DNA of 64,000 nt from Amphibalanus amphitrite (lineage: Eukaryota > Arthropoda > Thecostraca > Balanomorpha > Balanidae), in the NCBI RefSeq assembly GCF_019059575.1, contig NW_024881520.1, positions 1,528,501 to 1,592,500 on the forward strand, given 5' to 3'. The stretch's first letter is position 1; each line of letters begins with the position of its first letter. The translations under genes and the position numbers were made by a program. Shown one piece after another: positions 1 to 64,000 of the stretch. The notes under the pieces were generated by a model that saw nothing but the letters and a program-made list of their open reading frames with translations, had not been told where the DNA came from and ran no database searches.

Positions 1-270
1 AACAAAGCCTTGCGACAATACCTGTAGCCGATTGTTGAATGGTGAGGTCGCGTGTCCACCCTGACCTTTATGAAAGACGAAAGATAACAGTTTGAGAGGA
101 TTCGGGAGCTACTGCTATTTTGTTTCAATTTCATCTCCCAGGGAATACGTAATTCCTCACACTGAGGGTGTTGCGAGGCTGCGATATTTTTGTACCGAAC
201 TCTTGACGTCATACGTCTGTGGCCTATCGGACCTGGAAGTGTTGTCGAGTTGCAAGATCTGGCTTGAGTA
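1..270. other. No gene seen
   Basis: No recognisable coding sequence, RNA gene or repeat was found here. The stretch ends at the TTAA that opens the first G-hairpin element. Confidence 0.5.
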
Positions 271-1170
271 TTAACCCTCGCATGTGTAGGGGGGGGGGGG
301 GGGTCGGATGGACCCCCCCCCATGGTTTTTCGCGAATAACTCGCGTAAAAAGCGGCCGATCGCGACGAAACTTTCAGTACCCTCGCATTGATCAATTTTA
401 CACCTACCCTGAAAATTTCATGACCCTGACCCCAATGACCTTTGACCTGTGACCTCTTTTCCGAGACCATGTTTGGCCGGAATCGCGATTCCGCGTATGT
501 CGGCTCGCATTAGCCGCGCGTTTGCAAGCTTTTCGCGGTTTCAAACGTTCAAACATGTGATTTGATGTTGCTCCCATGCATTAGGGTGGGTGTCAAGGTG
601 ACCTGAAGGTCAGGTCAGGTCATTGACCTTTGGTGACCTCGGTTCACTTTTTCGAGTTTTACATGTTTCTAGGCTAGTTTTTGGAGCTGAATTCGAATTT
701 AGCAACCATTTGAACATTTACGAAGTAGTTTTGGTGACTTCGTAACATGTTACGAAGCTGTCAGAGGCGGTTGACACGTAATACTAATACCCGTCACGAC
801 GCCTACTGGTTGACCTGACCTGACCTGACCCGACCTGGTCTAAATGCTTAAAGACATCATCTGTGATCAAAACTAACACGATATTCGTGATCAGCACCCC
901 GAAAAACCCCTTAGCAGCCACACTTTACGACTTTCTAACAGGCCCCGATTTTCCCGACCTTGGGTCATTGACCTGACCTGGAAGGTCAACCAATGACCTA
1001 GGACCTTAAAATTGGGTATCATCGGCTTCCTCTCGTCACGGGCAACACGCTCGTTTTTTCCGCGAAGCTCTAGCTCGATCAGGGGCCAAACGGCAAGGGG
1101 GGGGGGGTCCAACCGACCCCCCCCCCTACACATTAGAAGCTGGAAAACGCCGCACACATGCGAGGGTTAA
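271..1170. mobile_element. TTAA-flanked G-hairpin element, copy A
   Basis: The copy is bounded by TTAA (271-274 and 1167-1170) and by inverted CCCTCGCATGTGT ends. Next to each end is a G-run, a short linker and a C-run that can pair: about 288-322 on the left and 1097-1128 on the right. The right end has an extra spacer of about 20 bp between two TGTGT copies. The interior is rich in AGGTCA/TGACCT (for example 603-645 and 808-840). It has no coding capacity. A TTAA target duplication with CCC-starting ends is the known piggyBac pattern, so a non-autonomous piggyBac-type element is inferred. Copy L (47788-48708) is a close relative along its whole length. Confidence 0.75.
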
Positions 1171-1494
1171 GACTCAGGTATGACTGCTTTCAGCTCAGCC
1201 CTCAATTGCTAACACCTCCCAAGCATCCGGTAGGAAACTGACAGGGTGGCACCTGCCCCCTCCTCCCCCATCGGCCAGCGAGGGATAATTGAATGATGCA
1301 TTATGGGCACGCTCGAACATGTAGGTAGCTACTACGCAATGATGCAAATTCGTTCCCCGGGCCCTGGCATGCAAGTTTAAAATTTATTGTTCTTTGACTT
1401 CACATGAACTCAGCCTGAAATCTAAATCTGACATTGACCCTGGTGATTCACCTATAAATAATTCATGGTTCACTAAACTCATCTCCGGACGTTC
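1171..1494. other. No gene seen
   Basis: I recognise nothing here beyond ordinary intergenic sequence. Confidence 0.45.
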
Positions 1495-1765
1495 CGCCCC
1501 GCCGGCCCCGGCGCGGCGCTGCGCCACAGTGCCTTATGCGGCTTCCGCTGCGCTGCGCCGTGGGGCGGCTCTGGAGCGGGCGGTGTCGTCCGGGGATCCC
1601 CCGGTCCGGGACCCGCGCCGCCCAGAGGAGAGCAGAGGTGGCCGGCGCGAACTGGGGTCAGCCGGGTGGTGACCTGGAGTCACCCGAACGGAACGCACCC
1701 ACGCCGCCGAGAGGAGAGCAGAGGCGGCCGGTTGGTGACCTGGGGTCACCCGGGCGGCGACATGA
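1495..1765 (+). repeat. GC-rich dispersed repeat, copy 1
   Basis: This very GC-rich block holds two related sub-units, each with GAGAGGAGAGCAGAGG-type sequence followed by a GGTGACCTGG-type motif. Most of it recurs inverted at 12966-13145, including the stretch around TCCGGGGATCCCC. Open frames exist on both strands, but they are mirrored in the second copy and lack gene context, so this is called a repeat and not a gene. Confidence 0.65.
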
Positions 1766-2090
1766 AGTTATCTGTATAGTCTGGACGGTGTTCCTGCGGG
1801 AGAGTCGGCAAGGGAAGTGTCGGCTGGTTTAATCTCGCAAGCTCCCAATGTTTTTTCTTCTCGGAACTTTATTCTGACAAACCTAAGGAAGAACGGAGCT
1901 AGGGCGCCCCGAAGCACTAAACACGTGCATTGGACGTTGGGGATAGCCTACCTGTGCTTAAATTTGTCAGAAATTATCTCGGGCATATTTGAAGTTATCT
2001 ATAGGAGACACGTGCATTAACTGCTGCGCTTTAAATCCGTTCTTTCTTAGCTCTGTCACTTGTCACTTGTCAGACTATCGCTCAACACAC
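1766..2090. other. No gene seen
   Basis: Nothing recognisable was seen here. Confidence 0.4.
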
Positions 2091-2985
2091 GCTGGAGATA
2101 AAAGGGGTCAAATTTGACATACCTGCCTGACCTTTGATTCAAGCCGGACCCAGTGACACCAGTCCCATTTTCATGTCAGGTCAGTTCACTGACCTACGAC
2201 GACATATGTGAACATCTGCACTGTCCTAAAATGTCGAACTTCGCAATGCCCTCAGTGCCAGAGGAGCTTTCACATGAGGGAGATGAAGCTTACAGCACCT
2301 ACCTGGTGTCCCTAGAGGTCTCACAACTTATGCATCTCAGTTTTTCTAGGGGTCACCTGAGGCTATGGTTGATCACGTGACCTCATCATTATAGGTCAAT
2401 GGTGGAACTATGGAAACTAGCATATTGTTTGCGCCAGGAATGATCTAAAGCTACCTCAAGCACTTGGAATCAGGACTTCATGCATTTCTTGTAAGGTCTG
2501 ATGCCCACTTTTGAAGCATTAACCTTGCTTGACGTCATTTATGACGTCACTAGAATGAGAGGAGTTTTTGTCAATAATCATCGATCAAATTGAGCTGCGA
2601 GTCGAAAAGCCACCAGTAGGAACTAAAAGAGACATGCTGAATCGAATTCTATGCGATATTGCCTTCTTCGACGAGCTTCAACCTGAGAAGCTCTGACTTG
2701 ATCTTGACCCGATGTCAAAACCTCAAGCCGTCTCACCTTAACAACAAGTATAACATTCGACTTGCCTGAGCAAGAGCATGGGGCAAAACAGCGGCTCTGT
2801 GATGCGGCTCTGTGATCATTTTTGGCGATTTTTTAAACCAAAACTGAACCCGTACCTTGGTGCACTTGACCTGACATCAGAGTTCACTGGTCGACATTAA
2901 AATCGGGTACCAGTCGCTGCGTCTCGTAACGGCGCACACGCTCGTTTTTCTGCGAGGCTTTAGCTCCATTAGGGGCGAAAACATC
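2091..2985. repeat. AGGTCA-rich element fragment B
   Basis: This non-coding fragment belongs to the same broad family as the TTAA elements. The stretch 2130-2460 matches 25745-25935 plus 26682-26800, and 2305-2395 matches 12140-12230. The right part (2930-2965) resembles the subterminal sequence of copies A and L, with a CTCGTTTTT...GCGAGGCTTTAGCTCC pattern. No intact TTAA ends were found. Confidence 0.6.
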
Positions 2986-3262
2986 AGCAAATAGAAAAAC
3001 GCAATCCAATGTAAGTACAGGCTCAATTTCTACGCTTCTCGTCATCAATCAATCATTCACGTTTTACTTCCAAGAGTTATCTACTGCACCTGAGCCAGAA
3101 GCCTCTGGCCCCAAAATACCTTCCTTCCTTGGATCGGCAAATAAAAATCTCGTAGAAACCTATCTCTTGAATTACACGTATGTTCGTAACGCGAACCTAC
3201 AGCTGACTAGGTAACTATTATCACGACAGACTTTTTTCGAGTGTATGCCCGGTGCAAAAGAA

Positions 3263-4905
3263 TTAACCCGCCCATGACAGGGGTATTTTCAATAGCACGG
3301 TTGACTGGAGGGGGGGGGGGCTCCTATCCTCTCCAGAGCCCCTCTCCCCAGCTCCGAAACGACAGGGTCGATTGTCGAAATTCAAACGGCGTCTGATGCC
3401 CTGAACAGTTGACAAACTGTTGAGAAAAGGTTAGTTTCATTGATCTCGATGTCTTCGATGACGTCATAGGTCAGGTCAGAGTAAAAACATCAACATTTTG
3501 GCTTGTTCACGACGTGGGCTCTGGCCGCCGGCTTACACGTCAGATCAGGCTCATCAGTTGATCTACACACTCGTTATCCGTTGATATATGTCTAAGGATA
3601 TCCTGAGAGTACTGAACTTTTTTTTTTATTTTGCAAGTCAAGGCCAGGTCATCCTAGGTCATAAGATGTTATATCATACATCAGTCATGTGACAAATGTT
3701 TTATGGTCCATTTCAGGCAGATTTCGAAAACAGTGTCGTCTGTGTCATTTGAAACCAGTAGTTTCAGCTGTATATAGCCGAGGTCAGGTCACTTTCAGGT
3801 CAAAGACGGTCAAATTTTGAAGTTGAAATTTTTCAATAAAAAAATTGCCTATCATTATTCAGATGCAGTTTGAGCTCTATAACACTATGGCGCTATCTAT
3901 GTTGTTGTATGATGTCAAAAAGGTATTGAAAAACTGATTTGAAAATTGAAAATGGTGAAATATTACTATAAATCGCATTTAGCTAAAACTTCATAGATTA
4001 GATCATTTTATCGTTTCTATCGTTGTATCGTTGTATCGTTTATCGTTTGAATTGTATCGTTTCTTTTTACAAAAAAAAACCTTTTGGACAAAGTTCAAGT
4101 TTTAATAATTCTAGTAATTTTCAAAATTTTGAAAATTTTGAACATCCGAGATACCTATCATTTTGATAGCCCTGTGTATTCGGAGTCCTCTGATCATGCA
4201 AAAAATTGGATCTAGCATAAATACTGATTATGTGAGGACTTATTTGTGTTATGAGGTTATCGGTGGAGCCAACAATATTTTCTTTTAGTGATTTGTTGGC
4301 TTCACCGATAATTCATAACTTGCATTTAAATACCTACTGTAACTGAGCTCTAGTAAACGATTGCCGTAGTTCAATGCTTTACATCACAATCGGCCGAACA
4401 TTACGTCACTCTGACGTCATTTCCGGCTGATTTATGGTAGCTACGGCCTACGAAATTTTCCTTTGGGCACAAGGTGTCAAATTGATGCAGCCGAAGGTGC
4501 TGCAAGTTTCGTGTTGATAGGTACATCCAGCATGGGTGGATGTTTTCCAGGAACGTTGGTGGGGCAAAAAGTCGTCAAATTTACAATGTCTTGATTGTCA
4601 ACTTGAATAAAATGCCTTACTGAATCAGTCCCTATAATTACATATTCACTATTTTGTATTACACAGACATTTTGAAGCTCCTCAATGCGGAAAAGATTGA
4701 TTTGCAAAGTAACAAAATACTATAAATAAGCCAAAGTTGGTGGGGCAAAACGCTTATTGGTGGGGCAGAATGGCAAGTTGGTGGGGCAGCTACCCCACCA
4801 ACTGTAAAGGAAGCTCCGCCCCTGACATCCAGCGGTTTAGAAGATATTGCAGAAAAGCGGGAGGGGGCTCTTTAGAGCCCCTCGCCTCAGTCATGCGCGG
4901 GTTAA
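3263..4905. mobile_element. TTAA-flanked G-hairpin element, copy C
   Basis: TTAA lies at 3263-3266 and 4902-4905, with inverted ends TTAACCCGCSCATGAC. The left G-hairpin (about 3308-3350) pairs GGGGCTC with GAGCCCC. The right one (4861-4883) pairs GGGGGCTCT with AGAGCCCC across a TT loop. Here the longer, spacer-bearing end is on the left. The interior includes a 20 bp stem-loop at 4257-4311 and four TGGTGGGGCA repeats (4558-4790). No coding sequence is seen. It is larger (1.64 kb) than most relatives, so it may carry later insertions. Confidence 0.7.
4257..4311. other. Stem-loop inside element C
   Basis: TTATCGGTGGAGCCAACAA pairs with TTGTTGGCTTCACCGATAA across a loop of about 17 nt, with one mismatch in the stem. 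It sits in the interior of copy C. Related elements D and K also carry a large internal inverted repeat. Confidence 0.6.
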
Positions 4906-5190
4906 AGCAAGTCGCAGCTTAACTAGGTCGGTACTCAGGCGCATGGGACTTCAGTTATTTTTATTTGAAGTTAAGCTAACAAACTCAAAATCAATAGTCA
5001 CTTGTCTTCTATTTTCCCCTAGTCCTCTCCTTTAGGGCATCCTCCGCGGACAGACTCTGGTGTTTTCCGGCCGCAGTCCCGTAGACGACCTCGGGCAGTT
5101 CCGATGCAAATTAACCCTCCTCAGACAGACCGCCTGCGCAGTAAAGTAATCCTGGTCCGCGCCACCTGTCGGCGGTGCCTCGGCGGGGTG

Positions 5191-5263
5191 TGACGTCACC
5201 AGACGATCGGATGGCCCCGCCTCCTTCCTCCTATATAACGGAGGGTGTGTGGTGCTCTCAGCA
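5191..5263 (+). promoter_or_regulatory. TATA/Inr promoter with CRE
   Basis: A TATATAA box at 5232-5238 is followed 28 bp later by a TCAG-type initiator (5258-5261, A at 5260), the spacing known for arthropod core promoters. A perfect palindromic CRE, TGACGTCA, lies at 5191-5198, about 69 bp upstream of the inferred start. The promoter is directly upstream of the ATG at 5322, so it is assigned to the small secreted-protein gene. Confidence 0.75.
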
Positions 5264-5321
5264 TTCAGAGATCAACCCGCTCTAGGCATCTCGAGACGTC
5301 CCTCCAACGCAGTACACCACT

Positions 5322-6187
5322 ATGAAGCTGGTGAGTTGGGGTCGGGCTGACAATTTCAGGGGGAAAATTTGGCCGCCTGTTCTTACTTTTTTCATTTTTG
5401 CTCCTGTTTTTGCTGATTTGTTGATGGAATAGCAGTACGTTTATTGATTCATGTATCAGGCAGCAACTCTATGCACCGATTGCGTGTTAATTAGTGACGA
5501 CTAACGAGTGTTTTGTGCGATCCACAGACGCTATTGTTTGCGCTGCTGGTGGCCGGGATGGCCCTGTGCTCCGCGGCCGCCCTGTGGGAGCCGGAGACCG
5601 GTGACCTGGACGTAGTCCCGGTCACAGACGACCTGGAAGGCGGTGACCTGGGCGGGGATGACCTGGAGGGTGCCGAGACACACTACCGGTCCTACTACTA
5701 CCGGCCGAGATACTACAGGTAGGCTGCAAAAATAACGTCCCCTGCAGGGCATTGCAGGGCGGTTAATTGACGCCCTTAAATAAATCTAAAATAGTAAATT
5801 AACGTTTATGTGCAGGTTTCATAAGACGTAAAGCAGACTGATCTTTCAAGTCGGTAGGTTGAACCGAAGATCCATTCGTAAGTGATCCATAGGAAAAATT
5901 GAATAACAAGTCGATAAATACTTCATCGCATTTTTTTAATGGCCCAAGGCATAATCAGCTTACTTGAATTCATTCTGAGTTATCCAATCAATTAGGTGTA
6001 TGTTAGGTAAGTAAGTATCTCTTTTTACCCCGGAGAGTTCCGTGTGAATGGTCGACAATTTACGGCATTGCATCATTCATTTATTGACATGTGTCTTCCT
6101 CGTTTTATTTTCAGGAGCTACTACAAGCCCCGCTACTACAGGCGTCGCTACTACAAGCCTCGCTACTATGGAGGACACTACTGGTAA
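5322..6187 (+). CDS. Small secreted Tyr/Arg-rich protein (3 exons)
   Basis: Exons are 5322-5330, 5528-5718 and 6115-6187. All junctions are GT/AG and the reading frame closes exactly to give 90 residues. The first exon encodes only Met-Lys-Leu before a GTGAGT donor. Residues 1 to about 20 form a signal peptide (MKLTLLFALLVAGMALCSAA). Residues about 24-55 are acidic, with repeated DDLEGGDLGG-like units. Residues about 56-90 are strongly basic and aromatic, with repeated PRYYRSYYKPRYYR-like units ending in GGHYW. There are no cysteines after the signal peptide. I do not recognise a named family. The layout (signal, acidic piece, cationic Tyr/Arg tail) suits either a processed cationic peptide or a structural protein of cuticle, shell or adhesive. 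TATA-driven, CRE-bearing expression suggests tissue- or signal-specific control. The gene structure is secure; the function is open. Confidence 0.85.
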
Positions 6188-6611
6188 ATTTATGGCGGGC
6201 GGTTCTTAACCACACGCCTGTCTGGAGTGGCGCCCAAATCCAGGCTGACGGCGTCACATTTGACGCCGTCCCGACCCTCCTTCTGTGACGACCGGTGTCA
6301 CGCTGTGAAGGAGCCGACATCAGTCCATGTCTCGAGGAGTTCTCTGAGAGGACGCTCCGTATCATTCACCCAATACTCATGCATTGTTGATTTGTCTGTT
6401 GCTTTTGAATTGTGACTTGTTCAACATCTTTTGTAATATACGGAGGAAGTGATGCTGTTTTTTTCCTGCGCCGAGATATCCCTTTTATAGCATTATCGTA
6501 GCCGTGCAGAAAAACATTGTACGTGATCTTTCCTGCCATGAAAATACGACATAGGTACTATAGTTCAGCAGAGCCAGAGACAAAGAGAAGGAGAGACAGA
6601 TATAACGTTTT
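6188..6611 (+). other. Probable 3' UTR and flank of the secreted-protein gene
   Basis: There is no canonical AATAAA close to the stop. An AATATA at about 6436-6441 could act as a weak signal. Nothing else was recognised. Confidence 0.3.
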
Positions 6612-7856
6612 ATCCCGCACCATAGACAGTGGTTACAATTGCTTCACGTGCAAAGAGAGAAAATTATCAGATGTGGTGTACTACTGATTTGTTAAGTGTC
6701 TAGACGATTAACAAACTGTTAAACGTGTAGTAGACGTTTCGTCTAGTCTGAAATCTATATTACTATTTGAGGAGGGTGCGTCTGTCCGTTACCGAGGTCC
6801 CGACTTGGTCGTGCTTTGCGTGGACTACAGGCCAGACCGTTGCACCTAGCCCGGTGAAATTTGCACAACTTATAGATCAAGGATGTGCGACGTGCCTTTG
6901 AGGGGTCTCAGCTCGATCGGATTGATAGGGAGCGCGTGGCGCGTGCCCAAAAAGTGCAAATTCGCGTCATAGACTTTACATGTATAAATCGGCGTGCGAA
7001 ATCGGGCGAAAACGGCAAATTTTGGCCGACACGGGTCCGGTCCCCGTGCAATATCTTGGTGACCAGGGGTCCGACCGGCACGGGAAAAACAGCATCGTGT
7101 AGATAATTGAACGGGCTATTGAATGGTGTGCAATGCAGAGGATAGCACGCGCCACGTGCACCGGAGAGGGCACTTTTATTTGAAAAATTGCGGTTTTTGA
7201 GGGATTTTGGAATTAATTTTATTTTTAGGTGACCGTTAAATGGAGCGAGTTGAATCAACGCCTATTTGCAAGAGAAAGGTACCGCCTCTCATATAAAAAT
7301 TGTGAAAAGCTGATTGATCCAAATCAAGGTGGTGCAAATCACAGGAGAAAATGGTGTTTGTCAATTTTGTGCCACTTTATTAATCACACGGGGTTTGCTG
7401 CATGACCTGATACCTTTGGCAATTGAATATGGTACCATTGGATAGAGCATTCAATTCTGTCCAATATTCACTCTTCATTTTTGCATGATTAGCAACAGTA
7501 TCCTTAAAAATGTAAATGTTCCAAACCATTACATTGTCATTTTTAGCGAAATTCATCGATGGCCCTCAAAAGACTTCCCTCCAGTTTTCGAATCATTCTA
7601 AAGTAGAATGCATGATAATACGACACGGGCACCTCGATGCGATGTATCTTTTTGTTTTCTTACAAAATGCTTGGCCGTCAAAAAGCAATCGAACGAAATG
7701 GATATCTACCAACCAAATCGACACAGACCAACCCAATACCCACGGGTCAAAAATCCCCCCTTCGCGTTGCGGAGCACGCGGGTAACCCTAGTATGTCCTA
7801 TTTCTTATATAGAATGTAGATTTTAGCTTTAAGCGCCCAGAAGATATCGGCGGTAC

Positions 7857-7972
7857 GGAATAAAATTATTAAACCGCTCGTAGATAGGTAGACAAATCTT
7901 TTAAACGTCTCACCTATCGGCTCGACGTTTAAAAGATTTGTTCTACCTACTCGCGGTTTAATATTATAGAAA
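7857..7972. repeat. Long hairpin (about 45 bp arms)
   Basis: The arm starting ATTAAACCGCTCGTAGATAG and running to TTTTAAACGTC returns in reverse as GACGTTTAAAAGATTTG ... CTCGCGGTTTAAT, with a loop of about 12 nt (TCACCTATCGGC). The arms are nearly perfect. A MITE-like palindrome is likely; a small-RNA hairpin is possible. Confidence 0.65.
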
Positions 7973-8010
7973 ACAGTCCAGACAACGTAATGTCTGAACT
8001 TGTAAACACT

Positions 8011-8500
8011 GTGGCCCTGGTGGCGCAGTCGGTTAAGGCGAAAGTTAGCGCGTACATTCACGATAAACTACCGCGGGTCGGCTTGTAACTGTTGGATGTG
8101 TGATCGTACATGTTACTTGTGTCCAGCTTCTATAATCCAGATATGAACATTCCATCATATCCCGTTGGCGTGTTTGGCAGTTATGGTAAGACGCCGCAAG
8201 GAGTATGAGCACACGCGACGGGAACGTACGACCATTAAACAGCCAAAAGGTGAGGTTCGTACGCAATGATGGAGCGGACGAGTGGAAAGTGACTATGTAA
8301 TTAACGATAGGGTATCCTATTTCCCCGTTTCTACCGTTTCGCGGGCGTCGTCCCCGGCTGTGTCACCGGGTGTGGGGTAGGCTCCCACTTCAGCCGTAGC
8401 CTGAGGGGTGGGGTACAGGGGCTAGACGGAGATCGAGCCCTCCTGTAATTGGGACAAGATAAGAGCCCGTTGGAGGGAGGCCTGAATAAAAAAAAAATGA
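8011..8500 (+). repeat. tRNA-derived SINE, interrupted
   Basis: The SINE head lies at 8012-8040, with an A-box-like TGGCGCAGTCGG at 8021-8032. The body and tail (8334-8500) match the intact minus-strand copy at 15428-15645, with shared blocks GCGGGCGTCGTCCCCGGCTG and TGTGGGGTAGGCTCCCACTT. Between them are about 290 bp of unrelated sequence in place of the tRNA-like middle, including the B-box. The copy was therefore broken by an insertion or rearrangement. Confidence 0.7.
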
Positions 8501-8752
8501 CAGGTTCATTGAAAATTAAGTCCCTAAAACAATTAAACAAGAAGCGGAAAGTGATGTTTCATTGTGTTTCATTCACTGCGCAGTGCGCATACTGGTGAAA
8601 ATAACTTGAGACGGTCAAATGGCAGAAATGTCTACCAGACGTTTAACAGTTTGTTAATTGTCTAGACGTTTAACAAATCAGTTACACTATAGCTGATAAT
8701 TTTCTCTCTTTGCACGTGAAGCAAGTGTTAACACTGTCTACGGTGCGGGGTA

Positions 8753-9006
8753 TGGTATCATTATAGCAGAGGTCCGTGAAGTATCGAGGCGTGCCCGTTG
8801 TGGGTGATTGACCTGTATCTAGGCATGCATGCAGTCCGTTGCATGGGGCTGTGCTTGCAGATTTATAAAAATGGAAGGCTGGTTAGAGTTATTTGCTCTT
8901 GCGAGTCAAGTTGAACCATGGCAGTGGCGTCGCTCAGAAGATACAGAAGCCGGGAAAAATCGGCGGTATCGTCTGAAAATACAACAAATCTCGCTTAAAC
9001 ATAGCT
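8753..9006. other. No gene seen
   Basis: Nothing recognisable was seen here. Confidence 0.4.
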
Positions 9007-10008
9007 TTAACCCTATTCCTGGTGGGCTCCGCCGGGACAAGAAACTGGCGGGGGGGGGGGGCCGATTCGGCCCCCCCCTTTAGATCTCAAAAACTACACA
9101 TCGCAGCGACAAACGGTAAACGGCATCGGATACGCACGGTCAAGATCTACAATTTTTACTAAGGTCATTTTCAGGTCAGGTCAAAGATGACGTCACAGGG
9201 GTCGAAAAAGTCAAAATGGCGGCGCTAGATATGGAGAGAGTTTTTTCTCGAATAACTTTCGAATTAGTCAAGATAGGAACAAACTAAGGGCATCATCGTG
9301 ATCCTCTCGTCAATTTGCATCGAATGATATATATGTTGACCTCGAAAGGTCAAGGTCAAAGGTTGACCTCAGGTCACGTGACCTCGAGGTCATCATGTAT
9401 ATCATTCGATGCGTCTTGACGAGCTGAACACAATGAGACCATCCACGCGTCTGTATCTTGTTCCTGTACGGAGTTATTGGCCAAAAACCTTTGGTGACCT
9501 TTGATGACGTCACATGACCTCACAGCTGCCCAACAGCAAAACAGACCTCAAGGTAGTGAAGGTTGATCGTATATGAAGTCATGTATGGTATATGGGGCCA
9601 TTCCGACCCGTTTTAGTGGTAAAAACAGGGAGTTGATTTTTCCCCCATTGACTTATAATGGGGAGGTCGCGACACTGACCTGACCTTAGGTCACCAATAT
9701 CAAAATTCCGAGATATACAAATTGCACATACTGGTACCCTAACTAAAGCCTGAAGAGAAGAAATTGATCGGTCAAAACCTCTAGCTCTGGCGTGATTGCA
9801 AACTTTTCTGAGGTAGGGTCACCAAACCGCCTCTGGTGACCTGACCTGAGGTCAGATCAACTCAAAATTTTCAGACATGTTGCGTAGAAGCCTTTTAGGA
9901 AAAGTCAGAAAATTTGAGCTTCCTAGCTCAACGCGTTTGGGAGAAATAACCAAAAAACCTCAGGGGGGGGGGCTCCTGAGGCCCCCCCCGCCAGGAATAG
10001 GGTTTTAA
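9007..10008. mobile_element. TTAA-flanked G-hairpin element, copy D
   Basis: TTAA lies at 9007-9010 and 10005-10008, with inverted ends CCCTATTCCTGG. The left hairpin (about 9048-9079) has a G-run, CCGATTCGG and a C-run. The right one (9963-9990) has a G-run, CTCCTGAG and a C-run. The long spacer is on the left. The centre (9318-9411) is a large inverted repeat packed with AGGTCA half-sites. The interior also matches 49735-50180 and parts of 20530-21040. Non-coding. Confidence 0.75.
9318..9411. repeat. Central palindrome with AGGTCA sites, element D
   Basis: CATCGAATGATATATATGTT on the left is mirrored by ATGTATATCATTCGATG on the right. Inside are TCAAGGTCA-type half-sites and a perfect AGGTCACGTGACCT palindrome at 9371-9384, which is an E-box CACGTG between two inverted half-sites. 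Equivalent regions occur at about 49870-50010 and, with different internal sequence, at 45800-45965. Confidence 0.7.
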
Positions 10009-10571
10009 CTCACGCGGACGCTTTGCTTTTGACTAGAACTTTATGCTACACATCACCAGAATCGGGAAAATTTTCGTGACTTACCAGTCATCTCCATCAC
10101 GTTTTGAATGCTGTACGCACTGCAAACTGGGCCATCACTCCAATGATGATGGAAGCATGTATGGAAGTATGTAGGTAAGCGACCAGTACCACGAATAGTT
10201 ACAACTTAATGTTTTTTAAGTTTTAACTGCATCGTAAAGTAAGCATCTAAGCATCATAATTAACTATTGTACCTAACGAGTCATGTCAACTATCTTGCTA
10301 ACAGCAGAGGTAGCTTGGAATGTTTGTCTCAGTTGGCATTGTATTTTCCTTTGAATTCGAGCGGTGCCGAGACATAAGGCTATGAAAGGCGCCATGGTGC
10401 GAAGCCAGGCCGGGCCGGGTCGGGCCGCTGATATATGCTGAACATTTTTTCCATTAAATCACAGATTACGCACTTGCTCAAAGCTTGTAAGCTAGAATGT
10501 TCCGCATTTATTTCAGATACACGTTGGTGAATACATGAAAACACTTTTTTGAAATGAAAACACAAACACAC
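10009..10571. other. No gene seen
   Basis: AT-rich sequence with no recognisable gene or repeat end. Confidence 0.4.
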
Positions 10572-11072
10572 AGGGACTATCCCACCTTCTAAAATGTTGT
10601 TAAAACCAGTTAAATTGTGCCCGACTTTATAGATTGGATGACCAGGAACACGGTTCTGGCATCTATTTTTCATTAAACATCTTAGGCTTCCCATATTCAA
10701 AACACAAACTTTCAAATATGTCACGTCACAGCCCAAAATTACCTCCTTCCCCAGGCCACATTACTGTCATAAAGCTGATTCTTTTTACTCTGTAGGCACC
10801 ACAACAAAGTTCAGACCAAGTTTTAAGCGATTTTTCAACGAACAAACCCATTTAAATCAGAATGACTAAACGAGGTGACGTCACACTAACGGTCGCTCCA
10901 TGTTGAAGATAGGGCCTTGTACAAGGCCCATTTTCAAATGAAGGGAACGAATTTCTTCAACACCAAGAGGCCGCGGGGGTTGCAACCTAGATAGATAGTG
11001 GTTTCTGAACCTCGCCGCAAACTTGGCTATCTCAACTCAAACCCCATGTTAAAGGTGGGATAGTCCCTTTAA
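10572..11072. mobile_element. TTAA MITE, AGGGAC family, copy 1
   Basis: Inverted ends are AGGGACTATCCCACCTT on the left and AAGGTGGGATAGTCCCT on the right, followed by TTAA at 11069-11072. TTAA is lost on the left. The body has no coding capacity. Related copies are at 11154, 24292, 26206, 30013 and 40710. Confidence 0.65.
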
Positions 11073-11153
11073 GATATTTTACAAGAATGTTTGTTACTTC
11101 AAACATGCAAACCCTTCTCCGAGGGGGAGCAAAATAAATGCCTCTCCCTGTTC

Positions 11154-11445
11154 TTTAAAAGGATCTTCCCACCTTCAAAAAGCTAATGAATTGGTACGAA
11201 AGTGATGTCGCTCTGTTCAGAAAGAGCGAAAACGAGTATCTACCAAATTTCACCGAAAAAATATTCACCGCTTTTAAGATATTATATTTTAACTTTTGTT
11301 TACTTTTAGGATCACCGCTCCGCTGTTCCTATGGCGACTTTATTTGGAAGCAATAGTTTGGCAACTGAAAGTGCAGCACTTGTTGCGCGCAAAGCAGCAT
11401 ATACCACCGCGTGAGCCTGGGGCATTCCACGATAGATCGTACCAC
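11154..11445. mobile_element. TTAA MITE, AGGGAC family, truncated copy
   Basis: It starts TTAAAAGGATCTTCCCACC and follows the 26206-26681 copy through AGAAAGAGCGAAAACG and the ACTTGTTGCGCGC-type stretch. It stops near 11410-11445 without the opposite end. Confidence 0.65.
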
Positions 11446-12079
11446 TTTTTTCCAATTTGACACCCTCATCTCTCGGAATTTGACGAGAATTGGTCCCAGG
11501 GGTAATCAGGGGCTCTGAATCCACCTGTAACAATTTCAGGCTTATCAGATAAGTATTTTTTGAGTTATGGTGTATGACATTTTTTGGATCTTGCTTTGCA
11601 GCGCTAAGTTTGGCGGGCTCTAACTCTAAGACGGATTATTCAAATGCCAAATGTTATTTAGCATTGAACTTGCAATGAAAAAGAGATTAATATGTATTTT
11701 TGAAATTTTGAAAAATACGCTATTTTTGATATATGTATGACGCATCGATTTTTCTTTCATTTGTATTTTTTGGACCTTGGGACCAAATTTTTCGGAATTT
11801 TTATTTCTGTAAAAAAATATTTGGCTCATTGCGAAGACGTATGCAAAAAATTAGGAAGGTGTTCTTTCTATAAATGTAGGTATTTATTTTACGTCACGTT
11901 AACGGTTTCGAATAGTGATTTCGGGAGGGGAGCTTACAAATGGCGTGATAAAGCTGCCTAGTGACATCACGGGTTACTGAAATTTCAATTGATGTCTGAT
12001 TTATCTAAAAAAATGTAAAGAGGGTTAATCCAACCCTCTTTCCTATAAGTGCGAGAGTGAAAAAGGCTGTTTGGTTCTG
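11446..12079. other. AT-rich stretch, no gene seen
   Basis: The only structured item is a short hairpin at about 12015-12042, AGAGGGTTAA followed by CCAACCCTCTTT. It resembles the collapsed end of a TTAA element. Confidence 0.4.
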
Positions 12080-12245
12080 ACATTGTTTTGGACGCCAATG
12101 ACCATAGCTGTCCGAGATGAAAGTTACAGGACGCATACATGGTGTCCTCCAGAGGTCTCACAACTTGTATATCTGGGAATTTTTTAAGGTCTCATGAGGT
12201 CAGGTCGGTCACGTGACATCACTGTTATGTTACCATTCTGCGAAT
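12080..12245. repeat. AGGTCA-rich element fragment
   Basis: The part around 12140-12230 matches fragment B (2305-2395), including CAGAGGTCTCACAACTTG and a GTCACGTGAC motif. Confidence 0.55.
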
Positions 12246-12965
12246 GGTAACATAAAACTTTTCATTGTCCCATCACGTCCAGGAGCGACATATTCATAAA
12301 ATAGCGACGAAGAGTGAAGTCAGAAGATAAAAGTCAGAGTGCAAAAGACGACGCAAACATAGGCATTAGATCTGTCATATCGTACCAGTCTCTCACTTCT
12401 GAAAAAGTCGTGAGCCACGCTGTTGAGCGCGGCTCACAAGAGTGCTGATTCACAGTCGGTATGCGTAAGTCATTCGTCCCCGGTTGGCCGAACCTCATCC
12501 TTTGGTGTTCGGATACCTGCCTGTAGCTGAGCGGGGGCCGGGAGGCCGGCAGACACATCCTAATCCTTGGCTGGCCTCGCCGCCTCGTAGGGTCAACGCC
12601 CTGATCAACCCCACTGATCAGCACAAGACTAAACCTTGTTCATCACAAGGGTGATGATAAACCTAGGTCACGGTCACACCCAAGGTCACCATCCGGTTGC
12701 CCTCAGGTTACCGCTCAGCTGACCCCAGGGGCCAGGGCCCTGTTTGCTCGCATTGTCGCTACCTGATGCTACCATGGTATTCGCGCTCGGTTTCCATGGA
12801 AGTGTAAGCAGAATTGTCAATTTTTGCTTGCGTTTCCATATAAACCGATCGCCAATACTCAGGCAGGGTCAGGTATGGCGTCATGTGCTGAAACAACAGG
12901 GCCTTATGATGTCTAATCACCGACCTAATGTGCTGAAACAGGGCCTAATCATCGACAGTCCGTCT
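12246..12965. other. No gene seen
   Basis: Nothing recognisable. A short duplication is visible at 12885-12950, where CGACCTAATGTGCTGAAACA-like text occurs twice. Confidence 0.35.
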
Positions 12966-13145
12966 CTGCTCTCCTCTCAGCGACGCGGGTCCCGTTCGGG
13001 TGACTCCAGGTCACCACCCGGCTGACCCCAGTAGTCGCGCCGGCCGCCTGTGCTCTCCTCTGGGCGGCGCGGGTCCCGGACCGGGGATCCCCGGACGACA
13101 CCGCCCGCTCCAGAGCCGTCCCACGGCGCAGCGCAGCGCTGACTG
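12966..13145 (-). repeat. GC-rich dispersed repeat, copy 2
   Basis: This is the inverted relative of 1495-1765. It shares the CTCTCCTCTGGGCGGCGCGG block, the GATCCCCGGACGACACCGCC block and the ACTCCAGGTCACCACCCGGC block. Confidence 0.65.
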
Positions 13146-13548
13146 ATTATGGCGCAGCTCTGGAACCGCCGTTCTGCGACGGGCCGGGTGAGCCGTATTC
13201 GGGACTGTGGCGACGCGGCTGGCGCAGTGGGATTTCCGAACTATGTTTTGAATATATGCGGGAGAGAGTGCGGTGTTGAGAATGTACAGTCCGAGCATCG
13301 AAGTAGTTCAGTGATTTAATTATTTTGATTGCTTGCATATTCCCACGAATTGGGGTCGCATACAATGCTACCATTTTTGATCATACCATCCGTTGACCAT
13401 TTCTACTTTCTAGCTACCAGCAACCACGCTTCGGAGGCTAGGCCTTAAGTCACCAATAAAATAATATAAGAAACACAATAAAAAAAAACTAAGTGGCCGG
13501 ATGGGCGCCTATAGTAGTCTATAATTTATAGTTGGCATTCATCAAATC
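13146..13548. other. No gene seen
   Basis: Nothing recognisable was seen here. Confidence 0.35.
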
Positions 13549-14730
13549 TCAACCCTCGCCGGTATAGGTCATTCTGCACCCTTCAACGCTCAGTGTCCAT
13601 GTGGTATGATCTTCCTCATATTTAACCCTCGCCCATGTAGGGGGGGGGGGGTTGGTGCAACCCCCCCTGAGGTTTTTCGGAAATAGTGCAAAAACGGCGG
13701 CGCGCAGCGCCGCCAAATTTTGGGTACCTTATGGGGCAAACCTTGCGCATCTTTTGATAAAAAAAAAAATTTGACCGGGTCATGTCAGGTCACGGAGTTA
13801 TGACGTCACAAAGGGAACAGCCTCCGGCCGGATTTTCACAAACTGAGTGCCAACGCCCGAGGTTTCCTGCCGGTGGTACGGACATCGGTTGATGGATCGT
13901 GATGAAACTTCCCATGCATGTTGGGGCAAGTATTGGCTATCATATGGTATAAGAAACTTGACCGGGTCAGGTCAGGTCACGGAGCTATGACGTCACAAGA
14001 GGAACAGCGTCCGGTACTATTTTTGAAAAGCGTCCGAACCACTATTTTGCTAACTCTTGTCACCTCAATGGGAATATGCAGCAATATTAGCTTCTATAGG
14101 GAGCAAATGGACCTTCCAAATCCAAAAATACAATCAGATTTCAAAAATTTAAATTTTGATTTTTCGAATTTCTGTCGCCGACTGTGACCTTGCCGACTTC
14201 CGGCGCTCCCAACGCGCCATTTTTAGAGATAGGGAAACGAAATACATACCAAACGATAGAGAATTGATCAAGGAACACGATAGTGAAGGTTTCAAGTCGA
14301 TATCACCCACCGTTTTGCCGCAATCGCCGCGGAAAGTTGAAAAAGTCTATTTTTCCGAAAATTTGACCTTTGACCGGTCAAAAGTAGGTCAAATGTTGAC
14401 CTAGGACCAAAAAATATACCACCAATCGCGAGATCTCGGCGAGAGCAATCCGTTGGTCTTTTCCGCTAAGCTCTACGACGCTCCGTTTTCAAACGCCAAG
14501 GGGGGGGTCGCACCAACCCCCCCCCCCCTGCATGGGCGAAGGTGGCAGATCGCCGTTTACGGGCGAGGGTTAACCCATGCCTATATAACTGAGCTTGGGT
14601 TTCGCAGAATAATAAAAAAAATCGAACGAGCTTCACGAAACGAAAACGCGATGATACCCAAGTTAAAAGTCTCAGGTCAACTGTTGACCTCACAGGTCAG
14701 GTCAGTGACCTTCATCATTTTCCAGCGTGG
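13549..14730. mobile_element. Older G-hairpin element split by copy E
   Basis: The left end, 13549-13621, starts AACCCTCGCCGGTATAGG and resembles the long end of copies I and L. The right part, 14574-14730, holds the subterminal GCTTCACGAAACGAAAACG stretch and AGGTCA motifs. Copy E lies between them at a TTAA. The host copy has lost its outer TTAA (now TCAA). Confidence 0.6.
13622..14573. mobile_element. TTAA-flanked G-hairpin element, copy E
   Basis: TTAA lies at 13622-13625 and 14570-14573, with inverted ends CCCTCGCCC. The left hairpin is a G-run, TTGGTGCAA and a C-run. The right is a G-run, TCGCACCAA and a C-run. The right end is the long one: its spacer lies between CGCCC and CGCCCATG. 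The interior is non-coding with TGACGTCA and GGTCAGGTCA motifs. It is inserted inside an older relative. Confidence 0.75.
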
Positions 14731-15425
14731 GGTCAAGCCAACCAACCAGTAGCATTGGGGACAACTATACAACACACTTGGGCGAGCCAGCCGTTTACTT
14801 GGCATGTTGCATAACGCCCTTGCCGCAGGCAAACACAATGCATTTTGCAGAGCTATGCGTGACTTGCACTTCTGTAGTAACCGAATACCTACATTGAATT
14901 TGGATTGAAACGCTGCCGGATCAGGCAATGTGGTCCTCACATCACAGTCCCGTGTTCACAATGCGATGAGCGGGCCGGACGTGATAGCATCATTCACCGG
15001 TGACATCGTGCATATATGCATCGCATGGCTTATAGCACATGGTCACCCACACACTGCACATATACCGAGCGGTCTGCAACGGAAGACGGTCGCCTACAAC
15101 GCCTGTTGCACAGATCGGGGTACGGTAGGTAACGTGTGGCCAACTGTTGGAAGTCAACCCGCCTGACTCTCGACAACAGATACAAACATCCACAGCGGAT
15201 TCAAATACTCTACCTAAAATATATAAACGTGCCAGATGTTTAGGACTGCGTTGCTGCATTGTTGCATAGACTGCTTGGAGCCAAGTGGTTCCAAGCTACT
15301 CTGGATTGATGGTTTTTTATCCACGCGGCCAGTGCGATGGACGATGGAACATGCTTTGTATGGTATGGCTTATTAGTTATTTGAATGGGTAACCAAAACC
15401 ACTAAAGGAAAGCTTTGATTTTTTT
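14731..15425. other. No gene seen
   Basis: Short open frames occur, but with no recognisable domain, splice pattern or repeat. Confidence 0.35.
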
Positions 15426-15427
15426 TA

Positions 15428-15645
15428 GTCGGACCTCTCTCCAACGGGCTCATGTCCCAATTATAGGAGAGAGCACCTGCTCCTCCCTCCGTCCTATTCC
15501 CCACCCCCCAGGCTACGGCTGAAGTGGGAGCCTACCCCACACCTGGTGAAGCAGCCGGGGACGACGCCCGCGGAACGGGCGGAACCGGGAATCGAACCCG
15601 AAACCCGGCACCGCCCGCACCGACTGCGCCACCAGGGCCGACTTA
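15428..15645 (-). repeat. tRNA-derived SINE, near-complete
   Basis: Read on the minus strand it begins GGCCCTGGTGGCGCAGTCGG. The A-box is at 15620-15631 and a perfect B-box GGTTCGATTCC is at 15588-15598. A body follows, shared with 8334-8500, ending in an A/T-rich tail near 15428. The two internal Pol III boxes, about 30 bp apart, show descent from a tRNA. The parent tRNA cannot be named with confidence. Confidence 0.8.
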
Positions 15646-16914
15646 TAAATTACAGGGCCAGGGAGCTTTTCAAAGTGACCTTTTCAAATCATTCCGTAGC
15701 GTTATTTTTTAAAAGGCGTGAAGATGCAAGAATCAGAAACGGGGATGCATCTTTCGACTTTCACCTGCAAGTTAGGTAGTGTGAAACACATATCGAGCTG
15801 CCATGCACCTTTTGTTGAATGGTGTTCAGCGCGATAAAAGTTAAGCAAAAAAAAAAAAAAGACTGATCCGCTGCACAATACGTACTACGTATTCCCAATC
15901 AACCGAATCTAATGCTACCACGTTTACTTTATTTAAAAACACTAGCATTGATAAATATTTTTCGATGAACACATTTTTCATGCGTGATGATGACTCTCGC
16001 TTTTGACGAGAAAGCTCTCGTTTGGATTCCCCAGCTGCCGTCGATGACTGCCACACCACTTCCAGGTGACCTCGAACATTCCAAGGGACTGAGCACTGCG
16101 CAGCAAGCATACGCTTTGTCCCGCGGAGAAGATGTAAATGCCGATGCCAGGATGTGGCTGCGGAATGAGGCATCTCACATCTTGTGCAACCGGTTATTCC
16201 CTGCGTTCCTACCTTGACCGTCACCGGTCAAGGTAATCGGACTTCTGGACACAGCATGCTGACAAAGCAACTTAGCTATTATGATAATGCCCCGATCACG
16301 TCATGCCGACTATAAATTCTGTAACATGCGCAACGGAAGGGCTCCGAGAACTGCGCCCAGTGGAGGGGGGAGGAGGGGGGGGGGGGTGACGAGTGTCGCC
16401 CTCTAACATCTCAGCTCCTATAGACTGTTAAAAAAGTCAGCGGCTGATTTTCTTATTTCTTTTAAATACACAACACATAATTTTAGCAGCATAAATTGAG
16501 AATCTCCAGTTAATCCAGCCATAATAATGGTAATCAGACCTCTGCTAGGAGTAAGACGTCTTCCGGTTGAGGCAGACAACAAGTCACCAGCCACCAGGCC
16601 GGTTCCGCAACTGGCTGCCGTTCACCTCTGTACGACAGGCAGGCTTGGGACGCATTCCTTGAGCCAGCGGCTCCAGAACTGATTTGCTAAGGCCCGACTC
16701 TGAAGCCAGATTCTCCTGCAACTAATGCCGACATTACAGTGACCAATCCCGGTGGTAGCTGGATCGCTGGACGTCCAAGAAGTGCAGCTGCATGGTGTGA
16801 GTGCCTTTAGACTGTCAGTCTCTGTTGGACGTGTGCTAAAGGGCGGCTGTTGAGCACAGCTTCCACGCTGCAGCACTTCTTCAGTCGCCAGGAGCTGGCC
16901 CAGAGCCGCTCTCA
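15646..16914. other. No gene seen
   Basis: There is a poly-A run at 15846-15860, a small inverted repeat CCTTGACC/GGTCAAGG at about 16213-16232 and a G-rich run at 16362-16387. Open frames on both strands lack recognisable domains. Confidence 0.35.
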
Positions 16915-17510
16915 GATAAGCTCATTCAAGGTCACCTGAGGTCACATTCAAAACCCGGGTCACGAAATCGCATACGGCGCTTTGGCTCGTCGTCGTGCCA
17001 TCTTCGTCTCTATTGGCCCAGTAGGTGCTGAGTTATAGAACGGCTGCCATAGACGATTGAGTCGTCTCGTAACAGCCGTCCTACCTGGACATTGTCTAAA
17101 CTAAGTCTCATAGACGAAAACGTCCAGTTGACCCCTCAAGGTCATTTGAGGTCACCAAATGCAAAGTGTCTGTTAAAATCGAATTCGGCCAATCGACTGA
17201 TAGTATTAATTCCGCCCTTGATCAGCCTAGTGGCTGAGTTCTAGGATTGATGCCAAGTGCCACTAATAAAAACTTTCAGGTGGTCACTCAAGATCAAGAT
17301 TTTTGTCTCGATTAGCCCAGTAGCTGCTGAGCTTCAAGGCTCTATATAGAGCTGAGCTTACGGATAGCTTCAGCTTGCCAAAACTTTGAGTTGACCCTTT
17401 AAAAGCGGCCGGATCCGGGGGGAGGGCTCGTCCCCTTTCTAACTCAATAAATAAGGGAGCTACGGGAACAAAAGCGATACCATACGAAAGGCCTTTACGA
17501 GACGATTCTT
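16915..17510. repeat. AGGTCA-rich element fragment with internal repeats
   Basis: The motif CTCAAGGTCA(N)TTGAGGTCACC and relatives occur several times. A second motif, ATTAGCCCAGTAGCTGCTGA and close variants, occurs three times (about 17017, 17222 and 17308). It is followed by a G-hairpin-like GGGGGGAGGGCTCGTCCCC at about 17417. Non-coding. Confidence 0.5.
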
Positions 17511-17575
17511 AACCCGCGCCGGGCCGGTGCTCCGCGACTTCCGCACCGGGCTGGGGGAGGGGGGGGGGGGTCTGA
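17511..17575. mobile_element. Isolated long end of a G-hairpin element
   Basis: TTAACCCGCGCCGGGCCGG is followed by a spacer able to pair CCGGTGC with GCACCGG and then a G-run (to about 17570). No matching right end was found, so the rest was lost or displaced. Confidence 0.55.
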
Positions 17576-17650
17576 ATGTTGCGGGAGCCAATCACACTCT
17601 AACTCGATGCTTCACTATATTATCGGCAGAGGCCAAAACAAGAACAACGG

Positions 17651-20252
17651 CGCTTACCACTCATCACCGCAGTCCGTCTGCCTCTCTTGGCCGCCGCCCG
17701 TCCAGCCAGGGCCAGCCGCTGACCCCGCCCCAGGGCCACGCGGCAGGGGCGATTACGTGACAAAAGATCGTAAGACAAAAGATCGTATGGAAAAAGATCG
17801 TACGAAAATTATCGTAAGATAAAGATCGTATGTTGTAAAAGATCGTACGGTAAAAAGATCGTAAGCAAAAGATCGTAAAGCAATTGATCGTATGCAAAAG
17901 ATCGTACGAAAATGATCGTAAGATAAAGATCGTATGTTGTAAAAGATCGTACGACAAAAAGATCGTACGACAAAAAGATCGTAAGCAAAAGATCGTAAAG
18001 CAATTGATCGTATGAAAAAGATCGTAGGAAAATGATCGTAAGATAAATATCGTATGTCGCAAAAGATCGTACGACCAAGGATCGTAAGCAAAAGATCGTA
18101 AAGCAATGAATCGTATCGTAGGAAAATGATCGTAAGATAAAGATCGTATGTTGTAAAAGATCGTTCGACAAAAGATCGTAACGTTACGTTCGTAAAGTAA
18201 ATAATCGTATAGAATAGTGTTGTTACGAGCGAGCGAGCGCAGCGAGCGAAGCGAAGTCTTTTGAATATAACGGGAAAATCTCAGTATGAGCGGCCCGGCC
18301 CGGCCCGGCCCGGCCTGTAACGCTTTTGACAGGCTTATATCTCAGCAACCGCTGAACCGATTGGCCTGCGGTCTTTTTTGCTGGGTAGCCCCATCCCTTC
18401 TTCCCCGTAATTGACTACTTTTGATACATCTCAGTGGCCGTCGTGGCACGTGCCACGTGAGAAGTCAAGGGTGTTCAAGCAGTTTTGCAAAAGTAATGAT
18501 TTTGAGAGGCCCATATATCTCAGCAGCGGCTTGAGCGATTGTCTTGCGGTAATTTTTATAGAGTAGCTGCATCCCTTCTACCAAAGGTCGGATACCCTTG
18601 ATCTATGTGAGTGACCCCCAATGCACGTGCAAAATACAAAAAGAAGAGGTGCCAAATTTGTTCCCATTTCAGTAACTCGGTAATTACTGGGGCAATTTCG
18701 AACCAATGATGGACAATTGACATCTTTAACCGGCCTTCGATAACAATGACTCCTATAACTAGGATTGGATTGAAACCAGGATCCTATAACTAGGAGAATT
18801 GCGACTTCGATAGTGATAACGCGATAAACATCTGTTGATGACTCGTAAAGCGAAGTTGATGACTCGTAAAGCGATGACGATTCAATATGAAAATGTAACA
18901 GTGCGAAGGAAAAAGTATTTTTAACGCCGTTTACTTCAGCCGCTTAAGCAACATTGTAACCTTCCAGGCGGTGGGGGGTGGGGGGGGGAACATGGGTTTA
19001 GTTGTATTCACTTCAAATAGGTACATGAAAACGGCAGCACATACATTCATTTATTCGGCACATATACAACGCGTTGCTTTTAGGTGTCATTGAGCCATCT
19101 AAGCTCTGAAGTAACATCAATGTATGGTCGAGCTTACGACGGCCACTTACTACGCGAACACAGAAATTGATAAGCTTTGTATGCGCTGGAGTTGGGCTGC
19201 ACCATGTGAATACCATATTTTGACTGTACGATCTTTATCTCATACGATCATTTGGCGTACGATCATTTTCCTTGACGATCCGATAGGCGTTATCACAAGT
19301 GTATTCGCGGCCATTGGGGCGACGTAAGAAAAGAAGAAAACAACTGGCCCCAAGAACTTTAGATTATCAGTTAGCATGCACCTTTTCCTTGATATGTAGA
19401 GAATTTACCATTAATTGTTAGAGAAAATTGCATTTAAAATCTTCCATTTATGCTTTTTTCATCGTTTGCACAGTATGTTCTTTTACTAAGCTAGAAACAC
19501 TAATTAGAAATAGTTCCCGCATCATCAAGAACAATAGGGAAGGCTTGAAGTGAATACAATAATCTAAACGGTTTTGTAGGTAATTCATGTGAAGACACTT
19601 CTAAAATTGCCTGTAGAAATATTAAAGGCAAAAGTTCAACTTTTTCACAAGACGGATGGCTATAAACCTATTCAACGTGTGACAACTCAGCCGGTATTTC
19701 GTCGCCTACAGCCCAGCTCTCCCTAGTGACCGATAGAGGCGCTGCTATCGATGTCCGCCCGTGCCGCCTAACGCTTTAGCGAATACGATCTTTTGTCCAT
19801 ACGAGCATTATGTCGTACGATCTTTATCCATTACGACTTTTTGGCATACGATCATTTTCCTTGACGATCTTTAGCGAATACGATCTTTTGTCCATACGAT
19901 CATTATGTCGTACGATCTTTATCCATTACGACTTTTTGGCATACGATCATTTTCCTTGACGATCTTTAGCGAATACGATCTTTTGTCCATACGAGCATTA
20001 TGTCGTACGATCTTTATCCAGTACGATATTTTGCATACGATCAACTGTCTACGATCTTCTGCCATACGATCTTCTGCTTTACGATCTTTTGTCCGGTTAC
20101 CGCAGGGGCGGTGCCGGGCGCGGCCAGTCGCGGGGAGGCGCCACGGGCGGCGCCAGGCACGCCACAACGGGCGGCCACACCACAGCCGCCCGTAACATGA
20201 ACACCCCCTTCTACCTCAGTTCCTGGGCCACGTAGCGATACGTGGTAAGCGG
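17651..20252. mobile_element. Foldback-like element of GATCGTA units
   Basis: The left arm (17756-18205) is an array of short units with GATCGTA separated by 3-9 bp. The right arm (19221-19285 and 19776-20093) has the same units inverted (TACGATC). Both arms run into GC-rich blocks, and the probable outer ends are GCGCTTACCAC (17653) and GTGGTAAGCGG (to 20252). The right arm includes three tandem copies of a unit of about 95 bp (19779, 19873, 19969). The middle holds GAGCGAGCGCAGCGAGCG-type and CGGCC repeats and no transposase. Long inverted arms made of short tandem repeats are the known hallmark of foldback elements. The membership is inferred. Confidence 0.7.
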
Positions 20253-20279
20253 CTGTCGAAAGAACGTCCAAAATAAGGA

Positions 20280-22370
20280 CGAAAACACGTAAGTCATTTT
20301 TTTTAGTCAGGTCAAAGGTCAGGTAACCAGAGGTCACCAAAGGTAAAATGTTGGCTAGTTCAACATTTTGGAAACTGCCAACGGCTAACTCGGGAACCGA
20401 TAGAGCTACAGCGCCGCGGAAGAGCGCACTCGATAGCTCTTTTAGCTTTCCTTCGCCAGTATGTCCTCAGATTTGATCTCAGGTCAACGGTTTAGCCTCC
20501 AGAGGGTAAAAACTAAAAAATAGCCGTTTTTACAAAGTTTTTTTTCCGGCAATAGCTTTTGACTCAAAAGAGCCACGGCATTACTTTTGCCAGCATCGTG
20601 TTCCTCTCGTCAAGACGCGTCAAATGAACTATAACTTGACCTTTAAAGGTCAACTTGAAAGTATAACCTCAGGTCAAGGTCATGCCTGACCGGAAAAGGT
20701 CATGCTGCATATCAGTCGATCCGCATCGTCGAGCCGAACACATCTAAGGCGTTTTCATCACTCTAGCATGCCTCTATCAGAAGTTATTAGCGAAAAACTG
20801 TTAGATACTATTCGTGACCTGAGATAACTTCGGGGACATAACAAGGGGTCACAGGTGCCATTTTCCGGTTCAGTATGTCAATTTTACCTGCATGCCGATG
20901 TTTGAGAGTGTGTAGAATGGCGTTCGTGCAAAACAGACGCCTTTCAATTTTCTCCATTGACTTAGGTAGGTAAGTATGTATACCTAATGGAGAGGCCGCA
21001 AAATTGACCTGACCTTAGGTCACCGATATCAAAATTCCGAGATACCGTAAAGTGGGGCTATTTGAGACAGTGGGGCTATTTGAGACAGTGTTTAAAATCG
21101 CTATAAAATGAAGACCGTTTGATTTTTATGTGATATTTTTGCTCAGGAAGGTGTGGAATCGAGCAGTAAATCGCCTGAGCAAAAATTAGGGATAAATTTC
21201 AAACGGTTTTTATTTCATAACAATTTTAAATACTGTCTCAAATAGCCCCACTGCCTCAAATAGCCGGTAGCCCCACATTACGGTACGCGTTTTATAGATA
21301 ACATTACTCTACCAATCGGAAAATCGCGCAGTGAAGGGAGGGGCGGATTTCGCCCACCCCTCCTGTTTTTCGCCACTAACTCGCGCCGCAAACATAATAT
21401 TAATGTGGAATTTTGGCTACCTGTCCAGAATTGAATTGCAGATCTTCTTGTGCAAGAAATAAGAAAATCGGTTCGCAACTTTTCTAGTAATAGCGGTGTA
21501 AAGTCAAACATCCTGTCAAACGCGCCGCCGCGCCGCCGCGGCGGCCGGCGCTAGCTGTTACGCGCCGCCTGAATGTAGACTGTGCCGGGGCGGGACGGTT
21601 CCGTCTTTACATCGCGCTCCTTACCGCTGAATGCTGATTATATTCGATTCACGTCAAATTTGGTGAGAACACTAAGAAATGTACAGGCAATCTTATGGTC
21701 AAAGAGTTCTGAAAATCGTGCGGTAAAAACTTGAGTTATGAGTGTGTAAACACAAAATTGTGATTGCCGCTTTTCCCGCGTCGGCCGATCCCGCTTCAGC
21801 CTGCGACATCTTACCCTTAGCAGGCTTTTAACTGCCATATTTATTGTTTGATTAACTAGAAATTCACCATATATACTCGCAAATGGCTGTTCCTTCGTAT
21901 AGTGAAACAAAAAAGGAAATCGGCCGGTAACTTTTTGAGTTATCGGCGTGTAAACGCAAAAAGTCGCCCATATGGCAGATTTGACCACATTTGACCTTAT
22001 TTGACCTTGAAGATATTGACCTAGGGTCATGAAATTCACACACAACAGAGTTCCCCAGGGCCCCCACCTACCCTCCAAATTTCGTCTTCCTAGCTTCACT
22101 GGGAGCTGAGATCTTAGAGGGGTGGGGGGTGGGGGTGGGGGGGTGGGCGCCATCCGCCCCCCTTTCCACTGGGCGTAGTACTCGCAACCCTTCCACTCTG
22201 AAGCTTATCAGGTCCCTTTTTGTGGTCCATCCATCTTATGATACATTCGATACAAGGCTGCTCCAAGGTCAAGGTCTCGGAAGAGAATCCTTGCTAGAGG
22301 CTATTTCACTAATCCCAGATCGGGGTCGTTGACCTGACCTCTGACCTCAGGTCACCAACGTTATTTTTTC
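20280..22370. repeat. AGGTCA-rich TTAA-type element, degraded
   Basis: It contains AGGTCA clusters (20308-20345, 20620-20710, 22260-22360), G-hairpin-like blocks (21335-21362 and 22118-22165) and long stretches shared with copy D (20530-21040) and with 23300-24060. TTAA ends are not clear. It is interrupted by a TA-flanked MITE at 21043-21285. Open frames in the 21278-21511 region are repeat-derived: the same translation recurs at 23379-23576. Confidence 0.55.
21043..21285. mobile_element. TA-flanked MITE (GTGGGGCTA ends)
   Basis: The ends TACCGTAAAGTGGGGCTA and CCCCACATTACGGTA are inverted, and CTATTTGAGACAG with its complement lies inside. TA at both edges is the known Tc1/mariner target. 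It splits a CCGAGATA sequence that is unbroken in copy D (9709-9730), which supports a recent insertion. Confidence 0.75.
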
Positions 22371-23299
22371 CTCTTTTTTACCTTAGTCAAACGCTACACA
22401 GTTGGTCGTTTTTGTCTTTATCTTTAAATCCTTATTTTTTGGCAGCTATTTGAAGTTCAGCTCTGTGACACCCATAAATCTATGGTGTACCCATTTTTTT
22501 TTTTAAAGTGGCCCTAACTTACGTTACCGGCCTCGCGAGGAGGGCGGCGACCTAACTACGCCGCGCAAAACAAACCGGCCGTCCTAACTAAGACCGGTGG
22601 CCACTTTTAAAATTATATCATTTATGATATAATTTACCTGTTCAAAAGGAGAACATTTTTAGGACCTGCGAAAAATAACCGCAGGTAACGTAGCAAACTG
22701 AAAAGCATATAGTCGGTTGCTAGGCAACTGGCGGCTGCCACCTGGTGGAACTTTAAAAAGCTATTTTCGCACACCCCATCGAACACCGCGTAATTATCGG
22801 GAGCTGTGCGTGAAATGTATCTGTCATAGGGGCATTCCATGTCAACCGGGACAGCCAAAATCGGCCACCTCTGCGATTTTGTTCAAACTTGGTATACTTA
22901 TAGGCTATTGGGTGAAACCTCTGAGGGTGAAAGGATTTTGTCATATGCCCTCGGGCTACAGAGATACAAGTCGCTAAACTTTTGCTTTTTGAGCAGAATT
23001 GGACGTGTATTGCAATCTTGAAAGATCTATAGCTTCAACATTTTTGAAGCTATTGATTTCAAACAAACTGAAACGTGTACATAAGGAGTTATGTTAGTTA
23101 AATTTGACAATTTTTACATTTTTTGGTGATTTTGAATTTATTTTATTTTGAATTAATTTCTTAAAATGCTATTTGTGAAAAATGGGTACCCTTCGATTTC
23201 GCTCAAATTTAGATATTGTCTTCCACTACACGTAAGGCACACGTGCTGAGAAAATTAGAGTGGGCCAACGATAACTTTGGATGATATAGCAACAAGTGG
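22371..23299. other. AT-rich stretch with a short palindrome
   Basis: AAAGTGGCC at 22506 pairs with GGCCACTTTT at 22603 around a GC-rich centre, a possible tiny MITE (22504-22612). ATTATATCATTTATGATATAAT at 22612-22633 is a second small palindrome. No gene is seen. Confidence 0.4.
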
Positions 23300-24060
23300 T
23301 GCAACGTAGCACGGGCGGTGGAAGGGGCCGATTTCGCTAACTCCACCTGTTTATCACCAATAACTCACGCCATAATTATCATATTAACGTTAAACTTTCA
23401 GTATCTGTCCAGAATTGAATTGCAAATCCTCCCGTGCAAGCTATAGGTAAATCGGTCCACCACTTTTCTAGTAATAGCGGTGTAAAGTCAAACATTCCTG
23501 CCGGAGTGGCGCGGCGGCCGCGGCGCCGGCCGTTGCCGCCTGAATGGTAGACTGTGCCGGCGCGGGACGGTTCCATCTTTGCACCGCGCTTCTTACCGCT
23601 GATTATGATCGATTCGTGTCAAATTTTGTGTGAAGGCTTAAAAATGTATAGGCAATCTGATGTTCAAATAAATACGAAAATCAACTAGTAAAAATTGAGT
23701 TATTAGGGTGCAAACACAAGCTGTGACTGAAACGTTTCCCGCGTCGGCCGATCCCCGCCTCTGCCGGCGCCATCTTACTCTTAGCAGGCCACTAACTGCC
23801 AAAGTTATGGTAAGATTAACTAGAGATTCTCATAACACTACAAATGTCGTATAAAGGAAGAAATAGACAAATCGGGCAGTAACTCTAAGAGCTATGGGCG
23901 TATAAACGCAAAATAGTCACTATAGCAAATTTGATCACGTTTAACCTCATTTGATCTTGAAGATATTGATCTAGGACCATGAAATTGGAACACGATAAAG
24001 TTCCCCACCGCCCCACCTACAATTCAAATTCCGTTTTTCTAATACCTTTTTGGCTAAACC
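23300..24060. repeat. Second copy of the 21300-22110 sequence
   Basis: Long diverged direct match to 21330-22100, including TGTCCAGAATTGAATTGCA, AGTAATAGCGGTGTAAAGTC and GACTGTGCCG. Non-coding. Confidence 0.6.
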
Positions 24061-24177
24061 GGGCCTTTCTCCCCTAGCGCTGGGAGAGTCAGGCGTATTT
24101 CCTTTTTGCAACCAAAGAAAGGCGCTGCCCGGAGAATATCCAATTTCATCATTAAATACTGACTTACGATGACCAGC

Positions 24178-24253
24178 TATCTTCGTGGCTTAGTAGTAAG
24201 TGTGCCGAGTGTACCCACCTCGAAAGCTAAAGGTCGCTGGCTCGCGGCCGGTC
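24178..24253 (+). repeat. tRNA-like relic
   Basis: CGTGGCTTAGTAGTAAG resembles an A-box region, CTCGAAAGC resembles an anticodon arm and AGGTCGCTGGCTCGCGGCC resembles a degraded B-box region. The B-box lacks the GTTCGANTC core, so this is a tRNA-derived fossil and not a working tRNA. Confidence 0.35.
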
Positions 24254-24291
24254 AGCCTAAGCCCTGAAGTGTTTTAACACGCATTCGTTTT

Positions 24292-24803
24292 TTAAAGGAA
24301 AAGGGCCACCTTTAACATGGGGATTGAAACTGAGATAGCCATCTTGTAGCCCGTGTCCGAAAACTTATTTGTCTATCTCCTTACGGCCGATTTCGGCCTC
24401 CATTCGTAGTTATCGGCAATTTTAAAAGAAAATACGCCAGGAATGCGTCCTTATCCCAGGAATGCGTTCTTATCCGACAATACAGCCACCCGCGGCGAGG
24501 CTTTGGTTTTTTACCAATCAGCTCCAACCAGCTCAGCTTTAACCAATCAGCTTATCTGACACAATCCGACGAGTCTGTCTTCTGAACGCTGATTGGCTTG
24601 AGTGTGACGTCATCGATATGCCATCATACAGTAGGTGCCGTAGAGAGTATCAACATAGTACCAATATGTTAAATAGTTTTAAATACTTTTTCGCGAATTG
24701 TGCACTTCTGGCACCAGTTTTAAAAAGAAAATGAAAAATAATAATGTCAAAATGAAAAACAACGACATCTTCATATTTCACGAAGGTGGCCCTTTTCCTT
24801 TAA
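24292..24803. mobile_element. TTAA MITE, AGGAAAAGGG subfamily
   Basis: TTAA lies at 24292-24295 and 24800-24803, with inverted ends AGGAAAAGGGCCACCTT and AAGGTGGCCCTTTTCCT. The interior AACATGGGG...GAGATAGCC pattern is shared with the copies at 10572 and 30013. Confidence 0.7.
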
Positions 24804-25640
24804 GTAGCATCTGGCCAGCCGGCACCTGTCGTGCAAGGGCTAATGTTCGTACCTATCTAGGTAGCATTTGGCCAGTCGGCAACTGCCGTGAGGGCTGTAC
24901 ATATTTACACGTGTTAGATTAGGTCAGGTCACGTCAGGTCAGGTTAGGTTTGCTTTAGTTTGGGGTAGAAAGAAGCATCTCCGGGTAGCGCCTCTCCTTG
25001 GTTGCTAAAACGAAACACGCGAGTCCCAGACATTACGAAGTCCAAAAGACAATTACGTAGACGTCGGCCCATTCTGGATTTTTTATATGATGTAGCTAAT
25101 GTATAGGAGAATAAAATATGTAAAAATGAGCAAAATCGAAGGGTACCCATTTTTCAGAAAATCAAAATTTATTTTTTGAATTTTAATTAAGTTCACTAAT
25201 TAGCTAATTACGTCAATATTGTTATCCTCAAATGAAAGCCTGATCTATTCCCTCCATTTCACACTTTGTCTCGTGGTGATATGTCTAAAACTTCAGTAGT
25301 TATGACGCTTTAAAAATGATAATGTGCCTTGCCTAAGTCAATGTTTGATGACGTGTATCTCGGAGACGTGACGTCATATCTTGACAAAAAAATGTCTCCT
25401 TTCTTTTCACATATAGACATGGATGAAGTATTTACTGGATTGGCAACTCTCCCTCGATTCGCGACCAAATATCGCAGTGCGCATGCGCCAACTCCAGATA
25501 GGACGCCGGTGTTTGGCGGCTATGCGTTCCAATGATGGGACGGGGTGGTTGGGTGGTTTTTGAGCAGTTTATCTTCGAAGTTCAACTGATAAAGGATAAC
25601 GGCACTGTTTTTCATAATCTTTATGAGTTGAGAAGGATTT
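24804..25640. other. No gene seen
   Basis: An AGGTCA cluster lies at 24918-24950. GAGCAAAATCGAAGGGTACC (25121-25155) is an inverted copy of 23178-23210, perhaps the ends of a larger dead element. Confidence 0.35.
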
Positions 25641-25938
25641 AACTTTAACACGGGGAGGGGCCGACGGGGAGGGGGGCGGGTCGACGTCGCCCCACCCTGA
25701 CGGTTTTTTCGCGATTGATCGTATGGCGCTGGGGATAAAGAGCTGAAACTTGGAACACCAGGCCTTTGATTCAAGCCGGATCTTGTGAAATCAACCACAT
25801 TTTCAGGTCGGGTCAGATCACTGACCTATGACGTCATACGTAAACCTCTGCCGTTCTGCACGGTCCTAAAATAGTTCAGTGCTGCAACTTCGCAACGCCC
25901 TCAGTGCCAGACGATTTTCACTGGAAGATGAAACTTAG

Positions 25939-26167
25939 CAGGGCTGCAGAGTCGATGGATTTTCGATGACTCCGACTCCCACTTCTACTCCCACCCCGGG
26001 CAGATCTGTCGACTCCGACCGACTTCAACTTCGACTCCGACTCTGCAGCCTTGCCAGGTCTGCGGAGTCGATGGATTTTCGGCGGGACTCCGGTTCGCAA
26101 AATCGACTCCGACTCCGGCCCCGGTCAGAACTGTCGACTCCGACCGACTCCGGACTCCGCAGCCCTG
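25939..26167. mobile_element. CAGGGCTG element of GACTCC repeats
   Basis: The ends CAGGGCTGCAGAGTCG and GACTCCGCAGCCCTG are inverted. The inside is made of GACTCC-type units in both directions. CAG-starting ends are known for hAT elements. No clear 8 bp target duplication is left here, but the relative at 37968 has a diverged one. Confidence 0.6.
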
Positions 26168-26205
26168 CTCCAAAGACCTCTTTACTTGTATATATTGGAT
26201 TTTTC

Positions 26206-26681
26206 TTAAAGGGACCCTCCCACCTTTAAAAAAGTTTATGAATTGGCATGAAAGTGATGTCGCTCGGTTCAGAAAGAGCGAAAACGAATATCTACCAAAT
26301 TTCACCGAAAAATATTCACCGGTTTTCAAGATATTAGACTTTTACTTTTGTTTACTTTTTGGGATCTCCGCTGTTCCTAGCGACTTTATTTAAAAGTGCG
26401 GCATTTGTTGCGCGCAACGCAGCATATACCACCGCGTGCTACAAAACGTTTTAGTCAAACATTTAACGGACGTTCGAAAGCCTGATGACGTCATCAGATT
26501 TAAGTGCCTATACCAATACATTGTGGCACTTATTTGCACAGATGTCAAAATCAAACTCAAATTTCTTTGCGATGAAGTAATTGCTGGAGAAACGGTTTTC
26601 ACGGCACTGATTTTCAAAGAACGTCCATCAAGATGGCTATCTCAACTCAAATCTAATGTTAAGGTGGGACAGTCCCTTTAA
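26206..26681. mobile_element. TTAA MITE, AGGGAC family, complete
   Basis: TTAA lies at 26206-26209 and 26678-26681, with ends AGGGACCCTCCCACCTT and AAGGTGGGACAGTCCCT. The internal AGAAAGAGCGAAAACG and CACCGCGTG stretches are shared with 11154 and, in reverse, with 40710-41206. Confidence 0.75.
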
Positions 26682-27060
26682 AGGGCATCTGGGGTCAGGT
26701 CGCTAACATCATAACATGACCTCACCATTATAAGCCTCTATGTCATTGCGGGGAACTATGGAAACTGTTATTTTGGCGCCGGAAATGATATCAAATCGAG
26801 TTAGCGAGTCGCAAAAGCCATCAATGGACTCAGGAAGACCATTGAATCGAATAATAGGTATGCAATACAACCTCCTTCAACCAACTTCGTGACCTTAGTG
26901 ACTTTAATCTGACTGACCTTGACCTGAGGTCCACACTCGAGTTGACCTTAGGTATTCATCCACCAAGCAAAGAATATAGCATTTGACGTGCTGAAGTAAG
27001 AAGAGCCCGTTAGTGCGGAAATCGCGGCTCCGAGATTATTTTATAGGCGAAGTGATTTGT

Positions 27061-27378
27061 TTCTTTGTTTGTTTTGCTGGGTTAGGCCCTTTCGGTCTGA
27101 CGAGACCAGTTCAGAGCCGGAACGATGATAGGCAGTGGCGGTGAGACAACTTCAATTAAGGGGAACTGCCGACTTTTGATCCCATTCTTTCCATGCAACG
27201 CCCATGGGGCTAATGTTAAAATGCCAAAATCAAAGGGGGTACGGTACTCCCCCCCGTTCCGCCGCCTATGATGATTAGAATTAGGGGAGACATTGGTCTT
27301 GGCAGGCACTCTAGTGAGTCGCCGCCCGCCGGGGCTGAGCCCGTCCGAATGGACGGGCCGACCAGCCTCCCAAGTAGG
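27061..27378. other. No gene seen
   Basis: Weak inverted similarity is visible between GATGATAGGC (27124) and GCCTATGATGAT (27265). It is not enough to call an element. Confidence 0.3.
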
Positions 27379-27608
27379 TACAGGTCTCGCGAGATTAAGC
27401 GGTAGGTTTTGCACTTTTACATTTCCGGTTATATCTCAGAAACTAATCGATCTACGATGAAGCCATTTTACACGATCATGGCCGGCTTGTTACCCAACAA
27501 GTCGATCGCATCTTCAACACTTAAAAGCTTAAGACGACGAAGATATAGCCTGAAGTACACTAAATTTTCTAGGTGCAAAACCTACCGCTAAAACCCGCGA
27601 GACCTGTA
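27379..27608. mobile_element. TA-flanked MITE (GGTCTCGCG ends)
   Basis: TACAGGTCTCGCG and CGCGAGACCTGTA are inverted ends, continuing inward as GCGGTAGGTTTTGCAC and GTGCAAAACCTACCGC. The right half recurs at 39065-39166. Confidence 0.75.
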
Positions 27609-29057
27609 CGTATGTACTCTATGCACCCGGTTACGGGTGTGCTCTGGCGGAGCTGCCCGCATGGGATAAAGTTGCCCGTCCAGCCCGGATCAGGGGGTTG
27701 AGGCGTGGAGGAAAAGGATTTGACTATCCTGAGGATGGAAAAGATGGAACAGTGTGTTATCAAAAGATGGTGATGCGTGCATTTTACGCCGGCATAAGAG
27801 CTTGGCGACTCGTATGCACGTCCTCTGCCGAGACAAAATGTTCTTACCCCAATGGTCCGATTACTTCGTTGAGGACAATATGGACTTACTGGACGTTCCC
27901 GACACCATAACTTCGTTTTAACGCACCGCACCCAGCCGTTCAATCCCCAAATTCGATTGATCTTGGCCCGCAGTTTACCACAGGGATTAGCGCCCAACCC
28001 TCCGCCGTCCTATCTCACCAAGCTTCACCACTCCGCCGCTAGGTGGCCAGCCGTGGTCGCTTACATCAAAGGCGCCGACGGAGAGTTGCCGATCCAGGAA
28101 ATCTCTAATCCATGATATAGATGACTAGGTTCACAAAGTTTCGCAAAAATCGGAGGAGGTGAGGTTCAAAATGATCATTTTTTGTCCCACTTGACGTGGA
28201 ATGCCCCCATACATATATCTGCGTTTTTAACCATTAGATGAAACATTAGATAATTGTGCTTTGCCCTAAGAGTCTATAGCAAGCCTCTGTTGCTGCATCA
28301 TCTACGATTGTTAGTTGCTGACGCCTGGGAATTTAATAGGTAGGTAGTAGGTACCTAGGTACTAGGTAATAATTTGGTACCAGAACAAGAATGGATGCCT
28401 AATGCTTATTTTGATAATCAGACAGGTATTTTTTACTTGTTCTAGTATTCGCTACACAATGATTTGTCAATACCTATCATTTTAATTTGTGTCTGTCAAA
28501 TATCAGTGGTACGCCAGTCGCCAACCTTGCGTGGCCTATCTAGGTCTCATTTCGGTATTTGCTGTCAACTGAATTCAGGCAGCTTATGTGGGGAAATCAA
28601 CATACATTTGTTTTTCAATAGAAAAATATTTCTCATTAAGTGTTTCGCAAACCTTTGGTTATAGTTTTTGTTAATGTCAATTTATAATTGGTCCAATGCT
28701 AAGGAAACAAAATAATTCCTTGTTGATAACTGATAGTTGACTTGATAGGTAGTTATTGGTATGTCTTAGCACATACCTCATCATTGCATGTTGTTATAAC
28801 TTACAGTTATTAACTTGAAGCTGCTCACTGCTTTGTTAACTATTGTGATGCCAATTGTTCTTGTTCCTTATTGATTTTTAAAAACAATTTTTGAGACAGT
28901 TGCTGATGATAATGAGTGTTTTGCTTGATGTGACTATGATAAATATTGCCATTTTGATCAGTCATAGAAATTTACACTCCAAAAATAATCTAATATTCTT
29001 TGTTTTTTGCATGCACATTACACATGTACTTATGGCTATCTTGGTGTTTTGTTTCAG
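27609..29057. other. 5' flank or first intron of the MARVEL gene
   Basis: No coding sequence was recognised. The AG at 29056-29057 is an acceptor only 5 bp before the ATG, so a 5' UTR exon must lie further upstream. It was not located. Confidence 0.4.
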
Positions 29058-29062
29058 ACACA

Positions 29063-32000
29063 ATGGAGAAGGGCATGGCGGAATCCTATGCTGCTGGGGT
29101 TGCAGCTGACAGAGTGAACCAGGCTACCAGCACAATATTCTTTGACAAAGGAATGATCAGGTCAAAGATAGTCCTCCTGAAAATTGCAGAGGCGGTAAGA
29201 CTGAAATTCCACCATGCTTATGAGTTTGTACTAAGTGACATCAATTTTAGTCAGTATGTGATACAAAACAAAACAGTGCCTGCTAATTCAAGTTGTATTG
29301 CAGGATGCAGTTTTCTCTCACGATCCACGTTAGTTATAAGTTTGTCTCTATTTCACTCCTTCATTTTATCAGTGTGACTAAAACATGCAACTCAAGTGCA
29401 TTGTATATGGAAACATTGACTGTGAATATCAACAAACTTAAGTGATATCCAACCATCCATAATTTAGTGCTATCAACTGGAAGTATTAAACATCAGTCCA
29501 AGTGGATGTTTGCCGATAATTTCATGTTTGAGATAGTCTCAACTGTTATGTCTCTGTCTTTGGCTGTTTTCTGTGTTGGTGTTGCCGCTGCCTGATGGCA
29601 TTGTTGGTCAAATAAGTAAGCCCTCAATAAGTTGGTAATCTGGTCATAACTCATTGGGAGCAGGCATAAAACGCCCTTCTCTGCCTGGCTCTGGTCATGA
29701 GTCACTTAGTTTAGTGGCAGGTGCATTGGAAAGATGGTAAAGTAGGTAGGTACTTCAGGATTTTACGTCTGAGAGATCCGAGGCTTACCTGCCAACAGAA
29801 AACCCACTGGCTGCCAGTATTTTTATTTCTGAAAGTATCCCACAATTTGAATCAACCTTGCAAGAAGATAGTCGCTGGTGTGAAAATATATCAGTTGGGC
29901 TGGCTGATGTTATTTTTACAATGATATCAGCAGTTATTTTTCACGTAGCTGGCGATACCTTTTTTGGGGCGGGGGAACCTAGTGGTGGTGGGATAAGGTG
30001 GGAGGGGGCGACTTAAAGGAAATAGTTCACTTTTAACATGGGGTTTTGAACTGGAATAGCAGTTTCGTAGCTTGAGCTGAGACTAGCACAAATCAGGAGC
30101 TTTTACGGCTCAACGATCATCCTAGACGAAGATATTCCATTTCTCGTTCCGAAAAGAGTGCCTTGCAGAGGAATGTGTGCCTTGCACAGGAATGCAGCCA
30201 CGTCATCGTCAGCCAATCAGCATGCTGCTTACAGCCAATGCAGCATGCGTACGTTTGAACTACGCAATATGATTGGTCAACGCGTAATAAGCTTCCGCGT
30301 CAAACACTATTTTACATAGAATATAGTTCGTCCTATATTAAAATATAGAAAATAATTGTTTTTACAAAAAGGTTTTATTTTATTTTCTTATCATTTTGAG
30401 CATAACAAATCATAAATCCATAGGAAAATACTAATTTCAGGAAAGTGAACTGTTTCCTTTAAGGCAAAAAGTAACCACAGCCAGCGATTTTTTTCTGGTG
30501 GTAAAACTGTCCTCTGGTCCAAGCCATGTACCCCATATTGGCTTGTGAACATGCTGTTGGCATTGCTACTTGTGCCTGTTAATCCGTGAAGCTGGGTGTT
30601 TGCCTCTCTTATCACTTCCTACTGAATCTTGTAACTGACAGTCGTGAACAATAGCAGAAAAACACACCTTCCATGCGCACGTGCAGCATATCGTAGCCCG
30701 GACATGGAAAAGAGCTTTCCATGTCCTTTCCATGTGCTTTCCATGTTCCATGGAAAGAGCTTTCGTAGCTCTACAAGATGTCAGGCTTCCACTTTTTCCA
30801 ATAAACCCCTGTCATCAGTGACAAAAACCAAGAAGCCTGAACAGAGAAGCCCTATCTGACGGCTCAGAGCTTTTGGCGACTTTGAGATATGCTCCCGATA
30901 TCGATCCTAAGCCGCCTTGAAGCATCGCCTGCCCTTCTGGCTGGGAAGTCCGCAAACCAATTGGCACTTTTCATTTGTGAAGAATAGATTGGTTGAGTTC
31001 TGACAATGCCCGGACTGTGTGTCTGGTGTCGGCGGCGACCGTGAGCAGAAGACACCCAGTAAATGCGCCGTGACCGATCGATTACCTATCATTGCAGGTG
31101 ATGAACCTGATCTGCATAATCTGCGTGGCCTGCGCGTTCAACCCCTACGTCTCTCAGGCGACCTTTCTCGAGTTTGTCGCCTCGACCGGTATCATCGTGG
31201 CGGTGATTCTGGGCGTTCTGTACGTGTTTCACATCAGAGAGAAGGTTGCCCAGCTACTGCGACTGAACTTTACGGTAAGCCAGCCGAGACAGGAGATCCC
31301 GCTCTACCCTTTTGTTTGCTCTACCACCCAATGGATGTGGTGTTCGATCATATTCAGATGGAAGTCCCATATCTTGGAACAATTATTCTCAAGTGACCTT
31401 TCACGAAGGCATCTTTCACCGTTTTAGAAGTCTAACTCGGCCATGTCTGCCACGTCTTGTTTGCAGGAGTGTGTGTTCGCGGCCGTCTGGTGCTTCTTCT
31501 TCTTCGCAGCGTCTACAGCGTCCGTGGTGCACGGCAGCTCCTACCAGTACCAGCAGGCGCTGATTGCCGCGGGCGTGAGTGACCGATACCCCGCTGATAG
31601 ACATGGAGGGTGCATGAAAGTTACTGCTGACGTCAGCTGAAAATAAGGAAACTGAGGGATGGGATGCGGGAGAGGCATTGATTGGGCGTTACCACGTCCT
31701 GTCCACTGTCGCTACTCTTTTCCTGTCTTGTAGAACCGCTATCTTTGTGGCCGACTACTGTCTCAACCTTCTTATGTTTTATTTTTACTCTGAGTACCTA
31801 CTTTTGTTATCGTTTGCACAGCTAAGCTGTGGTGTGAATGTGTGCTGTCTTTCATGCGTCTTGGCTGCTGACTGTGAGGCTGTGCCGCTCCTACGGTTGT
31901 GCTGTCGTCTGTAGCTTGCTGTTCCTACGACTGTGCTGTCGCCTGTCACATGCCGCTTTTATATCTGAGCAGATCGTCTGTTGGCTGCCGTTTCTATTCT

Positions 32001-32217
32001 ACGCCGGTCCAGACGTTTGTAAACTGTCGTTTCGATGTCTGTGTTGACGCGATCTCCTTGCTCATGTCGCTCTTTCTGTCCCTGCCGCCAGTTTTTCGGC
32101 TACCTGTCGATGGTGCTGTACGGCATCGACGCGTTCCTCATGTTCCACGCCTGGAGGACCGGCCAGACGGCAGCGGCCCAGCAGGCCTCTGAGCAGGTCA
32201 CCACGCCGGCCTACTAA
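29063..32217 (+). CDS. MARVEL-domain tetraspan protein (CMTM/MAL/plasmolipin-like), 4 exons
   Basis: Coding exons are 29063-29194, 31098-31274, 31467-31574 and 32092-32217. All have GT/AG junctions and phase 0 introns, and together they encode 180 residues. Four membrane segments are visible: about 34-58 (SKIVLLKIAEA joined to VMNLICIICVACAF), 67-92 (FLEFVASTGIIVAVILGVLY), 104-126 (ECVFAAVWCFFFFAASTASV) and 135-160 (LIAAGFFGYLSMVLYGIDAF). The N-terminus is short and polar, and the C-terminal tail (RTGQTAAAQQ...TPAY) is cytosolic. Length and spacing match the MARVEL family (plasmolipin and CMTM are about 170-180 residues). These proteins are known in apical sorting, vesicle traffic and septate or tight junctions. 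The family is secure, but the subfamily cannot be fixed by eye. Intron 1 hosts a TTAA MITE. The gene converges on FITM. Confidence 0.88.
30013..30462. mobile_element. TTAA MITE in MARVEL intron 1
   Basis: TTAA lies at 30013-30016 and 30459-30462, with inverted ends AGGAAATAGTTCACTTT and AAAGTGAACTGTTTCCT. The body shares AACATGGGG and GGAATGCAGCCACG patterns with the 24292 copy. Confidence 0.75.
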
Positions 32218-34610
32218 GCCACCCGCCGCCGGCCGCCTCCGTGTCGGCTCAGCGCGGCCGGCCAGAGGGCGCCCTCGGCGCGCTGCCGCCCTGGGCAGAC
32301 ACCGGCGCGGCCGGCCACCGGTGGACACTCTGCACTGCCCGGAGTCCGGCACCCACCGCACGATAGGTCAGCCATCCACGTGTGAGCGGCGGGGACCACT
32401 TTACGGGATATGGCTAAATCCTGATCGGCGACGTGACACGAGGACACCTAAAATGCCCTTATTTGATAGATCTGTTGATTATTGTTCGTTGTTATTCGTT
32501 TGGTGGGCATCTGCGGAGTTCTAATTTGGAGTATCTTTTTCACTGCTCTTTAATTCAGATTCACTGTCACCAAGAACGTCGTTTACAATTTTGTCGAGTA
32601 AGCAATAACATAGCCCGGAGAAGGACAATTCTAACGAATAGTGTTTGTCTAATGAAACAACAACCTGCGGTTACTTTTCGATGCTAGTGCGTGATAGCCG
32701 TTCCAAAAAGCACAGTTGCTCAATGTTACATTCCCAATGAGACTTCTTTCAAGCGGTGGCCACTCGCACCTGCACTTTGCACCAGTATGGGTGTGGCTTT
32801 TTGCGAAGTAAGATTGGTTTGGTAATTGTTTGGACTCTGTTAATTACCGCATGAGGGCTTATAATGTTGTCAGCTGGTACTAAACGCGCTGAACTCCTCA
32901 TTGTAGCAGTATGTCAGAATTGGCCTGGTTTGACTCTGAGGGGGTAACGGTGGAGCCCAGTCTAGCTTCGGCTGTTTATCAACGAAGGGGTATCGCAGGG
33001 TAGCCTATTAAGCCCACTGTTTTTGGACAGTGCCAGCCAAGGACGCTTTATATCTTTCGTTTGGCAGTAAATTAAACCGCACACGGATCGAAGTGTCACC
33101 AGACACCAGTGAAAGTCACCAGGCTGCCACCTATTTTGTTATTGCTTTACGCACTGGACCTTTATGACCGATCATTTGCTGACTTTGTAATCGCTTTACC
33201 GTGATATGTGATAGTTTCGCTGAGGCATTTTAACTAATTGCCGTCATTCTCGATCAAGATCAAACTTTGGGTTCCATAGGACTTTTGGGACCCATAAGAC
33301 TTTACGTACACATTTAAACGATTAGAAAAAACCGGGTTCCTACTTCCTAGTGTAGCCTGGTGGTGCCATTGGTCTCACTCAATCCAACAATAGCTTACAT
33401 GTGTAGTTCAGACGATGATCAGGCAGTTCGTGGTTTTAGAAAGCATAGCAATCGGCTGCGTTAGCCGTTATTTATCTGCGAGGTTCACCTTATTGTTCGT
33501 CATTTCGTTGCCATGCAGTCCGTCGCAGCTACAATTACAACGATAAGCCGCCATGGCGGCAGCTTTCCCCCGAGCCTTGTAAAGCTTGTGTGCCTCGTTT
33601 CTGTAGTGTTTTCGCGCAGGACCAGTCGATCGTATAGGAGCGGAGGAGATAAGAGAAGTTCGATGTTGTCTATTGTGTGTAGCTTAGCGGCCAGTTGGTG
33701 CGATGGTGTGCTGTAGGTACCCTGCTCCAAAATCCCTGTCGTGGTGTAGTGCACGCGTTGCTCCTCTACAACCGGTAGATCGCTTTAGTCCAGAACGGCA
33801 AGTATCCGCCGTGGAATCACATCTGTGTGTTGGTGCTTCCTTTTCAGCGTGTTTTGAAATATGCTGGTAGTGGTACAATGTGGGGTTTACCGCATTACGT
33901 TTTCGTTTCTTATTGTATTGATAGCCGCGGGGCCAGACAGTCAGGTGCTTTACAAATTTATTTAATGGTTGTGCTTGGAGCAGTGGTAGTCGAAGTAGTA
34001 CTCGTTCGCACTTTTCTGTACATTCGTATTTATGCAGTGTGTACACCCGCTACGGCAACCATTGCCCACGTGGTACAATTATATTAGCTGTCATGATCGT
34101 AGCATCGCGACCACATATCAGCTGTGGCGTGTGTAGAGTGTTGTGCTTTACGGCGCCGAGTCCGGTCACCAGCGTAGGCACCGCGGCGTGTCTGCCCACC
34201 GGCGTGTGTCTCCGGCCACTGCACCGCCGGCGTGTGCGGTCCCCAGGCAACCAGCCGGCCGGCCAGAGCTTCGTGGCGTCGTACACTGCATGCTGTCGTG
34301 ATCGTGCAACAATAAATGGACTCGGTATGTGGCGCCGCTGTGTGCTCCTTGCTGCGGAGGAAGGACGCGTCGAGAGAGACCAACGGATGGTCGGTGGGGC
34401 ACTGGGGGGCAGTGAGCGTGCTTTTGCTGACTGTTTCTGATCGGTTTGTTCTAATGACAGCTTCGAACTGATTAAATCTGCCAGACACGAATGTACCAAA
34501 TGATTAAGTATTTCTGCATTGGGCTCACTTACACTCTAAACGATAGTTGGGTGATGTGACAGAACGGCATTAGCATGATTTTGTATTGTTGGAAAAGAAT
34601 AAAAAGTTAG
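32218..34610 (+). other. Probable 3' UTR and flank of the MARVEL gene
   Basis: No convincing second gene was found. Canonical AATAAA signals on + lie at about 34310 and 34597, so a 3' UTR of up to about 2.4 kb is possible. Longer open frames here are GC-driven and lack domains or splice context. Confidence 0.35.
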
Positions 34611-34936
34611 TTTGGATAGCACGCTATGCCCACAAGGTATCAAGTAACAGGTTGCACACACGTTGCTAGCGATGATGAGTATTATCTGCAGCAACAGATG
34701 TTGTCATTGCTTCCTCCAACTGGGGGAGCCCACACATGAATATTATTGGGCCACAGTCTTTGGATTGAATGGTGCAGCCAACAGCCTGATGATAGGGTCA
34801 CAACAATCTTACAGGACTAGATGAATGATGGCATTGACAATGAAATCACTTCAGGTTAGCCAAGGTTTGCACAACATGACATAGGTACTAGAATAGCCAT
34901 TCAATGGCAGACACACAAGTTATGATCTCGGGAAGC

Positions 34937-36106
34937 TCACTTGCTTCCTTCTGCCTCCTGTGGGCTGGCACCTTCATTGTTCTTGTTTCGTAAAGCATAC
35001 AGAGGCATCCCCATGAACCTGGGCATGTCATCCTTGGGCACTGCCTGTTGCTTGGTGGTGCTCTCTTTTCTCTTAAACACAAAAGAAGGTGCCCTCAGGG
35101 CCTGTGAAACTCTAGGTTTGGACTTCTGGTATTTGAATGCACCCTTTCCTGGAAGACAGGCAAATCCTTGAGGATACAGCCATCTGTACAGGAAGAACCA
35201 GGCCACGATTGCAAGCATCCCACCACTCATCTTCTGCACCATGGTGTGGAAGTAGAGAACTGTGGCCACCAGCATCACATCCCACAGGACAGAGAAGAAG
35301 GTCAGAACAACAAACATCACTTTGATGTGGGGTGTGTACTTGAAGTAGTTGATCTTCATCTTCTCATAGTCTTCATCAGATATGTGCTGAAGAGGTGTGT
35401 CATCAGCATCATCTTTGTTCTCTGTCTTTCTGGCAAAGTCTTCATTCCTGATCATGTCCTTGATACCTTCCCAGCCACAAATTGCTTTTGCTTCTTCCAT
35501 AATGAAGAGGCTGTTGAACATCAGGAGAAAGGTGTGTCCTGAAATGTCAAACCCTGACCACTTGAACCCTGCATCAACACAAATCTCCTTTGTAGCAAAC
35601 TTGCTTTGTGTCATTGACTTTGATCTGCACACACCGAATCTGCTTTCAACATATACAAACATGCTTGTCATGACATACCAGGCCATGGTTGCACAGACAA
35701 GTCTGGTGACATGCTTCTGCAGTCTTGGCCTTTGTCCACAGCAGTAGATATTGGCTGTCAGCATCATAAAGGCTCCAACAACTGTGAATGTCCATCCCCA
35801 CCCAAGCTTCACAAAATACTGGTTCAAAATATTGTGCTTGTTCGAGAAGTACGACTTCGGCAGGGGCAGAAAATCTCCAACTGTAGATCCAACAAACAAA
35901 AGGAACAGATATAATCCAATCTTCAACTCTGTATCAAAAAACAAAACCTTTCTGCATAGGTGGATGATAACCAGCGAAAAAATATGCTGGGGGCTTGATT
36001 GCTCTGCAACAGGTTTCGAGCCACCTTGCGAGTGATTTGGTGCGCTTGGCCGGAATTTCAATCCAGCAGCTACCTTTGAACCACTTCTAGTACTTCTCTG
36101 GGCCAT
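34937..36106 (-). CDS. FITM: Fat storage-inducing transmembrane protein (FIT2-like)
   Basis: Single-exon gene of 389 residues. The ATG at 36106-36104 is in a good context (AAAATGG). The frame stays open 15 codons further upstream but has no ATG there. FITM proteins are ER membrane acyl-CoA diphosphatases of the LPP/PAP2 type that are needed for lipid droplet budding. Recognisable family blocks are KVLFFDTELKIGLYL...GDFLPLPKSYFSNKHN at about 54-91, KLGWGWTF at about 100-107, FDISGHTFLL with the first catalytic His at about 191, and YFHTMVQKMSG with the second catalytic His at about 287. About six hydrophobic segments fit the family topology. The two histidines are about 96 residues apart, against about 59 in human FIT2, because of a charged loop (about 215-255, NKDDADDTPLQ). 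The C-terminal tail is basic and disordered. Confidence 0.93.
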   Translation of the reverse strand: MAQRSTRSGSKVAAGLKFRPSAPNHSQGGSKPVAEQSSPQHIFSLVIIHLCRKVLFFDTELKIGLYLFLLFVGSTVGDFLPLPKSYFSNKHNILNQYFVKLGWGWTFTVVGAFMMLTANIYCCGQRPRLQKHVTRLVCATMAWYVMTSMFVYVESRFGVCRSKSMTQSKFATKEICVDAGFKWSGFDISGHTFLLMFNSLFIMEEAKAICGWEGIKDMIRNEDFARKTENKDDADDTPLQHISDEDYEKMKINYFKYTPHIKVMFVVLTFFSVLWDVMLVATVLYFHTMVQKMSGGMLAIVAWFFLYRWLYPQGFACLPGKGAFKYQKSKPRVSQALRAPSFVFKRKESTTKQQAVPKDDMPRFMGMPLYALRNKNNEGASPQEAEGSK

Positions 36107-36745
36107 TTTCGAATCAGTCCATACAAGGAACTCTGGACTCTCGAAAATCACTAGCAGATCTTAGAAGACAACAAAAAACTGACAGTATACAGTAATATAG
36201 GGCCTTGCAGTATACCGAGTTCACTGGCACATCACTACCTACGAAAACAATTCATATTTCCATGACGCAAGTACATTATAGAGTTCAGTGCGCAAGTACT
36301 ACGCCAGATTGCGCCAGATATTGGCCTTGATGCGTCATTTCTGTACGTAACTGATTTCATTCATTCACTAAAGCGATGCAATGTTTTTACTAACTAAAAC
36401 GCTGCTATATTTTGAGCAGCATGATTAGACCACAAACATAAGGATCACTCCCAGAGACTGAAAACGATAGTGGCAATCTTTTTCTAAAAATTTTCGATCC
36501 TTCAGAGAACAAATACGACATAAAAGTTCGCTTTCTGACAATCAACATTCAGCATTTATTCCATAATGTTCAACGCTCAAAAACGCTCTGTCTTCGATAC
36601 ATCGACGACCACGGCAAATACGTGTAACGCGATGCACTAAACACTTCGAAAACGCTTCACACCTCACATCATATCGGCAACCGACCTAAGCCACGAATAA
36701 TCAAAACAAAATAGAAAATGCTCACAGTCTACAATGGAGTTCACT
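36107..36745. other. FITM upstream region
   Basis: These 640 bp separate FITM from the stop codon of the L20 gene, also on the minus strand. They should hold the FITM promoter and the L20 3' UTR. No clear TATA box or terminator signal was picked out. Confidence 0.4.
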
Positions 36746-37882
36746 TTACAGCATGCCTCGGGTGATCACATGGTCCGGTTTCTCGGGTATTTCGGCAAGC
36801 CCGGGTGGGCGGTCTTCGGCCACCTTAGCCTTGCATAGGTTGACGATCGACTGAAACAGACGCGACGTGTCATTCACACCTCTGGAGGTATGTCATCAAC
36901 TTAGTAATATGCGCGGCAGATGCGTGCATTGATCTGAAAAAGAGGAGCTGGGATATGACCCATGAATCCACCATGATCGACATCACAACATTATCAATGG
37001 CGAGACACTTAACATTAGGTATATTATTTTGCACCCGCACCATTTTGAGGTTTGTCTGTCTCTTTCCCTACTACCACAAACTGTAACAAACCATTCAACA
37101 GACTTTCTTCCCGGGTCAATAGACTGCAGAGAAGGAACAGCAGCCTCACGAACAAAATAAGCCGGTGTCTGAAGAGGCCGATAAGCCGTCACTCCATAGC
37201 CAGCTGCGAGCCCCTTACCTTGAACGTGCGTGGTTCCCAGATAGCCAGGTCGGCTAGCGTTTTCCGATTGAGCAGCACGTTACAGCGCATCAGGCCCTGG
37301 CGCAGCACGGGCAGCGAGGTGCCGTGCTCGGCACAGCCGGCCTCCAGTCTCTGCTCCCACAGCTGCAGCACGAGGGTACACAGCGGGGACGTGACAGCGC
37401 AGACGCACAGGAGAGAAAAACATACCACCGCCCGGCTCAAAGCCTCGCTTCAAGGCGTCGTATCCATCAGGGAATTTTTTTTTTTTAAAGCACAGCTTTC
37501 ATACAACTTGCAGTTCAAGTTAATCACTTTAAATGTTTCTTGATGGCTTTTGTAATATTTAAAAAAAAAACATCAAAAGTGCCCTACCATATAACGGGCA
37601 AAAGTTAACTCAGACTGAACAAAAAAATATTGCTTTAAAGGCAAAATCCAGGGCACCAAATAACATAATTGGGCAGAAGTTATTAGGTACTGGTGAACGC
37701 AGGGCCAGTTTGATCAAACTAAATTCCATTCACTTAGATAGAGAAAATTTAAGTGAGTGACGAGTGCCTACCTGAACCATGTCCTTTTTCTTCTGCTGTC
37801 GCCCCACGAGTGCATAGCTCAGAGCCTTTTCCACCCTGATGATGGCTGTCTTATAGCAGTTCCGAGCCCTGCCAAAGTAATG
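36746..37882 (-). CDS. MRPL20: Mitochondrial ribosomal protein L20 (bL20m), exon 1 not found
   Basis: Three minus-strand exons join in phase 0: 37772-37882, 37219-37362 and 36746-36850 (TAA at 36748-36746). They encode 119 residues. The first begins HYFGRARNCYKTAIIRVEKA, the second LWEQRLEAGCAEHG and then LNRKTLADLAIWEPRTFK, and the third SIVNLCKAKVAEDRPPG. The order HFxGRxxNCY, LKKKDM-like, LW..RI-like, and LNRKxLADLA.xEPxxFK is the L20 signature. The family is part of the large mitochondrial ribosomal subunit, where it binds 23S-like rRNA early in assembly. About 25-35 N-terminal residues (the usual start before HF.GR) are missing. Their exon must lie upstream of 37882 and was not recognised. 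A CAGGGCTG element lies in that intron, 86 bp from exon 2. Confidence 0.88.
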
Positions 37883-37967
37883 CTGAAACGAGGCGCATTG
37901 AAGTAAAAAAGTGTAAGCAACAGCATAGGTGCATCATGCCGCCAGATGCCTACATGCTTGTCAGTAT

Positions 37968-38405
37968 CAGGGCTGCGGTCGGAGCCGGAGTCGGTCGGAG
38001 TCGACGGTTCTGCCCGGAGTCTAGGTTGGAGTCGCCAACATCCAACCGACTCCGACTCCGGAGTCGGTTTGGCTCAAAGTCATGCCTCAAACCTGTTTGC
38101 TTGACGATATTACGTTGGTTAGCCTTCAAAATAAGATTTTGTCGACGCGTAGGCCATACCCCTGTTTTGGACAAGCGTTTACATTTAAAAATGCGGAAGA
38201 CAGCGTCTGTGCCAGAAGCTGCTTTCATTTCCGAAAATTATTTGAAATGTAGGTATTTTTGCAATGCAAGGCCTTGAAGTCATTTCAAGAAGGCACAGTC
38301 ATTTCAAGGAGGATAGAAAGAATGTCAGGAGTTGGAGCTGGAGTCGGAGTCGATTTTTGAGGTTGGGGTCGGAGTCACCAAAAATCCGTCGACTCCGCAG
38401 TCCTG
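37968..38405. mobile_element. CAGGGCTG (GACTCC) element with diverged 8 bp duplication
   Basis: The ends CAGGGCTGCGG and CCGCAGTCCTG are inverted. The flanks GTCAGTAT (37960-37967) and GTCGGCAT (38406-38413) agree at 6 of 8 positions, and both differences are transitions. That fits an old hAT-type 8 bp target duplication. The interior starts and ends with GGAGTCGG-type units. Confidence 0.65.
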
Positions 38406-38413
38406 GTCGGCAT

Positions 38414-39064
38414 GGCATGGAGGGATAATTCATTTTAGATCAGTGACTCACATGAAAAAATGCCAAGGCACTGGGTGTGATAATTGCTAATAATTATATG
38501 CATGAAACTGTAGACCAGTCTATTTTTCCATTAACCACTTCACTTGCAATAACATCACACTCACAGCAGATAGGCGAAATGTCCGGCGCCGGCGCCAGAA
38601 CTTGTCTGGTTTTGCAGCACGTATCCAAGCTGGGCTTGTTAAAAACACCATCCTATGACTTCATAAATGACTCTGAAGACTCTGTAAAACAAGCAGGGTG
38701 GTTAATAATTCACATTCAAATAACCAGCATGCAGAAAGATGGCAAAATGCCAAATGTGAGCCATGAAAAAGATAAAATGAAAATGCTTGCAAAATTGCAT
38801 TTTCATATACAAATAACCTGAATACTTAAATGAGCAGATTCAATATTGACAATGGGACACTAAAGAAGTCCAGGCTAAGCACAGCTAGTTGCACTGCTCC
38901 AAGCACTTCTTTATATCTGATCAGGTGACTGTGACTCGAGGTGAACATCAGGCAATCAGGAACAGAAATCACAGGCACTGAGAGGATTTAGATGACAAAA
39001 TTTTAGAGTGCGCATCAAAGCATTCAAAGCAAAACACCATCCAAATAAGCTGATCTTGACTCAT
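38414..39064. other. No gene seen
   Basis: This is likely intron 1 or 5' flank of MRPL20. Nothing recognisable was found. Confidence 0.35.
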
Positions 39065-39166
39065 GCATCTTCGACACCTAAAAAGCTTAAGACGATGAAG
39101 ATATAGCCTGAAGTATACTAAATTTCATAGGTGCTAAACCTGCCGCTAAAACCCGTGAGACCCGTA
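39065..39166. mobile_element. Half copy of the GGTCTCGCG-end MITE
   Basis: It matches 27509-27608 (AAGCTTAAGACGATGAAGAT and ACCTGCCGCTAAAACCCG), ending in CCCGTA. The left half is missing. Confidence 0.7.
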
Positions 39167-40043
39167 CTTCACTACCTACCACATTGGTTTGATAAAGGCC
39201 AGTGGCAGAAAGCTCACCATTCAGAAATATACTTTTTGTTTGTACCTACATTTTTAAGGTCAAGAAAAAGGTCAACTTCTCTTATTTGTCAAATTATAAA
39301 CAAAATAGGTGTTAATGTTCCTCCAGACCCCAAAACAATCAATATTATTACCTTTTATCATAGTTATCATAGTTATCATAGTTATAGTTAGTTATCAATT
39401 TGTCATAGGGTTTAGCAAAGTTAAAGGTAGGTACCTAAGATTTCTTGAATGTCTGAAATTTTGTTAATTTGGGTGGAACTGACTAAAGAAAAATTATTTT
39501 GCACTCTCATCCCAATTTTTCAAGAGCTATTTTCCACTCCCAGTTTTACTGAAAGCAAGCATTTGCATGGATGGTTGTTTTACATCCTACAATCTGTCAC
39601 ACTTGTATACCCATAAATGTGCGCCATTAAACATCCTTTTCCACCCCGTTTGGGCCTTATGTGACTGACAGTTTTCCACTCTTATCCCCCTTCTGGGTGA
39701 AGAATTCCCCCTCGGACACCCAAGCGAAAATACAATTTTGGGACACTGGATTTCTCCTATGGCAATTTAAGCACTTTCACAAATAGGCGGTGACACTCAG
39801 ATAACTCGGAACAGGAAACAGCTACAGCATGATGGAAAATGCATTCTAATAAAACTAATAACAATCTTTTTATGCAATACATGTGCTCGGATTCCACCTA
39901 AGGCCAGTTACTGGCTGGTGGGCACATGTAGTTACCAGAAAGCAGCTTTTGATTCCACAAATCAGAGAAGCATGCTAGTAAGTAGGTAACACAGGTAACA
40001 CCTTGAATGTAATGGTATCAATACCATAAAGTAAACTTGATGG
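39167..40043. other. No gene seen
   Basis: A short ATAGTTATC repeat lies at 39355-39400. Nothing else was recognised. Confidence 0.35.
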
Positions 40044-40257
40044 TACACTCGGGGGCAGATTGATGTTCCACCAATCCCTACCCATCGGGCTCCCATGGCT
40101 CAGCACTGGCTACTGCCAGTGGCAGCACTGGCAGCACTGGCACTGGCAGGCAGTGCTGAGCAGTGCTGAGGGCAGGCAACACTGGCAGCAGCCAATGCTG
40201 AGCCATGGGAGCCCGATGGGTGCAGAGTGGTGGAACATCAATCTGCCCCCGAGTGTA
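40044..40257. mobile_element. Palindromic MITE (TACACTCGGGGGCAG ends)
   Basis: The two arms of about 60 bp run TACACTCGGGGGCAG ... CATGGCTCAGCA and their near-perfect reverse. The centre is a run of CAGCACTGGCACTGG-like units. Confidence 0.75.
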
Positions 40258-40709
40258 CCTACGTTGGGTTGATGATGTTTATGTGGCGAGTGTGCAACAA
40301 TTGCAAGAGTGAAGAGGGTACCTACTGTTTTTTACCCTTCTCATTCCGTGCATTGAGTCATCCAATGAGCATATTACAGTTCAACCAAAAAAACATAATA
40401 AATATAAACACAAAAACCCAACCCACACACATATAACGAGCAAGCAGCACACACCAAGGCTATATAAACCGCACACACCCAGGGTTGCCAGATCCAGAAT
40501 GGTCCTTATCGCCAAATTCGCCCCTCGAATTTCGCCAAAATTCGCCAAATAGGATGCACTGTATAAGCATACCTACGTTATACGTAGCAGCGCAAGTTGG
40601 CGTTCGTGTAACCGTGTTCACGATTCGTTCCAAAGTTCACGATTTACCTATCTCGTTTCTCATATTCATCTACATAACAGCGTGCCTTATGGGAAGGGAC
40701 AGGGACAGG

Positions 40710-41206
40710 TTGAAGGGACACTCCCACCTTTACATTAGTTTTGAGTTGAGATAGCCAAATTGGTGGTCATGGCCTGCAAATACCGGTTTGGGCACTTACA
40801 ACATCGAAAAATGCTTTAATTCGAAGATATGGAATTTCAAACTTGCAGTTTTCGGATTCTAAGGGGCTAATGCATTGGAATGCCCCCTTAGAATTTGTGA
40901 CGTCAGCGGAGATCTAACGATTTTTAAATATTAGACTAAAACCATCGTTAACACGTGGTGGTATACGCTGCTTTGCGCGCAACGTGTGCCGCACTTTAAG
41001 GCTGCCAAATTATTGCTTCCAAAAAAAGTCGCTAGTAACAGGGGAGATCCCAAAAAGTAAACAAAAGTAAAAGCCTAATATCTTGAAAACCAGTGAATAT
41101 TTTTCGGTGAAATTTGGTAGATATTCGTTTTCGCTCTTTCTGAACCAAGGGACATCACTTTCATGCCAATTCATTAACTTTTTTGAAGGTGGGAGGGTCC
41201 CTTTAA
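40710..41206. mobile_element. TTAA MITE, AGGGAC family, inside the hAT element
   Basis: It is inverted relative to 26206-26681. The left end is TTGAAGGGACACTCCCACC, with TTAA decayed to TTGA. The right end is AAGGTGGGAGGGTCCCTTTAA. Its right TTAA is also the left TTAA of the next element. Confidence 0.7.
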
Positions 41207-41668
41207 CCCTCGCCGGCACACAGGCCATTTTGAGTCCTTCGACGGCACAAGGGGGGGGGGGGGGGGGTTGGTACGACCCCCTGATGTGTTTGGCCCCTGA
41301 TGGAGCTAGAGCTTCGCGGAAAAAACGAGAGTGTTGCCCGTCACGAGAGGAAGCCAATAATACCCAATTTTAAGGTCCTAGGTCATCGGTTGACCTTCCA
41401 GGTCCGGTCAATGACCCAAAAATCGGGAATATCGGGACCTGTTAGAAAGTCGTAAAGCGTGACTGCTAAGGGGTTTTCCGGAGTGCTGATCACGAATATC
41501 GTGCTAGTTTTGATCACAGATGATGTCGTTAAACGTTTAGACCAGGTCGGGTCAGGTCAGGTCGGGTCAACCGGTAGGGGTCGTGGCGGGTATTCGTATA
41601 GTACCTGTCATCCGCTTCTGACAGCTTCGTAACATGTTACGAAGGCACCAAAACTACTTCGTAAATGT
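41203..41668. mobile_element. G-hairpin element fragment, copy I
   Basis: It starts TTAACCCTCGCCGGCACA with the long-end spacer, then a G-run, TTGGTACGA and CCCC. It matches the right half of copy L (48230-48708) in reverse, then stops. The other half is missing. Confidence 0.7.
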
Positions 41669-42028
41669 GAAACAGTCAAATTCGCAACACGCCAAGCAAC
41701 CGCTCCCGCCATTCCCGCAACACGCCACAAAGTTGTTTACAAGTAAGCAGAAGATATTTTCATCAGGAACATTTTATATTTGAGTGCCTAATATGAAACG
41801 TTGGAAGGTTAAATTAATCAGATTGCGAAATATTTCGTAACAATGTTTTTTGCTTTGTTTTGTTTATTTTTTAAAATAATATTCGGTGATTTGGAGGTGA
41901 ACTCTGGAAATTCGCCAATATTTGACGTTTTATCGCCTATCGCCAAACGCCGTGCTTCTATCGCCAATGACTTTCAAAATTCGCCAAATTGGCGACATAT
42001 CGCCAAGTCTGGCAGCCCTGCACACACC

Positions 42029-42548
42029 AAGCACACACTCAAAAAGTTTCCCCGCGTTCGATGTCTCTCTGACGACGAAAATTCCATGTCGTCCGGCCAA
42101 TCCCGTCCAAGGTCAGCGGGGGCTAAGCTGCGGTTCTGGAACATCATTGGTCGGACGGCGTAGAATCTTCGCCGTCCGGGAGACATCGAACGCGGGGCTG
42201 CTCGTACTGCTCAGGAATGCATTTGTCTTTGCCGCACCAGAAATGTAGCAAATATTTTCTCAAGTCTAATAAAAATGAATGAAATACGATGGGACATGAT
42301 GGGACTTTTCCATATTTTCGGACTTTTATCGAGTTGAAATGAATTGAATAAAAGTGTGTGCTTATTAATGGGGGGAGAGTTTTGAATTTGAACCGGAAAA
42401 TGTCGCAAAGTTACAAGCAGATTGCAAAAACTTCAAATTTTTTAATCAGTGCAAAATGCTGGTTTCCGGAATGCCGAATTCGCACTAAATATAGGAGTTA
42501 AGACTAAATTATTCACAATAGATACGTACTATATCATTATTAAATATT
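42029..42548. repeat. Inverted repeat CCCGCGTTCGATGTCTC and flank
   Basis: CCCCGCGTTCGATGTCTC (42049-42067) is mirrored by GAGACATCGAACGCGGGG (42179-42197), with partial pairing inside. It is a candidate small palindromic element. The remaining 350 bp show nothing. Confidence 0.5.
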
Positions 42549-43700
42549 TATATTAAAGCTGCTCATACAATGGTATAGATCACAAAAGATGGAAGTTAAG
42601 TGGGCTGAGAGCAGATCAAAGTCATTTGCAGTCACCAATGGAGTCAGGCAGGGTGGTAATCTTTCTCCACTTTTATTCAATGTTTACATTGATGATCTTG
42701 AAAGGTTGCAGCAGCTTCAGATCGGCTGTCATGTTAGAAATCGTCCCATTAATGTTTTGGCATATGCAGATGATCTTGTGCTTTTGTCGCCTTCCCGGGC
42801 TGGACTACAAAAGCTAATTAATGAGTGTGAAAGGTTCGCAATTGACAGAAATATTAGTTTTAATACCAAAAAAACTGTGTGCATGGTTTTTAATCCTAAG
42901 GAATGTGCTGCTTCTGCACATTTATCCAATTCTCAGGCTCCTAGCATTACCTTAAATGGTACCAGACTATCTCTCGTAACCCAGGTTAAATACCTTGGCC
43001 ATGTGCTGGAACCTGACCTAAATGACAGTGGTGATATGAGGAGAACCAAGAGGTCGCTGTACTATAATGTCAATATGCTTCGTGCTTTGGTGGGGCAGGC
43101 AAGCAGTGAGATTCAGATTAAACTGTTCAAGGCCTATTGTACAAACCTTTATGGCTGTGAACTTTGGGATTCCTCAGGTGCTAAAGTGGCTTATCGTGCA
43201 TTGTGTGTGGCTTACCACTCGTGTGTGAAAAAACTGGTCGGTGTTCCTAAATCCCATAGAAATCATCCTCTCTGTTACTCATTGAATATTCTTACATGTC
43301 CAATGCTTATAGCTAATAGGAAGATTATGTTCTATAAAAGACTGCTGTGCAGCAACAATGCTATAATTAAAGCGGTCCTGTCAAGTGAGATACGGTTCTG
43401 AGATAGTGAGATAGTGAGATAGTGAGAATCTCACTTCTGAGATAGTGAGATTGGCCGTGGAGGCATCCTGATCAAAGACTACCAGTGTCTACTCCGGCAG
43501 TATGGTCTCATGGGCCTCGAGATCAGTTCTGTGACTCGCTCTGATCTTGTAAATGTGTTTGCGTCACAGTTAAAGCGCATTGTTGAGCGCTGACGTCCCA
43601 TGTATGGGACTGCTGTGGTGTGGTGTGTGTTCCATGCGTGCTCACATATGTTTCAAGGATGGAACGAAATAAAGGGCATTATTATTATTATTATTATAGT
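42549..43700 (+). mobile_element. Non-LTR retrotransposon, 5'-truncated, with reverse transcriptase
   Basis: The frame runs through 42589-43401 and the RT reading is visible from about 42549. GVRQGGNLSPLLFNVYIDDL is the palm block before the catalytic site, and LAYADDLVLLS holds the catalytic YADD. NTKKTVCMVF and VKYLGHVLE are later RT blocks, and KKLVGVPKSHRNHPLCYSLN lies in the C-terminal region. The endonuclease and the first RT blocks are missing. The frame stops at 43401 and the remaining C-terminus is disrupted by GAGATAGT repeats (43398-43450). The 3' end is GAAATAAAGGGC followed by (ATT)n at 43676-43697. A short-repeat tail suggests a CR1/L2-like clade, which is not certain. A second copy is at 46258. 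Confidence 0.85.
43398..43450. repeat. GAGATAGT short tandem repeat
   Basis: Several copies of GAGATAGT flank a GAGAATCTCAC inverted motif, inside the retrotransposon 3' region. Confidence 0.7.
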
Positions 43701-43876
43701 AAAGTAATCTTGGTACTGTATGTAGGCAATAGGTTATTGTATGTAAGCAATAGGTAATCGGTCCCAAATTTGAGCTTTCCAATGCAACATTCATTATATA
43801 TCTAGTTTAAAAGTGTTATTCCTTAAAACTAAAAAATGGTAGGTAGGTATGCACTATGCATCCCTGCTGTTTATGT

Positions 43877-44298
43877 TTCCCCTCGCCGCCCGCCGGCGCA
43901 GGGGGAGGGGGGCGTTGATGCAACCCCCTAAGGTTTATTTCGCGAATAACTCGCGTAAAAAGCGGCTGATCGCGACAAAACTTTTAGTACCCTCGCATTG
44001 ATCAATTTTACGCCTACCCTGAAAATTTCATGACCCTGACCCAGTTCTGACCTTTGACCTGTAGGTAACCTACTTTCCGAGCCCCGAGGCCATGTTTAGC
44101 CGGAATGGCGATTTGGCGTATGTCGGCTCGCATATTACCCGCGCGTTTGCAAGCTGTTGTGGTTTCAAACGCTCAAACATGTGATTTGATGTTGCTCCCA
44201 TGCATGAGGGTGAATGTCAAGGTCACCTGAAGGTCAGGTCACTGACCTTCGATGACCTCGGTTCACTTTTTCGAGATTCGGCAAATGATCATGACCTT
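43877..44298. mobile_element. G-hairpin element fragment, copy J
   Basis: It starts CCCTCGCCGCCCGCC, with a G-run, CGTTGATGCAA and CCCC. It follows copies A and L (GCGAATAACTCGCGTAAAAA) to 44298, where copy K begins at TTAA. The rest of J is not seen beyond K. Confidence 0.65.
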
Positions 44299-46258
44299 TT
44301 AACCCTCGCCCTGGCAGGGGGGGGGTCGATGCGACTCCCCCCCTAAGGTTTTTCGAAGATAGCGTAAAAACGGCGGCGCGCAGCGCCGCCATATTTGGCA
44401 CAGCCTATGGGGCAACCTTTTTACATATGACCTGAAAATTTTAGATCTGGGTGACCTTACCTTGGGTCAGGTCACCAGGTAAAAAAAAAAAACCGGTACA
44501 AGGTCATGGCCAAATTTCAATTTTCTTTTTGCACCTGTCCAACTCACAATTTTGGACTGATTTCCTTCAAACTTTCAGGATGTGCTAAGTTCACCGAGTT
44601 GTATAACATATAGTTCGGGTTTTTTGAGGTCACTGACCTGAGGTCAGTTAGAGGTCATTACGTCGTAATGTTAAGCCTATGGGAAAATACTAAATTCGGA
44701 AAATACTGGAGATATCCGCTTCGTTCTATCACTTTTGTGCTTTGAAACCACAGTTGCTGGGGTATTTCGCCACCCACCGTTTGCTGGGGGGGGGGGGGGG
44801 GCGTTAAACGCCCCCAGCCGATAACTCGAGAACCAATAGGTAGGCGCAGCGAAACGCACGAGGCGGCAAACGAAAGAACGCGACGAGACGCTTCAGATGA
44901 GTACTTTAAAGTTGAATTTTGAGGTCACAGGTCGGGTCAAGGTCAGGTCAAACACCTGAAATCGGGCTTTCAGTAGCATGGACTTCAGGACTTCGCAATG
45001 GGCGCCTGTCGCCATAAACTCTGTCAAAACGGTGCACAATCCATCTTATAAGGCGTACAAGAGTGTCAGCCCCATATAGGGGTCAGTTAAGCATAGGTCA
45101 GGGTCAAGGTCAGGTCAACCGGGTAGGCACATATCCCCGAAAATCAAAACTGATATTCGCAGCCTGTGACACATGTTTTATAAGTAATTTGGGGCGTAGA
45201 ACACGATGGTGACATTCATTTTATCATATGTGTACGTGTTTGGCTCAAAAAGTTCAATTTAGGAAATTCATGTTTCATGGTTACGAAACATTGCCAAGAT
45301 TCAGTTCAAGATTTTGGAAAATGCCGAACGATAATCAATAATTGAAGATAGCCATTTGATTGATTATGGTATTGGCAGTCTAAAGGCGTTTACGGCATGT
45401 CTGTATGTCTATTTTGTGATTTTATATGATTTTTTGAACATATGCCGTTTTTGGTCGAAAACTCAGAAATCATGACGTCACTAAAACCTCGATATCTCAA
45501 AAATTTTCCAACCGATTTTTTTGAAACTTTGTCACAATAAACTTCAATCAGTTCTCTACAGGTACCCAAAATTTGGCGCGCCTGCGGCGCGCCGTTTTTA
45601 TGCTATGGCCCGGCGAAAAAAAAGTGGGGGCGTTTAACGCCCCCCAAGCAACTCTCGGATTAACAGCAGGTCACTTGGTGCTTCTTTTTTGGTGTACTTA
45701 TCCATGGGTCAGGTCAAATGAGGTCAACTGAGGTCAAATGACGTTTTTGCCAATAACTTGGCACATAATGACGCTAGAGCTTAAAAAATGGTATCATTGT
45801 GTTCCTGGTGATCAGCCGAATCGAATGACATGCGATATGATGCAATTTGGTTAGCTTGAACTTAATTTATTAATTTAAGTTTATAGGTATGCTTAAAATT
45901 TAAGAAAAACTTTAAGTACACTTAAGCAAGCTAAAAAGTATACCATTCGACGCGCCTTGACGTGCTGAGTTCACTGGTGCTTTTCTTTTTGCTCTATCTT
46001 AATTAGATCAAAAGTTATAAGCGAAAAACTTTTGACCTGTTTTTAGCGAAATTTTTACATTTATACCCCCCAAAACCCCCCTAAATATTGACCTAGAGCA
46101 ACCAAATTTGCACAGGGGCGAGAACTCCAGGGGGCCCACCTACCTACCAAATTTGGTGTTTCTAAGTGCCATAGGAGCCAATCGCGAGGGGGGGAGGGGT
46201 CGCATCGACCCCCTGCCATTCCGTGTTATGAAAAATGCCCTGCCAGGGCGAGGGTTAA
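44299..46258. mobile_element. TTAA-flanked G-hairpin element, copy K
   Basis: TTAA lies at 44299-44302 and 46255-46258, with ends CCCTCGCCCTGGCAGGG. The left hairpin is a G-run, TCGATGCGA and a C-run. The right is a G-run, TCGCATCGA and a C-run, so the linkers are exact reverse complements. The right end has the spacer (about 20 bp) between two TGGCAGGG copies. A second internal G-hairpin at 44784-44816 and GGGGGCGTTTAACGCCCCC-like text at 45625-45645 suggest a further nested or composite element. The right TTAA abuts the (TAA)n tail of the next retrotransposon piece. Confidence 0.75.
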
Positions 46259-46697
46259 TAATAATAATAATACCGTTTATTTCATGCCATCAGAGGCACA
46301 TAACACGAATACAAGCAGTCACCAACACAAATACATACCACAGAGAAACACTGAACATTCCAGCTCGTTCGTGTTCATAGACTAACCATTTTCGACAATG
46401 CGTTTGAGCGCTGAGCTAAAAACATTTGACACATCAGCATGACTCACAGAGCTCAGATCCAGCTGCATGAGACGGTATTCACGGCGAATGGCAATATGCA
46501 AGGTAGCCATAATGCCTGCCAACCTCACCATCAAACATAGTGCGTATGATAGCATTATCACATGATAATAGACGCATGTAAAACAGAAGCTGCCTATACG
46601 CCACATACATTTTGCAAGGCAGAATGGACAGTGCCTGGCATAGTGGATGATTTCTCGACGATTTAGGTACACCTACTAATTTCTTTTGTTTTTGTGA
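46259..46697 (-). mobile_element. Non-LTR retrotransposon, 3' fragment
   Basis: On the minus strand it encodes KKLVGVPKSSRNHPLC and further text that matches the C-terminus of the 42549-43700 element. It ends in the same GAAATAAA...(ATT)n tail (at 46259-46273). The 5' end stops next to the TA-flanked MITE at 46702. Confidence 0.8.
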
Positions 46698-46701
46698 GGC
46701 A

Positions 46702-47636
46702 TAGGGGAAGGTGGGGTAAGACGGCCCAGCGGGGCAAGACGGACCATCAGCCCTCCCGGCTGAACCGCTGCTGTTATCTACTGCTTTATGCACTCGCTAC
46801 CTTTGTTTCCCTTCGTAACAATGGCCACCTTGAGCTCATGAGGCTAGGATGCATAGCTTTTGAGTTATTGAGAAAAGTGTTGTTTTTCGTCAAACCGATC
46901 TAATATAAAAGGTCTACGGGTGATTCAATTTCGGCGCCTTTATTGCATGATTAGTTTCTATTTTGCACTATACGGTGAAGAACAAAGTTATAAACTTGGT
47001 TATAGTCACACTTTAGAACAGGCAAGGTTTCGCAATGTTGGGCTATTTGACATACACGTCATGATAATGACAGAATTTAGATTTGGGGCAAGACGGACCA
47101 CTGTGGTCCATCTTACCCTGCGGTGGTCCATTGTACCCATCATATGGAAAATTATTTTATAAAACATTGACACAAGTTTAAGTAAGCCAATTCTTCCGGA
47201 AGGAGTCTTTGTTGCACATGGACCATTGCAAATGCTCAGCTAGCATGCATTCATGCCAAACGACAATCAACACACATGTTCCCAGCTTTTAGTTGCACTT
47301 TCATAACATATGAGTATAGAATAAAGGTTCATTTTGTTATTTTACCACTCTACTTACTCGAGTACAGATTAGAACTGTACCAAGCATGAATGGATAGCAG
47401 GCACTGCTGGGTGGTCCGTCTTACCCCGCGTTTTTTCTTGTCTGAGTTTTCGACATGTCCCCCTTTAAGGGCATCCACCACCTAGATGTCTTTATTTTGA
47501 AATTCAGCCTTTGCACATATCAAAAGAGGAAGGATTGAGCATTCAGAAGACTATAAACAATATGAGTTACGAGAGCAGTGTAGAAAGATATGCGGCCTCA
47601 AACCTTAGCTGGTCCGTCTTACCCCACCTTCCCCTA
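46702..47636. mobile_element. TA-flanked element (AGGTGGGGTAAGACGG ends)
   Basis: Perfect inverted ends of about 22 bp (TAGGGGAAGGTGGGGTAAG...) are bounded by TA at 46702 and 47635. Several further GGGGCAAGACGGACC and GGTCCGTCTTACCCC motifs lie inside, near 46730, 47090 and 47412. No transposase. A Tc1/mariner-type target is inferred from the TA. Confidence 0.75.
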
Positions 47637-47787
47637 CCTACTAAAAAAAACGACCAAAATGCTCGACTCCCTAGTCCCGTCTTTAGCCTATGTCAGCGGC
47701 AAAGCACATTGACTATTTTTTCATCAAAACGAGGTGGATATAAAAAGCGAACGCTGTTTGAAGAAATGCGGGACTCAGCCTTAGCCC

Positions 47788-48708
47788 TTAACCCTCGCCG
47801 GCACAGGGGGGGGGGGGGTAGATGCAACCCCCCCTAAGGTTTTTCGCGAATAACTCGCGTAAAAAGCGGCCGATCGCGACGAAACTTTCAGTACCCTCGC
47901 ATTTAATTTTACACCTACCCTTAAAGTTACGTGACCCTGAACTAAATGACCTTTGACCTGTGACCTCTTTTCCGAGACCATGTTTGGCCGGAATCGCGAT
48001 TCGGCGTATGTCGGCTCGCATTAGCCACGCGTTTGCAAGCTTTTCGTGGTTTCAAACGTTCAAACATGTGATTTGATGTTGCTCCCATGCATTAGGGTGG
48101 GTGTCAAGGTCACCTGAAGGTCAGTTCAGGTCATTAACCTTTGGTGACCTCGGTTCACTTTTTCGAGTTTTACATGTTTCATGTTTTGGAGGTGAATTCG
48201 AATTTAGCAACCATTTGAAGAATTACGAAGTAGTTTTGGCGCCTTCGTAGCATGTTACGAAGCTGTCAGAGGCGGATGACAGGTACTACGAATACCCGTC
48301 ACGACCCCTACCGGTTGACCTGACCTGACCTGACCCGACCTGGTCTAAACGCTTAACGACATCATCTGCGATCAAAACTAACACGACATTCGTGATCAGC
48401 ACCCCGGAAACCCCTTAGCAGCCACACTTAACGACTTTCTAACTGGTCCCGATATTCCCGATTTTGGGTCATTGACCTGACCTGGAAGGTCAACCGATGA
48501 CCTAGGACCTTAAAATTGGGTGTCATTGGATTCCTCTCGTGACGGGCAACACGCTCGTTTTTTTTCCGCGAAGCTCTAACTCCATCAGGGGCCAAATGCG
48601 AGGGGGGGGGGGTCGTACCAACTTGGGCTGACTTGACCGGCGCTTCCGCACCCCCCCCCCCCCTGTGCCGTCGAAGGACTCAAAATGGCTTGTGCCGGCG
48701 AGGGTTAA
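47788..48708. mobile_element. TTAA-flanked G-hairpin element, copy L
   Basis: TTAA lies at 47788-47791 and 48705-48708, with ends CCCTCGCCGGCACA. It is closely related to copy A over its whole length. The right end has the spacer between two GGCACA copies. The right G-hairpin is interrupted by a short GACTTGACCGGCGCTTCCGC insert that also occurs at 49119-49138. Confidence 0.75.
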
Positions 48709-49395
48709 ATGTAAATCGCTCCTGCTGTTCCACGGGAACTTTGGCATGACGGTGCGTAAGTCTCGTGAAAATTGCTCTGCTGTGATGGTGATTTCACTTT
48801 CGTTGGCTGTCGGGTCACGTGGGTCAGGAACGTGCCTCAGATCGACCGTCCAGCGATTGGCGAATTAGCCATCTGCATCGGTGCTCTCTGCGTAACGGCG
48901 GGATTGGATTCGGCGCGGTTCCCAAGGCGAACGTGCCGTGCCAGTGAAATCTGATCAAATTGTGGGTGGTGGTGCTGGATATTTTATCCCCGTTCAACTG
49001 CGTCAAACTAAAATGTCAATACTGATTTTGATATTTTTAATTCAATTAAATTTCATAGTTTAGAGAAGACCTATCTCGTGCATTTGTTGTCCCCTCTCCC
49101 TCATCGGGCCGACGGGCATACTTGACCGGCGCTTCCGCACCCTGCCCTTCCCGACTGCAAATCGACTGGTCGGCTGAGGCTTGCTCCTCCGAATTTGCCG
49201 ACTCCGTCCTGCGCGGCTGCGTCCACTGCCGTCGCGTGGGAGCTGATCCATCGGTGCTCAGCGGCGCACAGTGTGGGTGGAACACGACTGGAGCCGCGGA
49301 ACAGAACGCGCGTGTACTGACGAGGCGCGGCGGGGTGTCCGCCGTTTGTACCGACAAACAAAACAGTCTGCACACATGTACCCATCGAACTAAAG
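48709..49395. other. No gene seen
   Basis: A GC-rich part (49080-49380) has short open frames on both strands but no domain or splice signal that I trust. Confidence 0.35.
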
Positions 49396-50642
49396 TAGGG
49401 GAGAGTGGGGTAATTTGGCCGTTTTTTTTTTAGAAAACGTGTAACTAAAAATCGACGACACATTTCTGCATTTTCTCAACGCTGACAGGTGTGGCATGCA
49501 TTTTACTTTCTTGGACAGTAAACTTGAAATGATAGAGTAACTACTTATATTGAAATTGTGACGCATCACAAAGGTCTGCAAAGCGGCCAAATTGCCCCAC
49601 TAGCAGGGTTATTTGGCCGGGGGTGTGGGGCAATTTGGCCGGTGTTAGTTTGAGGCCATGATTTTTGTTATAGGCGAGTCAGCTTCACATTCAGCAATGA
49701 CGCGTGTCTTACGACGCACTTGAAGCATTTTGGAGGTTGACTCAGCCGTCACAGGGGTCGAAAATAGTCAAAATAACAGCTCTAGATGCGATGACAGTTT
49801 TTACGAATAGCTTTTGAAGTAATCAAGCTAGGCCAAAACTAAAAGTACCATCGAAATTCTCTCGTCATTCCGCATCGAAACATGTATGTGTTGACCTCGA
49901 GAGGTCAAGGTCAAAGGTTGGCTTCAGGTCACGTTACCTCAGGTCGCTTGACCTCAAGGTTACGTGAGTTCAAGGTCATCATGTATATCATTCGATGCGC
50001 CTTGACGGGCTGGACACAATGATACCATTTGCGCGGCTGTATCTTTTTTTCTGTAAGTATTTATTAGCAAAAAGCGTTAGGTAACCTTTGATGACGTCAC
50101 GATGCCCTTACAGCTGTCCAATAGGAAATATGGCATCAGCCATCAAGGTAGTCAAAGTTGGTCATGAACTATGTCCTTTATGGTATAATTGACCATGACA
50201 ACTCGGCCGTCCCAGCATAGTGACTCTGAGCGCACCGGCCAAGTCGCCCCGCTAGTCCCGGCCAAATAACCCCACATTGCCATTCTGATTTTTTTTTGTC
50301 TTTAAAGTCGTCATGGCTGTACAGAACTAGATGCAATTGCTCTTGGAACCGCTGAACACCCTCAAAAATGGCGCTATAATGTTGGAATTTGTTTACAGCC
50401 CAAATACTACATGTTATACAAATTTTTAAACGGAAGTAAAAGTTACCATTTTCTAACGAAATTCACCTTTTATTAATTTTGAATAAAACTAAGAGGGGGA
50501 AAGTTTCGACATTTGTTCTCGAGTTAGTTCTGCCGACGACAAATGAATAGAGACTAAAGTTATTTCATTCACTTTTATCAGCTTTCGTACAGGTGGGGGC
50601 GGCCAATTTACACCGCCGGCCAAATTACCCCACTCTCCCCTA
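49396..50642. mobile_element. TA-flanked element (GAGAGTGGGGTAATTTGG ends)
   Basis: Inverted ends TAGGGGAGAGTGGGGTAATT and the reverse, with TA at both edges (49396 and 50641). GGGCAATTTGGCC-type motifs recur inside (49583-49642 and 50230-50275). The middle (49735-50180) is a piece of an AGGTCA element like copy D, so the element carries or captured that sequence. Confidence 0.75.
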
Positions 50643-50979
50643 CGCTTACGAACGAATCTGTCCATATGTGGTAGGTATCTGTGTTATTATGCGTGTGCGA
50701 CACAACAGTGAAAAAGACGGCAGCATTGGAACGCATGGATCAGTGAAATCATTGATTTAGTTGGTATGTGGGCTACGAAAGTCCAAACTTTAGCAGCGGC
50801 TTAACTACGTATTTCTAATGGCATCAATGCATTTTGTAAGACAGAGATGACAGCAGGCTGCTCAAAACTGTCACTGAATTTGAGCAAAGCCGACGCCGAA
50901 TGCCTTTTTGTCTCCTTGCCTGGCTGTGTGCTTGTCTGTCTGTGTGTTTGTCTCTCCGCCTTCTGTTTCTATATCTTCC
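50643..50979. other. No gene seen
   Basis: Nothing recognisable was seen here. Confidence 0.35.
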
Positions 50980-51171
<192 letters not shown>

Positions 51172-51457
51172 AATGTGTGATCAGATATGTTGTAATCCAG
51201 CAGTCCTATTGTCCTCGTTTGAATTCTAAGTGGTGGCCACAAATCTTGTGGTTCGCCCACACGCCGACCACCGCAGAGTCGACAGACTGCTCCCAAGTGC
51301 CCTTGAAGTGCTCAGCGGTGCAGCCGCGCACATAGGCGGCTGAACGAGGAGGGCACCGGGGCATCGTGCCCCCCTTTGATTTTTGCATTTTAGCATTAGC
51401 CCTATGGGCTTTGCATGGAAAGAATGGGACCAAAAGTTGGCGATGCCCCCCCCCCCC

Positions 51458-52647
51458 TTAACCCGCGCCCCGTTGGGCTCTGCCGAGCAACGCGCCCCGT
51501 TGGGGGGGGGGCATTTTGCCCCCCCCCTAAGATCTCGAGAACCACGCAACCTAGCGACATGCGGCAAACGGTGTTGGATAGCCCTATCAGGGAACTACCT
51601 TGTGACCCAATTTTATTGACCCAGGTCAAACCGATGACGTCACAGGTCAGGTCAAAGGTCCAATTTTCACCGTTTACAGGCATTTCAAGAAATGCGTTGT
51701 AAAATCGAGTAAAATGCATTTCATTGAAAATCATCGATGGGGAAATGTTCTTCAAACACAAATTTTTCTATTTAAGGTCACTGATACCAGGTCAGGTCAC
51801 AGAGGTCAGGTCACTGCGGGGTCACAATATGAAAGTGTCGTGTGATACATGTTTTATGGCCCATTTTACATGACAGATGCGATTATGTGGATCAGGCAGC
51901 CTTTGGGGCCAGTTTAGGTCACGTTTTGGTCAAGGTCAGGTCAAGGTCAGGTCAAGGTCAGGTCAAATTAGGTCAAATTTCAAAGCTAATATTTTTGCAT
52001 GAAATGGGTATCGAATCGATGCAGCTCGTCACGGGAAGTTCAATGGTGGTCTTTGTTGTGCCGTAGGTGGTATAGAATCGCTAAAAATTGAGTTAAAAAA
52101 TTTGACGTCATCATTTTTGAACAGTTTTTTCGCTATAACTTAGCCAAAAAACGAGATATCGACCCGAAATTTGGTATGTATATAGAAGAGTGCAGGGACT
52201 ATCACATATATTCCGTTTTTTTCGAAATCCGGAAAATTTTGGATTTTTTTTAGTTTTTCTAAAAAATCAATTTTTGGAAATTTTTGGGGTCAAAAACCCA
52301 AAATTTTGAAAATCCGAGATAGCAGTTTTGTAGCACCGCCTTTTGTCTACTAGACCATATCATAAAATTTGAAATTGCTTGATAACTGTAGATTTGGTGA
52401 GCGTTTCAAGATTGCATGTTTTTTGCTCATTTTTGCTCGAACATGACCTCAGTTTGACCTCAATGACTCCTGACCTAAGGTGACCTAAGACTTGAAATTT
52501 GGTGTGAAGGTGTTAAATTGATGCCCGGGAAGGTACTGAAAATTTGGCGGCGCTGCGCGCTGCCGTTTTCTTGCTATTCAGGAAAAACCACAGGGGGGGG
52601 GGGGGGCCAAAATAGCCCCCCCCCAACGCGAACGGGGCGAGGGTTAA
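51458..52647. mobile_element. TTAA-flanked G-hairpin element, copy M
   Basis: TTAA lies at 51458-51461 and 52644-52647. The left end is long: GCGCCCCGTTGGG occurs twice around a spacer of about 15 bp. The left hairpin is a G-run, CATTTTG and a C-run. The right is a G-run, CCAAAATAG and a C-run. Inside, 51931-51968 is a tandem AAGGTCAGGTC array with an 11 bp period. Non-coding. Confidence 0.75.
51931..51975. repeat. AAGGTCAGGTC array, 11 bp period
   Basis: Three tandem copies place an extended TCAAGGTCA half-site about once per helical turn. This is the densest such array in the window. Confidence 0.75.
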
Positions 52648-54354
52648 TTGAAGGTGTTCCGCCGCTACTGGCCGCGCAGGCGATCTAGTTTCTGCCTCCT
52701 CAGTCAAAGTTTCTGCCTCCTCGTCAAACAAAACCAAGTCGTGATCATCTCAGGATAGGGGTATTATTGCCGAAAAACAGTAGCCCTGTGTCCAGTCAGC
52801 TGCGGTTGTGGATGACCCGCAGCTGTGATCGGTATGGACGTTACTGTGGTCGCACCCGACCCTACGAGTATACCCCTACGCAAATGGCAAGGCGCAGCCA
52901 AACACTGATATGTTGTACTACACACAGAAAATTTTTCTGTGTGTAGGTCCGTGAGGCACTTAAAAATAACTACCCGCTGTTTCCCTCTCTCCGAATTGCG
53001 TCATATGCATAGTGCATACACCTGGGTCCTTTCCGATTCTCGTGCCGACATTTTTAACGTCCAGTTTCGTTTTACCGTCACCCGTGTCACATTCGTGCTC
53101 TGTTACGTTTGATCATTTTTTTGCCCCGTATAACGGTCTGTGACGTTATCCGTGACGTCACGAGGCCGGGTCACGAGTATGAAGGAACCGCGTGGAATCC
53201 GACACGCTATGGCTAATTAATTGTGTCCGCACCGCAGACGCCGCCGACGCGCCAGAATCGGGTGAAAGTAACCGGCCCGCAGTGCTAAGAGCTCGAACAC
53301 GTTCGAAAGTCTGTTTTAAACGCCATTGTTTAGAGTATAAGAGGGTAACTAAGTGGAAACGTGACCCGTCTAACGTTCGCTATGAAGCACGCACAAGCTG
53401 TTGCAGACAACTCCCGAAAGCAGGTTCTCGGCACTTAAAGGTTTCAGAATTATGCGTCTTTCCAACCAGCTATGATCCAAGTTCCTAACTGTAGCTAAGC
53501 AATAGCTTTGACACGAATAATGTGCACAAGCCTTCACTATCAAGCGAAGCGGCAATGTGTATGATGCAGTTCCGCATTATTTTTATTGTCATCTAGCATA
53601 AGGAAAATAAAACGGTCGCCGTTCGATTATGTCCATGCATGGCAGCAGCCGACGTTGCCACACACCTCTGATCCTGAGCGATCAGGAGAGGAGAGAGTGA
53701 TCGGCTGGACGGCGACCGATCCTGTCACCGGAGTCGTGACCTACGGAAGGTGATCGGAGACCACTCGTGACCTGCCGGTCCCGGTGACGGCTTCCGTCCG
53801 CGCTGCCGCCCGTCACCCCTCCTCCCTTCCCACATAGGATGACTGGCGGCGAATGCATGCTGCCAGTCGGCAGTCTACATTCAAGAAAGACGACGAAACA
53901 AAATATGAAGTTCTTTAATGTTATAATGCCGAAATGTTTGTCAAACCAGTTATATTGTCCATCACATAGAACGTGAAACTAAAATAAAAATGGAGTTGAA
54001 ATCAAAGGGAGTACCTAGGCTAAAACTTATTACTTGTTCTGGCACATAGAAGCAAAATTGACCCTGAAACCGACAAAAAGTCTCCACTCCGAAAGCATCA
54101 TAATGCTCAATTAATTGAAGTATTGCAACACACCTACATTTGTGTTGAACGGGGATGCAAACAAAGCTCAGAGGCGAGTGGCTCAGTGCTATATCACCTT
54201 TCTATCAACACTGGCGAAACCTATGCAACAGTAATGTTTCCACACCATTGAAATTTCTTATCAAAACATCGCCGCTCATGATGCAAACAGCTCGTGAGGA
54301 AGATGCAATGACCGGTTTCTCACTCTTATCAATATCACTTCGTCCAGCCGTCAC
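52648..54354. other. No gene seen
   Basis: A 27 bp palindrome TACACACAGAAAA/TTTTCTGTGTGTA lies at 52919-52945. No trusted coding sequence was found. Confidence 0.4.
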
Positions 54355-54535
54355 GGCTGTGTGACGTCACCAGGTCAGGTGTGACGTCATACCAGGCGAC
54401 GGCGGCGCGCCGGTCGAGTCGGGTCGGTCGGCAGTGTGCGCCGCTGCGTGGCTGAGAGAGGTGGTGTGAAGGGGGCGGCCCGGCGCCAGCGCACGAGATA
54501 CGCTCTGCATAGCTCCGAGGAACAGGTGGGTGATA
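54355..54535 (+). promoter_or_regulatory. GC-rich block with two CRE palindromes
   Basis: Perfect TGACGTCA occurs at 54362-54369 and 54382-54389, exactly 20 bp apart. A GC-rich stretch follows and ends in AACAG|GTGGGT (54529), a plausible splice donor. This could be a promoter with a non-coding first exon, perhaps for the downstream plus-strand genes. No TATA box is seen. Inferred only. Confidence 0.4.
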
Positions 54536-55674
<1,139 letters not shown>

Positions 55675-55885
55675 TGAGTAGAGACGAGATGCATCGATAT
55701 GTCACCGTTTATCACAACATATATCAAAGAAGATGCTTGTTATTGCAAACTGCAACCTACCATCTTCGCAAATACCTCCCAATAATTCAATCGCAATTCG
55801 CATAACTTTAATGGGTCTTTTATCGCCCGACGCACCTCTATCCAACTGCAAATCCCATAAATAAATCGCTTTAAGCGCTTCGCTT

Positions 55886-56262
55886 TGACAGCATGTTTTG
55901 ACAACAAATACACACAGAAAAATATTGACACCGTTAGCGGTGTAATTACACAGTACGTATCTGAGCACTTGAGGAAAGTTAATTTAGTCCCTTCCCCGCT
56001 TAAATTACTCGCGCTTCTAAATGAACACCAGGAAGAAGGTAATAGAACACTGTTAGGAGGGTTGGGTGTTTTGCTACATGTAGTAAAACACCCAACCCTC
56101 CTAACAGTGTTCTATTACCTTCTTCCTGGTGTTCATTTAGAAGCGCGAGTAATTTAAGCGGGGAAGGGACTAAATTAACTTTCCTCAAGTGCTCAGATAT
56201 GTACTGTGCAATTACACCGCTAACGGTGTCAATATTTTTCTGTGTGTACAAAACGTGCTGTC
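55886..56262. repeat. Near-perfect long palindrome (MITE-like)
   Basis: The core 55909-56248 has two arms of about 168 bp meeting at CTACATGTAG (about 56074-56083), with only a few differences. Outer flanks GACAGCATGTTTTG and CAAAACGTGCTGTC extend the pairing past an 8 nt insert (ACAACAAA). The ends are TACACACAGAAAAAT. Both strands therefore encode the same open frame, which is a mirror effect. The short palindrome at 52919-52945 has the same end sequence. Confidence 0.9.
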
Positions 56263-56513
56263 AGATGTAGACCCGAGGTTGTCCGGTGCATCTTCGGCGC
56301 CGTGTTTGGGTTTCCAACTAACTGTCCTGGTTAGGAAGTGTCAGCGGGTGGCGTCCATCCGGACTGAATGGTCGGAGGATCGTGCCTTTGGATGGCGTGT
56401 CTTGATGTGGGATGGGGGGAGGGGGAGGGGACGGTCGAATGTCGGACTGCGCGGTGGTGGATCGAGTGTCTCCAGTCCGCGTGTCTCGGTTAGAGGGTGG
56501 TCAGCGGCGTCAC

Positions 56514-57020
56514 GTGTGTCCGGCTAGTGTTTCTCGTATTGTCAGGTGTGTCCGGCTAGTGTTTCTCATATTGTCAGGTGTGTCCGGCTAGTGTTTCTCA
56601 TATTGTCAGGTGTGTCCGGCTACTGTTTCTCATATTGTCAGGTGTGTCCGGCTAGTGTTTCTCATATTGTCAGGTGTGTCCGGCTAGTGTTTCTCATATT
56701 GTCAGGTGTGTCCGGCTAGTGTTTTTCATACTGTCAGGTGTGTCCGGCTAGTGTTTCTCATATTGTCAGGTGTGTCCGGCTAGTGTTTCTCATATTGTCA
56801 GATGTGTCCGGCTAGTGTTTCTCATATTGTCAGGTGTGTCCGGCTAGTGTTTCTCATATTGTCAGGTGTGTCCGGTTAGTGTTTCTGCATATTGTCAGGT
56901 GTGTCCGGCTAGTGTTTCTCATATTGTCAGGTGTGTCCGGCTAGTGTTTCTCATATTGTCAGGTGTGTCCGGCTAGTGTTTCTCATATTGTCAGGTGTGT
57001 CCGGCTAGTGTTCCTCATGT
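56514..57020. repeat. 32 bp minisatellite, 16 copies
   Basis: The unit is GTGTGTCCGGCTAGTGTTTC followed by TCATATTGTCAG, repeated head to tail about 16 times with few changes. It starts next to GCGTCACGTGTGTCCGG at 56508. Confidence 0.95.
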
Positions 57021-57837
57021 CTCATTCGGAATGCTTGATGACAGAGCGATTGAAGGATGTGTCTTGAGCAGACACGTAAGTGGACACGGACATATGGGAT
57101 AATGAGAGGAATATATCCAGAAACACTTGGCAACCATTGTAATCCTGCGAAAAAATCGCATATTTTTGTCTCGGAATGGCGCTTGCCGACCTTTCATCCT
57201 GTCGCCGTGTGAGTATCGAATTGTAAGACGTTGCGTTTCGGCTAGAAGATCGTGCCTATCGGGCCTGCGTATGTCGGTGTATCGGTATCGTTCTTCGCCC
57301 CCCAGCGGCACACAGCACGCTCGACATTCATCCGAGACGCGCCCTGGGCGCCAGACACGCGTGTGCGTGGCTCGGGCCGGGTGAGAGTTGTCGGCTCGAC
57401 ACCTGCGCCCTACCGCGAGCCGCTCGGTACCCGCACCGCCTCCCGACCGCAGATGTGCCGCGTATGGTAATCTACAGCCGAGAGCTTTGTGCGGCTCTCC
57501 ATAATACATTTCTTCAGTGAATTAACACCAATTCGTACAGTCTGACCGTATTTCTGTGGTGTCCTATTGCGTAGGTTTATTGAACTTTCCACTGCTCTTC
57601 ATAGAATCTGAATACCTACCCGCATTTTACTGCAAATGCTCACCATCCGGTCGGTCGAAAAATCCCAGTAGCCTCCGTAGTTTGAACCAATGAGGAACTC
57701 TTTAACTCTGAATCGTGCAGTACAACCTCTGCTCAAGCCTTCCTTAGTGTTCCCAGACACGATGCTCTGCACTCATCAGAAACGTCTCCGGCCTTCTCTT
57801 CCTACCGGTACCGCGGCACCCTCGGGCGCATTTCCAG
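57021..57837. other. No gene seen
   Basis: GC-rich in 57290-57470. Nothing I can identify. Confidence 0.35.
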
Positions 57838-58071
57838 CTGACAGCCGAGGTGCAGCGATGCACCAGTACCGACAGCTGCCTCCCAGGAGCGGGGGGGGGG
57901 ACGGAAGAGGCCCTCCCTGCCGTCTCGGCGAGGCGCGCCAGGCTGTGGGTCAGGGTCAGGCAGTTGCTGGGGTTTACGACACGTAGCGAGCTGCAGACAG
58001 AGCTTTGTGCCGGGTCCCAGAGGTGCTGCATGGTTGGTGCAGCATGCGGATACGAGTCACTGCCGGGCGAG
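57838..58071 (+). CDS. Candidate internal exon, Cys-containing, unidentified
   Basis: An open frame of exactly 78 codons lies between an acceptor (CATTTCCAG, to 57837) and a donor (GGCGAG|GTAAAT at 58072). It starts LTAEVQRCTSTDSCLPG and ends ELCAGSQRCCMVGAACGYES. Six cysteines, including a CC pair, suggest a small secreted disulfide domain, but the spacing does not convincingly match a family I know (a clip-like domain was considered). No partner exon was found. A G-run inside the frame makes the call weak. Confidence 0.25.
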
Positions 58072-59590
58072 GTAAATGCTAGGCGCATCCGACTGAAATA
58101 CCTATCGCATAGTTCTTGATTCGGCTACTTCACAGTTCCGAACAAAAACCTGCATGTTCAGAGTTTGCATAGCACAGTGATCTACATAGCTCACAACATT
58201 GCCTGATTATGTTTTTATAATTTATCATAGCGTCGTCTTTGCTCACAATGCGCTGATTGGGGAATGTATGTTCAGGAAGGCAATATGTGCCGTTGCATAG
58301 CAGGGGTGCGTTATAGTGTCTGCTGCTCACAGTCCCGAACAGATTAGAGCTGTGGGTCAAGGTTGGACACGCTGTGTTGACCCCAAGCCTAGTACCGAGC
58401 GTGGGGTTTGTGGCGCTGGCGGGCGATAAAAGGTGCCGACCTTATGTTACCCGCTGCAGCATATATCTTTACGTACACATATGGTATACAAAGTAATTTA
58501 AACAAAATAAGTCCAAATCTCGAGCCGATTCCGTATGTACATCAACGAGAATGTCGAGGGTGTGCGATCAATGGCGATAAGTACCTACAAGGTGATATTC
58601 GCACAATGAAGCATATCGCATTCCAAAGCTGGAAGAATGTTTTGCGGTTTGAACTGCACTACCACATTTATCCCAATTTACCTCAATGCCTTTTACTCTA
58701 GTCTGGACTGTCGTTTATTTCTGAGAGCTGCCAGGAATTCGTACCGAGTATGATTAGCATTTAGCATACGTGGTGCACGTGGGCGCGACGCGACAAGGGG
58801 AGGGTGTCTGCCGGCACTATAACCAGTTCTCCCGTGTCGCGAGGTCACTCATCGACTGTGAACGTGAGTGAGGTCATCTGCGTGTGATGATCGGCCTGTG
58901 TGGACTTGGAGGACTCTCACCTTAGGGTGCAGGTCCGCGAGAGTATTACACAGAAGCATAATCTGTTAATAACCTGGCATTGGCTTTAAATCGATGTACT
59001 GTGAGCTGTGACATTTGGACATGTGAGTCTGTGACCAAGAGCTGCAGATGCAGTTGAGGGCGCCTATGGCTGATGCAGTCCGCCCCTGAAACCCAAGCAT
59101 CATCATCATCATCATCACTCAGATTCGACCTTGCCTCTCCTCATGTAGGAGTAGCTGTATGCCACTGGTAGGCGAAATTGGTTCCATGTTGTGCCCTGGC
59201 TGGCCTGTGCGTGTCACTCTGAAGGGCACCCGATGATGGTGTGCCGAGGCTGGGCCCCACACACGGGGCTGCTCGGCGTGGGTAGCGATATTGCTCGGTT
59301 GCTCGGCCTGGGCACCACTACGTGCCATTGTTTGGGGGTGTCGTGACGCAGCCACTGCAAACGGAATTTGACGGAAATTTGAACAGTTCGTATTCCTTCG
59401 TGATTAATATTGCTTTGCCCTTACTTACTAAGCAAACTATAAAGAACTGAACTTCGCCTGTAGGGAAAAGATCGATCACCAAAACCATTATTACCAGAAG
59501 ACACCAGCCGAATCTCAAGACGCCGACATAATAACACGACTGGGATAAAAACTCCTTGATGGCAGACAGAGGCGTTTAGAATTATTTCAT
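58072..59590. other. No gene seen
   Basis: A (CAT)n run lies at 59096-59117. No gene was recognised. Confidence 0.35.
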
Positions 59591-60240
59591 GCACGGTGAC
59601 ACTGGCCCGCCCGCCGCCGCCGGCGCGTGGACCGCAGCGGGCGGCCCGGCGCGTGCATGACGGCCGAGAGCGTGACTCGAGCGGCGTGACGTGACGGCAC
59701 GTAACGCCGGCGGGAGCTGGGCCAATCAGCCGCCGGTGGAGCTGGAGGGGAGGGAGGAGGAGGGATGGAGGAGGGAAGGAGGAGGGACGGGCTGAGGGAT
59801 GGGGGGAAGGGGTGAATGCTTGTCAGGAGGGACGGGGATGATACATAAGAGAATGGATGTTACATAGAGGGACGACGGAAGGACACTACGAGAAGTCATG
59901 TGTAGGTGGAGATTGGCAAGAGAGGAGGAACGAGTCTGAGAAATAACAGCTAACAGATGGCAGATATCAGCTCCTAAGTGTATTGGGTCCTACCAACACT
60001 TCTCAGACAATAATAACCGCCCTCGACGCCTCGGTAGACACTTTGTCGGCGCGATCAGTCCGGCCAGCGCTCCATCAGGCGCGCCCACTGTTTGGTGATT
60101 GTGTAAAACTGGTGGCGAAATGCCGTGAAATTCGCTCAGACGGCGGCGTTCCCAGCGTAATCAGTGGCCAGACGACGGCGGCGGGTCGGAGTAGAGTAAC
60201 GGGCGGCTCCGGTCTACAGTTGGGGCAGACGGGAGGGTAG
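59591..60240 (+). promoter_or_regulatory. CpG-rich promoter-like region
   Basis: The CG-dense block 59600-59745 includes CRE half-sites (TGACGTGACGG at 59697) and a CCAAT box (GCCAATCAGC at 59723). A purine-rich GGA/GGAGGGA run follows (59745-59815). It lies 1.4-1.6 kb upstream of the large exon at 61204, on which it may act. No TATA box. Inferred only. Confidence 0.35.
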
Positions 60241-61150
60241 CACGGAACCGTGATTGTTCTGTTTTCACGGCGCCTGGTGCCCGTGATCGCTACGTTTTGC
60301 GGTGCTGATGCCGTATCAGCACACTAAAAACATCGAATTCGACTGCACCCCTCTCCACCCCTTCCTCAATAGACTTTTCTGATTCCCTCACCACCCTCGC
60401 CACAGAGTTACACGAGCCTCATCTATAATGCATGAGGTTACACACATGCCCACACACGGACAAAGACACAACTTCACAAACAAACACTTCAACTCAGCCG
60501 CCGGGCCCCCAGCCAGGCTGACGCCTATTGTGCAAATCCTTAGAGCGTGCACATACGTCCCGTGCACACACGCACTTGCACAAGGAACGGGCTCCCATAC
60601 CGTCACGAGAGCGGCTTGGAAAGGGACGGAGCGCGGCTCAGCTCGGTGACCCGTACTGGAGCCGGTCGGGGTCACACAGACCTGGGCGGGCCCACCGACC
60701 TCGTTTCACCGACAGTGTGTCTGAGACCGAGCGTCAGACCTCTGACCCGCGCTGCCACCGCTTCCCAACGGGATTCCTTAGAAACTCAGTTTTGGGTTAT
60801 TAGGTATAAGAACAAATTTACTAGCTTGGAATAATCATAAAAGACTTGGCTTAGTTATTTGCTTGCTTACTAAGACAACTATCGTGCCTCCAAGACCTGA
60901 ACTCAGACTGAGAAAACCAGCACGTTCATGTTATCACGGCGCCAGCTAAATTTAAGAGAAAAAACGTTTATGCTTTCTAGCAAACTTCCCAAATATACCT
61001 AAGTTACCAATAGGTCCTACAACTCGAGTTCAATTTTTCATGAGCTGTGACACAGCCAGCGCACAGTCGTCTCTATCCATAGTAGTCTGCCGACGAATTA
61101 TTCTGTCCGCAGTAGACCATGCCATTGACACCTATCTCTCTGTCCCACAG
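60241..61150. other. Upstream or intron sequence of the 61204 gene
   Basis: No coding sequence was recognised. An acceptor-like TGTCCCACAG ends at 61150, which would make this an intron behind a 5' UTR exon. Confidence 0.35.
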
Positions 61151-61178
61151 ACCGCTGAGGACCGCCGCTCGGCCGGTG

Positions 61179-61199
61179 ATGCCTGCGGCCGCCGTCTGA
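61179..61199 (+). other. Short upstream ORF
   Basis: ATG at 61179, six codons and TGA at 61197-61199 lie just 4 nt before the main ATG at 61204. If it lies in the mature mRNA, it could lower translation of the main frame. Confidence 0.45.
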
Positions 61200-61203
61200 C
61201 GTC

Positions 61204-63231
61204 ATGTCCACGCAGCTGGCGCCGGCGGCGGCGACCCTGCCGAGACAGGAGCGCGCCGCCGCGCTGCATCGAACCCGACGCGGCCGCTCTGTCGACGCGC
61301 CGGAGCCGACGCTGGTGCGCCGCGAACAGCCGCCCGCCAGCGCCGACGAGCTCGAGCGACAGGCACAGCAGATCATCCGAGAGTTGGACTCAGTGCGGTG
61401 TGACGTGCGCACGACGCCCTATCCGGTCAACAACGGGCTGAGGAAGGAACCTGTGCGACGTACCGTCTCCGGGCAGAGCACCGGATCAGGGTTCAGCTCT
61501 CTGGACCGAGTGGCGCTGAAGGCGCTCAAGAACAACAAGAACGGAGTGAAGTCGCGGAGTACTAACACCCTGCCGACGGCGCCGCAGAAGGCGAAGGTGG
61601 TTGACTCGGATCATGTGAAGAACAACCTCATCAAGGCGGAGAGTCTGAAGCGGGGCAAGGCTGGACAGTTCGCTAGTAAGAAGGTAGGAGACTTGGCGAA
61701 ACCTATTGGTGGTTCGACGCAGCATCTCAACAACGTGAACCTGCTCAAGGACGAGGCGATGGGCGGACGTCACCGGCGTGGGTCAGAATCCGGCCTCGTG
61801 AACGGCATCCACCACCACGGCAACAAGGTGTTCAGCAAGCACTTCGACGATGAGGACATCGATCCACCTCGCACCCTGCACCACCCGATAAAGCGGCTGT
61901 CGTCTTCAGACAGGGACTCCTACCCTCGCGTGGTCGACTCATCCAGTCAAACCCCCTCCGGTTTCAGCCCAGTTCCCGGCGGAGGTGATGTCATCTACAC
62001 GCAGGTGATCACCGGGCCGGAGCGGGCTCGCCCGGAGGTGCCTCCTCGGCCCGAGCGGCAGCCCGTCGAGCCGTACCGACCGCGCGGATTCAGCTATATC
62101 GGCCGTCGCGACGCCGATCTCATCGAGAGAGCTCAGACTGTCGAGGACCGCAGTCGCTACATTATCGAGAAGATCGCTCGCCAGCGCTCCCGCTCACCGG
62201 CCTACAAGTCGGGCTGGACGTCGCAGCGCGTGTCGGGGTCCATGTCACCGCCGCCGCCGGTCCTGCCGCCCGGAGAGACCGGAGAGGTGCGACGGGGTCG
62301 CTATGGCTCCAGCATCGTCCAGATCGGCGGTGAGGAAGCGCCTCCGCCGCGACCGCCCCCGCCCGTCGAGCCGCCGCACTACACAACACCTCGCAACAGT
62401 AGCAGCGGCGGCAGCGGTGGCAGTGGAGGACAGCAGCACTACAGCGTGCCGAGGAAGTTCTCCAGTAACGTGATTCGGCTCTCGGTGAGCGGCAGCCACA
62501 CGTCTAGTGGGGACGGCTCGCCCACCGAGCGGCGCCGTAGTCAGAGCCACGAGGCTACCCCTCCACCGGCGCTGCACGCTCCCCGCAGCAGGAGCAGCTC
62601 CCCAGAGCGGTACTTCTACGGCGAGCGCCGGCCCGCGGAGCCGAGACCGGTCACACGTGTCACTGAGAAGCGCCAAGCTCCACGCCGACCCTCTCGCGAG
62701 CCTTCAGCCGAGCGGCACCGCCAGCATAACAGCCAGATCTCGCGCAAGGTCAACGGTCATGTGACCCGAGAGGTCAGCGGAGGTCGTGACGGCGCTCGGC
62801 CCGGGGACGCGACCACCCTGGAGAGACAGCGGAGGCGAGAACAACGCGCCGAGAGAGGCGGCGATCGCTCCGACCGCGAGCGCTCCTCAGAATCACCTAA
62901 CCGCCAGGGAGACAACAAGAAACGAATCAAGATTAAATTCATCTACGATGCTACTCGGGATGAACCCTCGGACGCGCGTCTGGCCCGATACACTGAGTAC
63001 CGCGGCAGCGACGAGGCCGACTCGGCGAGCCCGACGCCGGACACCCGGAGTCGTCACGATGTTGTTCAGATCGCCATCCAGGACGGCCACCGGCTGAAGC
63101 AGGAGAAGATGCTGCGGCAGCGGGACAAGTTCCTGGCCCACTTCTTGGAGAGCGGCAGGCCAGAGCCGTCCGAGCGGCGAGACGGTCGCCGGATATCTCC
63201 GCCACATCAGAGCTACGATAAGGACCTGCAC
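61204..63231 (+). CDS. Large first coding exon of a disordered Pro/Arg/Ser-rich protein (3' partial)
   Basis: 676 codons run from the ATG at 61204 to a CAC|GTGAGT donor at 63231. The frame continues only 15 codons past the donor before a stop, so the exon most likely ends here and the gene runs past the window. An in-frame TGA at 61177-61179 supports the start. No folded domain is recognised. Visible are Pro-rich SH3-binding-like runs (VPPRPERQPVEPYRP at about 279-293; PPPRPPPPVEPP at about 379-390), a GSGGSGG linker (about 402-410), many SRS/RSRS and PSRE stretches, a basic KKRIKIKFIY patch (about 572-581) and a charged helical segment (HRLKQEKMLRQRDKFLAHFL, about 628-647). GC is much higher than in the flanks. 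A scaffold or cytoskeletal adaptor is a guess. I do not recognise the gene. Confidence 0.75.
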
Positions 63232-64000
63232 GTGAGTACCGCGGAAAGAGAGCACTCTTGGAATGTTTTAGAATAGTAGCAGAGAAAAGACGATTTTTGT
63301 CGGTTTATGCATGTATGACAACATTAGAATGCTCCCCAGACAGAAACAATTTTACATGGATTAATGAAGCACTTCGTTTCATTTTTGGAAAACATTTCTA
63401 CCGTTTGTCTTAAGATGTGTGATATTCTAACGAGTGAAACCCGCATTTCTGTCATGATTCCTTACAGCTACACATTATTCTTGATTTCCCATTGTTTTCT
63501 AATATTTTAACGGGACTTGTCACCAATTAATAAACGATCTATTCTCCCACGGCATGCCAGCAGTTTAGGAGAAAGTCTGACGCTTTCTGATCAACTCGAT
63601 CGAACCGGTTACTCGACCGGTCGACCTCTCTGAATTCCAGCCCTGCCCCAATCTATGAACCGCCTCACCTAGTGCGTCTCCGACCCAAAAACACTCGCAC
63701 TAGGCCGAGAACGCATCGGAGAGCGCTCAGCGCCCGCTCTAGCCGACAACAAAAACAGCGCCACCATTGTGCGCGGCGACCCTGCGGTCAGAATGTGACC
63801 TCGCCGGCCTGACCCGGTCACCAGGGACGGTAGGTCAGCCGGATTGTCGGCGCAATGGGAGCACCGCAGTCCGGGAGTTGAAAGACAATGGTTTCTAGTG
63901 AGAGAGGTCGGCGGCGAAGACACTATACAGTGGCGTCAGACAAACGGAAACGGTCATTGAAAAGCCACCGAAGGCGGCAGGCAGGCCACTGTAAAGCGCT
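63232..64000 (+). other. Intron after the large exon
   Basis: It starts GTGAGT. No acceptor or further exon was identified before the window ends. Confidence 0.45.

Follow-up and report, generated by a model that had tools for sequence, protein, structure and literature searches.

Asymmetric ends with G-run palindromes in abundant TTAA elements of a barnacle genome, very probably non-autonomous members of the T. ni-type piggyBac lineage

Elements in the 64-kb window

The window, by which we mean the whole 64-kb stretch of DNA analysed here, corresponds to C23:1528501-1592500 in a eukaryotic genome of 2,644 contigs and 807.6 Mb. All seven copies named in the initial annotation (A, C, D, E, K, L and M) were confirmed in it (Table 1). 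In their ends, TTAACCC and a motif of 10 to 12 bp are followed by a palindromic core with a G-run before it and a C-run after it, and TTAA flanks both sides of each copy except D, where two extra bases separate the right tip from TTAA. The end scan missed the weaker window ends (both ends of C and the right ends of D, K and L), and these were read by eye. The linkers quoted in that annotation were also recovered, with GCTCTTTAGAGC located at the right end of C; the core of this short end, CTCTAAAGAG, is flanked by G4 and C5. The long-end palindrome of L is broken. A sequence identical to the long end of A was also obtained from contig C1, and the stretch 340-700 of A is found at 39 other places at 99-100% identity (40 places scored of 712 candidates). 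By means other than a profile search, no transposase was seen in the window copies, and Rfam and tRNA scans of the window gave no matches.

Table 1. Elements, ends and empty-site matches in the window
Feature	Position	Strand	Description
Copy A	271..1170	+	Complete, non-autonomous; runs from short end (left) to long end (right); type CCCTCGCATGTGTA; TTAA on each flank
A, short end	271..321	+	TTAA, 14-bp tip motif, G15, core TCGGATGGA, C9
Empty-site match inside A	963..1069		For the element at L025:1119-2041; 98% over 107 bases
A, long end	1097..1170	-	TTAA, tip motif, spacer, second motif copy at offset 26, G10, core TCGGTTGGA, C11
Copy C	3263..4905	-	Long end on the left (3263), short end on the right; TTAA on each flank; read by eye
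Copy D	9007..10008	-	Cores CCGATTCGG in the left, long end and CCTCAGGAG in the right, short end
Empty-site match	9638-9716		For the element at L047:875-4962; 92% over 79 bases
Copy E	13622..14573	+	Cores TTGGTGCAA in the left, short end and TTGGTGCGA in the right, long end; TTAA on each flank
Decayed end	17509
One-ended copy	41203..41664	+	Long end, type CCGGCACA, plus partial body
Broken copy	about 43890-44278
Copy K	44299..46258	+	Core TCGATGCGA in the left, short end; long end on the right; TTAA on each flank; contains a nested copy
Copy nested in K	about 44740..45660 (approximate)	-	Core CGTTAAACG; read by eye
Copy L	47788..48708	+	End type CCGGCACA; TTAA both sides; body closely like A
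Copy M	51458..52647	-	Type CCCCGTT; long end on the left, short end on the right; cores CATTTTG and CTATTTTGG; TTAA on each flank

One short and one long end in every paired element

When facing ends of the same type were paired by hand, all 21 G-run elements proved to have one short and one long end. The distance from TTAA to the G-run is 13 to 15 bases in the short end and 39 to 44 in the long end. When the window was scanned together with 34 fetched loci, 55 ends were returned, with 23 in the short class, 28 in the long class and four outside both (19, 20, 23 and 53). The end with a spacing of 20 (L021:5621) is noise, and so, probably, is L045:4768, with a spacing of 39.

The same two classes dominate genome-wide. 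On the plus strand the short spacing was found at 16,413 places and the long spacing at 20,133, and an equally wide intermediate class held only 210; the reversed pattern on that strand gave 0 short, 2 intermediate and 2 long places. Minus-strand counts were left out because the open C-run end of the pattern inflates them. Extrapolation by doubling the plus-strand counts suggests a genome total of some 33,000 to 40,000 elements, and more than 20 end types coexist in the genome. The search pattern required the CCC and the G-run arms, whose constancy is partly a matter of ascertainment.

Beyond the spacing, the long end carries a second, inner copy of the tip motif. This repeat was present in all 28 long-end representatives, picked one per type, at an offset of 27 in 20 of them, 26 in six and 28 in two. 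Summed over the set, offset 27 gave 165 matches in 252, compared with 59 to 94 at the other offsets from 18 to 33. The palindrome centre lies at bp 23 to 34.5 (median 28) in 81 of 84 short ends. Run lengths span 7 to 17 in the C1 ends, and variation in G-run length moves the palindrome by up to about 11 bp relative to the tip.

Target sites and transposases

TTAA was present on both sides of 16 of the 21 hand-paired elements. The non-standard flanks include one changed side in L018, L025:957-7532 and L050 and the extra bases of D, and L047:875-4962, which has CCCGTATA ends and transposase pieces inside, is flanked by ATAA rather than TTAA on both sides. Empty sites with a single TTAA were found, comprising the two best matches (Table 1) and three weaker spanning ones (L022, about 85%; M, 77%; L028, 77%); within the fetched DNA, 13 of the 21 elements had no match and three matched their own flank only.

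A genome profile search with PF13843 returned at least 116 scored matches, and none in 14 control genomes. The initial annotation had proposed a search for a piggyBac transposase gene with the same ends, and four loci (L028, L029, L032 and L050) carry one. Each holds a DDE_Tnp_1_7 transposase between G-run ends, CTAGAACGCCTA at the short end and CACGACCA at the long end, in elements of 3.97 to 4.9 kb. The transposase frame is uninterrupted in L029 and L050; that of L032 contains a single stop, and that of L028 shifts close to the end of the gene. L029 is homologous to L032 and to L028 as far as the element ends, or to within about 10 bp of them, and no further. At L029:558-645, two short ends of this type lie head to head with one TTAA common to both, an arrangement that insertion of one element into another's target duplication could give.

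Three transposase groups correspond to three end types. Group P1, that of the loci with CTAGAACGCCTA and CACGACCA ends, comprises five copies, matched over 585 to 646 amino acids and 96-100% identical. P2 (L025), 56-58% identical to P1, belongs to an element of 6.57 kb whose ends, like those of window copy L, are of type CCGGCACA. P3 (L047) has CCCGTATA ends, and remnants of it occur in L049 beside one end. Two of these end types have a damaged transposase gene, P2 with one stop and P3 split into two frames, and for most end types no transposase was found.

Comparison of the protein P0001 with the transposase 6x67 of Trichoplusia ni (T. ni) gave 2e-78 over residues 89-638, the cysteine-rich domain (CRD) included. 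An AlphaFold model of P0001 (mean pLDDT 69, with the CRD loop 599-606 below 50) retrieved 6x67 first in Foldseek (E 4e-33) and piggyBat second. In a tree, P1 to P3 and P5 group with T. ni PB (100/99), separate from the 16 other included piggyBac rows of this genome, with piggyBat outside on a long branch; the P3 rows are half-length pieces. Judged by eye, all of P1, P2, P3 and P5 have a C-terminal cysteine-rich stretch of the T. ni kind, which differs from that of the other listed piggyBacs where one is visible.

P5 (L031 and L046) is 38% identical to P1, and no G-run end could be tied to either locus; L031 has a long end at 1331, beyond the point to which the second copy could be traced. These copies (L031:1458-5432 and L046:1112-5086), of the T. 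ni lineage, agree at 99.98% identity, and one of their boundaries lacks TTAA. No TTAACCC end was found in L048, and no ends were located for the piggyBacs of L012, L018, L022, L023, L027, L030 and L041-L046. Other piggyBacs, with CCCATTA, CCCTTTA or CCCAGAT tips, lack a G-run palindrome over the outermost 100 bp of each end. One piggyBac of another lineage (2,681 bp, CCCATTAGTGCCC tips) is nested within a G-run element at L020:2507-6420.

The piggyBac assignment made in the initial annotation is borne out by TTAA duplications, by empty sites and by transposase genes between such ends; CCC tips are present as well, as the search pattern demanded. We consider it highly likely that the elements are non-autonomous members of the piggyBac superfamily, of the T. 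ni-type lineage, moved in trans by transposases of the same genome. Homopolymer lengths in assemblies are unreliable, which is the one point in favour of an assembly artefact or chance. Set against it are the 16,413 and 20,133 plus-strand places versus 0 and 2 for the reversed pattern, and the empty sites together with an open transposase frame. The probability of this explanation is negligible: it is refuted as to the existence of the elements, and the run lengths alone remain in doubt.

Pairing within the palindromic cores

The outer linker bases had been described as staying complementary while the sequence changes. Stem covariation against a permuted null, with right halves shuffled among linkers, was clearly above chance. 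The short-end set took one linker per end type (21 types from C1 and four from the window or loci). Over the outer three positions of its 24 distinct linkers, two of them decayed in appearance, 60 of 72 cells are paired, compared with 25.3±4.1 after permutation; by position, 23, 20 and 17 of the 24 pair, against 11.8, 6.1 and 7.4. For long ends, 57 of 78 positions pair in 26 linkers (one 5-base linker of the 27 typed was left out), against 26.8±4.3. None of 100,000 permutations reached the observed pairing in either set, although some linkers share descent, so that the tests count more independent changes than there were. Matching linkers at a copy's two ends had also been described. This holds in outline, but the long end is often imperfect (TTGTATCAA/TTGTTACGA), and the palindromes at the two ends of an element often differ slightly.

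The initial annotation took this pairing to mean that the hairpin is selected or copied as a unit, a claim that fares no better than a simpler reading. Conserved symmetry fits a duplex palindrome and a hairpin alike, so pairing does not tell them apart. A single-strand hairpin or cruciform as the selected feature agrees with the pairing conserved across differing cores, and G-run/C-run arms should form very stable hairpins, a general expectation rather than the outcome of folding here. A symmetric protein dimer site, however, predicts equal pairing, and the position and layout of the palindrome correspond to the site of the CRD dimer in T. ni piggyBac. Within one end, moreover, the length of the G-run is uncorrelated with that of the C-run (rho -0.03, p 0.80, n 55), and the arms vary independently, so that run length gives no sign of copying as a hairpin unit. 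We regard the hairpin explanation as very improbable; the structure is best read, by analogy with T. ni piggyBac, as a double-stranded palindromic protein site.

The arms themselves might be slippage-prone microsatellites without a role, with the short cores alone mattering. Their lengths vary from 7 to 17 in C1, independently of each other, and copy C manages with G4, as this explanation would have it. Runs nevertheless occur on both sides of the core, at both ends and in many types, an argument of limited weight because the search pattern enforced it. We consider the microsatellite explanation rather doubtful.

Different ends on one body

The bodies of A and L align closely, but each end has its own tip motif and core in the two copies, and the spacer of the long end differs as well; identity resumes at the C-run. 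Over the first 400 bp, the L body matches A at 371 of 391 positions and a third copy (L025:222-642, type CCCGTATA) matches it at 382 of 398. With one copy compared per type, the three end types concerned (CATGTGTA, CCGGCACA and CCCGTATA) are found on a common body that is 93-96% identical over this interval. The exact 16-bp start of the body follows the three tips at 1,564 (781+783), 1,074 (548+526) and 859 (434+425) places, and the fourth, P1 tip at zero places.

A second CCGGCACA copy, L022, is identical to A at 735 of 774 body positions, yet the short tips agree at only 6 of 11 and the long-end tip and spacer at 21 of 33 in 43 columns. Two same-type pairs with 94-96% identical bodies kept their ends (10/10 and 36/37, M having a 6-base insert); among the 11 elements compared, these were the only pairs beyond A/L022 to pass the filter. 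Between the P2 and P3 elements, coding DNA is 72-73% identical and the flanks reach 84% on the short side and 94% on the long side. P1 and P2 show no such flank excess (coding 72%, flanks 71% and 72%; gaps are ignored in the P2/P3 and P1/P2 figures). Since non-coding flanks are expected to diverge faster than coding DNA, terminal modules were probably exchanged between P2-, P3- and A-type elements, as far as identity patterns in a few fully read copies can indicate; for P1 and P2, equal coding and flanking identity means that no exchange is shown.

Accelerated point substitution, selected for new transposase specificity, could instead have produced several end types on one body. It would agree with the way tip motif, cores and transposase differ together between groups, and with the P1 and P2 flanks being no more identical than coding DNA. 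It sits poorly with bodies as similar as those of A and L022 under such different ends, with same-type pairs of comparable body identity that keep theirs, with identity resuming at the C-run, and with P2 and P3 flanks more alike than their genes. We therefore judge substitution unlikely. We place about equal weight for and against a fuller exchange model, in which ends would be cassettes of tip motif and CRD palindrome, swapped together at both ends on an unchanged body with homopolymer tracts as joints, one body being adopted by successive transposases of differing specificity.

Comparison with known systems and a proposed mechanism

In the available text of the structural study (PMC7351741), T. 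ni piggyBac has a 19-bp palindromic repeat bound by a CRD dimer, with the palindrome at bp 17-33 and its centre at bp 25. Its right end has a 17-bp insertion and a duplication, such that bp 34-63 are almost identical to left-end bp 7-35. The barnacle elements share the TTAA target, the CCC tips, a short and a long end, a motif repeat about 26 to 28 bp further into the long end, an internal palindromic site at both ends at the position of that CRD site, and a transposase of the same lineage and CRD type. They are unlike it in having G-run/C-run arms and a family-specific core rather than TGCGT-N7-ACGCA, in the more than 20 end types in one genome, and in that most copies seem non-autonomous.

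PiggyBat of Myotis lucifugus belongs to the same superfamily and, in the accessible part of its description, also has an imperfect palindrome bound by paired CRDs, but its CRD fold differs from that of piggyBac and its right end has no such palindrome (PMC11707139). The nearest precedent found for variable tips on a common interior is the coral CMITE group, whose elements, in the portion of that report at hand, are about 100 bp long with about 1,600 copies estimated, use TTAA and have family-specific tips on a common interior; unlike the elements here, no short/long layout or G-run palindromes are reported there for CMITEs (PMC2872659). A survey of small-genome animals covers piggyBac types from arthropods, a barnacle included, and names CCCTC as one of the common tips; it left out MITEs, and 'palindrom' has 0 occurrences in the available text (PMC10813416). 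The initial annotation knew of no described family with such ends. That stands for the G-run form in the literature searched (titles and abstract openings of open-licence literature, without Repbase), where neither G-run piggyBac ends nor exchanged transposon ends of this kind were described, and it fails for the layout, which is that of T. ni piggyBac.

By analogy with T. ni piggyBac, the transposase core would bind the tip motif, a dimer of C-terminal CRDs would bind the G-run palindrome, as proposed for that system, and a second transposase dimer would sit on the inner motif copy of the long end. If a CRD dimer holds the palindrome, the palindrome would act as double-stranded DNA. Two observations count against this best explanation: the palindrome sequence is unlike that of T. 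ni, and its distance from the tip depends on the G-run, a variation that ought not to be possible in a rigid complex. With a flexible linker to the CRD, such shifts could be accommodated. New end types would spread by exchange of terminal modules between elements with the same body, for which the homopolymer tract adjoining the body offers a plausible joint.

The pairing of a short with a long piggyBac end is called 'puzzling' and 'enigmatic' by the authors of the structure, in the text available (PMC7351741). Here, tens of thousands of natural ends of more than 20 types keep the layout constant as the sequence changes, and they are ready data on which spacing and palindrome a given CRD reads. 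Cassette exchange, if true, would account for the survival of mini-transposons after the transposase that originally mobilised them is gone. The open-frame P1 elements, with protein copies 96-100% identical, could be candidates for a new transposon tool.

Other features of the window and loci

Several body types contain AGGTCA/TGACCT repeats, among other places at 600-640, 811-836 and 960-985 of the window and at L029:935-957. Two open frames in the window were noted by eye: one at 34937-36160, which we take to resemble a FIT2-type membrane protein, and one at 42544-43401, presumably a fragment of a non-LTR reverse transcriptase. An inverted repeat of about 380 bp, 94% identical onto itself, occupies 55886-56263, and near it a tandem array with a 64-bp period extends over 56509-57018.
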